A stretch of 64,000 nt of DNA from Selaginella tamariscina (taxonomy: Eukaryota > Streptophyta > Lycopodiopsida > Selaginellales > Selaginellaceae): assembly GCA_003024785.1 (NCBI GenBank), contig PUQB01000016.1, forward strand, positions 1 to 64,000. Reading direction: 5' to 3'. A model generated the notes under the pieces. The model had not been told where the DNA came from and did no database searches. It worked only from the letters and a program-made list of their open reading frames with translations. The translations under genes and the position numbers were made by a program. Positions within the stretch are counted from its first letter, which is position 1. Every line of letters begins with the position of its first letter. Positions 1 through 64,000 of this stretch are shown here, piece by piece.

Positions 1-103
1 AGAAGAAGCATGACTCAGAGTCAGGTTCCTCTGAATCAGATTCTTCGACGGAAGTAGTGGTGGAGGTCCCAGTAAATTCAAACCGGTAAAGCCTTCGAAT
101 TTC

Positions 104-890
104 ATGGGTTCAAAGGATTACAAGGTTTTGGATGACTGGTTGTATATGGAAAGCTATTTCGAGGCTGCTTCCGTGAGAAAGACAGAAAAGGTTGCATGTG
201 CCAAGCAATTTCTTAAAGAAGAAGCTAAGACTTGGTGGCGAATTGTTGAAGGTGAACGTGGATACCGAAACAGCTGGAAACACATGAAAAAGGAGATCAA
301 AAAGCAGTATATGCCGGATGATCTCGGTTTGCGATTGCGTGCTGACCTGGCACTTTGTCAACAGGGAGTTCGGGGAAGTCCAATGGACCACGTTTATCGA
401 TTCGAAAGTGTACGGCGATTGGTGCCAAATATGAGCGATGATGAAGCTCGAAGTTGCTTCATGGCTAGCTTGAATGAGAAGACGCGAAGGAAATCTTAAG
501 GTACAAGCCAACAAGCTATCGGGAATGTCAAGAGGCAGCTCAAAAGGTTGCTTATGGCATGTCGTTAGAAGACTTGTACAAAGGGGAGGAAGCAAAACCT
601 AAATCCAAGGAGGTTTCCTCCAAAGTCTGGGTTCAGAAGGTTTGATAGGCGACCAGATCAATCGCCATCAATTCGAAGTGCAAGTCCCTTTGTGGCAGTT
701 CCAAGTTTTCGGACACATCAAGACCCACCGGATTTCGGAAACCATTGGCGTTACCACCTCAGCAGGCCAAAGGATCGGCTCCAAAGTCTGCTCCCCCGTT
801 CCGCAGGCGGGGTCGTGAAATGTTATAATTGTAATGGTCATTTTGCTAAAGAGTGTCGGCACCCTCACAACAATCAGGACATTTCAAGGC
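104..890 (+). pseudogene. gag region of the chromovirus (capsid-type domain and zinc knuckle), fossil
   Basis: The first part matches the plant retrotransposon gag domain (a W-rich segment around KTWWRIVEGERGYRNSW). A CCHC knuckle of the form CYNCNGHFAKECRH lies at about 821-862. Part of the broken element described above. Confidence 0.85.
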
Positions 891-999
891 GATGGTAGAA
901 GAGGAAGTTGCTGAACCAGAAACGCTTGAAGATCCGGAAGATGAGTCAGAAGAGGTAATGTTGTGCCAGACACAACCTGCCTTATTCGCTATTCAAGAC

Positions 1000-1390
1000 A
1001 AAACTGACCCTTTGCTATATTTGACAGGAAGGATACGAGGGGACCGAGTCCGAATGATGATCGATACTGGAGCAACATACAACTTCATATCGACTAGTCT
1101 AGCTCCGATTGAATTTGGATGTAATAAAGATGTGTGAAATAAAGATCAATTTTGGCAAAGGTTCTCAAAATACTAATAATATAGCAAGGGCAGTTCCTGT
1201 CCAAATCAAAGATTGGAAGGCTAAGCTAGACTTAGTTGTCTTGAATATGACGGGGTTTGACTTTGTTTTGGGTATGGAATGGTTCCATAAACATGTAATC
1301 GAAATGAGGGGTTCCGGAGATAATCGAATCACGCTTGCAGCAATAAAGAGGACATTAGAAAAACAACGCTCAGATGGAAACGCTAACTGA
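1000..1390 (+). pseudogene. retroviral-type aspartic protease region, fossil
   Basis: The active-site motif MIDTGATYNFIS is read at about 1060-1095, and a flap/second-half segment with VLGMEWF follows. This is the pepsin-like retroelement protease placed between gag and reverse transcriptase, as in Ty3/Gypsy elements. Confidence 0.85.
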
Positions 1391-1618
1391 TAAGGATTGG
1401 AATCTTGTTTTCTTACCTTAACTCAGTTGCGTAAGTAGTTAGGCATTGGAAACGTGTGTTTCTTACAATGGTTTTAGATACTGGTGAAGTCAAAATAGGA
1501 GATGGTCAAGATTTGTTCCCGAACCTATTTTGGAAGTCTTGAACATGTTTAAGGATGTGTTGCCGGACTTGCCGCCCGAGTTACCTCCACGTCGAGTTGT
1601 GGACCACAGATAGAGATT

Positions 1619-2860
1619 TTGCCAGGTTCGTCTCCACCGGCAAGAGCCCCATATCGGTTGAATCCTCAAGAGTTAGTAGAATTGAAGAGACAGCTGACAG
1701 AATTGATTGGTCGAGGACACATTCGACCTAGTCGATCGCCGTATGGTGCACCTATCTTGTTTGTAATGAAAAAGGATGGTACGATGCGAATGTGTGTGGA
1801 CTATCGAGCACTGAACGCGATAACTATCAAAAATAAGTATCCTCTTCCACGAGTGGACGACTTATTTGATAGGCTATCGAAAGCAAAGTATTTTTCAAGA
1901 ATAGACTTGAGATCTGGGTACCATCAGATTCGGGTAGCAGAGAATGACATTGAGAAGACCGCTTTTCGAACGCGTTATGGATCATTTGAGTTTCTAGTCT
2001 TACCATTCGGGTTGTGCAATGCTCCAGCAACTTTTTGCACAATGATGGATGATGTGTTTAGAGACTATCTAACGAGTTCGTAGTGGTGTATATTGATGAC
2101 ATTCTGATTTTCAGTTCGACAATTGAGGAACATGTGGAACACTTAGAAAAGTGTTTCAGAGGTTGAGAGAGAACCAGTTGTATGCTAAAGAAAGCAAGTG
2201 CGCATTTGGTCAAACCAAGATAGATTTCTTGGGACACTTGATCTCAGGTGGGGAGGTTGCCATGGACCAAAGAAAATTCAAGCTATTACCGAGTGGATGA
2301 CTTTAAAAGACGTGCATGAAGTTAGATCATTTCTTGGTCTGACAGGGTATTACGAAGATTCATAAAGGGTTACTCGGAAATAGCGGCCCCATTGACAGAT
2401 CTTACGAAAGAACATTCCATGGCATTGGACTCCAGAGTGCCAACGTGCGTTCGTCAAACTCAAAGAGGCTATCTCTTCTGAGCCAGTTTTGCAGTTGCCC
2501 ATCTTTGAAGATCCCTTTGAAGTAGAATGTGACGCTTCCGACTTTGCAATTGGTGGTGTATTGCAACAAAAAGGACATCCAGTGTCCTTTTTTAAAAGTT
2601 AGATGCCGCGCAAACTCGATGGCCTACTCACGAAAAGGAGATGTATGTATGCTTCCTTGGAGTATTGGCGTCATTATCTTCCAAGTCATGGCACTGTGGT
2701 TTGGACAGATAGTGTAACTCTAAGGTATTTTGAAACGCAGCCGAAGCTATCGCCGAAGTATGCTAGATGGCAGCAGAAGTTGGCACGATTTCAGCCTGAA
2801 ATCAGACATAAGGCGGGAAAGGACAATGTGGTAGCTGATGCACTCAGTAGGAAGGGTCAT
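1619..2860 (+). pseudogene. reverse transcriptase and RNase H region, fossil
   Basis: Typical Ty3/Gypsy RT blocks are visible: [38 protein letters not shown] and a YIDD-type block near 2090. RNase H follows at about 2515-2850, ending near NVVADALSRK. Part of the broken element. Confidence 0.92.
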
Positions 2861-3029
2861 CTTCGTATTATGTCAGCACCCGTGTCAACTTTGGTGGATG
2901 AATTTGTGACGGCGTATCCTCAGGACAAGTTTGCTAAGGAGGCTTTGAGCCTGGTGGCAAAGAGGAAACAAGTTCATCAATTACGAAGAGATGGTAATAT
3001 TCCAGCAGGAATAGAAAGTCGAATGGATG

Positions 3030-3810
3030 CACTCAAACAGGCGCATTTTGGTACGAGATGGAGTTCTTTATTATAAAGAAAAGAGACTCTATGTTCCAGA
3101 AGGGACATGGAGGGAGAGGCTGTTAAGAGAGCATCACGACGTTCCTTTGGCAGGACATGGTGGAAGGCATAAGACATTGGCTTTGTTGAAACAGGGATTC
3201 TATTGGCCGGGTATGATAAGATGTTGCCAAGTATGTCAAGACATGCCCCACATGTCAACAAGTGAAGAGCCGATTGCAAAAACGAGCTGGGAAGTTGCAG
3301 TGTATACCGATTCCAGAGCGGCCATTTCAAAGTGTTACTTTGGACTTTATCATGGGATTGCCAAAATCTTGTGGTTTTAACGCGCTCATGGTGGTAGTCG
3401 ATCGGTTTTCAAAGGTTGCTCATTTCATTCCAACTGTAGAGACAGTGAATGCAAAAAGCGAAGTTGTTCTTCCACGAAGTCATAAGAGTGTGCGGGCTAC
3501 CGGAAACGATGATCTCAGATCGGGATCCTTTACGGGAAGTTTTGGGGAACATTGTAAAGCAGTTTGGTACAATGCTGAAGTTCAGTACAGCCTACCATCC
3601 GCAAACTGATGGTCAAACGGAGAGGGTGAATCGACAAGTCGAGGACTATCTCAGAATGTTCAAGGTGATCAACTTGATTGGGCTGAACACTTGGATATGG
3701 CTGAGATATGTTACAATAACTCGACACACACTGCAATCGGATGTAGCCCGATGGAAGTGTTAACTGGGAATAAGGGTGGTATTCCTTAGAGTATGGTGTT
3801 ACCGAAAGAC
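3030..3810 (+). pseudogene. integrase region, fossil
   Basis: An H2C2 zinc-binding region at about 3120-3250 is followed by catalytic-core blocks of the DDE retroelement integrase, including FNALMVVVDRFSKVAHFIP and STAYHPQTDGQTERVNRQ. Part of the broken element. Confidence 0.9.
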
Positions 3811-4219
3811 GATAGCAATCGAGTTCCATCTGTAGCAGAGTTCACTGGACAATTGTATCGACATGGGAAGCTGCTCGTCAAGCGATGACTGCAGCACAGG
3901 AAAGGTATCGTCAGCAGTACGATAAACATCGGCAGGGATGTAGAGTATCAGGTTGGAGATATGGTATTGTAAGTACTAAAAACCTAAAGGTTCCAACGAC
4001 TCTTTCGAGGAAGTTTCTATCGCACTACATAGGTCCATACAAGGTGGTGAAGCAAGTAGGAAAGTGACTTATGGGTTAGATCTTCCTCCGAGTTGGGACA
4101 ATACACAATGTGTTTCATGTCAATTTACTCGAGCCATTCCAAAGGATGAGAAACATCCGCAGAGATATGAAAACTTACGTCCGCTTCCTGAACTAGTCAA
4201 CATATGAAGGAGTTCAAGT

Positions 4220-4410
4220 TGAGTCGATTTTGGATGCAAAGGATATTAAACGCCGAGGGTGCGAAATAAACGGAATATCTTGTTAAGTGGAAGGATTACC
4301 TGGCATGCGAGTCGACATGGGAACCATTGGATAATCTACAGAACGCGATGGAGGTAGTGAAGGAGTTTAAGGCAAGGTCTCAAACTGTTAGTAATGATGA
4401 TGAGAAATAA
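4220..4410 (+). pseudogene. C-terminal chromodomain of the retroelement, fossil
   Basis: The segment reads EYLVKWKDYLACESTWEP followed by an acidic/aromatic tail, a chromodomain. In chromoviruses this domain is thought to steer integration toward chromatin marks. Its presence assigns the clade. Confidence 0.85.
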
Positions 4411-4779
4411 AGTGAACTTATTTCTTATTAACCTAGGGGCCGACAGACAACCTTAACTAGAGGCCTCCAATATAAATTCTAGTTAACTTAAAGAAATTAA
4501 CTAACTTGTTGTCTGTGTCGGTGACAGACTTTGCAGACGTGCAAAAGGTCTCCAAGTGACTTCTTGTCGCAGGTGGTGCCTCCGAGCTGAGTTGTCACAG
4601 TGAACGACGATTCTGAAGTACTTGACTTCGTGTAATGCAAGGGGGGTAATAAAACTTGTGAACTTTTTGTGACTCCGCATAGAGTGATTAGCGTTATTTT
4701 TAGTTAATTTTTCCTAACCTAGTCTAGTCTTGGAGTTAGACGTCAATGAGGACATTGACATTTTCAAAGGCGGGGAGTG

Positions 4780-5659
4780 TGTCATAGTTTTTACTATGAC
4801 TCGACCCTTTACTTTGGGGTTTGACTGTTGTTACCTACCGAGTTGTGTGACGAACCCTAGTTAGTGAGAAACAGCCCCGCTTAGTGCACTTAGTGTTTAG
4901 GGGTAGTCCGGCCGGCTATCATAGGTACTTGAGAAACTCTAGGCAAAGGTAGTACTTACCTTCTAGACATCCCTAGGGTTGCCCTAACCCCACACCCTAA
5001 ACCCCCCCTGGGGTTAGGTTTAGGGTTAGGTTAGGACAACCATTTTCTCTAAGGGCTGGCATTTCCATGCCAGCCCACTTACTCACTTAGGAAAACAGAG
5101 GGAGGGGGGGGGCGTTACATAAATAAGGTAGAGTATATGTAGTGAGGCTTCTGGGTTCAAAAGAGAGCTCGTTAACCTCCTACCGGTGCAAGCTAAGCTT
5201 GTGTCGTCAAGGCGCAACCCTTTGTTGTGCCGCCCTAACTACCATACGACAAGGGTACGTCCCACCTTTGGATTAAACTATCTTATCGTTGGCAGGATCA
5301 CGCCTTTGTGATGGGAGTACGTTACTTCCAAGGAGTTAGTTAGATTCCTTGGCCCGAAAACATGCTCACAAGCTCGAAGGCGTTGCCCGAGTTCACGTTC
5401 CGCAAAATTAGTGGTTGAGGCCTTGCTCCGGCCGCCTCAACCACGCCAAGTTAGGAACAATACCCGTAGCTCGGCTAGTTCGTGTGTCCTGATTCACAAG
5501 GTGAGCCTCGTTCGTGGACTTGGTCAACTAGGGACTTAAGTTCCTAAGAGTCGGTTCCTAATACGGGTTACTTACCAGATTCAGTGGGGTTTCCAAGAGG
5601 GGATTCCAAGTTTGGCACCTGGCAAGCCGCCTTTGTGGCACCAGGTAAAAACTCTGACA
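4780..5659 (+). repeat. 3' LTR of the chromovirus
   Basis: The LTR begins TGTCATAG directly after a purine-rich tract (4765-4779) and ends in ACTCTGACA at 5659, giving TG...CA ends and about 880 bp. The right edge is supported because sequence homologous to R1 copy B starts immediately after it. A telomere-like stretch (CCCTAAC/GGTTAGG variants) lies at about 4970-5035. The left LTR is not in the window. Confidence 0.75.
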
Positions 5660-5749
5660 ATGTCTATAATGATGTTGTCATAGCTAACCTATATGATCAC
5701 TTGCTGCTGAAGGCCATGACCAGAACAATGTTACAAAAGTAACTCGCTA

Positions 5750-6200
5750 CCATTTTAAATGGGCCTCAATAAAACACATATTGTATCTATGTCATGCAAG
5801 TACCAAGGACATACAATTCTAAAGGTAGAGTTTCAAATGGGCCTCAAGGTGAATTTTAAGTAAGACATATATTGTAGTCTTAGGGACACTCCTAGATATG
5901 ATATGCAACTGTCAAGGACGTACAATTCTAGAGGAAGAGTTTCAAATGGGCTTTTAGGTGAACTTGACTAAGACACATATTGTAGTCTTAGGGACATTGG
6001 TGGATATGACATGCAAGTACCAAGAATAGACAATTCTAAATGTAGAGTTTCAAATGGGTCTCGAGGTGAACTTCTAAAAGTAGAGTTTTAAATGGGCCTT
6101 AAGGTGAACTTGATTAAGACACATATTGTAGTCTTTAAGGACACTCGTGAATATGACATGCAAATACTAAGGTCAGATAATTCTAGAGGTAGAAAGGTAC
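5750..6200 (+). repeat. Tandem ~108-bp repeat within R1 copy A, about four units
   Basis: A unit containing ACATATTGTAGTCTTAGGGA, a GATATGACATGCAAGTACC block and TAGAGTTTCAAATGGGC recurs about four times with drift. Copy B has a single unit at the matching place (about 24040-24165), so copy A has expanded or B has contracted. Confidence 0.8.
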
Positions 6201-7059
6201 AAATAACTAGGGTATATCATACACAAGAAAACATATGGCATGCATGAGTAAGAAAGGAGAAAAGCAACACAATGTGTATATTATGGAATACACAAGGAGT
6301 TAATAATAAAACATGTAAATGCTTAGAATGTTAAAAGAAATAATATGGTGCAAAGCTCAGTTCAATATGGAAATTTAAATTAAGTGAAACAAATGGGAAC
6401 AACTTAATAAAAACTTCATTTAATATGCAACAATGACATAATATGTTATAATGGTAATGAAAATTCAAATGTACTTAATGAAAGTTAAGTTTGAAAATAT
6501 GCACTGCAGTATGTAATGAAGATGAATATACAAACATCCAAGTTGGTTATGATGAAATGCTTGAAGGAGCTTGTTTTAACACACCAAATTGGATGGAGGT
6601 TTGACTTAACAAAATAAACCATGAAGATAAGAATGGATTTGAACACCTTATTTGCGAGGGTAAACGGATGTATAACTCTCACACACTAGTTATATCAGAG
6701 AGATGGAGTAAGATTCAAGATATACAGGATGTTTATGAACATGGAGATGATATATAGATAGAAAGTATATGGAATGGCAACACCTAAAGTGATAAAGACA
6801 TTTGCAAAGTTGAGATTTAGATCGCACATGTTACATACAAAAGTAGAAAATGGACAAAACCTAAAATATAGGTTATGTCTCATCTGTATCATCTGTAAGC
6901 ATGGAACATTTCATTATAAAATGTCATGCATATAATTGGATACAAAAATACTTGGTTTCTCTTGCGGCATTTGAATATTGTAAAATTTTGAGGGAAAATA
7001 GGGCAAAAGAGAATGTAATAAGAAGAAAATATAATAAGATACATATAAATTATTATAGT

Positions 7060-7262
7060 TATAAAGGCATTTCCCACTGTAGAAAGGCGTTCGAGCGAGC
7101 TGAAGTAGCGTCTCCAGTCCAGATCTTCTTCTTCTTGTTCTTCGACGAAAGAAGGTGGTATATTGATCTGTAGGAGATCATGTAAGGTTATTAACCTCTC
7201 ATGCATTGGGAATGGCAAAGATTGATCGGATGGGGATAGGTGATCGCCCTCCACAGATGTAT
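7060..7262. other. Extra ~200-bp segment in R1 copy A, absent from copy B
   Basis: R1 copies A and B align on both sides, but copy A holds about 200 bp more here. The segment is less AT-rich and on the minus strand reads as an acidic peptide (for example FVEEQEEEDLDWRRYF) with no family I recognise. It may be a captured gene fragment in A or a deletion in B. Copy C does not reach this point, so the direction is open. Confidence 0.5.
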
Positions 7263-8415
7263 GGGTTTGCAACAGATGTTGAATTCCCCTTTGTATGAGC
7301 ATCCTGCGACATTAGCCAACTCTTTTTATATATATGTGTGTGTGTGTGTCATGGCCTGTTATTGGGTTAGAATGAAGTTCAACAATTCAATAATAAATTT
7401 TATTATTGTTATATTATTTTTATTAATTTAGGTCTCTACATATTAAAATGACATACACCCACATTACACATTGTACACATGATATTATTGAATATATTAC
7501 ACAATTATATTAATATATATATATCCATGGATAAATGCTTCAATATAATAATATAGCTTAACATTGATTGGGGTTTTAGATATATACATTTGTCAATTCA
7601 TTTAAATGATTAAGATTGACAAAGTGTATTCATAAATGTCACATTATTAATTATTTTTTATGTAATGATTTTGGAATTTCTTTATATACGAGCCTAGATT
7701 CTATGTTACAATAATGAAATTTACTTCTTAGCTTATAAAAATGGTTGAACATAAGTTAATACCATTTTAAACACATGCACATTTATATTTAAAGATAATA
7801 CATCCATATAATAAAGTACATATATATTAATAATTTATGTTTAAATATTTGTATTATTATCAAACATACATGTGCATACTATGACAAACACACTAATATT
7901 AAATTGACATGTTAATTCCATGTATATAATTGTCATAATGTAAATTAAATACAAATATTTTATCAATCAATGTGAATATGTAATGTATAAACATAGTTTG
8001 AAATTAAATATTATGATATCTTTATATTAAACACACATGTCCACACCATAAATATTATGCATTAATATGTTCTATAGCATGTGCACGTGTACACACATGT
8101 GTACATATTCATAACTTGTATATACATTTTGTATGTTATTCTAATGTAAGACTAGAGGGCCAAACACATTATTGGTTAATTTTGCTAATTTCATAAAAAA
8201 ATATAGTTAATTTCATTAGTTGAATTAACATAATTTATTATGCAATGTTATGGTTAATTTACAATTGCTGTTTTGTAGTAGTTAATTTTGTTAAATATTA
8301 ATAAATTGCATTAACATATAAGAAATTTACATTTTACATGGGTATGTAGTTTTTAGATGCACCGAAGGGTTATTTTTATTATTTAATTTGTATCACATGC
8401 GTATGGTAGGTTATG

Positions 8416-8423
8416 GTTAGGGT
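8416..8423. other. Left 8-bp target-site duplication of the hAT element
   Basis: GTTAGGGT lies immediately before the left terminal repeat and is repeated exactly at 9255-9262 after the right one. Confidence 0.9.
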
Positions 8424-8888
8424 CATAGTTACGAACACGAACACAAAACACGAACACGAGCCTCAGATTCCAAGAACCCGACCACGAAACACGATCACGG
8501 CTCACGATGCTCACGAATATTCTAGTGAATATTAATGAATATTCTAACTCGCACACAATCACTTTTATATTAAATTAATAAATATAAACTCAAAGAAATA
8601 ATATGTATTTAAAGAAACGTATACATGTCAAATTATGTATACATTAACCTTAAAAATGTGTTTTTTATCATATGTAAGCTGGTTGCCAAAACCTCTCTTA
8701 TAAATATGCTGCATTCTTCAAAAATAAAATAAAAAAATAAATACATCATATACATGTCTAGCTTATATAAAAATATAATATTTGGATATGTTGTACATAT
8801 TATCTAAAACTCCACGTTTTTACATGTTGTAGTTTAAATTTTATATAAATATATATGTGTGTGTGTGTGTTTATAAGTATTCTCATAC

Positions 8889-8926
<38 letters not shown>

Positions 8927-9254
8927 AATGTCATGATTATATATACAAAATTACCACTGTCGCGAAGAAGGATGCTTTCACAGTGTTGAATTGCTGTGCC
9001 ATGCTTTGTGCCTTGGATTGCTGTTGCCATTCCTGTGTGATGCCGTGCGCCCTAAAGTATATTCAATTAAGAATATTCTAAACAGTGTTTATGTTACGAA
9101 CCGAGCCGTGATCTCGGCCGTGGTCGCCGAGATCACGGCTCGTGTTCGTAACATGACACACTGTTCACGAACACGGCCGTAGGAACACGACCCATGGCCG
9201 TGTTCGTGAAACACGGTGAACACGGCCGGGATCCCGGCCGTGTTCGTAACTATG
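8424..9254. mobile_element. hAT-type non-autonomous DNA transposon, 831 bp
   Basis: The element begins CATAGTTACGAACACG and ends with its exact reverse complement CGTGTTCGTAACTATG, a 16-bp perfect terminal inverted repeat. It is flanked by the 8-bp direct repeat GTTAGGGT (8416-8423 and 9255-9262). Eight-base target duplications and short terminal repeats are hallmarks of the hAT superfamily. R1 copy C, read in reverse, passes through the equivalent spot (about 63715-63730) without the insert. The interior has many repeats of a CGAACACG motif near both ends, as hAT subterminal regions often do, and a TA microsatellite, but no transposase. It therefore depends on an autonomous relative elsewhere. 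Confidence 0.9.
9091..9154. repeat. Long near-perfect hairpin inside the hAT element
   Basis: Arms 9091-9118 and 9126-9154 are reverse complements except for a two-base length difference, with a 7-base loop. The outer arm (ATGTTACGAAC) resembles the element's own terminus (ATAGTTACGAAC), so this may be a relic of a nested related element or a subterminal transposase-binding repeat. Confidence 0.85.
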
Positions 9255-9319
9255 GTTAGGGTAAATGAGACTTTTAACCTTCCTTGTGTAAGAAGTATAA
9301 TATTTAAGTAGTTATATTA

Positions 9320-9320
<1 letters not shown>

Positions 9321-9398
<78 letters not shown>
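9321..9398. repeat. (TA)n microsatellite
   Basis: Almost pure alternating TA over about 78 bases within R1 copy A. At the equivalent place in copy C there is also a TA run (about 63618-63647). Confidence 0.9.
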
Positions 9399-9401
<3 letters not shown>

Positions 9402-9827
9402 TTATAAGAGGGGGGAAAATTGATGTTAATAATCTAAAATATTATAACTTTTAGTATCATATAATGTACATAATCATATTATACATAGTTATTAATTTAT
9501 ATAAATTATTTAAATTAGTATTTACAAAAGAAAAACATGTTAAAAAGAAGTAAATATGATAATCAAATGAATTTTCAATATGGTGTGTATGTATACTTTT
9601 TGCATTTGTTTAATTTAATAAAATTTCGCAATATAAAGATATTATAAAAATTTGTATACTTGGGATTTTTAATTACTTGTCATTCGCAAAGAGCATACAT
9701 ATATTAATCTTATAAATTAACATATATATGGTTTTGGGTTTGAATTATAAATTTAAATATAAAGGAATTCAAACTTAAAAAAGTTTAAGTAAAAGCACTA
9801 ATATAGTAAGACTAAAGGTCTTCCATG

Positions 9828-9836
9828 GACATGTTA
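9828..9836. other. Left 9-bp target-site duplication of the Mutator-like element
   Basis: GACATGTTA lies directly before the left end of the element and is repeated exactly at 18715-18723. R1 copies B and C keep an uninterrupted sequence of matching length at this place. Confidence 0.88.
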
Positions 9837-9960
9837 GGGTTTGACATTTCCTCGAACGCAGTTTGCTGAGCGTACGGATTTCCGTCATACCGGAATATTC
9901 CATTCTGTATAGAATATTCATTTTCGTATAAAGAATATTCTGGTGCGGCGGGCGGGCAAT
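9837..9960 (+). repeat. Left terminal inverted repeat of the MULE (degenerate)
   Basis: Begins GGGTTTGACATTTCC. Against the reversed right end it shows spaced matches in the first 35 bases (GA.CGCAG.TT then GAGC) and clearer blocks inside (ACGGATTTCCGTC; AAGAATATTCTGGTGCGGC). Several AGAATATTC palindromes occur. Confidence 0.7.
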
Positions 9961-10342
9961 CATGGCGACATGGTAATGGTGTCAAAGTTTCACAAATTTG
10001 GGGGTTAATCTGACATATATATTTATATATTTATATTATATTTATGTTTTAATTCTTTTAATATTATATTTATAACTATAATTATATTTTTTATATAAAT
10101 ACCGCATCAAACTAAATAAAAATTACAATAAAAACATAACTCAATCATGAAGACTCGTTTCCACCAGCCAGTGCCTCGTCGTTAATGAATGCATTGTTAC
10201 GGTGTCGTGAACGTTTCTCCAAATCTGTATGTCGTAAACTTCAAACTCTTCAACCATTTTCTTGCCATCTGATTAGCGTAGTCTGGTAGAACAATACTGA
10301 AAACATATTAAAGTTTAAAACCAAAGAAATGATAAAAAAATC

Positions 10343-13300
10343 TCACTCATCATCTAATGACTTGTATGATCTCTCTTCTGCTGACTCATCTGATGACTCG
10401 TCATTGTGCTCCACGGACTTCTCTGTAGCAACATCCTCATCGTTTCGAGAAGGCGGATCCTGGTCTCCATCGTTGTCGCTAGCCAAAGGCAAATCCTGTG
10501 CTTCTGTTTCCATGGCCCTCTTCCACTCATCAAAAGGAGTAATCATGGAAACGACTTGATCATCCCCACCACCTTCAGCTTCTGTAACACTTGGAATGAC
10601 CTTCCTGAAAACATCTCTGGCTGCTAAAACCAGATCCTTGTTGATGTCGATTCCATAACCATGTCTCCCTGTGTGAAAAGCTGCAAGAATACTAGCACCG
10701 GTAGATCCACGCAGTTCCACCAAGCTTTGTGAGCTTCTCCACTAGCATCGCAAACAACTTGGGAGATTTCGGGCCAATTGAAATCCTGAAAGTTACAATA
10801 TTAGAACATGAAAATAACAAACAACATTATACCATGGGAGCTGGAAATCTTCTGGCTCATCAAAAAGAAGGTGTAGCGAGTGTCCAGGATCTCCTTGTTC
10901 TTGGCGACCTTAGAGTAGGGGGAACTAAAAATACACATGGCAATGATGCTTTCCTGAAAAACAAACATTAAAAAATGACATTCTCAAAAAGAAGAATTAC
11001 CTTTCTAGAGAAACGGTATCCCCATGACCTTGTCGTGTGCACATAACTCATCTGCAGAAACTTTAGCTTGCAAGTTTCTGCAGTGTTCTTCAAAATTGGA
11101 CATCATTCGGTAGCACAAACACCACCACATGGCCAGCTCTGTCTAATACCCGAAAGCAAGGTTCACCAAGTTCTTCAGCAAAGCATCCAAGAACTTCGTG
11201 TATTGATCCACCATCCCGCCTGCCTCAGCAATGCATCCGGTAGGCGGTCGATGACAACGAGATCAATAGCTCCCTGGATGCATTTTGGTGGAGGCTTCGC
11301 ACCAAACACATGAATAGTCCAACTTGATTTGTGACTCACGATCCAATCCTCAAGCTCCTTCAATCCCGACGAAAAAGGCCTTCCAGCTTTGAAGTACTGG
11401 ACTGCAAGGTTCTCTGAATCTGCATGAATGATTTCCCAGCTTCCATTTCCCTTCTCAGGCATCACCATCCTCAACATATCATCTTTTTCCAATCCAGCCG
11501 AGATGAAGGATGGGGATGAAGAAGAAGCCTGTCCCTTGCTGACCTTGCTCGCCGATCTAGCATACCTGATATCCATCTTCACATGGAACTTCCTTGCAGC
11601 ACTGTCGTTCTTCCATAATAGCTCTCGCCGATCATCCTTGTGTATCTTATAGCTGGCCATCTCCCATTTGGGACAGTCACCAAGAAGGAAATCCAGCCAA
11701 AAAGGACAGTGTTCCACTTTGTAATCACTAATATCACTTAACAATCGGCTCCACATGCTAGAATCCTTGGCAACATCCATCCACTCTTTGAAATCTTTAG
11801 AGAGTGCATCGTTTTTCCATTTTAAAACCTGTAAAAATAGATAAAAATCTATAAAGAAACAAAAAAAAAGACTTGCCTGAATGCCATTCTTTTTACAGAT
11901 TTTTCCAGCTCAAATAGTCGAGAAGGTGGAATTGTTGCACCAAACTCCTTGTTCTCGAGCATGTTCTGGTACATATCCAACTTAATTTCATTGTGCATCT
12001 TCATATACCAAGCCATGAACTCCTTTACATGCTCGACCAAAAGCTCTTTAGCTGCCTCCCCGACCTGGCACGATAAAACAAATAAAAATGAAAAATATAA
12101 ATACTAAATTACCTGGAACCAATAAGTAAAGATGTGCAAAAACTTGATGAAGTCCTTGTTAGGCCAGCCGGTGACACCTTCCTTCTTGTCTTTCTTCGTC
12201 ATGTTCACCAGCTTCTCAAGAACGCCACGTTCTTGAATGTGCACAAGCTTCCCAAGGATATTAACCTTGACGTTGGAAGGAAGCTAGGACTTCGCGAGCA
12301 TTTGAAGCTTCTCCAGAGTTATTTGCTTCGTTGATGGTTTGATAGTGATATCTGTGATCGCCTTGAACCAATCTTCGCCGACCGCCGGATCAGCAATGGT
12401 GAGGAATTTGTTCATCCGAATTGTGAATATCTTGTAAACGCTGGAGAGGATATGAGATTTTGTCTAGTTTGATTTCCTATTCGCAAGTTTTGTAGCGATT
12501 TGTCGCTTCAGTTGATTCTGCAAAAGAAACCGAAAATCAAAAAATAATCAAAAGAAGAAGAAAAGATTACCTCCCAAAAATGTCATCTTTGGATACTCGT
12601 ACTAAACATCTTCTTTTTTGTTCGATCTCCACACTTCCACAGCTTTTCTATCTTCCTCCGGCATCCCGCGAAGAACATGATCGGTAGAAAGATTTGCAGA
12701 CTTTACACAACAATTCCACAAGAACTGCAAGGTGTGAATGATTGTTGTAGGAACCACACGAGCAGTTGCTCTGCAAAACAAAACAACATTTTATTTAGTA
12801 TTTAAATAATGAAACAACAAGTCACCTACTCATTCAAACCAATTGCAAGCAGCGATTAGTCTCTTCTCCTCTTGCGCTGTGGATGCTATAAGTGTTGCAT
12901 GTACACGCAAAGTCCATTTCAAACCTGGCTCTTCAGCAAGCAAAGTTTCAAAGCAACCCGACGATGATTCCTATCCCACACCAGAAACTTTGCATCTTTC
13001 AAAAACCGATACCATGCAGAAAATGCTGGCTTATGCAAATCCGCTTCAAACTCTCTATCGACATGTGCTTCTGACTCATTCCAGCTTCGGCGTTCGTCTG
13101 CACTCAGCTGTGGTTCGAAAGATAAGGTGAACACTGACGTCTCCTGGAAATCCTTCAGCTCTAATCCATCCAACAAGGTCTTTCACGCTGTCCTTAGTGA
13201 CATTCCTCAAACGTTGGTGTGGGAGCAACTTGTGAACCGGGATACGCGGAGGCTCACTAAGCTCAACTGGAAAGTGGTCTCGTCCTTGTAGCGATGTGTC

Positions 13301-13655
13301 AATATCCGTGTCATACCGAATAACAACATCCCGAAGAAGCTTGGATGGAGCCTTAAGTGTCAGCCGTTCCGGAATTGCATATGATTCGGCAACATCCTCA
13401 GGAGCATCCAGTTTCCTCTTCTTATTGAACGCTTTACTACCAAGATCAATGTCCGGTACTTCCTTTGCATTACCGTGTTTTATAGAGCTTCCTGCGATCT
13501 CCCTATTCTAGGCATCCATTCACTCACCACAGCATGTTCATCAATGACTTGCAAACTATCCACAAGTTCATTGTTCGTCGGCATCATCTCTTCGCGTTGC
13601 AGTTGTTGCTTGGCACCTCCTCAGCCTCCTTTCTTGCCACGAGTTTTGGAGCCAT
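10343..13655 (-). CDS. Putative transposon-borne DNA amino-methyltransferase (beta-class motif order)
   Basis: A multi-exon gene reads right to left from an ATG at 13655 to a stop at 10343. At least six introns of about 46-60 bp can be seen (near 12774-12826, 12521-12570, 12066-12112, 11830-11877, 10954-11000 and 10786-10838). The C-terminal third holds a Rossmann methyltransferase pattern in permuted order. First comes a motif-IV-like segment, read as DLVVID followed by PPTGC if one C is restored to a C-run near 11243. A strand-like HVVVFVLPND follows. After further exons comes a motif-I-like segment ELRGSTGASILAAFHTGRHG with YGIDIN (about 10640-10720). Catalytic motif before the AdoMet motif is the order of beta-class N6-adenine/N4-cytosine DNA methyltransferases. 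The long N-terminal part (nuclear-type, charged) is unrecognised, and the tail is acidic. Reading frame is interrupted by several single-base indels. The methyltransferase call is inference from motifs. Confidence 0.6.
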
Positions 13656-13855
13656 ATCTGCAAGAACTTCTTGGACGATATGTTCCTTGTGTATGTGTGT
13701 AATGTTGCTTGTGTGTGTGTGTGTAATGTTGTTTGTTTTGTGATGTGTCTGTGTGAAAGAGAAAGATTCCGAATATGGGTATATTCATATCTCTTCACAT
13801 GTATATACAGACGAAAGAGCATCATCTCATATATACAAGTCTTAGATTCATATAC

Positions 13856-13915
<60 letters not shown>

Positions 13916-15171
13916 TTTTTTATGTATTATATATATATATATATACACACACATGTATACAAGTCTAATGTTGTATAATCATAATGTGGTACGTGTAAAA
14001 TGTTATTTGTGTGTGTGCGCAAACACACACACACACACACACATACGGATTTTCTTGCCAAATTGGGCAGGAAATCCTGTCGCCAGGATGGTGCGGCCGC
14101 CGCACCATTCCAATGGCAGGATTTCCTGCCCAATTCGGCAGGAAAATCCTGCCGCCCAATGGTGCGGCTGTCGCACCATCCTGCGGCAGAATTCCTGCCA
14201 AATTGGGTAGGAAATCCTGCTGCCCAGATGTGGCCGCCGCACCATTCCGACGGCAAGATTTCCTGCCCAATTCGGTAGGAAAATCCTGCCGCCCAGATGG
14301 TGCGGCCACCACACCATCCAGGCGGCAGAAATTCCTGCCGAATTTGGGAGGGAATGTGTGTGTGTGTGAGTGTGTTCACCGAAATCGGCAAGAACTCATG
14401 TCGTCGGAGGTGTGTGTGTGTGCACGCGCGCGCGTTTGTGAATAGAGAGAAATCCTACTGAATTTGCATTATAGCTATTAAATTTGCACACACATATATA
14501 AGATTTTACCTAGCCATGTCGCCGTGATGCTCACACTAGCCTCATGTTGCCGCAAATGGAGAACAAGAGCGCCAAAAAAAAGAACAAAAGTGCCCTCTCT
14601 CGACAATGGAGAATGGAGAAGAAGAATGGGCGCCCTAAACCTTTACCCTAAAATATAACACTTAACCCTTTGACCCTTAACTATAAAACTGTGTTTAATC
14701 AAACCATGCAAGTATATACAATACTTGCGATAAATAACGTACTATATAAAGGATAATACAAACACATATTTAAGTAAAAATTTGTATGTTAAAAAAATAT
14801 TTATTATATAATTAAATAAATATTCATGTAAAAATATGTATTTATAATGTCTACATTAGATAAAATACTGGATCAAATAACTATATAATTATAGTAAAGA
14901 AAGTAACAGAATATAAACAAGTCATAAATAAATATGTCAGATGAATGTAGATTAGACACACATTTATTTAAAAGATAATAAAGATTGCTCTATCTCTACG
15001 TGAAGTGCTATACTATATTAGCATCTAAGATCTATACGTTTCCTTGAATTAAATATTGCCCACGTTGAGTCATGATTATGAATTTTTGAAACGGTAATAT
15101 CCGATATTTACCAAAAGATGATTAAGTAATGCTGTTGTTTTTTTGTCACGTTTGTGGTAACTGCTTGCAAA
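13656..15171. promoter_or_regulatory. Central divergent intergenic region of the MULE
   Basis: About 1.5 kb separates the start codons of the two divergent MULE genes, so it should hold both promoters. It contains TG/GTGT runs (13690-13740), a long TA run (13861-13912), a CA run (14027-14043), the GC-rich palindromic array (14051-14353) and then AT-rich DNA. Open frames across the array are a by-product of its GC-rich repeats and are not called as genes. Confidence 0.6.
14051..14353. repeat. GC-rich tandem array of ~70-bp palindromic units
   Basis: Four full units of about 70, 70, 67 and 72 bp and a partial fifth start at about 14051, 14121, 14191, 14258 and 14330. Each contains two dyads: TTCCTGCC-(6-7)-GGCAGGAA and GGTGCGGC/GCCGCACC flanked by CCTGCCG and CGGCAGG. 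The array is strongly GC-rich while its surroundings are very AT-rich, and it is flanked by CA and GT microsatellites. It could form a row of cruciforms or bind a dimeric protein. Confidence 0.88.
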
Positions 15172-18100
15172 ATGGCCAGGATTGTTTACGGCAATTTGGA
15201 TCACGATGTTCCTGTGATAGATGGTGTTGGAATCATTCTTACTAATCAGATCAGAACATTCTTTGGCATTTTTGATTGGCAAAGTGTTCGCCTTTTTTAA
15301 ACTTCTTCATGGGCAATCTGCTTTAGAGATCGAAATAAACGAGGACCAAGATGCTGGAGGGAAGGATAATCCAGGATATGTTTTGTTACCGGATGAAGGA
15401 CCATTGTTTAAGCTTGTCGTTTGCTTCTGACTCTGAATACTCAACGTTGAAGGACCTTTTCACTTCTAATACCTGCAAAAGGGAAGAATTCTTATCGAGG
15501 GTTCCACGATCATTCATACAAATGAATTGCCTGTTGCGTATGATGGGGATGTCATTTTTGAGCTCCCTCCTTCCGAATACAAATACAAAGGAATGAATCG
15601 GAAAGAGGATGGACATACCTGGACAGCAGGAACGACCAGCAACTGGAATTTTCAAGCGAGGGTGTCCAGGAGCAAATGTGTTGGGAGCCTTTGCTGTATC
15701 AACCCGGACTGCCCTGCTTCTAAGGCAGGATTTCCGAACTGCACTAAATGGAAAGGATGTATTGTTTCCCCACCTTCAATCGACAAACTGGCAAAAGGAT
15801 TGACATGTTTTTTCTGTAAAGAAAATCCATTGTGCCTTGAAGTTTGTCATGCTGTGGCGTTTTGCGTTTTCCCAGACGACATAACCAAGACTAGATTGTT
15901 TATCCACCAGGGAAAACATTCACATCCAGTGGGTGATGGTGTTTCTGCATCGAACAAAGAAGAAATGCATATGGCGGTCCAGAATGCAACAGAAAGAACT
16001 CCCAGAGCTAGTCCAAGAGTCATCGAAATGGCAGCATGTAAAGATGCTATCTTTGGTTTCCTATTAGATAATTCTGAGCCTGGAAGTTGGGATAAGCTCA
16101 TGGATCATTTGCAGCCATTATCAAACAATCGAAGGTACAATTAGAGTTTTACTTTGTGCTGAGCATTCTTTGATAATACCTTTGATGCAGAGTTCGTCAA
16201 TGGGTAGCGTCCGCAAAGAGAACTGCTGCTGAAATGCCAGAGAATATTGATGGATTATTGGAGCTGAAACGAAGGTTGTCTATCCCATTCATCCACGTGA
16301 TTCACTATCCTGGGATGAATTTCCGTGGTTCAGACGACCAGGCATTAGTTTTTAAGATGACGGTTTCAGGGCCAGGTTCTGGAATCGATTATGTAAGGAT
16401 GTGCCAACCTCCTCTTGGCCCTTTGCAGAAGAGTTGGGTTCTACTTGATCACACACACCGTGTTGTTGATAAGTGGATCACTCTGGCATTGCATGTTTAC
16501 GACCCAAAGTAAGATGTTATCTTTTTGTTGTTTGCTTAACTCTTTGATTATTTTATAGTGTGCGTCGATTATCCACCATTGCTTATGGTGACATGAAGAG
16601 ACAAACGGCTGGAGCTGTGGAGAAGTTTTTTCGTGCTATGTTGGATGTCTGTTCCGAGAAGGGAATCTACAATGTGCAGTTCGCTGGGTTTATGTCCGAT
16701 GAAGCAGGAGCGATCTGGCAAGCAATCAGGAATGTGTTCTTTAATGGCCAAGAAATTCCTGGACGTGAACGGAGCTGTATCTTTCACTATGAACAAGCCA
16801 TACAACGTGTGACAAGGAAGTGGGTCCCTCTTGAACATCAACAACAACATCTTCAACTTTTGAGATCATGGCCAACAGCCACATCAACAACTGATCGTGA
16901 AGAAATTGAAAATAATCTTTTCCGCTTTTGGAATGAAAATGTGAAGGATGTTGGAGTTATGCAGACGTGGTTTTCATGGTGGGAAAGACAGAAGAATCAT
17001 ATTTCAAATGTTGTTCTTGAAAGCATGCCGGAGAATGCTGCAAGGGTTGTGCCCATGACAAACCAGTCGGAGTCTGTTCACGGAAGATGGAGGAGGGCTA
17101 GAGATTCAAAATACATTTCATTGTACCAAGCTACAATCCACGACCTGACTGAATCAGTGCGACAATGTGCTCTTGTGAAGGCTTTTAGAGATGGAAGGTA
17201 TAGTGGTTCCGGGCCGACTTCAGAGGAGCTCTCAGCAAGGTTCGAGAGAAGAATGTCAAATGCTAACTCAACAACACCTACAGCAAAGGTTATCATCGAC
17301 TTAGTTGAAGATGTTGCTCCATCAAGCATGCAGGATACTGCTTTTGTGGCTGCCACGAATGTTGAACATCGCACTGTGCAAAGAAATATGGGGTCAGAGG
17401 CTGAACGATCCCACCGACCGGACATCTTCTATAGTGAACAGGTTATTCCAACACAGTGTAGACGGAAGCGACGGTTGGATTTTCCTGTTGCAGAAGAACA
17501 TGAAGAATATGTTCTGGTTGAAGAACAAGATGTTACACCTGGACAATGGGCGATTAGAAGATGTGGTGAAAGAAGTTCTGTGAAATGTCTGGCAGGCTTT
17601 CCCTCTTCAGGAGGTCAGTGGAGTGCTTGTGACAAAAAGATAGTCCTAGTGGTAATCGAGTGGCTGCTCCTTGTTTTTTGGAAGGATCAGTACAATGACA
17701 AAGAAACTGGTGAAGAATGCTTTCGCTCACAAATGATGTATTTTTGTCCAACAAACATGCTTTGCAGCAGACATCCAAGACCAACTATTGTTTCTCCGCC
17801 AGCTTCTACCTCGGTTTGGAAAGTTCAAGTGGGCACGAAGCTGATAGAGTGGAGATCAATGATCTGGCAAGATCGGTTTTATGCTAGCTGGGCTTCCTTC
17901 AGCTCATGCAAGAGTGCCAGGTTTTTCAACACCTCATGTTCCTTCAGTTCCTGTTGGAGTCACTGGATTTTCAACACCCCTGCACAATTTCGTGGACCTC
18001 CTGTTCCTGCAAGTGGTCGTGCAACAAGAACACCTTTAGGATGTCTAAGAAACAACAGGTAAGTTTTGAAGCATGTTTGACGTTGGGAGCATATGTCGCA

Positions 18101-18346
18101 GAAGTTGACGTGGTTGATCCTCCAACATGCATTCGCTTCAGAGTATGTGACAACGACCATACATCTGCTTGGGTTGTCATTTGCAGCGCACCATCTTGTT
18201 CATGCTCGGAGTTCTGCAATGGTCGTCAGTGGGTGCCTTGCAAACATATGTATTTTGTTTACAAGCGTGTACTGGGAGCTGATCCTCGAGTTGTCAAGCA
18301 TTTGCAACGTCGTACACTTGCACCCCGTGAACTAAGTTTTTATTGA
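15172..18346 (+). CDS. MULE transposase with N-terminal zinc-binding region and SWIM domain
   Basis: The gene starts at an ATG at 15172 (MARIVYGNLDHD) and ends at 18346. Two tiny introns are supported by frame and splice sites: 16135-16190 and 16509-16558. An N-terminal cysteine-rich region ending in GKHSHPVGDG resembles WRKY/FLYWCH-GCM1 zinc-binding folds common in MULE transposases. The DDE core shows WVLLDHTH (first D), FMSDEAGAIWQAIRNVF with a following CIFHYEQA (second D and C..H), and MTNQSESVHGRWRR (E). A C-terminal SWIM finger reads CSCSEFCNGRQWVPCKH (about 18200-18250). The core from 15527 to about 17560 is open apart from the introns; the N-terminal 350 bp and the segment around 17570-17900 are broken by small indels. 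It would bind the terminal repeats and cut and move the element. Confidence 0.85.
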
Positions 18347-18530
18347 TGCTACCAAGGAACCTCCATCCTCCACCATCTATTTAGTGTGTTTGGTTTGTTT
18401 TCAAACAGCTTCGGTTGTTATAATTTTCAATATAAATTTTAATAGTAATTTTATGCTTAGCATATTTTTAAGTAATTTAACGTATATTTCCTTTAAATAT
18501 AACAAAAATATACTACCATATTTTGTACGC

Positions 18531-18714
18531 GGCCGCACTAGAATATTCTTGAAAATTTGGAAGGTCAATTGTGTGTACACTTGGCAGTACGAAAAATTTC
18601 CGTACAGAATTTAAGGATATCTAGACGGAAATCGTATGGAACAACAGAATAGTCAAGAATATTCACAAATCTTAGTCAAGCTCGTTAACCTGCGCTCAAA
18701 TTTCGCCGTGCCCC
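18531..18714 (-). repeat. Right terminal inverted repeat of the MULE (degenerate)
   Basis: Ends CGCCGTGCCCC at 18714. Read in reverse it mirrors the left end (ACGATTTCCGTC and AAGAATATTCTAGTGCGGC blocks). Confidence 0.7.
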
Positions 18715-18723
18715 GACATGTTA
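18715..18723. other. Right 9-bp target-site duplication of the MULE
   Basis: GACATGTTA, identical to 9828-9836. Confidence 0.88.
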
Positions 18724-18840
18724 TACCTCTCTTGCTTGAAAATGGGCATATATAGGAGCATCGCCATTTTTCTCGCCATCATATGGTTCTTAAGAATAAT
18801 CTAAATTATCTATTTTTCCCATAGCATACTGCATAAACCA
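18724..18840 (+). repeat. Repeat R1, copy A (right remnant)
   Basis: TACCTCTCTTGCTTGAAAAT and GGCATATATAGGAGCATC continue R1 from the left side of the MULE and match copy B (26638-26735) and copy C (about 63080-63175, reversed). Homology stops near 18840, short of the right end seen in B and C. Confidence 0.85.
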
Positions 18841-18859
18841 CGTCTATGTTAAACCACGT

Positions 18860-21620
18860 CACTGCCTACCATGTCACCTCTTTAATTGATTGGCAGGTAG
18901 GTGGCACCCGTATTATTGTAGTCATTTGCTAAAACTCAATGAAGTAGCATAAACATTTAGTTGTGTAGTTGCATTAACATATATATATATGAATTTGTTT
19001 AAGTCTCTGGCACACACACATATATATATATATGCTAAACTATTTGATTAGATGAAAATACAGGTCTTTTATTTAACTGGAGGAGTCTCTTATCCTAGAG
19101 AACTAACAGAGGATTTATTAGCTGGTAATTGATTAAGCTAAATACGATGTGTGTATGTTATTTACTCTCTCAGTCAATCACACAACACACAAAAGGTGAG
19201 GAATTGGTAACAAACTTCATAACAGTATACTCCTTGGACTTAAGTTTTATAAAACATTTAATTATTATACTTTTAATCAATTATCATTAGTAATGTCTTT
19301 CTAAAGCATAATACTAGTAATTTAGAATTCAAATAAGAAATGAATAATCGTTTATATTTATAGAAGTTTTTCTAAGAAATTGCTTTCCATGAGATACACT
19401 TATAAAACATTACTCAGTTCTGCGCTCCAATACAGCAAATAAATATTAAGTTTTTAAGTGTGCATGAAGCTTGAAATATAATTTTTTTTTATTTAATGCA
19501 AAAAGTAATTAGAAAATTGTTTTATGCAATGATGTAAGACATGAAAGATACATATGTCTATAAAAACTATGACATTTCATTTAAATATATAATAAGGGCA
19601 ATCTTTCTCTAGGCAAATTGTGTAAAATAAGCACCGTACTTAATCTTTTTGGAGCTAAATAGCGTTAACATAAGTACCACATCAGCACAGTAGTATCAAT
19701 CTTAAAAATGAAAGGTTACAGTGTATATAATCCATAAAACTGCCTACTACTTATGCCACACACGACAGAGGCAAACCAGGTCAATACAAGATTGTTTGTT
19801 TGTACACGCATCATGTAATATTTAAGAATAAAGACAAACGGATGAAAGAATATAATTTTCAATATATGTTTGGTCAATGCAAGTGCGTAAACGGGCACAA
19901 GACATCTCCGTCGTGTCGAGGCCCAAGCTTCCCGTGTTTAAGTGCGCCAAGCTCGGAGAGCTTATACCCCTTCTGGAATGCAGGAGGCGCATAAACATTG
20001 CCATTTAATTGCCTGAGTAGGTCTGGATTTGCAGCAGGATTGGGGCACCAGTCCACCTGAATACTCCCTTGTGCATTCTGCACGCTCCTGGGAGCATGAA
20101 TAAGGAAACAAAGGTCCCGGCCACCAGCTTGAGGGATCCCATAATCATCCACTCCACAAGCATGGGTGGCTTGTGTAAGACCCACGGCGTGTCTCATCCT
20201 GAGTCAATCATGGAGCACACACCAGCCTCCACGACGGGTTGAATGAAGTTTGGAAAGCTGTCCAGCACCAAGTGCTTGAGCTCTTGCACAATCTCTCTTG
20301 TTCTGCTCGGTGAACACTGCATTTTTGGCCTCGAATCCTGAATGAAATCCCTTCATAGCTGAATGTTGTGGGATGTCCTTCATCCCCATTCTCACACCCA
20401 CATCGTGCCACACTGTGTAAGCGGCCAGCTGCTCGCTCTGGGTCAACGCCTGAAACCCAAACTTACTACAAAAGTCGATGGTGTGCACCACATTCAAGCA
20501 CAGTACATACACAAACTCGTGGTTGGGTATCTTGAACTTGGCATGGATCCCATTCAGCCTGCGCACGGCATAGGAGCCACGCTCGCTATCCACGTGGTGG
20601 CTGATCATCTCCGCCACCAGAATGTTGGTCTCGGCAGCCCGTTTCTCGGGCTCCTTGAGACCGTACTTGGTCTTGAACAGCAAGTTGGTGATGTGGGGTA
20701 TACCCAGTGTGCGTATGGTTCCCAGCTCTAGTGCCTTCTGGGACAGGAATGGGAACTCTACCGAGTGCAAGTACCAAAGGATCTTGCGAGCGTCTTTCAC
20801 AGGATCCAGAGACGCTATGTACCTGGCCCTCTGCTTCCTCTTCACAATGCAAAACACTTTCCATGCGAGTGCAAGTGCAGTGCGACAATGGCTATGTAAT
20901 AAGACATTCTTCTTTCTTTCTTTCTTGCTAGAGGAGACGATGAGATGAAGTTGATGCGAGAGCCTTAACCATGTAGCTATATACGTCACTTATCAATGCC
21001 ATGTGAACATGTTTGGACTGTAGCCACCGTACGTAACGCTAGTTTGACACGGCGTTGTTAATTATGCTTACATCTAACAAAGTTATACATAACACTGGAG
21101 TTTTGTGTAGCTATAAGTTATTGATTGTGATAGGCTTTGGCTTCAATATGTGTACCGCCGCTGATGCCATTCTGCATGTTTTCCTTATTACCACTGTTTA
21201 TGAAAAAGATCTATCCACCCCAAGGCTTGACAAAGTTCACGTGTTCATTTGTACCCAATAACTTCAGGTGGCCACACACGTACTCCTAGATGAGGGCCCC
21301 AATTGAGGGGAACTGCTTTTTGATCAGAATCGTCAATTGAATGTAGACTTAAGCGTTTGATCGTTCCAAGTTGCCTAGAAGGAAGACGTTTTGTATGTTA
21401 TTCTGCCACTTCATCATTTTCTTGTATGGCTTGTAATCTCATTTATTTATATATTTAGAGTTCTATAAAATAACATTTAATAATTAAGTTTACTGTAACT
21501 AAACTAATCAAGGAACAAACACCACAAAAAAGAGTCTTACTTATTTGATAATAAATTATTTATTTCACTTCAAATTTGTAAAAATAAGCTGTCAAATGTT
21601 TCACACATAATTTAAACTAA
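18860..21620. repeat. Segmental duplication, copy 1 (carries mpaB-like gene)
   Basis: This segment matches 56905-59725 in the same orientation, including flanks on both sides of the gene (for example AATACGATGTGTGTATGTTA upstream in sequence and AATAACATTTAATAATTAAG after it). Differences are scattered substitutions and many small indels. The copies start about 38 kb apart. Confidence 0.9.
19874..20907 (-). pseudogene. mpaB-like ER-bound oxygenase (DUF2236 / rubber-oxygenase fold), disrupted copy 1
   Basis: On the minus strand the pieces read as an mpaB-type protein: a basic segment after an N-terminal membrane anchor (KVFCIVKRKQRARYIASLD), LEFPF-like VEFPFLSQKALELGTIRTLG, GIPHITNLLFKTKYG, then LNGIHAKFKIPNHEFVYVLC, and a C-terminal part ending CPFTHLH. 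mpaB of Penicillium shows the same order of blocks. Members of the family are haem-containing oxygenases that cleave isoprenoid chains at the ER; the substrate here is unknown. The gene has no introns. Against copy 2 it carries at least six small indels (near the start codon, around 20300-20350 and at 20090-20200), so the frame changes repeatedly. It is either dead or badly read. Confidence 0.75.
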
Positions 21621-23879
21621 ATATTTATTTAGAATTATTATTAGAATGTTCTCATTTTAATTTTAGTACTTTTAATTCATGTGTACAAGCGATGATCATT
21701 TAATTCGATCTCCAAAACTTTGGCACACATAATTAAAAAAAATAAACACATTTGCCCTTAATAAAATACAAGACATATTTTAATTTTAATATTTTAAATT
21801 GCTTCAATGAAATATCTCAGTTCCCTTTAGTTAAAATTCAAAACATATTAATATAATTTATTGCTATGTTTAAAGAAATTTAAATTTTTCAATATACATC
21901 ACTGCATTAGTGTATGGAAACACTACTGGTTTTTGATGGGGCATAATTAACTCTGCTCCGTTGCAACCATTGAAGTGGAGCTCTTTACACAGGACGTGAA
22001 ATTGTGTGGAAAATCTACGTGTTGTATAGCAGAAGAAAAATTAAAATTAGTGTGAAACATAAATAATAAATATGATTAAGGTTTTATTAACAACTATTTG
22101 AAGGCAAATTTAAGTCGCTGTGATATCAAAGTTTGACATATCAATATTTAACAACAAGTACAAAATTTCTGAGTTAAATAATTAATATAACGTCTTAAAA
22201 GTTTATTTTGAAACATATGATCCTTGCATTCAAATTGAATTAAACAATATTATTTTTTAAAAGTTTTATTAATCAGTTATAATATAAATTATAAGAAAAA
22301 AATTTAGTAATCATTTAACACAATTTTATTATATATAACAAAGCGTATCATTTGTAAAGTTAATAAACTAAAATTGAATGAACAAATCTTTTATTTTAAA
22401 TTATATAAGAAGGTCAATTATCTTCCTTTAGCCAAATAATGTAAAATAACACAAAGCATGCGCATGTTAATTAAAACGAGAATGTGTCAACATTAAAGTA
22501 TAATGGATCCATCTTACAACATATACAATTCGAGAAAACAACATTGTAACATGCACATTTAATATTTAATACACTTATTTGGCCTAACCATTTTAGTAAA
22601 AAAACAACCTCAAAGACATTTATAATAGCACTTTAATTAGCTCTTTAATTTTTAAATATTATATGCATTATCATGGATATGTGTGTACACCTTTTGTTCG
22701 TAACAACATTTAATTAAATTATAAATTACTTAAATTGTATTTAAAAGAATATATATTTAGACTTATAATATATTTTAATATGTTATAATCATTTCTCTAA
22801 ATTAAATTTATGGTTGAAATAATTTAAATATATTCTAGTATGTGCTTACAATTAATACATATTTACTCAATAAAGAGAGTTGTAGAAACACATGGATTTT
22901 GCCACCACATAAATGAATTCTTATTATATTACACATATTGCACATGACTTAAAACAAATATTTATATTGCCTGATTACACTTACATAAGAAAAAACTAAT
23001 CTAGTGTGTCATCAAATACACGTGCTAGTAGGGTTTGATTAACATTATTAAATTTTAACAAATAAAAATAAATTAATATCTAAATAAATTAGTACATAAC
23101 CAGTTTCATATTATAATTTAAAGAAAGAAAATCAAACTAATGAAGCAAAAAAAGATTTTAAAAAGTTATTAACTAAAAAGAAAAATGAATATACATTATG
23201 GTTTAATAAAAGGGTAGGTCATGACATATTATTTAATTCGACCAATGATTCAGAAAAGAAGAGCACCAATGTTATTAAATGACGTGGAAAATAAAAAAAA
23301 TTATTTACAAAAGTTTTATTTACATAATGTGGAATTCAAATTAGAGAATGACAAATGGAATACATTGTAAATAAGAGGGTTAGAGCAATTGAGAAACTCT
23401 CAAGGAAAAGAGTTATTGATATGTATGAAATAACTAACACATTATCGTTGCGACCATGCTCCACCCTATCTTCAGCAACATCATTGCATAGACAATAAAT
23501 AACATAATACTCATTTTTAGTCGGATATTTGTAAATTATAAGATAATTATGCTATCACCCGTATTATCTAAGTTGTTTTCTCAAGTGATTAAGACGAAGC
23601 TAATTAATTGGGTAAAGAGAGTTGGAATAAAATTTCACTTGAGATACTCATGCACAAAACAACTATTTACTTTTAGAATGCTTGTTGAGAGCTTTTTAAA
23701 GGCTTGAAGTACTAATGGACATTTATATACTCAAAATCTTTGTACATGACCATCAAAAAGATGTTATACACTTTTGAGTCGGATAAGTGTGTCCATTATC
23801 AAAGACATTATTTGGGTTATACATAAAAGCTCTTCAAGGGATCATATTGTTAAGTATGTAAATAGTTGGCCTATATGTA
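21621..23879. other. AT-rich intergenic DNA, no gene seen
   Basis: No open frame with recognisable protein, no RNA gene and no clear tandem array. Short phrases recur elsewhere (for example the TAAATCTAG-free AAGGTCAATTATCTTCCTTT type near 22411 and an inverted relative near 28455), suggesting old dispersed repeats. Confidence 0.6.
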
Positions 23880-26800
23880 TATGTACTCTTGTATGTTGAT
23901 CACTTGTTATTGAAGACCATGACCATAATGATGTTGTCAAATATGTAAGTAACTGGCCTATATATATATTTATTCTTATATGTTAATCACTTGCTGTTGA
24001 AAGCCATGACTAGAACAATGTTATAAAAGTAATTTGCTACCCTCACTAAGTTTTACATTCAAACGTGCCTTAAGGTGAACTTACTTACATATTAGTGTCT
24101 TAGAAACACCCGTGGATATGACATGCAAGTACCAAGGACAAACAATTCTATAGGTAGAAAGATAAATAACTACATAAGAGAAACATATGGCGTGCATGAA
24201 TGAGAAAGAAGGGAAAAGTAGCACAATGTGTATATTATGGAATACATGTAAAGTTGATAATAAAACACATGAATGTTAGGATGTTAAGAGAAATAATATG
24301 GTGTAAAGTTCACTTTGGTGTATGTTCAATGTGGAAACTTAAATTAAGTAAAATAAAATGGGAAAGAATGGAACAACTTAATACGAATTTTATTTAATAT
24401 GCGACAACGACATAATATATTATAATGATAATGAAAATCAGAATGTATTAATGAAATTGAAGGTTGAAAATATGCACTACAGTATGTAATAAAGTTGAAT
24501 GTACAAATATTTGAATTGGCTTATGATGCAATGATAAATTTAAAGAAGCTTTGTTTGACACACTAAATTGGATAGTGGTTTGGCTTAATAAAATAAACCA
24601 TGGAAATAAAAATGAATTTGAACACCTTACTTACCAAGATAAATGGATGTATAGTTCTCACACAAGTTATATTAGAGAGATAGAATAAGATTTAAAATAT
24701 ATCAGGTGTTAATGAACATGGAAATGATATATAAATAGAAAGTGTATAAAATTGCAACACTTAAAAGTGAGAAACATATTTGCAAAATTGAGATTCAAAT
24801 CGCACATGTTATATAAAAAAATAGGATAAAACCTAAAATATAAGTTCTGCCTCATGCGTGTGCATGAAAAATTTCATTAATAATATTGCATATTTGAATA
24901 TAAAGAATCCTTGGTTTTCTTTTATGGCATTTGAATATTGCAAAATTTTTTGCAAAGAATAGGGCAAGAAGATAATGTAATAAAAGAAATATAATGTGAT
25001 AGATACAAATCACTAGAGCTAAAGAAGAATGTGTTATGCAACAGATGTCGAATTTCCCCTTGTGAGCATCATGCGACATTAGCTAACTATTTTTATATAT
25101 ATAAGTGTGTGTGCGCACGCACATGTTATTGGATTAAAACAAAGTTCAACAATTCAATAATAATTATTTTTATTTAATTCACATCTCTACATATTAAAAC
25201 TACATACACCCACATTACACATTGTAGACATGATATTATTGAATATTTACATAATTATATTATATATATTCATAGATAAATGCTTTGATATAATTAATAT
25301 AATTAGCTTAACATTGGTTGGGGCTTTATATATATACACTTGTCAATTCATTTAAATGATTAAGATTGACAAAGTGTATTCATAAATGTCATATTACTAA
25401 TTATTATTTTCATGTAGTGATTTTGGAATTTCTTTTATATAAGTAAAATTTATTTCTTAGTTTATAAAATGGTTGAACATAAGTTAATACCATTTTAACA
25501 CATGTACATTTTATATTTAAAGATAATACATACATATAATAAAGTACACAATATAATTATATAGTTTATTTAAAATATTTTGTATTACTATCAAACATAT
25601 TTGTGCATACTATGGCACACACACTAATATTAAATTGACATGTTAATTCAATACATATTATTATCATAATGTAAATAAAATGCAAATATTTTATCAATTG
25701 ACGTGATTATGTAATGTATAAACATAGTTTCAAATTACATATTATGATCTTTGTATTAAAGACACATGTCCAACCCATAACATTGAATATGTTCTCTTAA
25801 GCTTATAACATGTGTATACACGTGTACATATTCATAACTTGCATATACATTTTGTAGGTTATTCTAATGTAAGATTATAGGGTTTAGTTTCATAAAAATA
25901 TATTAATCTAATTAGTTGAATTTACATAATTTATTATGCATTGTTATGGTTAATTTATAATTGTTGTTCCACACTATAACTGTAATTAATTTTATTTAAC
26001 AAATTGCATTAACATCATAAAGAGTTCACATTTTATATGGGTATATAATAGCTGGGTGCACCCTAAGGATTATTGAATTAGCATGACATAGGAAGGTTTT
26101 TTTTTTTGTATATAAATAGGATATCTAAGTAGTTTTTATTAAACTAATAAAGATATATATAGTGTTGTAAGATGGGGAGATAATTGGTCTTATTAGTGTT
26201 CAAAATGTTATATTTTATATATTATATAATCTATATAATCATATTATATAATTATTAATTTATATAAATTTATCTAATTTATGTATTTACAAAAGAAAAC
26301 ATATTAAAGAGAAGTAAATATGGTAGCGAAAGGGGTTTTCACTATGGACTATGGTGTGTATGTATATGTTTTACACTTATTTAATTTAATAAAATTTTGT
26401 GATATAAAATCATTTTTTATTGTATATTGGGTTTTTTAATTATTGGTCATCCGCAAATAGCATATGTATATCTTAAGTGGTCAATTAGTCTTAAGTGAAC
26501 TTCCCCATATTAACATGTATATGGTTTAAGGTTTGGATTATAATTTAAGTATAAAGAATTTAAAAACATAAATTCAAATTTAAAAAAGTTTAAGTAAAAA
26601 ATTAATATGGTAAGACTAAAAGTCTTTCACAAACCTACTATACCTCTCTTGCTTAAAAAAGGGCATATAGGAGCATCCTCGTTCATGTGGTTTTTGAAAA
26701 TAATCTAAATTATTTCCTTTTTCTATAACAGCTTGCATAAACTTTTCAATATTATGATTAACATTACCGTTTCCAACGTCAAATAAAAGATCGAAAGTAC

Positions 26801-26880
26801 AAATAAGGACCACCTATATACAAACATATAAATTCAAAACATAACTTGACCAATTTATTTCTTTACCTTTTTTCTTAGAA
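23880..26880 (+). repeat. Dispersed repeat R1, copy B (most complete)
   Basis: Collinear with copy A from GATGTTGTC near 23930 to the block at 26610-26740, and with copy C up to TTTACCTTTT near 26875. It lacks the hAT and MULE insertions. A short duplication of its left end occurs at 23850-23960. No coding region shared with copy A is apparent. Confidence 0.85.
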
Positions 26881-27082
26881 GCGGCCTGCATTTCGGTTAA
26901 TGTAAGCACGCGTACCATAAAGCTTGTCTTTGTATGCAGGTAACAGGCCAAGTGCTAAAGAGTGCACTTGCCCAGGAGGAAGGGTGAAAGATGTTTTACT
27001 GCAAGGACCAAGCTAATGGCCGTCGAGACATCCTTGGACAGATAGCACTGCAGCTGTTACGCCTGTATGTGTATCTTAGCGC

Positions 27083-27155
27083 TTTTACAGAGGATTTCGA
27101 GGCCGAAACTGCAGTCCTCACTGAGCAGAACAAGAAATTGTGCGGTGAAGAGTAA
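27083..27155 (+). pseudogene. Fragment of an mpaB-like gene
   Basis: The plus strand reads FTEDFEAETAVLTEQNKK and stops soon after, closely matching FIQDFEAKNAVFTEQNKK of the mpaB-like copy 2. Only this one block is clear; the preceding 200 bp (from about 26880) are less AT-rich and may hold more decayed coding sequence. It sits just beyond the right edge of R1 copy B, in the opposite orientation to the two larger copies. Confidence 0.7.
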
Positions 27156-30100
27156 ATTCAAAAAAAATCATATGTTTTATTACATATATGTGTCCGTTTT
27201 AAATGATTATGGTGACTTTCTCATAAATATACCTGAATCTAAAAAGGTGCAATGCAGAAATTCTCTAAAGTTAAGTTTTAATCTTTTAATAAACTTTATG
27301 ATTTTTTTTACTTTAAAAAGAATATAGATATTCTTTTGTTGCATGTGTTACTGTGGTTTAAAAATATAAAGAATTAGAGTAAAAATAAAAATAAAAATGA
27401 TGTGTAAAGTATTTTTATATACAAATTCAAGTGGAATTAAAATGTGTACTTTAGTATTCAAATTCAAGTGGAATTAAAATGCAAATGTAAATTTATTAAT
27501 TTATTTTTAAATTTCTTTTTATCTTATTTCGAATTATGCTAATTTTTAAATTATAAAAAATATTAAATGTGTATATTCAAGTGTGCAAGCGTGTGTGTTG
27601 TATTTGTATATATGTTTTTTAATTATATGTTAATTATTTATAAATAATAATTAAAATATATGTTGGTATATTGAAATTTTGAGATTATAAATTAAACTCT
27701 TTCTTTAAAAATGGCATCGCTTAGGAATATTATTTATGTATAATTAATCTTTACCGTTTGATAGACCCTGTATGTTGTGAAGTTAACGTTATTCAATTTA
27801 CATTGTCAATTAACTATTTATAAAAAGAACTGATCAAACTTTAAACTGTTTATACTGTTAACTTAATTTTGATGTAAGGATGGTGCCTCCTTTTATATTA
27901 AAATAAAATAACTTCAATATGTCAAATTAATTATTTAATTTAGAACTTTAATTGTTGTTAATGAAACTTTGATATCACAATAAATATATGCCTTTTAAAT
28001 GATTACAATTACTTTCTTCTAATTTCTTTAAACGTCATTCTAAGTTCGTACAATGGTCACTTATATTATAAATATCGAAAATGTATGTTGGTTCACCCTA
28101 GTTTTAATTTTTTTACTACACAGTTGCATATAATATATATTTTCCATGCAAACATGTCTCTATGTTTATTTACTTCATATAATTGTGTTAAGGTAAGCAA
28201 TATATCTTTATTAATTAGTATTACGTCATAAATCGAATTGGATTTATTAACAGGACCACAGCATTGTCATTTCACATTTACATAGAAGTTTCACATCACT
28301 GGAGATATTCGAGTGTAGATATATTGAGTATATACCTTTTTAATGGTTAGGATTGCTCTCCTTAAACATGATGTGAAACTAAGAACTAATCTTACAAATT
28401 TGAAGTGAAATAAAGTCATTTTATTAAGAGAGTATTATATATTATATGATAAGAAGGTCAATTAAGATTCTTTAGACCAATAGTTTTTTTTTCTTGATTT
28501 GAGATATTTACAATATTAAGGCATATTAATTGCTTCAACAAATTAAATTTTAATAAATTATTTATTCTACAGACATTTAGGTTTTCGATGTATTGGTTAT
28601 TTAAAATTCAAGATTTACATAACACTTACATAACACTTATGTGGTGCTTACGTGAGTGGGTTTTATGTGGGTTTTACGGTGGTATGGACAATTTTGCTTA
28701 GTTATATGATAAAGTGATAACATGTGTAAAATTTAACATGTTAGTTATTATTAAGCTTTTCTTTTTTTCTTTTTAATTATTTTAAAATGGATGTAACATT
28801 TGTGGAAGTGGATGAATCAGTGAAAACCCAACCAAGGTTAGAGATGGTACTACCATTTAAAGTGCCATGGCATGGGTTGTCAACCGATTTACCACTTTCT
28901 TGCATTGCCTCACCTCCCTTGCGATGGATTTTTTTGCTAGTTAGGATTATTGATGAATCCGATATGCAAGATATGTGTTGTTTATATAACATTTTACACA
29001 CATACACACACATATATATGCATATATATAATATATATATCTATACATGTATAATATGCATATATAAACACACATGTATATGTATATGTGTGTGTATCTA
29101 TATGTTTTATGTATGTAGATGCATTTGTTTAATATGTATATACAAGTCTTAGAAATAATAACTTAGATATTACATGTGTGAGAAAGATCCAACAGACAAA
29201 GGAAGTAACAAATATAATTAGTAGCACACCATAAAAAGTACTCTTAACTAGTAATTTAATGAGACATCCCAAATTATTAAATGATAAAGTTCCTAATTAT
29301 GATAACGTTACACTTTCGGTAATGTGTGTGTGCACATGTGTAATACAAAAAGTATAAGATATGAGGTATACATGTAGATGTAAATATAGTAAAAGATATA
29401 TGTTAAGTGCACCATGGATCTCAATTGGAAATACCTAGAAAAACATAAATGTGTTTTTATGTACATAAAGGTGTGATGTATTCTGTATGTTTATATATAA
29501 ACTAGAGTACACACAAAGACTTTCATTAAATAAAATGTGTATGTGCTAGTACTTAGATTTTCATTCAATCTAATCTTTAAAACTAATTTGATTAGAATTC
29601 ACAACTATGGAATGAGAAATTTATTCAAGTGAAATCACCATATTTTTATGCCAGCTCTAACAAGTGTTTGAATGCACATAGGCATGTCTTTTTACAATTT
29701 ATCTTTGATAACCATGGTTGTAATAAGCACAAGCTCTTTCTCAATAAGCTTAACCACCTAAAAATATCAAAAATAAATAATTTTACATATTCATATTTAC
29801 ATTAAGGTTAATTATGCAGCTATACATGTATACATAATTTAGAGTATATCATTTAAGTATATTTTATAATCTTAAACTTATTATTAACTTATTCAGAAAT
29901 AATATTCTATTAACACATACATGAAAAAACCCATTAACCACATTTAAATAGAAATGGATCACTGGTAGTTTAATTTATAATTTAATTAACCACTCAAGTG
30001 GAAAACTCAAGTAATTTTTATTAATGATGTGGCTTTTTTAAATTTACTATGATCAAATAATCACCCTTTAATGGAAAGTGGGCCAAATAAAATAATTTAA

Positions 30101-30729
30101 TGTTATTTTAAATAGCTTCTAACTAATAAATCTATCAAAAAATTAGATTAAATCAGAAATGTTATTATTTACCCATGTCTATATACAGCATACTAAAACA
30201 TCAGTATATTCTAGAATTTTATGGGCTCACATTCCGCTAATACATAGATCAAACTGAGTTACAGTGGATTTATTACCAGGATTACGCGTTCATGGCCTGG
30301 TTAAATGCTGCAGATGTTTTTTACCTACTTAAACGTGCCAACCGGTTAAAAACAATGTCATAGGGACCATGCTACTTGGTGATTGCAGTAGCCCAGTTGC
30401 ATTTGTATTGTGAACGATGGCTACTAGCAAGAGTTAGGTAACTATTACCCCAAGATAAAAGGGAGTAAATGAGATTGTGTGTGTATACATGTACAAAATA
30501 AACAGCAGAAATTTAATCCAATTGTATACGCGTGTATATTGTGCATGATGAAGTGGCACACAAGCGGTTGAGATTCATTGTTTGAACGATCCAACGGTTA
30601 ATCTTACAAAGAAAGAGAATATACCATAAACATTCATGCGTGTACTTAAGGTTAAATGACATGAATGTTACTGTAAAAATATGTACATGCTTTTCCTTCG
30701 TATAGTAAGTAAAGACTCCACCATTCACC
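27156..30729. other. AT-rich intergenic DNA, no gene seen
   Basis: Contains TA/CA-rich microsatellite stretches (about 28995-29100) and A/T runs. Open frames such as the one at 28787-29152 run through microsatellites and have no recognisable domain. A less AT-rich patch lies at 30240-30480 without any coding signal I can name. Confidence 0.6.
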
Positions 30730-33110
30730 TCAGCTGCATTTCCTTGCTTTATACTTTATCAAGTCATGAGCTTCCACTCCATAGATGTTAGCCATGAGAA
30801 CATAAGCCATTGGATGATCCTCATCCAGCCTCAACAGAGACTCATGCAGCTCTTTCCCAGTTCCACATTCTTCCATTTACAGCAAGCACCAAGGAGGGTG
30901 GTCCACGTCGTGGTCTGGTTTGAAAAGGCATTCCATGTACAAGTTTCATAGCCTTCTTCTAAGCGATTGGCCCGTCCAAGGAGATCTATCATGCAGTGGT
31001 AGTGCTCAATCCCTGCCACAACATTGTACTTGGGGTGTATCTTATCGAACAACTTCTTTCCTTCTCAACCAGTCCGGCGTGGCTACAACCCGACAAGACA
31101 GACAACATCGTAATACCATTGGGTTGAAAAACCATGTTCCTGCATCTGTGAAAGAGCCCTGAAGACGTTTGCGGTGTCACCCTGTTGGGCATACCCACCA
31201 ACTAAGGCACTGTAACTCACCAAAGTACTGGAGCTGCCGAAAACAGCCTCCGCTTCTTCCATGCTACCACATCGAGCATAGAAATCGACCATGGTGTGGC
31301 TAAGAAATGGTCAGTTTCCAGTCCACGTACCACAATCTCCATATGTACAGCTTTCCCAGTTTTAAGTGCTGCAAACACCCACAGGCAACAAGAACAGCAG
31401 CGTAAGTTCTTGCGTCTGGTTTACATGTAGGTGTGTCTGTTTTCATACGCAAACAGGCACAGAGCCATCTCAGGCCTCTCCATTCTCCGCATGTCCAAGG
31501 ATGAGGGCCGTCCAAGAAACTGTGTCTTTGTTGGAAATGTTTTTGAACACGGCTCTTGCTTCGATAAGGCTCCCACACTTCACATACATGTCAATTGTGG
31601 CGCTCTGGATATGTACATTCTCAAAGTAACCTCTGTTGATCGCTTGAGTGTGCAGACTTCTCCCAAGTCTCAGTAGCGAAGACTTTGTAAGCGTCCCTCC
31701 TTCTCCTTTCATAGCCAGTGATGAACAGGCCATGAGTGTTGCAACATAAGTCAGAGCGTTTGGTGGACAAACCTGGACTTCGAACATCTCCAGAGCCAAG
31801 CTTTCCTCCCCATTATCCACATATCCACGTATCAATGCGGTGCACAAAACCACATCGTGGAGCTCCATATTGTCAAACACAATGCGGGAGTCCCTCAAAC
31901 TTCCGCATTTGGAATACATGTTCACCAGAGCTCCGGACACGAACACGTCGTTATCAAAGCAGCTGTTCATGGCCCAGGAATGTATTCTCATCCCTCTTTC
32001 AACCCTGGCAAGTTTAACTACAGTACCATTGATGTCTGTGCCGTCTTCATTCTCAGCAAGGTTGGTACACGCCATCAGTGCAGCTACGAAAGTGCGAGCA
32101 TTAGGCCGACAACACCCTTGATCGCGGTACATTCTCTCAAAGATATCTAGAGCTTGTTCGGACTCCCCATTCTCCACGTACCCCATTATAATTGCTGTCC
32201 AAGAGACAACTGTCGGAGACTGCAAGTGCTCAAAGACAGCCTGAGCCTCTGTCATACTCCCAAACTTTGAGTAGATATCAATGAGGATGTTTGCAACGAA
32301 TACAGTGACCTCAGCTTGGGAGTGTACGTACCTTGCCATCTCCAAGTGGTTTCCGTCCCTTTCAGAAGCGAGGTTCGTACATGCCATCAAAGCTGCAACA
32401 GAAGTGCGGGAGTCAGTTTCCCAGCCTTGAGACTTCAAGGTAGCATACAACTCCAGGGAAAGATGTTCTTCCCCATTCTCCGCGTATCCAAGCATCAAGG
32501 AGTTCCACATGACAATGTCAAGTAGTTCCGCTCGGTCGAAGACCGCTCTCGAGTCCAACATGCTCCCACATTTTGCGTACATATCCACCAGGGAGGCAGC
32601 AACAAAGCTATCTGATACAGAACTGTTTGCAACGACTTCGGAGTGAATACTCATCCCTGTAACAAGTCACTAATCACACCCACACACACGCGATCTATAC
32701 ACATATCATATACCTTTACAAAGAGAGACGAGCTTGAAACCTTGTTCCTTCTCTGCTAAGTCTGTGCAAGCCATGAGAGCTGCAATATATGTTCTTGAGT
32801 TCGGTATACAGCTTCCCTTCATGTGTACAAATTCATGTAATGCTTCTTCTGGATGAGAGTTTTTCTACAAGGGCCATGAGGAGGGCGTTCCACGAGACGA
32901 CATCTGGTGTACAATGGATTGAAATGCTCTGCGTGCGTAGTTGAGGCTACCACATTTGGAGTACATGGTGATGAGGGAGTTTGCAATGAATATGTTTGTG
33001 TTGTGGCCTGATAATATGGAGTCTGAGTGGAGTTTAATGCATTGTATGTCTCTAGTGATTCCACATGCCTTGATTGCAACTATAAGGATTTGTACGCTTG
33101 GGCTCCTCAT
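30730..33110 (-). CDS. PLS-class pentatricopeptide repeat protein with E-type tail
   Basis: Reading right to left from an ATG at 33110, tandem PPR units are clear: NSLITMYSKCGSLNYARRAF, LVDMYAKCGSMLDSRAVF, SWTAIIMGYVENGESEQALD, NMYSKCGSLRDSRIVFDNME and several more, ending in HYHCMIDLLGRANRLEEGYE and an E-motif-like LLRLDEDHPMAYVLMANIYG to a stop at 30730. Such proteins bind single-stranded RNA in organelles and act in editing, splicing or stability; no DYW deaminase domain follows. One 57-bp intron is supported at 32657-32713. The stretch 31470-32654 is uninterrupted (394 codons). Elsewhere single-base shifts occur (near 32900, 31480, 31330, 31130, 31040 and 30840). The site of action is presumably mitochondrion or plastid, but no targeting peptide is evident at this start, so the true start may differ. 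Confidence 0.85.
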
Positions 33111-33298
33111 ATCTACTCATATACACAACCATGACGACCGAATAATGCCCGTTCTCCGACAGTCTAGTTATCAGTTATAAAACAATTAAATTATAATTTT
33201 AACGAAAACATAATTTCTGGATTTCCTAGGAAGGAATATGCTAGAATATATGATTACGGTTTAAGGCCAAGAAAAGAGCGGAAAAGAAGATCTTGGAG
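33111..33298. promoter_or_regulatory. Short divergent promoter region between PPR and clathrin light chain genes
   Basis: Only 188 bp separate the two predicted start codons on opposite strands. The region should contain both core promoters and 5' UTRs unless the PPR gene has an upstream exon elsewhere. AT-rich; no motif singled out. Confidence 0.5.
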
Positions 33299-34898
33299 AT
33301 GGACGAGTTTGATCCACGAGCAGCATTCGAGAGCATAACAGTCACCACTACAGCCAGCGTACGATCTCAAGACACTTATGCTCTTCTTGAAAACCCAAGA
33401 CCCTCTCCTCGTCCTCTGTATTACTACACAAGCACAAAGAAAGAATCCAGGTAATACATCTACACACACACACACACGCTAGTGTTCATAAAATGACCGA
33501 TAAGCTTGCCAGCATATCATAAACTATTCCATATTACCTCTATGCATGCATATATATATATATATGTATGTATGTATCCATCAGATTATGCAATGTGTGT
33601 ATATGTATCATGCGATGGATACATACACAAGAAGCTGAGACACGTATTGTGAGTGTTTCATAAACTACTTTACTAAATACAGTGTCTGTATGTATATACA
33701 TCTGTATCATATCCATCATATAACTTCATGTACATATGTGACAATATAACAATGTGTGAGTGAGTGCTAGCGAGTGTGTGTATATATACATATCTAGTTG
33801 GTATGTGTGTGCGTTAGGGACGTTTATACATACACACACATATGTGTATAGATACACACACACATATTGCATATATTTTACTATTGTGTGCGTGTGCGTG
33901 TGCGTGTGTGTGTGAGAGAGAGGTTTTGATACAAAATCATTTTCTAGCATAATTATTTAAGTAACTGAGATTATAAATCATTTACCAGGTACGTGAAGAA
34001 GTAGAAGCAATCCGTGCCGCTACTTACTCCGAGGCATTCAATCTCCACCCTCGATTTGATGATGATGGTGAGTTAGGAGTCAAGGAGAAGAGCTTCACCA
34101 TTAGTGGCGTAGAAGAGCTTCAGGATCTCCTCAAGAATGAAGAAAACAAGGATTCTGAGAACATCCTTACGGACGATTCTGACACTATCCTTGGTGAGGA
34201 TTCTCAGAATATTCTCGAGTGAATTGCAAGGTGGAAAATGGCGCTCCTAATATGCATTTGCCACAGCATGAAGCACTATACCCAGGTTTCGAGCTACTGG
34301 AATGGAAGAGGTTAGTATAAGAATATATTGCATGAATATGTGTGTGTAGCCATATATATATATATATATGTGTGTGTGGTGTGTGTGTGTGTGGTGTAGA
34401 ATAAACTGGGTAAGTATGGAAGTACCAGACAACATAAAATGTATAAAGTGTGTGTGTGAGAGAGAGATCCTTATTATCATTGTTAAAACAACTATATGAT
34501 TATGCCCATTGATTGTATTCTTATTTAAACGGTTGAGATTGACAAAAAATAGTAGTATTGTTCATGTAAGTTAATCATGGATGATCACGTTATAAATTAG
34601 CCGGTGAATATATGTTATACTGGTAATTATATATAGACTTGATATATATGACACTATATGTTATATATATATATATATAGTTATATGACATTTAGATAAA
34701 CAAACACGCACACACACAAGAATGTCATTACCTGTTCCAATCAGGCAAAATGCACGCTCATTAAAAGAAAAAAAAGAAAGGGATAAGGAAAAAATTTCCC
34801 AAGTCATTGCTACTGCCGAGGAACGTAAACGGGATTTCTTTAACAAAAGACATAAGCATCTGCAAACAGTAAAAAAGACCAACCGTGAGCAAAAAAGG

Positions 34899-34937
<39 letters not shown>

Positions 34938-35350
34938 TTGTGTGTGTGGGTACCGGGCATATCACATACTCGTGTTATTTGTCATACTCATTTAACCCTT
35001 ATCTGTTGTGTATGTGTGTGCGAGTGTACCTTTACTTGTATATATGTATGAGCTATCTGTATATAGCTATTGTATATGTATATGTCTATATATAAAGTAC
35101 CTGATGAGCAGAGCATGTTAAAAAGTCGAGAAGAGTTCCATGAAAAGGCACATCTCAACTACTGGAAGGCAGTCTCGGAACTCACATTATTAAGTCCACA
35201 AGGGAATAAGAAACCTGCAGTGGCTGTGAACGCCGGTCCAAAGCCTGGTAAACCGACTGATCTCTCAAGGATGCGGCAAATCATTCTTAAGCTTAAGCAG
35301 AAGCACAAAACACCAGTGAACCAGGTGCTACTGTTGCTGCTACAGCTTGA
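33299..35350 (+). CDS. CLC: Clathrin light chain
   Basis: The C-terminal exon reads NAGPKPGKPTDLSRMRQIIL followed by KLKQKHK, the signature end of plant clathrin light chains. Exon 3 (34745-34897) is a highly charged coiled-coil segment (RQNARSLKEKKERDKEKI...), the heavy-chain-binding helix, preceded by GFELLEWKR, which matches the EGFALREWRRQNA region of the family. Exons: 33299-33450, 33989-34310, 34745-34897 and about 35112-35350. The acidic, disordered N-terminal half is normal. The protein coats clathrin vesicles at the plasma membrane and trans-Golgi. Introns are rich in TA/TG runs. Phase mismatches at the exon 1/2 and 3/4 joins (an A-run at 34891-34897), a stop near 34222 and a shift near 35310 look like single-base indels. 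The 3' end is placed at the GATVAATA-stop reading and is less sure. Confidence 0.88.
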
Positions 35351-35520
35351 GTTAGTTCTCCTGTATCTGTTTGTATTCATAAATCTCTCTCATCCGAAGA
35401 GAGGACTTACCACTACATATTATTGTATAAATGTGTGTGAGTCGTATCTCTCTCTAGATAAAAAAGATCGATGTATATATATTGTATCTTTAAAGCCGAC
35501 TTTTTATTTATTGTTATTGC

Positions 35521-38500
35521 TCATGTGTGCAAGCATGTGAGTTTGCGAGTCCGTGCGTACCTGCAAACTTTGATTCCCTGGACTGCACCAAAGGCTGCAC
35601 TAATTGCAGTTTCCAAATGAAAGAGCTGCTTCAGTGGTTTTTCCTTCAGTATTCCTGTAGAAAAGTTGGTTAATGTGCATCACACACGCACCACGTTTAT
35701 GGTTGATATATGTATGTAGATATGTACCTTAGCAGCTCTCATAATTTTACTAACGTCTGAATAACTCAGCTGTCTGTTGATTCCTTCCTGCTTACAAATC
35801 TCAGTCGTCAATACACCAACCGCATATACATGGTCAATTCCATCTGCAAAGAAAATAGATACGTTGTGCGTGTGCGCAATCGCATATATGCACCCAATGT
35901 TTCTAGAATGTCTAATATCTATAATACTGCATAACAAAGAATACGACGCTTTTTATATAATTAAATTTGAACGTTTACATGTAATACAGGAATCTCTAGA
36001 TATTATGCTTAAAACGCTGCTAGTCAGAAACAAATACACATACACTATGCATGATCCATTATCTATTAGACAAGAAGAGATATATAAGAACTTGGGGTAT
36101 GCAACTTTTGGTATGTGCCACTATATATACTCCATATACATTTTGCATATATATGTAATGAACCTGGTAGCTTGAGAGTCAACTCTTTCATCAAGATTTC
36201 CCAAACAGCTTGTTTCTAAGAATCACCATTATTGCAGTGCGGAGTATAGACATTGTTATGTGGTCTTTGGCCTGTAAAAACAATATACACAGCTAATAAC
36301 AATTTTATGTATTTTTACAATAGTAACAAGTATGTGTATGCATAGAGAGAGAGAGAGAGAGAGAGAGAGAGCATAAAAAGCACATACCAGGAACAATGAG
36401 ACCACTACAGTTGCTGTTTTGCTGGGAAGCACATTTTGCAAGGATTCTGGCATCTCAAAAGATTCTAACCCTTGAGTGAGTCTCTCAATTATTCTAAGAA
36501 AGCTTGCTATTAGCATAGGTGAATGTTGATTGCTCTATATAAAAAATGTATGATTAGAGGGTTTATCTACTAATTAATCAAGAGTATACATTTATCAATT
36601 AAAAAATGAGTTCCAACATGTTCAAACTATACACACACCACACACAGCACATATACACGCACACACACGTGGACACATACACACGGCCGCACGTCATCTG
36701 TCAAATATAAACACATAAAAAAGCATATAGGAGCTTACCAAATGTTCACACATTGATCTTTCAAGCAATTTCAAAACTGTTTCTCCATCACCAATGTGTA
36801 GAAGGCTCCGTGAAACTACATCAACTGTTATAGCTTGCTTCCTTCGCGTCTCTTGCACAGACATATCTAGAATTGTGCCAAAATACATAATCAATATTTG
36901 TGTACCGTAAGTGGGTTACTACCATAAACAGGTATGCATTTCTATCTTATGTATTCATCTACATGTAGCCATCAGTATGCCTCGATACACTGCAGATGTA
37001 TGTATATACGATCATCGTAACATATCTAGCGTTGTCATGTATATTTGTGTAGGCATGTGTAAATGTCTATGGCATATAATTGTGTTCAAAGCCTGTGTGT
37101 GTAGAACATGTACAGATGTATATGTGTGTACATATCTTTACACTCACGCATATATACCTTTTGTGAGAAGTTCTGAACAACGAGAGTCACAAGAAAGCTC
37201 AGATAAGTTACCACCTTACTTGGCCTTTACTGTATGATAACTGTATCACCTCCAAAATACGAACCAACACTTCGACGTCATCAATACCTGGTTAACGATT
37301 AGTAATTATGTAATTATTGAGAATTAAGACGAGAGAGAGTTTAATTTAACTAATAAAACTTTTCTATTGGTTAATGTGATTAAACGTATTTATACTTACT
37401 TAGACAGCAAGCTGATATCGCTTTTAATAATGCGGGTTGTAAATTGGTGAAATAGTATAATACATCAATTGCAGTTTCTTGACAATCTCTAGGAAGCTTG
37501 AGGAAAGGACCATACATATACTTTCCTGTAAAATAAACAAGAAACGTAAGATATATGCAATATAGTCATTACACACGCACCTTGTCCTTGCTTTGATGGA
37601 AAATGTGTGCAGAAAAATGGTATCATAGGCGACTGTAGATTGGCATATTCAGTATCTAGAGCAGAACCAGCTACAGCAAATCTCCCTAAGCGCAAAATGG
37701 TGTCAAAATGCTCTGAAAAATGGAAAGTTTTATTTCGAATAATACTGACAGATAGCTTATAATGATATTGTATAGTAAATATATTTATACACACTATAAC
37801 TATTATGAACCTTTGACGAGGAAGGATTGCTGTGTTTAATTCCCAAAGTAATCTCGGAAAAGACTGTAACCATTTTCCGCTGAACTCTTCACTTACAGAT
37901 GCTTCACCACGGTTGTCACTTTCCTGGAGACAGTTCGAAAAGATGGTTACCAAACACACACACACACTCATACATGTATATATATAGCTCTCAAGATAGT
38001 AACATTAGAAGAAATATATGTGTAGACACAGGATAAGCTACATATATAGGCTCGGAAAAAGCACATACCAACAAAAGAATATTCGACATTGCTGAAACAC
38101 ATGCGAGTTTTATGCTCGACTGTGGCCTACTGTGGTTGAAAACTTCAGTGAAAACCTGCAGAGAAAAGAGATATAGGCAAACATACGCATATCTATACAT
38201 AAATGGTTCTATAAAGGTTTATCCTTACTTGAAGAACTCTGAATCTCCATTCCTCTCCAACACACTCATAGACAGAAGGAATAAAAGATATCAATTGCTT
38301 CACATAAGGCTCCATTGCTTTACATTCGCTAACACTAAATGATAATACTGAAGATGGTAACAGCTACAAATATTGCCCGTCAATAAACATTCGTGTGTGT
38401 GTGTGTGTGTTTGTGTCAATAAATATGTATATCTCCGTATGTGTGTCAATCATGTACTCACCTGTCCGCATAAAGCGTTCATATAGTAGTTTAAAATAAT

Positions 38501-39713
38501 GTCAAAGTTAAAACGATCCTCCTGTAGAGATAATGGCACAAGGAAGTGCAGCATTAATTCACATATGCCCGCGTTGAGGGCACCTAAAAATTCTTCCACC
38601 TGTAATTCTTAAGTATATATGCCATCAGGGAAGTGTCATACATATATACATAGGTTCAAAGCATACTGGAAGACACAAACACACATGCATGTATTACACT
38701 CACCTTAGAGACAGTCTGAACAGAGGGAGTTTCAACTGGAAAACCGTTAAGCAACCGAGTGTAGCATGACGGGAGATACGCTTTACGTAGCTGGAGTCTA
38801 ACTTGATAAACTTCCCCTAGACTCTCTAGCCACTCGAAAACCAGGCATATGCATTTGGTCGCATATGCTATACACTCCAGGCAAACCTGGTCTGGTACTG
38901 GGGACGAGAAAACTGCAGGCGCACACTGAGACCAGCAGTTTAATAGTGCTTCATTTAATAAAGTAGCCAAAGTGAACGATTTTCTTAACAAGCCTGAAAA
39001 TAAATACACAAAAAAAACATTAACATACACCGATATATACATAGTACATTAAATCACTAAGACAGCTTAAGTTGTGGGTGCGTGTGTGTCTGTGTTAATA
39101 TTATATTATATATATATATATATATATAATATATATATATATATATAATATATATATATATATATAAAGTTTGTACCTAACTAGTACCACAAGCTATACT
39201 ACCACTGTAAATTTTAATAAAAGGCTTACTACCAAGACAAAACAGCTGTTCAATGTATGACAACGCGCGCACGCACACACACACACAGTTTTACCCTCCG
39301 CACTAGTAGAGCTTGTTGAAATATCTTCTCGAGACTCCGCAACAACCGTTTTATATCCGTGCAATGCAGATATTCCTCCCTGGAAACATAAAGATGACGC
39401 TAAGCAGGCAAACACAATAGGCACGCACAGAGAGAGTGAGGGGGGAGAGAGAGAGCAGCAGCAGCAGCACCTGAGTATCTATCTTTTCCGACCACTTTTG
39501 CATAAAACCAACTGTGCTAGGAGAATCTGAGCCGCTAGATGATCTTAGCACAGAAAGGAAGCGCGATAAACTGCTCACTACAGCAAGCATTGCACTAGCA
39601 TTCAAATTATTCGAGCCACCGTTTTCAAGAAAATGATGGTAATGATCAATTATCTGCAAATTAAAGGTAAACATCACTTATGTACTCCATATAAATATTT
39701 ATGCGTATATACA

Positions 39714-39766
<53 letters not shown>

Positions 39767-41065
39767 GCGTTAAGTACCTGAGTTGTGAAAAGAGGAACTA
39801 GCAGCGACGGATAATATTCCAAAAGCACGTCTATTATAAAATGCGCTCAGACGAACATCCGCTGTCATGTGTGTCATAGCAGTTGCTAGATGAGCCATCA
39901 CAAAGGGAATAATTGGCTTCATAACATTCTGTAAAGAACATCATTTTAACAACGCTGCATGCCTAGTACATGATATGCTCAGCCGTTCATATGTACATAG
40001 TCAGGTCTATGCATGCATTTCTATATATATGGGTAACGCATGGATAATAAGCCTGCCATAATAATTAAAATGAATGAATACAATCAATAGCAGTAGTCAT
40101 TACCTTAGAAATGTTGGGAAAGATTGATCGTAACACAAGCAATAATGAATGTCTCACAGCCTTATCAACATCAGTGAAGCGAGAAGATAACTTCTGAATT
40201 GTTGTTACTACATTGACTTCGAGCTCCTTTGGGTGACGCAAAAATAAGTCTCTTATACCAACGAAGGCATCTGTAAATAATATAACACATTATACAGAGA
40301 GATATATGTGTGTGTGTGTATACATGTGTGTGAATGTGTGTGTGTGCATTTGGAGAAGGATAAAGCATGCCTTTCCGGACACGCTCGTTATAATGAGAAA
40401 GCTGGTTAAAGAGCTCCTTCAAAGTTTTGTTCCGCTGGTTTACTGCTACACCATCCTTGTCTTGTCCCACACTCTGACCCGGCAAAACAATTGCTATTCC
40501 ACAAAAGAAACCACAAATTAAAAATGCAAGCTTTATTATGTTAGTCAAATAAAATTGTTGATAGTATCACAGACATGTAAGTCTCCTTCCAATATATAAT
40601 ATTTAAAAAGCAAGCATGCACACACAAATAAAAGCACATATAGTTCTCCCGGCAAGACCTTTTATCTAACAAAAATGTAAGTTTCTCTAAATAATAATGT
40701 TGGTATAAGGCAATCACACACACACATAATAGATACCACACAAATAACATATATCCTACATATTATTTAGTCATCGCAAACACGCATACACTACATATCG
40801 TTAGTATCTGTGTGTTAACATCTAATATTTGTTTACCAATGCATACTATAAGAAATCAGCGACAATAGCACACCTTTGGACTTGAATTCTACTCTTGTGG
40901 CATTCTGAGCCGCTGGAAGCTTACGACCCACCTTATGCTTCACTTTCTGCATAAATTTATCAATAAAAAGAAGCTCTATGTGTATGTGAAGTATTTCCAA
41001 CGAACCTTGAAGTCGATTCCTACGCCTTTGCGCTTGCTCTTCGTTTTGGCGGCCGGCGGCGCCAT
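35521..41065 (-). CDS. TEX10: TEX10/IPI1-like pre-rRNA processing factor (Rix1/PELP1 complex)
   Basis: About 20 exons read right to left from an ATG at 41065 (MAPPAAKTKSKRKGVGIDFK). Exons 2-4 carry the diagnostic IPI1/TEX10 start: KVKHKVGRKLPAAQNAT, then RNKTLKELFNQLSHYNERVR and DAFVGIRDLFLRHPKELEV, followed by alpha-helical ARM-like repeats for the rest, about 875 residues in all (human TEX10 is about 930). The family acts in the nucleolus with Rix1/PELP1 and WDR18/IPI3 in 60S subunit maturation. Exons: 41006-41065, 40874-40946, 40371-40493, 40104-40270, 39778-39928, 39471-39653, 39295-39379, 38704-38993, 38462-38599, 38229-38363, 38069-38155, 37811-37923, 37581-37712, 37400-37525, 37158-37287, 36739-36866, 36388-36534, 36164-36271, 35728-35843, 35521-35654. 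Intron 3 uses a GC donor. Single-base shifts occur in exons 5, 15, 18 and 20. It converges on the clathrin light chain gene. Confidence 0.88.
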
Positions 41066-41203
41066 AGCCAGAAGCTTAAGACCCTAAAACAGAGCCCCTG
41101 TTTGAGGTTTTAGTGTTTTATAGTTAGCGGACATCTATATGATTTTTTTATGGGTTTTGGGACGATGGCTAGGGTCTGAGAAATTAGGGCTTCGGATTGG
41201 CCG
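41066..41203. promoter_or_regulatory. Divergent promoter between TEX10-like and PDH E2 genes
   Basis: 138 bp between two start codons on opposite strands, containing both 5' leaders. Such a short spacer suggests a shared bidirectional promoter. No sharp TATA box is seen for either side; a TTTTATAG stretch lies at about 41114-41122. Confidence 0.6.
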
Positions 41204-43530
41204 ATGGCGCTGGTGCGAGCCGCTGTTCGAGCAGGGCGGAGGAGGATCCTTGCTTCGCATTGCAGCTGTCTCGCCAGCGGATCCTTTGGCAAGGGCGTGT
41301 TTCAATCTCCGGATCGGTGCTTTTCCTACTTCGCTGTTAATCACAATGAGCAGCAGTACGTCCTCAGGTGAGATCAAAGTGTGCGCTAATCCAATCAAAA
41401 TGAAGTTAAAATCGTGAAAAAAACCTGTTCGCGCATTGAAATTCATCAGATGAGATGTTTGTTTTAAATTTTCCAGGTCAACTCTGGATTTCAGAACTCA
41501 GAGTCAGTGCGTTCCAGTCCGTTTTTATGCTGCTGCCGATTGTAAGTTTGAGATAATGGGTTATTAGATGCAATCGTACATGCATAATATACGTTCTGCA
41601 GTGCCATCTCATCAGCCACTTGGAATGCCATCGCTCTCGCCAACTATGACTCAGGTTATATATCACACATTAAGTTTATGTATGGAATAGTATTGTATGC
41701 TTATCTACATGTTTGCAGGGGAATATAGTCAGATGGAAAAAGAAGGAAGGGGACAAAGTTACGGCTGGTGATGTACTTTGCGAAATTGAAACGGTAAACT
41801 TATCATTTATGCGTTATTTATTGTTTTTAATGCGTGTATTCGTTTTAATCAGGACAAAGCGACAGTTGACATGGAATGCATGGAGGATGGCTACTTGGCT
41901 AAGATTATTTATCCTGAGGGTTCAAAGGACATTAAAGTTGGACAGGTATTCTTTAAAAACTATTATACACTGAATGATTCGCATGTCTATATGCATATGT
42001 ATCCAAGATTTCTTCATGGTTTTATACTTACCTTCATATAGTTAAATGCGAATGACTATTAGGTAGCTGATATATTTGTATTTTAAGCTATGTATTTGTC
42101 ATGTGCAGACAATTGCGATAACGGTGGAAGAACAAGGTGATATTGATAAGTTCAAGGATTACAAGCCTTCGGAGGCACCTTCTGCTAAATCTGCTCCAAA
42201 GAAAGAAGAACCGAAACCGGCACCTAAAGAGGAGGCGCCCCCGAAACAAGCGGAACCATCTCCTGCTCCAAAGCCTGCTTCATCTGGGGACAGAATATTC
42301 GCCAGTCCAAATGCAAGAAAATACGCAGAGGATAACCAGGTATATATTTATGTTTTAGTTCACACACACACACACACGTGTGTGTGGTGATACATCTGGA
42401 GTAAACATTGTATCCATAACTCTCAGTGGCAATTCTTCAGATTTCACTTTCTGGTGTGAAAGGCACTGGTCCAGGAGGTCGCATCATAAGAGCAGACGTG
42501 GAAGGCCTGAAGGGTAATACATACTACATATACACACAGATATGCTTTAATTGCACGTCAATATAATTTTATTCACAAAGAAACAATAGATATTTAACGG
42601 GCTTCTTCATCTACTCTCACTCTCAATACAGATATTATATGTAATTATTCTTGTCATTTTTACAGGACAACAGCAACAACCATCTAAACCTGCAGAGCAA
42701 CCTGCACAAGTTGGAGTTTCTACCGTACTCGACTTTACAGATGTTCCGAACGCACAAATCAGAAGGTGAGCCACTAGTATATACTTGCTGTGGAATATTA
42801 TACACTGTAATACATAGCATATATTGAGATGCATTTACTACTAATAGTGATATTAGTTTTGATGTAGCCTCCTTTGGGACTGGATTGACTTTTACCACTC
42901 TTATGCAGGTTATTGCACAACGACTTCTTCAGTCTAAGCAGACGATACCACATTACTATTTAACTGTTGATGTCCGTGTTGACAAGCTTATTGCGTAAGA
43001 ATCTATGTGTTACATATAGTAATTGTATACACTTTATGATACTCCTTTATGTCAATGGTATCTATGCTAGTATCGCGATATATTATAAAATACACCAATA
43101 ATATATATGCAGGCTGAGAACACAATTGAATGCAAAAACTTGAGAAGGACAAGAGGAAGAAGCTATCTGTGAATGACTTCGTTTTGAAGGTAGACACACA
43201 CACTCTCTCTCTCTCTCTCAGTGACACTGACGCTTTGCCACTTAAATATCTCTTAGGCTGCAGCCCTAGCTTTGAAAAAGGTTCCAGAGTGCAACAGTTC
43301 ATGGACTGAACGAATTCATCCGGCAGTAAGCGCTATAATACGTTTGTTATAAATGTTTCTATAGTGTGCTAATATGTATTGTTTTTTTACTTTGTGTAAT
43401 ATCCGTGTTGTAATCTATTTTTATTCTATATTTTCGTAACTTAATTTGTATTACAGGTACCACAATGTAAACATCAGTGTTGCAGTACAGACAGATCGTG
43501 GCTTGATGGTACCCGTTATTAAGGTAGAGT

Positions 43531-43576
<46 letters not shown>

Positions 43577-44371
43577 GCGGGAGGTCACGTTGTTGTTAAT
43601 GTAGGATGCTGATAAGAAAGGCTTGGGAACCATCTCTGATGATGTAAGAACTGTGGCTGAGAAAGCTAGAGAGAATACCTTGAAGCCCAACGATTTCGAG
43701 GTATTGACATATTTATCTATATGCACATACACACACATTTATATACATATGTATGCATATAATTGCTGTATAATATATGTATATCATATTTGTCTTACAG
43801 GGCGGAACGTTCACGGTGTCCAACCTCGGTGGTCCTTTTGGCATAAAGCAATTTTGTGCCGTCATCAATCCGCCGCAGTCGTGCATTCTCGCCGTTGGCA
43901 CAAGTGAGTAAAACTCTCATTCATCTTAATAAAACGGATGGATATTGACATCTCTCATCAAATGTACAAGGTGTCGTTGTGTGTGTATTCAAAAGTGATT
44001 TCTTGCATAATACATTAGCATACCATCTAATACCTCCATTAGGATGTGTGTGTAAGTGATTAACCAGAATCTGTGTGCAGCGGAGAAGCGGGTGATTCCG
44101 GGTGAAGTTGATGGGGAATATTTGGCAGGCACATTCATGTCTGCCACTTTGAGTTGTGATCACAGGGTTGTCGATGGTAAGATAAATAAAAATAATGGCG
44201 ATATCTTATTTAGGATGGATATTTATATATAGTTATATGTTATTATTGTACTAAATCACACACCACACACACCACACTTCAACGTGTGATTTGTGAACAG
44301 GTGCAATTGGAGCGCATTGGCTAGGTGCGTTTAAGGGGTACATTGAGGACCCGATGACATTGCTACTATAG
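41204..44371 (+). CDS. DLAT: Dihydrolipoamide acetyltransferase, E2 of mitochondrial pyruvate dehydrogenase
   Basis: Sixteen exons give about 505 residues. The start [20 protein letters not shown] is an Arg-rich mitochondrial presequence. One lipoyl domain follows ([20 protein letters not shown]; lipoyl-lysine motif EIETDKATV), then a Pro/Ala/Lys linker (42180-42290), an E1/E3-binding domain ([21 protein letters not shown]) and the catalytic domain with [35 protein letters not shown] and the active-site [10 protein letters not shown]2 transfers the acetyl group to CoA. Exons: 41204-41367, 41477-41541, 41602-41654, 41719-41793, 41853-41945, 42109-42339, 42441-42513, 42666-42765, 42909-42994, 43113-43189, 43257-43325, 43457-43523, 43605-43700, 43801-43903, 44081-44176, 44301-44371. 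Three single-base indels break the frame: a missing base at the exon 8 end, an extra A near 43135, and an extra base near 43305. Confidence 0.94.
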
Positions 44372-45606
44372 TTTGTCGAGTTGTGATAGATACACAATAA
44401 AACTATATGCACACGGTGAAATAATGTAATACTTGGTGAACTGGGCTTTTTGGATTTTGAGACTTGGCTCAGGTATATAATGGTTTTTATTTATTATTTC
44501 ATTGGTATATGCTCTAAAGAAAAATGAATATGTACATTTAGCAGTTATTCTTGATTAATGATATATTCTAATTAAACACTTAACAAATTCATGAACCCTA
44601 AAGAAAGTATAATACAATCATTAGAAAATTATTATTTATGTTATGGGCTACTAGTATTGTATACTATATGTATTATTATTATTTTATGTTATGGGCTACT
44701 AGTATTGTATACTATATGTATTATTATTATTATGTTATGGGCTACTAGTATTGTATACTATATTAAAAGTAATTAGCAATATAAGTTATAATACATTAAA
44801 ATATTATTTCATAAGTAAACTTTTAGTTTATATATACCATGATACAAATACGAGTGAGCTGATAAACTACAAAGTTAACTTAAAAACGTTTATAATTTAT
44901 GTCTACTACATTATAAATATCTTATATAATAAATTTATTCCATGTGTTTATTCAACGCCATATACATCACAAACGTGGGTTCAAATTATGGATAAATTAA
45001 TCAAATTAAAAATAATAATTAAGTTAAGGAAATTCACAAGGTTAAGAATAATTAGAAAATAATAAATGAATTAAAAATTCATCTTAGAGATAAACTTATT
45101 AAGTTAAGAATGATAATTATGTTAAAGGTCCAATTTAAGGATAAATTTAAATTATAATTGAGAATAATTAAGTTGTCAATATATAAATTTAAAGATAAAC
45201 TTACTAAGTTAAAAATAATAATTAAATTAAAAAATTCGTATACACGACGTTATATATAGATAGATGACTTTACAATATACATGACTTCACGTATACTTGA
45301 CTCTACAATAGATAGATAGATCTGTTCGAAGTCTTTTACAGGAACTTTGATATATAGTTTATGGAAAGTCAGATGTTATTAACCACAAGTTTTATCCGCT
45401 GGAAAATGTTCCACGGTATTATTGAGCAGAGAGTACGATGGTGATTGGCAGGCCACAAGCGCATGGACTGAATTTAACAACTCTGTTTAAAGGCTGTTCT
45501 TTCGCCACGCGGCTATAGTTAATTTAAATTAAAAGTAGATTAAGAATTAGAAAATATAATATCACGTATAATTTATAACACACTAGAGAAGGACGGAGCA
45601 GCCACA
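44372..45606. other. AT-rich intergenic DNA with short tandem repeats
   Basis: Holds the 3' region of the E2 gene (an AATAAA at 44395-44400 is a likely polyadenylation signal), the 46-48-bp triplicate below and diverged AT-rich repeats (about 44980-45240, with recurring GATAAACTTA..AAGTTAAG phrases). No gene seen. Confidence 0.6.
44634..44762. repeat. Tandem 46-48-bp repeat, three units
   Basis: The unit TTATGGGCTACTAGTATTGT with ATACTATATGTATTATTATT follows itself three times (unit landmarks at 44641, 44689, 44735). Spacings of 48 and 46 differ by a TTA slip. Confidence 0.92.
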
Positions 45607-46865
45607 ATGGAGATCAACTCAAGGATCTGTATCGGACATGGAGCCTTACCAACCCCGCCTGTGGTGCTCTTGTCACCCATGGATGTAATCCATGTAAGTC
45701 AGATGCCTATTCTCATATTCTACTCGACTGCGTGCGAGGGAGCAGAGTCTATGATCGAAAAGGGCCTCGCAAAAGTTCTTGGTCATTACCCCGAGCTCTC
45801 CGGTCGCATAGGAAAAGATGATTCCGATCGACACTGCATTCACCTCAACAATGCCGGCGCTTTCTTTGTGGAGGCAAAATGCAAAGAAGAAATGACTCCT
45901 TACCTGGAAAAGCATGGCAACGATCATGAGGAGCTCGTGGGATCTAGCACCTTGAAGCTTGGAGAGCTAGCTAACGAGATACCACTGATTATCCAGGTTA
46001 CCAGGTTTGCATGTAATGGTTTAGCCATCAGCTGGGAAGGCCATCACCGAGTTTCTGACGGTGTTGCACACGCGCAATTCCTCCTAGACTGGGCATCCTG
46101 CTCAAAATCTGGAGCTCCAACCAGTACCTTTGTTCCGCTCGTCCATGATAGATCTTTCCTCATGCCTCGGAATCCTCCCGTGATTGAAGATACCCACGCT
46201 CCATTCGTGTATGAAGCTCTGAACACCAATAGCGTCGCAAAGAACGTGACTACAATATCTGTGTGCTTCAGCGCAAAGCAGATTGCAGATCTTAAGTCAC
46301 TCTGCAGCAATAAATTCACGACATATGAGACACTGGCTGCGCATCTCTGGAGGTGCATGACTGCAGCTCGTTCCATCGACAAAGATGCACTGGTCGGGAT
46401 GTTTCTGCCCGGCTAATGGCAGGAGCATTCTCAATATACCTCCAGGATTCTATGGGAACGCTGCATTTCATTGTTTTGTGCAGACCACGGCTAAAGAGCT
46501 CCTGGATAATTCCCTGCAGTATGCTGCAAATCTAATCAAGCAGTCTGTCAAGCGCTGCAGTAACCAAGCATTCATAAAGTCTGTAGTGGATTATCTCTCG
46601 GTGAAACAAGAAGAATCCCATAATGCTAGCCAGCCCGCAGATGCAAGCTGGGAGCCGAAACCTTATGGTTGCAAGCTGGTCGAGGTTCCCTTTCTACGAA
46701 GTGGATTTTGGATTTGGAAATCCGACACGTCTTTCAACTGCAAATGTAGGGACAGAAGGTACCGTAACAATTGGTCCTCCACGGAAGGAGGATGGAAGCA
46801 TTGAGGTATTTGTTAATGTGAGGAAGAACCAGGTGTCCGGTCTGCTTGGTTTAATTGGAAAGTGA
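45607..46865 (+). pseudogene. BAHD acyltransferase (HxxxD family), frame-disrupted
   Basis: A single-exon plant BAHD enzyme, which would move an acyl group from acyl-CoA to an alcohol or amine of a specialised metabolite in the cytosol. The catalytic motif reads HHRVSDG, with H147 and D151, and the structural DFGWG motif appears as DFGFG near 46705 in the following frame. Length without the breaks is about 420 residues, usual for the family. The N-terminal 269 codons are open. The frame shifts near 46410 and again near 46690 (a CCCTTTC run), with clear BAHD sequence on both sides each time. Given similar indels in housekeeping genes of this window, consensus error is possible and the gene may be functional. 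The acceptor cannot be told. Confidence 0.82.
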
Positions 46866-48665
46866 TATGAACGAGAATCAACTAGCACTTAATATTATTA
46901 CTTTGTTTAACGTGCAAGACTTACATCCTCGTGGTTATTGCCAAAGGAAAGGGAACTCCATGCATTTGTTAAGAAGAATACATGTCCTCGAGATACACGC
47001 CTTGTTGTCCATACATATCGTTATATCAATATCCTTTATTTTGCAAGCACAGCTTGATCTTTAATCAGCAACTTCCACATATAGTTTGTGTATTTGATCA
47101 ATGTCCTCACTCAGTTGGATGCCCTTGAAGTCCAATGACTCCTGAATTATGGAGGTAAACCTGTTATGTATTTCAGCCATATATTGCTTGCACATAGATT
47201 AGCGGAGCCAGATATTGCTTGCACATGGCACTGCCATGATAAGATCCTTCACATATAAATTTTCTAAGCACTGCAAAGGCTGTACACCAATTAATATTGA
47301 TCGGCTTTGGACGAATGCGTATATTTAACATTCATGTCGTCAAGCGAAAATATCATCTAATAATGTATGCCAGCGTTATATAATGTCGTTCCAGAGGTGG
47401 ACCCACTCCTACAGTTACGTTACGCCCTCTTCAGAACGTGCCAATCCTCCTCAACGAATATATCTCATTAAATATCTTCTCAATGAGGTTATCTTTTCAC
47501 AAAACTCCTAGTTACTGTTGCATCTTCTCATTTCACAGTCTCAAAAAGTAGTTGGAAGTCATCTTTTGCATACACGTACACCTCAGTTACTTTCAGATGG
47601 AGAAACTCCTATCTCTTTGCCTCGTCTAGTGTGTTGATGTAGATCCAAAATGGGACAGAAATGATGGCATCTTTGCATGTTACTAGTGGTCCTTTCATTG
47701 AATTGAGTTGTAAAATGTACATGCCGCCTTGTGTTTGGGTATTGCTTTACAAAAAGTAAAGAAACAGCAGTACATTGACCTACTTGTCTTGGTGGAGACA
47801 AATGTGGCACAGGAGAAGTGTGGTTACCTCCGTTACACATTTAATCAGCTCATGGACGCAAACATTTTATTAATTCTTTATTTCATATGATACACATATG
47901 CAAAATTTACTTGAATAAGTCCCAAATACAATTGATTAATGCATCTTATACTCCAAAATGCTCCATCCAATCTTCATCTCGCCGTCTATTATTTAATCCA
48001 ATGGCTGAAAATATTTATCACGACTTAATCAACTCACTTCCACTATTTAGCTTTTTTCAAAGGGCTGTATCATTTGAGACAAAAAACACTTTAGAGAAAA
48101 TGCTCTCTTGTAGTCAGAAGGTAACATATGTTTAGTACCACCTTGTGCACTGACTAAGCAACCCTAACGATGTTGTTGATAACGGAAACACTGTTCTATC
48201 TAACTGTGAAATCGTACGCATATACTAGTTTATCTACTAACATTTTGGTAATAGTTTATTCCACTTGTTCCACAAGAAAGTCAATTTCTCCTTCCACTGA
48301 ATCTCCAGAAGATAAAGAGATTAGTAAACTTGTTCTCATTTTCTTAAATATTGTATATGCTTTCTTTGGGTTCTATTGTACTGACCTATCTTGTATACCA
48401 GTCACATTGCGAAACTGGCTCCTCAGATAATTGAATGCACGATATTCCTTCTCCGCTTGGCTTTTACTGCACATGTAACAGTTCCTGGGATGTGCAACAT
48501 GCTCCTTTGACTTTACCATATACAAGTGGAGGATGAGTTCCGCCTAATCCCTAACAAATAGGGCAGACAAAAAAAATTGGTAGAAGAAGTTCCTTGTACC
48601 ACCGTGGGCGTGGGTTCTTTTCAGAATGCAGTAGCGGATAACTTGCACACACGCGTGTGAGAAAC
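46866..48665. other. Intergenic DNA without a recognisable gene
   Basis: Base composition is less AT-rich than elsewhere, and patches at 47090-47400 and 47560-47860 look like decayed coding DNA, but neither strand gives a domain I recognise. Possibly remains of an old gene or transposon. Confidence 0.45.
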
Positions 48666-49939
48666 ATGAAGCATCATGCAGTTGTTGTACCTCCAACCGT
48701 TGGATTCGGCCACATGAATCCAGCACTGGAGCTCCCTCGATTGCAGCTCTGGAAATAGAGGTGACTTTTATCATATTTCATGAATATCTTCCTATGATGA
48801 AGAAGAGGCTAGGATCCGACTGCAACGGTATTCGCTTTGGTCCCATTCTTTGAAACAATACGCTTCGATGCAATCGCCCAGCCCATTAAAGCTCTAACAC
48901 TATTGATTAAAGATCTCCAGCCGAAAGCAACTTGCATAATCTCGGATATCTTTGTTAAATGTCAAGACACTGCAGATGAACTTGGAATCCCCAGGATTGC
49001 CCTCTGGACGGGCCCCTTTCTGTGGAGAACATAGTCATCAATATCCCATTGCTGATCTCAAAAGGCTACATTCCAGTGCGAGGTAAAGAGTCCTGAATTA
49101 GAGTGAGCGAGCTGATCCTCGTGTGATGTGCAGGCAGCGGACATGAATGTGACATCATTACATTTCTGCAGGGAATCCCTCCTCTACCACTGCCTCTATG
49201 CTTACACGATGATTATTTTCCACCTTATGGGAAAGCCTGCTTTGAAAACGCACAGGGCTTTCTGGTAAACACTATTGAGGAGCAGAGATATTTCCCTGTT
49301 GGGCAATCTTACTTCCAGCAGTTGATCAAGACATAGACGACCTCATCTTTAAGTGGCTCAACAGTCAGTCCCTTCAACGGTGATATACATTGCATTTGGG
49401 AGCGAAACGAATCTTCCACAACGCCAGGTAACCAAGCTGGCGCATGGACTCAAGGCTAGCAAGCAGCCTTTTCTTTGGAGCTTAAGGAAGGACTTGGTTC
49501 CTGATGCAAGTGAGGATTTGTACAGTGATGTGGAGAAGAAACTGGCTGGCCAAGGGATGATTCTCGAATGGGCACCACAAAGGCAGTGTTAAACCACGCC
49601 TCGGTGGGTGGGTTTATTACACACTGCGGTTGGAACTCAATTCTGGAGACTATGTGCGCAGGCGTTCCGACTTTGTGGTGGCCATGCAATGCCGAACAGA
49701 ACCTGAACAGCTGGCTAATGTCCGAGTACTGGAAAATCGGTCTCGAGGTGGGTGATGGAGAATGCTCTACCACCCAGGAAGACATAGAGAGGCTTATCAA
49801 GAGTCTGATGCAAGCAGAGCTGGGGAAACAACTGAGGCAAAATGCTCTAGCAATGAAGGAAATAGCAATAAAGACTGTCAAGCCAGGAGGTTCTTCTTAC
49901 AAAAACTTTAGTGACTTTGTCAAGTTCTTTTGTCCTTGA
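48666..49939 (+). pseudogene. Family-1 UDP-glycosyltransferase (plant UGT), frame-disrupted
   Basis: The N-terminus MKHHAVVVPPTVGFGHMNPA contains the GHxNP segment with the catalytic-region His of plant UGTs (here at GFGHMNP). The C-terminal PSPG box is clear at about 49570-49705: WAPQ, then VLNHASVGGFITHCGWNS, LETMCAGVPTLWWP and AEQNLNS. It would transfer a sugar from a UDP-sugar to a small lipophilic acceptor in the cytosol. The middle (FGSETNLPQRQVTKLAHGLK) also fits. The frame is interrupted several times (near 48740, 48830, 49035, 49110, 49280-49345 and 49588, within the PSPG box). The full coding length is slightly short for the family, about 425 codons against 450-490, so a small internal loss is likely as well. 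Confidence 0.85.
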
Positions 49940-51290
49940 CAAAAACGCATTAATACACGATGCGTTATATTGTATAAATCTCTACGAGTGTTTTTAGTGT
50001 TATTTTTACATTTATTTTAAAGATTCTCTCGAAGGTTCATATATATACTGTACTATACATTACATTATTGTGTTACTTTCGTCCTTCTATTCTTTCTTCT
50101 GTATACTTACATCTAGTCATATTCTCTCTCTTTTGTAACCCTCTGTGGACCTGTCCCAATTTTCCACACTCAATAGGAAGGGCTGAGCTATATACATATG
50201 TATATATTTAAACACTGCATACATATAAATGTTATCAAATATTTAATAATATTTATCTATATACATCAATATATCTTACTATATACTATTAATAAACACG
50301 TGTAACTAGAATACGTTGACTCTAGAGATTATATATAACCCATTAAAATGGAACTCCATCGTCATTATCTTCCGCATCGTCATGAGGTACATCATCATCA
50401 TCATCGTGGCTCCCAAGCAAATCCACTACTCACGCATCATCATCGTCATCATCATCATCCCTTACGAAACCACTACTACATCATCATCTTCGTCATCGTT
50501 GCTCGAAGGGACTGCTGTAGCAGTTCTCCGTCAGTTGCTATCAAGTTGTGCCCGATGCCGAATGGCGAATGCCACGAACACCCTGTTGCAAGCAAACATA
50601 ATATATATTGAACGAGTAGCAAAAGAATACTGTAAACTCCAATATATATATATAACCTAGAGCCGTGCTACAGAACATATACTAACACAAATAATCTCTT
50701 TATTTGTGTTCACATACAAGGTAGATCAACAGCTTCAAAACTCCCTCAGACAAGGATAATTCTTTACCCTTCTTTGAACAGTTCCAGAGAATCGCTGCTC
50801 CTTGTGGTCTCTCCCCCTTGAAGACCTTTGTTGTTTGTGTTCATGAAAAATAAAATGTTAATGCTGAAAATAAAATAAAATTCAAACAATACTTTCCTGC
50901 TTGCACACCTGAAGAAACTCATATGGAGCTTGTCTTCTAAGTTAATAGTCTAAAAACTACTCTCACTATCACGGCGTGTTTGGTAGGGTTACTTAATACA
51001 AACATCCCATTAACATAGAACATCCCACTTTGTTTAATAGGGACTCTCCATAAAATGTAAGTGTGGTATGAGATTTCTTCCCACAAGCATAATAAACTCA
51101 ACTTGTGTATAAACTCAAGTTGTGTATTTAATTAAAGGTTAATTTACCCTTAAACACATATGCTCAGTTTTTTTAGGTTAACATATCTTTGATGCCAGAT
51201 GCTTACTCTCCTATAAATCTTTAGACGACTCAAGAGTCTTAGTTGTTGGTTACTTACACCTCACTCACAAGCAATAGCAAGTTGAATAGT
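49940..51290. other. Intergenic DNA with a CAT/ATC microsatellite
   Basis: Downstream of the UGT. A CATCAT/ATC-rich run at about 50384-50500 creates histidine- or serine-rich open frames that I do not accept as genes. Nothing else recognised. Confidence 0.6.
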
Positions 51291-51540
51291 AAAAATGTGG
51301 GAATAGCTACATTATGTGGAGAGAACATAGGAGCAACTTTATTAATAAAGGGATTGCCCCCTTGAGAGAGAGAGAGAGAAATAGTGCTAACCCTGGAACG
51401 GGTACCTTATATAGTTTGATGGCTCCTTCCACGTGAACCATCTCAAAGTGATTGCCAAAGTTCCCATCGGACCGTTCCTCACACTCTCCATATCCAACAA
51501 ATACATATGCCTTTTAAATTTTATCTTTCATCTTGCATGC

Positions 51541-51720
51541 CGCCCTATGTAACCTCCAATGTGCCAGTCTATGCTTACCCATGACCATTGTTGACTGTTT
51601 GACTTGAATATCTCCAGTATTGGGAAAACCCCAAAGGCCCTATGTAGCCTCCGATGTGCCAACCTATGGTTACCCGTGTCTATTGTTGACTATTTGACTT
51701 GAACCCGAAAGGACATTTGC
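51541..51720. repeat. Direct duplication, ~107-bp period
   Basis: The phrase from CCCTATGTAACCTCC through TTGTTGACTGTTTGACTTGA at 51543-51610 recurs with few changes at about 51650-51710. Confidence 0.85.
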
Positions 51721-53800
51721 CCAACAACCTTTGGTGCTCCCAGTTATGCCCAAACTTAATCCTACCTGTGTCTTTGTGCTATGGCCTTCCTTACTCACCG
51801 ATTGAGTTAGTATCGTTAATCTTCTGGGGCTCATGTTGTAGGTTGTCAACTTGGATCTGCCATGTATAGATCCTCGCTTGATTCACACAAATCCTAACTT
51901 ATTTCCCTCTCTAGCTAGGGGGCGACTATTTTGTGCAGCTGTGCCCTAGGATCGTGCAAACATACCAAAGATATGGAGGATATTTCACCCATTAAACCCT
52001 GGCGTTGAGGATCATGTTAGAAATAATCTTAATCAAAAAATATACATCTTGTTGATGACCCTAAATATCTTCCACGCCAAGGGACTATCTAAGGTATTTC
52101 TAAAATATCTTTGTTTGTAGACGAAATAAATTTAATCTAATAAAAGTCTGCATCTTATTATGGACCTTATTTACATTTTGCAAGCATATAATAAATGGGG
52201 TTTTATATGAACAATGTTCAGGTTTGACAAAACTTGAACAATAGCTCACGTAACCAAGGTCGTACGAACCTAGCAAAACTAAAGTGCATTTTATGTGTGG
52301 AAAGTCTTAGATAACAAAGAAGTTCTTCAGCATGTTGTTTAAATGCCAAGGAACTATTTGGAATATGTCTAGCATATCTTTTTATTATAAATAATAAAAA
52401 GTGATTATGAATGACATCAATGATATGTTTAAGTGGAATATTAATGGCTGTTGATTGAGCTTATGCACATTAATGTTATTGGTGGTGCTTTTGCAAACCA
52501 TGTCACTTAAATAATGTGTAAATAACAATGTGAAAATTATTTTTCAAACCAATGTGTACATATGCATTAATGACAAATAGATACATTAGTTTGTACATTT
52601 GTATAAAGAATATGCTAGTGAATTTATAAAAAGAATAATAAATAAAATAACTCCTCATATATTCTTCTTTTGAACATTAATCTTTGTTTTTTTCTTGGTT
52701 GTATGGACAATGTCGGGTGCCAGGTTAGTGGATGGTGTTCTTTTGAAAATCCTTTATTAAATGTATCGTGAACTATTTTCTTCTTCTTCTTATTTAGGTT
52801 ATTGGTTAAATAAAGTGTTTATGAAATTCTCATCATCAAGGTTTTTATAAAATAATCATTCCTCCCAATGGGTTTTTAAAAAATAGTTTAATATTTAACT
52901 ATTGAATGGGCCACATGAGTTGGAGGTTTTAAAAAAGAAATTTAAGATTTAGTTATTGAATGGGCCACATGAGTTTAGGATTTATGAGGTTATCGAATGA
53001 GGCCACATAGTTTTAAAATTTAGTATTTATAAGATTCTTGGCATTGAGGTTTATTTAAAATATATATATAATTTATTTTTAAAATATAATAGTTAAAATG
53101 AATTATAAGAAGGGAGTTTAAGATTTAATCAGTAAATGCCAAATGAGTTTAAGATTTAGGGTGGGTTATGTGAGTTTAAATTTAAGATGACTGTTGAATA
53201 GAGTGTTTATAAGACTTTTAATGTCCAGATTTATTTTAAAAAACTTAATTATGTCCACTTTCTCATTAACTTTGAAAACATCCTTAGTGCCAATAATTTG
53301 CAAAAGAATGTTCTTTGAAGATTCTATACGAACCCATGCACACATTAGTTGCTCTTTGTAGCTAATTACAATGCTTCTCTTCATGGTTAATCTCATTACT
53401 CTTGTTTTGGCAACCTCCTATCGTAGCTCCTTCAAATCTTTATTCTTGGATGAAACTCTATCCTACTAGTCTTACTTGCCTTCAATTATAATACCTACCA
53501 TTAAGATCTCCTAATCTCCAATTTTTGAGCCTCTAGCTATTCTCATAGTCACTTTGCTCATACATTGTCTGCAATTATTGTTGAAGTTATTCTTGTTGTT
53601 CATGCACTTTATAATGCTAGCAATAGTAGATTAATAATAGTGCATTCACATGCTCTAGCACATTTTACAAGATTTGAATCCTTTCTCATGTTTCTCTTAA
53701 GCTTGTTGTTCGATGGTCCTCCTTAGCCTCTCCTCACAATGCTCATATGTTTATGTTGCTTCTATGCACTTTGTTGAGTAGCACTACCCATCTCAAGAAC
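51721..53800. other. AT-rich intergenic DNA with degenerate repeats
   Basis: Around 52860-53200 a phrase like TTGAATGGGCCACATGAGTT recurs two to four times with drift. No gene seen; the 76-codon minus-strand frame at 53166-53396 has no recognisable domain. Confidence 0.55.
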
Positions 53801-53940
53801 TAGTGGACTCTCCTCACATGGCAATATTAGTAGAGACATTGCATGTTGTAGGTGTTGGTGGACTCCTCATATTGCAACCACTATCCACCAGTCCTCCTTA
53901 ACAACTTTCATGCTACTCTTGCACCTTACTAGAGCATTGC

Positions 53941-54325
53941 AAGTATTGGTGGACTCCCCTCATCTGGCAATATTGGTAGTGGCACTATCCATTGCAAGTA
54001 CTAGTGGACTCTCCTAGCCTGGCAATATTGGTGGTGACATTACCCATTGCAAGTACTAGTGGACTCTCCTAACCCGGCAATATTAGTGGTGACACTACTC
54101 ATTGCAAATACTAGTGGACTCTCCTAGCCCAGCAATATTGGTGGTGGCACTACCCATTACAAGTACTAGTTAGCCCGGCAATATTGGTGGTGGCACTACC
54201 TATTGCAAATACTAGTGGACTCTCCTAGCCCAGCAATATTGGTGGTGGCACTACCCATTGCAAGTACTAGTGGACTCTCCTAGCCTGGTAATATTGGTGG
54301 TGGCACTACCCATTACAAGTACTAA
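53941..54325. repeat. 55-bp minisatellite, about seven units
   Basis: The unit ACTAGTGGACTCTCCTAGCC plus TGGCAATATTGGTGGTG plus ACATTACCCATTGCAAGT is repeated about seven times; one unit is shortened by about a dozen bases (near 54170). Weaker relatives extend left to about 53800. The 55-bp period is not a multiple of three, so this is not a coding repeat. Confidence 0.95.
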
Positions 54326-54329
54326 TATT

Positions 54330-56228
54330 GCTCTTGATGTTTGACTTTCCTCTTTGGTGTCTCCTCATGACACCCGAGTGTTCCTATTGCTCTTGCATTT
54401 GTGCCAAAGTGAGAAAATCCATTGCAATTATTTATGTACTCTTCTTTTGATAAACTTATAATTCCCTTTTAATCCTTTGATGAGATAGACTACACTGCTT
54501 TTTAAAATTTCTTGAGATGTCTTACCAAGCTCTACTTATCAAAGCACTATCCCTCTCACATTAGTTATAAACACTAAGAGCCAATTAATATTACAATCAA
54601 TGACTTTTATGTTACTTAACTTAATTATAAAGACTAAAGAGCCAATTAATGTTACAATGGCTCTTATGTTACTTAATTAGATGACTTTAATCTACTTAAG
54701 TCAAATAGTTTCATTAGATAAAAATTATAACATTTTTTCTTTGAAAAACCCTCACCTTTGTTTTGCATTATATCTTATCTTTTATTCTCATTTTATATGA
54801 TATTATTTTGAAGATATATTTATTCAATAAATTCATTTATATTTTTTGTGTTAGGATGCTAGATATAGAATAGGAAAAGATATAGTGGATATAAGAGAAA
54901 CAAAACTTTATGATCTCATAATTTATTTTCAATCTTGTTAAGGTTAAAATTTTGTATCTCATAATACAGTCACATTTTAATATTATCATGTATGATAAGT
55001 GATGGTAAAAATAATGTAATGGTAAGAATGACTTGATAACAAGAGTGCAAATTTTACACATATACGACTTGAATATGTCATTAAATAGTATCATACAAAA
55101 TAAAAAATAAGAAATAAGATCTGCAACATATTACTAATTAAATTGTGAGTGCTTCTATAATATAAAATAAATTATAAATAATAATAATACACAATAAAAT
55201 AAGTATATGACTTTTACCTCTCATTTACACTATAAAATCATCTACTTAAATTATTAAGTGGCCTCACTCCTCAATTAACTACATTCTCTCACTAAATTTG
55301 TACTTTCTTCGATGCTCTTATCCTTAATGTCACATCCATTATTTATACTATTTTTTAATATAAAATTTAATAATTTTAATTCATGCTATTGATCTTCTTA
55401 CTATTGTCATTGGTAACTGCTCCTTTTCTTATCCATCTAGTATAAACAACTACTTCTATTCATGTACTTGTATTAGAACAGCCTTCCCTCCGTTATAATT
55501 GACTTTTATTTTGATCTATTAGAAAGGTCATAATTTTATTCATATTGCATTATTAATTTAATATTTAAATTCTATCCTAATACTTCTTCTTAATATTATA
55601 ATCCTTTCCTAATATCATGACTTCTCTTTATATTACAACCCTTCCATGGTCTTCTCATCACGCTATTAGAGGTGTCTCCTAAACTATGATCTTCTCTTAA
55701 TATTATGGTCATTTGATATTACAATGTTCCGCGGTCTTTTCACGACATTAGGGTTGTCTCATCTTATTACAATCTCATGTTCCATTGTTTTTTAATATTA
55801 AAATTATTTACACTCTGAAGTTTCTTTTCATATTACGGTTGTCTCTTACTAATGGTCTTTACTATAACAACGCTAGTGATATTACGTTTCTCCTAATTAC
55901 GGTCCCTATGATATTATGGTCTTTGTGATTTGACTTGAAATAAAATATTGGATGAGTAAATTTCTTGGTTAAGAATATGTACAATATTACTTATTTATGT
56001 CTTACTTTTAGTTAACTTTCTTTATCTTTTTACTCATAATATTACTTTGAAAATATATATTTTCATTTTTAGTTTAATTTTTCCTTTTATTCCATATCTT
56101 ATTATTAAGTTTGTTTCTTTTTTATATCCTATGTTCTCATTATTCTGAAGATATTATGTATTACTCTCAATTACTAATATATTCTATAAAAGCAAGAAAT
56201 ATACAAACTTAGAGAGAGAGAAATTAAA
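54330..56228. other. AT-rich intergenic DNA, no gene seen
   Basis: Repeated short phrases of the type TATTATGGTC and ACAACGCTAG near 55590-55930 suggest a decayed simple repeat. No coding signal. Confidence 0.55.
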
Positions 56229-56465
56229 ATGGCTCCGATACCATGTTGGAGAGAAGTAAAAAGAAAGAATGAATATTATATTTCCTATATGAATCGTACA
56301 GAAGCGTCGTGTGTATATATATATATACCAGAAGCGTCATGTATATGCACACTTCATCTTTGACTAAAACAACAACAATATGTAGCTCGTTCAATCGTCA
56401 GTTGCTCTAACGCTCCAATAACTATAGCTGCAGCCGAATACATTCAACTGCAACTCCAAACGTTC
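56229..56465 (-). mobile_element. Possible LTR-element remnant: primer-binding-site-like motif next to an LTR-like edge
   Basis: Reversed, 56229-56243 reads TGGTATCGGAGCCAT, one or two bases from the initiator-Met tRNA primer-binding site common in plant LTR retrotransposons, and the adjoining sequence begins TGTTGGAGAG on the plus strand, a typical LTR end. An LTR of about 220 bp would end near 56465. No internal domains or second LTR were found, so this is a fossil trace at best. Confidence 0.35.
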
Positions 56466-56904
56466 ACTGTTAGGATTCACAGTAAACCAAATTTGAAAAA
56501 CCTTATTCTCACTGAGTAAAATATTAATTAGAAACTGATTCATAATTTATTATTTAAGATTTTTTTATATTTTCTTTAGTTTTTATTTTAAAACTCGTTT
56601 AAAATAAAATTAATGCCTTCGAAAGTTTGCTAAGTTGTGTGAAATGCCACAAAAACACATAATTACACATAAAAATTGTATATTTATATAATAAGGGCAA
56701 TCTTTCTCTAGGCAAATAGTAAAATAAGCACCACACATGCACACATGTACTTAATCTTTCCCGAGCTAAATAGTGTAAAAATAGTATATACATTATATAT
56801 TATGAAATATATGCAGTTTTGTTTCACACGTGGGAAAGAGTATCATAAATATTATAAATAAATTATAATTTTATTATTATTTTTAAATACATGAAATATT
56901 AATC

Positions 56905-59725
56905 CATGTCACCTGCCATGTCACTTTAATTGATATGGCGGCACCGACACGTGGCACCCGTGAACATGACATTATAGTAGTCATTTACTAAAACTCAATG
57001 TAGTAGCATAAACAATTAATTGTGTAGTTGCATTAAATATATATATATGAATTTGTTTAAGTCTTTGGCAAGCATATCACACACGTACACACACACATAT
57101 ATATATATATATATGTTAAACTATTTGATTAGATGAAAATACAAGAATATACATGGCATATTGATAAGTTTTGAGATTTGAATACTTCTTTTATTTAACT
57201 CAAGGAGTCTCTTATCCTAGAGAACTAACAGAGGATTTATTAATTGGTAATTGATAATTAAATTAAATTATTAAGCTAATACGATGTGTGTATGTTATTT
57301 ACTCTCTCACTCGATCACACAAACACACAGAACGTGAGAAATTGGTAACAAACTTCGTAACAGTGTACTCCTTGGACTTAAGTTCTATAAAAATTTAATT
57401 ATTATACTTTTAATCAATTATCATTAGTAATGTCTTTCTAAAGCATAATACTAGTAATTTAGAATTCAAATAAGAAATGAATAATCGTTTATATTTTATA
57501 GAATTTTTTCTAAGAAATTGCTTTCAATGAGATAAACTTATAAAACATTACTCAGCTCTGCACTCCAATACAGCAAAGAAATATTATATTTTGAAGTGTG
57601 CATGAAGCTTGAAATATAATTTTTTTTAATTTAATGCAAAAAGTAATTAGAAAATTGTTTTATTGCAATGATGGCTATTATGACATTTCATTTAAATTAT
57701 ATAATAAGGGCAATCTTTCTCTAGGCAAATTGTGCAAAATAAGCACCATACTTAATCCTTGTCGAGCTAAATAGTGTTAAATAAGTACCACGTCACCACA
57801 GTTGTATCAATCTTAAAAATTAAAGGACATAATCCACTACTTATGCCACACACGACAGAAGCAAAACCAGGTCAATACAAGATTGTTTGTTTGTACACGC
57901 ATCATGTAATATTTAAGAATAAAGACAAACGGACGAAAGAATATAATTTTCAATATATGTTTGGTCAATGCAAGTGCGTAAACGGGCACAAGACATCTCC
58001 GTCGTGTCGAGGCCCAAGCTTCCCGTGTTTAAGTGCGCCAAGCTCGGAGAGCTTATACCCCTTCTGGAATGCAGGAGGCGCATAAACATTGCCATTTAAT
58101 TGCCTGAGTAGGTCTGGATTTGCAGCAGGATTGGGGCACCAGTCCACCTGAATACTCCCTTGTGCATTCTGCACGCTCCTGGGAGGCATGAATAAGGAAA
58201 CAAAGGTCCCGGCCACCAGCTTGAGGGATCCCATAATCATCCACTCCACAAGCATGGGTGGCTTGTGTAGACCCACGGCGTGTCTCATCCTTGAGTCAAT
58301 CATGGAGCACACACCAGCCTCCACGACGGGTTGAATGAAGTTTGGAAAGCTGTCCAGCACCAAGTGCTTGAGCTCTTGCACAATCTTCTTGTTCTGCTCG
58401 GTGAACACTGCATTTTTGGCCTCGAAATCCTGAATGAAATCCCTCATAGCCTGAATGTTGTGGGGGATGTCACATCGTGCCACACTGTGTAAGCGGCCAG
58501 CTGCTCGCTCTGGGTCCAACGCCTGAACCCAAACTTACTACAAAAGTCGATGGTGTGCACCACATTCAAGCACAGTACATACACAAACTCGTGGTTGGGT
58601 ATCTTGAACTTGGCATGGATCCCATTCAGCCTGCGCACGGCATAGGAGCCACGCTCGCTATCCACGTGGTGGCTGATCATCTCCGCCACCAGAATGTTGG
58701 TCTCGGCAGCCCGTTTCTCGGGCTCCTTGAGACCGTACTTGGTCTTGAACAGCAAGTTGGTGATGTGGGGTATACCCAGTGTGCGTATGGTTCCCAGCTC
58801 TAGTGCCTTCTGGGACAGGAATGGGAACTCTACCGAGTGCAAGTACCAAAGGATCTTGCGAGCGTCTTTCACAGGATCCAGAGACGCTATGTACCTGGCC
58901 CTCTGCTTCCTCTTCACAATGCAAAACACTTTCCATGCGAGTGCAAGTGCAAGTGCGACAAGGGCTATGTAAGACATTTTTCTTTCTTTCTTTCTTGTTT
59001 AAGGAGAGATGATGAAATGAGATGTTGATGCGGAGAGCCTTAACCATGCAGCTATTTATAGCACTTATCAATGCCATGTGGAACATGTTTGGGACTGTAG
59101 CCACCGTACGTAACTAGTTTTGACACGGCGTTGTTAATTATGCTTGCATCTAACAAGGTATACATAACACTGGAGTTTTGTGTAGCGCTCAGACTGATAA
59201 GTTATTGATTGTGATAGGCTTTGGCTTCAATATGTGTACCGCCGCTGATGCCATTCTGCATGTTTTCCTTATGTACCACTGTTCATGAAAAAGATTTATC
59301 CACCCAAGGCTTGACAAAGTTCACGTGTTCATATTGTACCTAAACTTCGGGTGGCCACACACGTACTCCTAGATTGAGGCCCCAACTAAGGGGAACTGCT
59401 TTTTGATCAGAATCGTCAATTGAATGTTGTCTTTTGTAAATCTTAACCGTTTGATCGTTCTAGAAGGAAGACGTTTGTACACGTGTGACAATATCTGCCA
59501 CTTCATCATTTTCATTCTAATATATTTAGAGTTCTATAAAATAACATTTAATAATTAAGTTTACTGTAACTAAACCAAATCAAGAAACAAATCTAAAGAA
59601 TTTAAATCCACCCCACCACAAAAAGAGTCTTACTTATTTTATAATAATTTATTAATAATAAATTATTTTATTTCACTTCAAATTTGTAATAAACAAGCTG
59701 GTCAAATGTTTCACACATATGATGA
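56905..59725. repeat. Segmental duplication, copy 2 (carries mpaB-like gene)
   Basis: Same orientation as 18860-21620 and alignable along the whole length. An extra piece of the left flank motif (AATAAGGGCAATCTTTCTCT) is also present upstream at about 56690 as well as at its expected place near 57702. Confidence 0.9.
57965..58977 (-). pseudogene. mpaB-like ER-bound oxygenase, copy 2, one small deletion
   Basis: Starts MSYIALVALALALAWKVFCI, a short membrane anchor followed by basic residues, as in ER-anchored mpaB. The family blocks follow in order: VEFPFLSQKALELGTIRTLG, RRLNGIHAKFKIPNHEFVYV (including a conserved His), WTQSEQLAAYTVWHDV, then FIQDFEAKNAVFTEQNKK, a DSFPNFIQPVV segment and the CPF-containing tail. 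Compared with copy 1 about 20 bp are missing near 58468 (after GATGTC), which shifts the frame and removes a GVRMGMKDIP-like piece. A pair of compensating single-base changes alters residues near 58520. Otherwise the frame is open from start to stop, about 340 residues. The enzyme would be an ER haem oxygenase of unknown substrate; it may be inactive. Confidence 0.78.
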
Positions 59726-62700
59726 TATAACTACTTTAGATGAGTCAAGTGATTAACGAATTTAAAGTCATCACAATAAATGATATAATAAAATTATATC
59801 ATTTTAATTTATGATACGACGAGGATGGAAGCCTCACGGGTGAAACATAATTTTTTAGTGAAAAAATAATCAATATTAAGAGACATTAAAAAAGTCTTTT
59901 AATTGTGAGAGTAATAAAGATGTAATATAATCCTTAAAATTTATCTTTAAGAAAGGATTCATAACAATTAATTACTTTCTTTAAACATAGAATGTTCTAA
60001 AGAATATTTGTATATTAAATATTATAATTTTTAATAAATTCTAAGAGGATTGCTAGACATTCTAACCTAGTGTCGATTAACTTTTATTCTACATATCCAT
60101 CATATTTTATCTAAATGATCAACTCACTATATTAAAATTGTGACATTCACTGCCCCTACCCGTTTGAGAGAGTAGATGTTCTTATTCACTGTTTTCTATG
60201 GGTTACAACATATACCCCATCAAGGCCTTCCATGTCAACCTATATGATCCCAATCTTACTACTTCCCCTTCTTTGATGTTCATGGCGAAGTATAGAAAGG
60301 CTATTTCGTAGGCAATATTAGTGCACATAGGTCTTAGTTATGTCATTTAGTAAGATTGATGTTCTCCTCTTTCTTAGTACCTTGTGTGCCTTGGTCAGGT
60401 TACATTGTATTTCATGAACTTACCTTTTTTACTAAACTATAGTGCATATTCCCTTCTTTATTCTTAATAAACTTGTTGTAATTCTTCTTTTTTCTTTAAT
60501 GGTTTGATTCTCTTTTTTTAAAAAAAACTATTATGTGAAATCTATTATGACCTAATTTATTTAGATATTATTTTAACTCTTTTTTTTTTATTTTAATTTG
60601 GTTAATGTTAATTAAATCTTACAAGCATGCACATGTGACGATTCATGGCACTAGATTTAATTATTTTTTGTGTAATTACACATAGGTTTTAATTACGTTA
60701 TTTAGTAGGATTGGTGTTCTCTTCTTTTTGAATACCTTGTATGCCTTGGTCAATTTACATAATATCTCATGAACTTACCTTATATAGGCGTTAAGTGTCA
60801 TACTTAGGGACCTAGGGATATTGAAGTGTCATGCAATTTCTACATTCTTGAACACTTGGGACTTAGGGACATTAAAGTGTAATGCAATTTCTACATCCTT
60901 GAACATAGTGTTTTATATATTGGAAAAGATAACATTATTATTTGAAGTCTTACCAAAACCAAACATTTGTTCTTTTGTTAAATATAAATAGATGTTACAC
61001 AACTTCGTCTAAATGTAAATTGATATTACACAACTTTGTCTGAGTGTATATTAATGTTACATAACTTCATATGAGTATTAATGACTAATATAAAGAACCC
61101 TCAAAATTCTTAGGACATTACAATTGTTTTAATAAGATTTATGACTATCAAAATGTGCCAGCCAATCTTAATCATTGGCTAGTGTTCCCATAGGTTTAAT
61201 AAACAAATATTTTACCATAGAGGACAAAATTGATATTTAATTAAATGAGCCTTCATCTATAAAGAAATTATAGTTCATTCCACCCATATTCCATGTTTAT
61301 TCCTGTGCGATGAAATCATGTTCTAAATTATATATATATATATATATATATATTAATGCACATAGATATTATTTTAATGAACCATCTTACAACAAATATG
61401 TAAGAATATTATTAACAAATGCAATTGTTATTGATGAATCACCTTACAACATATATAACAACATTAATAACAAGTTCAATGAGCAATATTGAAGTATAAT
61501 ATGTTAAAATTTATATAAAAATTGCATATGCATATACTTTAATTTAAAGAAAGCCTCATTATCAATCTTCATGAATGTATATATTAACATGCACTTTACA
61601 TTTTATAATTATCTTCATATAAACATAATAATTAAAATCTTATAAGATTTTGTGTGATATAGTTAACACACTTTAGAATGCAAGTTGAAAATCACATTAG
61701 TTATAAATATGTGTGTATAATGTAGTAGTAATAACCTCTATGATTGAGACAAAATTCTTAGTCTTTTGGCCTATATAGTTATTTCTTTATTATTTCAGAT
61801 AACATTTCTTAGTCTTCTAACCTATTTAATCACTCTTTCTTCATCAATACAACATAAGTTTTTATCAAGATAAGATATTATTCGTGTTGATTCATAAATA
61901 TGAAAGTATATTTTTGAAATAATTTAAATAACTAAAATATCGCAATAAAATTATTTATAGGTAGTTTTGTAAATAATTTTATTATACATTTTTGTTTTCA
62001 AAAAGTCTCATGAATACAATTTTGTATTCATGAATCGGCCATATAAATATATTATTTATCTCAATAGAAAAGTGTGTTTTACTCATGAAGAAGATAACAA
62101 TAGCTTTTTATTTTTTAATTCACAATCTGTGTTGTATTTTTTTATCCTTTGGTTGTATATAGAGGTGTCTGTACACGTACATGCCACTATGGTACATAAG
62201 GGTGTGGATTTCTCATGCCTCTCCTTGTTAGATCCGTCTTTCAAGCAGTCGTGAATTTCTCCTTTAACAATCTATTCACATACACCCTCCTCTTACATAT
62301 ACAAATACATTCTGATTTGCACATTAAATATGTATATTAATTTAGACATATGTATTACATACTACATCTATAATGAACTGGGTTGCCTTCAAAAGCCCTA
62401 ACATTACGAGTTATCCTAAGGAAACATAAAAAATTGAATAGTTAAAATTAAAATTTTAAATATGTAATATGCTTGCTTTTAATATCTAATAGATATTAAG
62501 ACTCATATAATTAAGTGACTTGCTCAATGATGTATAAATCCAAATTCTTTCATCACTTTCTTATGCCCCTTATTTATCATAAACTTGAAAAAAATAATTA
62601 TGAACCTTATTATTAATTTTTAATATAAATTCTTTATAACTTGTGTATTAAATCAAAAGACAAATTTCTTCTTTATTACCATTGCAAAATAGAAATATTA

Positions 62701-62929
62701 TTAAATCCCTTTCAACACACTCCATAAACCCTACAAGAAATTTATTTACTGAACAAGTCTTAAGTCGTGAATCTTACACCATAACCAACAATACCTTTAA
62801 CCCTTTCATACAATTATTTTATTAGATATGTATATAACCCTATATATATACATACCATTTTCAATAATAAAAAAATCCCCAACTATACATGTACTTGATT
62901 TCATATAGTGAACCCCTAAAGAGAAAAGG
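59726..62929. other. AT-rich intergenic DNA with short direct repeats, no gene seen
   Basis: Besides the repeats listed separately, a 36-bp phrase (GTTACACAACTTCGTCTAAA type) recurs three times at 60985-61075, a ~60-bp phrase (GACATTAAAGTGTAATGCAA type) twice at 60815-60905, and a TA run at 61330-61353. The open frame at 62030-62254 has no recognisable domain. Confidence 0.55.
60316..60785. repeat. Two direct copies of a ~110-bp sequence
   Basis: Copies at about 60325-60432 and 60681-60784 share CACATAGGT, ATTTAGTA.GATTG.TGTTCTC, CCTTG.TGCCTTGGTCA and CTCATGAACTTACCTT. They are about 355 bp apart, from an old duplication of a longer unit. Confidence 0.85.
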
Positions 62930-63609
62930 TAAATAAATAAATTGGTTAAGTTATGTTTTTAATTTATATGTTCATTTATGGTTCTTATTTGTTTGTGCTT
63001 TTATGATTTTTATTTGCCGTTAGAGACGGTAATGTTAATCGTGATATTAAAAAGTTTATGCAACATGCTATAGAAAAAAGAAATAATTTAGATTATTCTC
63101 AAGAAGTACATGATGGCGAGAAGAATGAGGATGCTCCTATATGTCCCTTTTCAAGTAAGAGAGATATAGTAGGTTTGTGGAAGACTTTTAGTCTTACCAT
63201 ATTAATGTTTTTACTTAAATCCTTTTTAATTTGAATTCAAATTTTAAAATACTCTTTTAAATTTAAATTTATAATCCAAACCCTAAACCATATATATGTT
63301 AATCTCGAGGAGTTCACTTAAGACTAATATACATATGTTATTTGCAGACGACCAATAATTAAAAAACCCAAGTATTAAAAAAAATAAATTTTTATAATAT
63401 TTTTATACTGCAGAATTTTATTAAATTAAACAAGTGCACACCATAGTGAAAACCCCTTTGATTACCATATTTACTTCTTTTTAACATGTTTTTCTTTTCT
63501 AAATATATAGATAAATTTTAAACTAATAATTATGTATAATATGATTATGTAGATTATATAATATACAAAGTTATAACATTTTAAACACTAATAAGACCCC
63601 ATCTTATAA

Positions 63610-63650
<41 letters not shown>

Positions 63651-64000
63651 TTTAATAAAACTACTCAGATATCTTATTTATATACAAATAAAAAACCTTC
63701 TTATGTCTTACTTATCTTAACCATAACCTAGACTTTTTATGCATACTATACGAATTCATTAATAAAAAAACCCTCATGGTAAATATTATATACCCATATA
63801 AAATGTGAACTCCCTATGATGTTAATGCAATTTATTAATAATTAAAAATTAACTATAGTAATAGTGTGGAACAACAATTATATATTAACCATAGTAATGC
63901 ATAATAAATTATGTTAAATTCAACTAATTAAATTAATATATTTTTATAAAATTAACTAAATTAACCAACAATGTGTTTGGCCCTATAGTCTTACATTAGA
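62930..64000 (-). repeat. Dispersed repeat R1, copy C (reversed, runs off the window)
   Basis: Read in reverse it matches copy B near 26380-26878 and copy A from about 8140 on; the last bases of the window are the reverse of TCTAATGTAAGACTATAGGG. It lacks both the hAT insert (empty site near 63715-63730) and the MULE (continuous at about 63170-63185), which makes it the key reference for both insertions. Confidence 0.88.

Follow-up and report, generated by a model that had tools for sequence, protein, structure and literature searches.

A Mutator-like element in Selaginella tamariscina that pairs a DDE/SWIM transposase gene with a methyltransferase-like accessory gene and bears subterminal palindrome arrays

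Positions 9837 to 18714 of the window (the whole 64,000-nucleotide stretch of Selaginella tamariscina DNA analysed here, contig PUQB01000016.1) form a single copy of a Mutator-like element (MULE) with a 9-bp target duplication. Across the genome its two genes, a transposase gene and an accessory gene, travel together, and intact copies exist. The C-terminal part of the accessory protein resembles beta-class amino-methyltransferases, and arrays of a short palindrome stand near both ends of the element. We tentatively read this as a young, recently active MULE of autonomous type whose two genes are transcribed away from its centre and whose accessory protein would act on the element's own ends, a joint reading to which we give a little less than an even chance.

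Limits and copies of the element

The whole element (9837..18714, unstranded), a defective copy, has ends GGGTTTGACATTT...GCCGTGCCCC that are common to copies at other sites. It is flanked on both sides by GACATGTTA (left copy 9828..9836, right copy 18715..18723, both unstranded) and, once the flanks are joined, two relatives of the target run uninterrupted across the junction (63647-63054 at 77% and 26147-26742 at 74%), which confirms the limits proposed in a sequence-only reading of this DNA; a third (56896-57460) matches on the right side alone. Separately, a small element lies to the left of the MULE, at 8410-9265.

Searches of the same plant's genome (300.7 Mb) yielded 40 loci with the transposase half of the element, window included. 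An exact 9-bp duplication, different in sequence from site to site, was found in 11 of the 17 copies whose ends were tabulated, with the window copy additional to these. In L019 the duplication matches at 8 of 9 positions, in L014, L018 and L023 it is 6 bp only, and none was found in L013; L024, also among the 17, has an unmapped right end. The element thus has the target duplication of about 9 bp expected of a MULE. Long terminal inverted repeats (TIRs) were not found, the terminal 25 bp left and right agreeing at 13 of 25 positions; MULEs with weak or absent TIRs are known.

Of the 40 loci, 37 (window included) contain sequence of the left gene: 20 (window included) also appear in the list of left-half loci, and 17 of the remaining 20 carry it as judged from protein matches (8), fetched pieces (7) or fetched copies (2, one of them partial). 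Among 20 aligned copies the median pairwise identity is 99.8% and, read in the exon frame of the representative copy L020, the accessory coding sequence is open in 10, that of the transposase in 6 and both in 4. The two-gene unit first proposed from sequence is therefore upheld, with many further copies that have the pair and the same ends. Read in the same frame, the window copy is defective in both genes, with a stop after 42 codons in the transposase and after 31 in the accessory gene; the latter has lost some 220 bp around its start, and its motifs IV and I are both unreadable. Since CG and CHG differences are elevated in the window copy, some copies at least are probably subject to cytosine methylation by the host.

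A transposase gene and a methyltransferase-like gene

The right gene (15172..18384, plus strand; exons 15172-16134, 16191-16508 and 16559-18384), broken in the window, encodes in L020 a three-exon DDE/SWIM transposase of 1,037 aa. D-D-E, C-x2-H and C-terminal SWIM (CxC...CxH) motifs were read by eye. The NCBIfam IS256 transposase model matches residues 448-611 (E=2e-6, 27.1 bits against a curated cut-off of 150) and PF10551 matches residues 404-504 (14.9 bits, below its cut-off of 27.6). These sub-cut-off profile matches, together with the motifs, place the protein among MULE/IS256-type DDE transposases, in agreement with the D-D-E/SWIM transposase named at the outset. When 210 aa of it were searched against the PDB, the sole match was a nanobody (E=1.2).

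The accessory gene lies on the opposite strand, so that the pair is divergent. Mapped onto the window by alignment of the L020 gene model, it spans 10145..13679 on the minus strand with its frame broken (exons 1-4 at 12830-13679, 12571-12770, 12113-12517 and 11877-12064; exons 5-8 at 11001-11828, 10833-10953, 10347-10785 and 10145-10296); intact copies have eight exons, seven introns of 47-59 bp and a product of 1,092 aa. Exon 1 (12830..13679, minus) encodes a basic N-terminus and a putative ParB/DndB-like domain, with WDGNHR near 12978 in intact copies. The motif IV region falls in exon 5 (11001..11828, minus), where intact copies read DPPT near 11249 and the window copy is unreadable. In exon 7 (10347..10785, minus) lie the match to PF01555 and AdoMet-binding motif I, which intact copies read as DLTVGTG near 10707.

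The sequence-only reading had described a divergent, multi-intron left gene with amino-methyltransferase motifs and had suggested a Pfam search of it. That search matched PF01555 above its cut-off (34.8 bits against 26.7), the match being limited to profile positions 165-220 of 221, its final quarter, and the description stands, with a motif IV that has no aromatic residue. The PHROG 67 DNA methyltransferase match (E=7.6e-11, best 2.9e-11) spans motifs IV and I. With a profile built from this family and a second one described below, the best PDB relatives are CcrM (E=2.7e-4) and MboIIA (E=5.5e-4); the PDB matches and several of the NCBIfam matches cover the AdoMet-binding region only and include non-DNA methyltransferases, among them ribosomal protein L11 methyltransferase (E=0.0068, two-family profile). 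Motif IV precedes motif I (D768 of DPPT, then motif I at 919-925), which is the beta-class order. Amino-methyltransferases have the motif IV consensus (D/N/S)PP(Y/F/W), usually with the aromatic residue. This consensus is absent here. Of the 20 aligned family 1 copies, 18 read DPPT at motif IV and the other two, the window copy and L032, are unreadable there; DLPN takes its place in family 2 (DLPNG) and family 3 (DLPNE). We regard the C-terminus as beta-class amino-methyltransferase-like; DNA methylation by the protein is putative, because motif IV is DPPT or DLPN and not DPPY.

The same residues bear on a somewhat unlikely alternative, that the protein is a pseudo-methyltransferase which has kept the AdoMet fold, lost amino-methylation and serves as a sequence-specific DNA-binding anti-silencing factor. 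The departures in motif IV in all three families are in its favour, as is the precedent of VANC proteins, which are described as sequence-specific anti-silencing factors in the part of PMC5735166 drawn on here. However, a dead domain need not have kept what families 1 and 2 still share at 28% overall identity: GTG of motif I and, in motif IV, the D and the second P.

At the N-terminus, family 1 matches DndB below the cut-off (19.1 bits, E=7e-4; cut-off 29.1), the DndB match is absent in family 2, and the Pfam ParB domain was not reported in either family; WDGNHR is common to both. These features weakly support a ParB/DndB-like N-terminus, presumed to bind DNA.

A homologous gene in a second family

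Family 2, recorded at all 40 loci scored, encodes a homologue of the accessory protein that is 28% identical; its gene is multi-exon, with intron positions in common, and its product exceeds the PF01555 cut-off (36.4 bits against 26.7). Because family 1 copies are about 99.8% identical, codons were compared between families in place of a dN/dS test within family 1. Over 731 codons, identity at positions 1, 2 and 3 is 45, 54 and 31%, with about 26% expected at position 3; by this comparison, the accessory protein is under clear protein-level (purifying) selection between very different families.

Gene capture is frequent in plant MULEs, which often acquire genes as Pack-MULEs, and the left gene might on that ground be a host gene captured once and carried as passive cargo. 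We consider this extremely improbable, given left-gene sequence at 37 of the 40 transposase-half loci, a homologous multi-exon gene with shared intron positions in a separate family, and purifying selection; the second family would carry less weight only if both families had taken one host gene independently.

The terminus of family 2 lies at about L053:3627, and 21 of 40 alignments stop at L053:3612. As judged by eye among the matches listed, no IS256, MULE or PIF/Harbinger (DDE_Tnp_4) match that might mark a transposase is adjacent to the listed family 2 loci. Wider searches for the accessory protein gave no relatives among 7,995 scored candidates with the family 1 query (E <= 0.001), none among 7,990 with the two-family alignment (E <= 0.01), none in a phage search with a 397-aa piece, and none in the viral contigs and prokaryote genomes searched.

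Palindrome arrays and their possible reader

The 8-bp palindrome GAATATTC is arrayed at the element termini, subterminally in both families. In the window, the left array (9893..9940, unstranded) has three sites, at 9893, 9912 and 9933, and the right array (18541..18664, unstranded) retains two, at 18541 and 18657. The left end has three sites in 16 of 16 copies counted and the right end five in 15 of the 16 other copies counted (four in L027), and the palindrome is absent from the middle of the copies counted. The arrays adjoin the 3' ends of the genes, away from the central intergenic region. Across the genome, triple arrays of GAATATTC number 2,261, against 4 for the control; of 50 array places listed, only 4 could be assigned.

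Heat-shock elements have the consensus nGAAnnTTCn, and two right-end pairs are spaced like four-unit heat-shock elements, so that the arrays might be such sites and the element stress-inducible. This is very unlikely: freeing the centre (GAANNTTC) raises the count of triple arrays to 2,429 from 2,261 for GAATATTC alone, an excess of 168 that is smaller than the 349 of its reversed control, and the arrays lie at gene 3' ends and not in the central intergenic region.

Subterminal transposase binding sites are present in many plant DNA transposons. The arrays are likewise subterminal and beside gene 3' ends, 57-104 bp from the left end in family 1 and, with three exact sites and one near-site, 36-86 bp from the terminus in family 2. 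They could thus be read by the transposase, with the methyltransferase-like protein acting elsewhere, for example on chromatin or on the timing of transposition. That PF10551 and IS256 matches are lacking near the listed family 2 loci (by eye, among the matches listed) leaves a transposase type common to both families putative and speaks against this, although even the transposase of family 1 is poorly detected by these models; we judge the reading somewhat unlikely.

VANDALs, the Arabidopsis elements that encode VANC, are themselves MULEs. Our preferred, still tentative, interpretation is that the accessory protein acts on the GAATATTC arrays of its own element in the manner of VANC. Its ParB-like part would recognise the arrays; its methyltransferase-like part would act there, either as an enzyme that methylates the element's termini or as a non-catalytic module built on the cofactor fold; and the family, so marked or unsilenced, would be licensed to transpose, as with VANC. 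Of the parts of a VANC-type system, motif arrays are present here, with protein binding and a demethylating effect putative, and GAATATTC is a candidate target of the accessory protein that could as well belong to the transposase or a host factor. Weighing against the interpretation are the non-aromatic motif IV, the sub-threshold DndB match, the confinement of the PDB and several NCBIfam matches to the AdoMet-binding region, the small number of array places that could be assigned, and the signs of host cytosine methylation in the window copy. The earlier two-gene, methyltransferase-like reading is supported, while the methylation, shielding and excision timing it envisaged are putative. To that reading the present analysis adds a weakly supported ParB/DndB-like N-terminus, a second family, the palindrome arrays and a published precedent in algae.

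Known systems and significance

Maize MuDR is a MULE with a 9-bp duplication and a second gene, mudrB, as well as long TIRs and convergent genes. The present element shares the duplication and the possession of a second gene, but mudrB is unrelated, and in the present element the outermost 25 bp agree at only 13 positions and the genes diverge. Like VANDAL/VANC, it combines a transposon-encoded protein with short motif arrays in its own non-coding DNA in a family-specific manner (PMC5735166); VANC21, however, has the motif YAGTATTAY in tandem repeats where a palindrome stands at the tips here, and VANC is not described as methyltransferase or ParB-like in the part of that paper drawn on.

The published precedent is algal. 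Sola1-1_Ec32 of the brown alga Ectocarpus, a 21.5-kb DNA transposon of the Sola1 superfamily, carries opposite its transposase strand a gene whose product, 1,104 aa long, combines a ParB-like domain with an N4C/N6A methyltransferase domain. The authors of that work propose that such accessory proteins form a class, each binding and modifying the transposon that encodes it, and cite green and red algal cases (Iyer 2011; Petroll 2025) (excerpts of PMC12477816). By that description, the accessory protein here is alike in size (1,092 aa), divergent orientation and methyltransferase part, with a ParB part that is sub-threshold, whereas the 9-kb MULE, the land plant and the GAATATTC arrays set it apart. 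Mobile elements encoding DNA methyltransferases (methyltransferase-like here) also include retrotransposons with captured enzymes, among the examples given being DIRS elements that encode N6A enzymes of Dam-like type; these are retroelements with C5 or Dam-like enzymes, and a ParB-like part goes unmentioned in the excerpted text (PMC5890265). Among eukaryotes, bdelloid rotifers likewise have a permuted bacterial amino-methyltransferase of PF01555 type, N4CMT, but, unlike the accessory gene, it is a host gene, is fused to a chromodomain and helps to silence transposons (excerpts of PMC8885841).

ParB-methyltransferase genes on DNA transposons are thus already known from algae, in the excerpts of PMC12477816; the MULE and land-plant setting and the subterminal GAATATTC arrays in both families are new. 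That precedent is one family in one paper, as excerpted, whereas the present case comprises at least two families and, in a land plant, a large set of nearly identical copies. Transposons are normal targets of DNA methylation in eukaryotes, and one with a bacterial-type methyltransferase-like protein of its own inverts the relation. More speculatively, and in our view improbably, several plant transposon families may share one self-marking system, in which a ParB-guided methyltransferase-like protein would read the GAATATTC arrays at their tips and write a bacterial-type base mark, or mask them, the thousands of arrays serving in trans as a code for 'transposon self' that would take in non-autonomous elements. 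With GAATATTC as candidate target site, binding, methylation and anti-silencing become directly testable, partly, where such data are available, on long-read signal.

A two-gene Mutator-like element and its copies

The element at 9837-18714 carries the 9-bp repeat GACATGTTA at both flanks, confirming the exact duplication by which the sequence-only reading had bounded it. In searches of the genome (300.7 Mb in 1,391 contigs), the best 40 of 159 candidate loci for the transposase half (15000-18700) nearly all matched at 97-100% identity, while the best 38 of 168 for the left half (10100-13740) matched mostly at only 95%, a consequence of divergence in the window copy. Twenty copies were fetched: 18 picked since both halves were listed, which biases the set, and two (L031 and L032) found through the right half only. 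The copy L030 shares the left flank of the window copy, and is therefore the same insertion, either in a duplicated stretch or on a second haplotype; it was excluded from the copy alignment. The same ends recur at different sites, with an exact 9-bp duplication in 11 of 17 tabulated copies, and over their outermost 25 bp the two ends agree at only 13 positions. Median pairwise identity among the 20 aligned copies is 99.8%, and identity between the window copy and the representative copy L020 is 97%. A GC-rich, highly palindromic stretch lies at the element's centre between the two genes (14047-14354 in the window), where it seems longer than in most fetched copies.

The transposase (1,037 aa from three exons) matched the NCBIfam IS256 model at E=2e-6, under that model's whole-protein cut-off, and PF10551 over nearly its full length, again under the cut-off. 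Signature residues could be picked out by eye: D (LLDHTH), D (MSDEAG), C-x2-H, E (SESVHG) and a SWIM CSC...CKH. Together with the 9-bp duplication, these features support the assignment of the element as a divergent Mutator-like element (MULE). A separate MULE family is also present; it has 16 copies that score identically against PF10551 (for example at C102:183580 and C158:179831), a 637-aa frame in about half of them and no copy near the listed PF01555 matches.

Further copies holding both genes, sought as the sequence-only reading had suggested, were indeed found, with left-gene sequence at 37 of the 40 transposase-half loci, the window included. Twenty of these loci are also in the left-half list; among the other 20, accessory-protein matches adjoin eight, two fetched copies hold the accessory gene (L031, and L032 partly), and exon 5 was present in seven of ten fetched test pieces. 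In L039 the left end was found at the expected position of exon 5, implying an internal deletion; the test pieces from L038 and L042 contained no accessory sequence at that position. In a count covering 32 of the 38 left-half loci, 20 are paired with the transposase half by list, nine of ten test pieces contained transposase sequence (one only partially), and two more pair with transposase matches of a separate search. The test piece from contig C1137 had no transposase, the nearest listed one lying about 17 kb away.

Read in the exon frame of L020, with splice sites taken from that copy and L027 taken as open with one residue fewer, the accessory coding sequence is open in 10 of 20 copies, the transposase in six and both in four (L014, L016, L020 and L021). 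Most of the accessory gene is missing from L032, and both genes are broken in the window copy; some frameshifts may be assembly indel errors.

The neighbourhood includes a Ty3/gypsy-type retroelement that has, by eye, a broken pol and a chromodomain-like end (about 1-5600), and two apparently frameshifted copies of one gene (20204-20989 and 57965-58998, minus strand), which we take to be an mpaB-like oxygenase, the latter copy lying between stretches resembling the element's target. Other proteins encoded in the window were named by eye as PPR, glycosyltransferase-like and BAHD-like, and on this basis the host is taken as a land plant.

The accessory protein and its relatives

The accessory gene encodes 1,092 aa in eight exons, separated by seven introns of 47-59 bp. 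Its C-terminal part scores above the PF01555 cut-off, in line with the domain anticipated for the left gene, and a match to the PHROG 67 DNA methyltransferase spans motifs IV and I. The best PDB chains for a two-family profile, all matched over the motif I region, include CcrM (2.7e-4), MboIIA (5.5e-4) and DpnA (5e-3), with ribosomal protein L11 methyltransferase next (6.8e-3). Motif IV reads DPPT in 18 of 18 family 1 copies where readable, DLPNG in family 2 and DLPNE in six family 3 pieces; in active amino-methyltransferases the fourth residue of this motif is normally aromatic. The first D and last P of motif IV and the GTG of motif I are kept between families 1 and 2. The N-terminal part has a WDGNHR motif and a weak DndB match; since the family 2 protein gave no DndB match in the same domain search, the ParB-like name is based on the motif and the domain architecture. 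A literature search of open-licence papers found no report of an accessory gene of this kind from a land plant or from any MULE.

A genome search with PF01555 gave 739 candidates, of which the best 150 were scored and all 150 exceeded the cut-off; by eye, none of these lay at family 1 loci among the matches listed. One of the scored loci, L053 of family 2, holds a full-length accessory homologue, 28% identical to that of family 1 in alignment A1, and by eye five of six comparable introns sit at the same position and in the same phase, with intron 3 missing. The family 2 3' end was matched at 98-100% identity at all of the best 40 of 229 candidate loci, and seven 200-base pieces from other PF01555 loci revealed a related family 3 in six cases and family 2 in one. 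Across 731 codons aligned between families 1 and 2, identity is 45% at the first codon position, 54% at the second and 31% at the third, where about 26% is expected; the accessory protein has thus been under purifying selection, with divergence to near synonymous saturation.

The family 2 terminus falls at about L053:3627: 18 copies matching the element part only end at query 194-200, where, in the same search, an unrelated tandem repeat begins at 15 loci (query 199), which shows that the L053 copy inserted within this repeat. The repeat (L053:3628-3965, on C112) also occurs on C1291, where units are about 12 kb apart, C491 and C1368, and its junction with family 2 recurs twice on C491 and once on C169.

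Palindrome arrays at element ends

All eight sites of the 8-bp palindrome GAATATTC in L020 fall within its terminal 310 and 362 bp, where 0.12 would be expected from how often the palindrome occurs across the window. Each of the 16 copies counted has three sites at its left end; at the right end 15 have five and one has four, and a single site occurs in the roughly 1-kb flank of 3/16. The window as a whole has 11, where shuffled sequence averages 1.79. In family 2, L053 3541-3591 holds three exact sites together with one near-site, 36-86 bp from the terminus, compared with 57-104 bp at the family 1 left end.

Genome-wide, triple arrays (three sites with short gaps) number 2,261, against four for the reversed pattern; with the middle two bases free there are 2,429 against 349 for the control, making the arrays specific to GAATATTC. 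Two of the first 50 array places listed (contigs C1-C41) correspond to the left end of a family 1 copy. On the same contigs, an array lies 230-245 bp downstream of two of the three listed PF01555 matches (C10 and C14:499976), and none accompanies the third (C14:22266). An owner was assigned for four of the 50 places. Many of the 50 are 49-51 bp long, and one of that length, C1:323829, reads GAATATTCTAAAGAATATTCTATTTTCAAACATATATTCTAAAGAATATTC, which suggests an abundant family.

An 831-bp element at 8424-9254 has 16-bp perfect terminal inverted repeats (CATAGTTACGAACACG), GTTAGGGT on both sides and three GAATATTC sites (8515, 8537 and 9071); it may be a non-autonomous element that relies on the same trans factor.

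Probable cytosine methylation and a possible role for the accessory protein

Scored against the bases shared by most of 17 young copies, C-to-T differences in the window copy fall at 38/552 CG, 40/656 CHG and 51/2,454 CHH positions, CG and CHG being raised relative to CHH, with the direction of change assumed and a further 75 A/T-to-G/C transitions present. Among the 17 young copies the counts are 17/552 (CG, raised), 11/656 (CHG) and 31/2,454 (CHH). Given these raised CG and CHG differences, host cytosine methylation probably reaches these elements.

Arabidopsis VANDAL transposons offer the closest working model for the accessory protein and its arrays: their protein VANC attaches to short motif arrays within the same element and brings about methylation loss (PMC5735166). 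The element described here combines palindromic arrays at its tips with a protein that joins an AdoMet-binding fold to a presumably DNA-binding N-terminus. The accessory protein would thus bind the GAATATTC arrays at the element tips and, once bound, might either methylate the array sites or simply occupy them.
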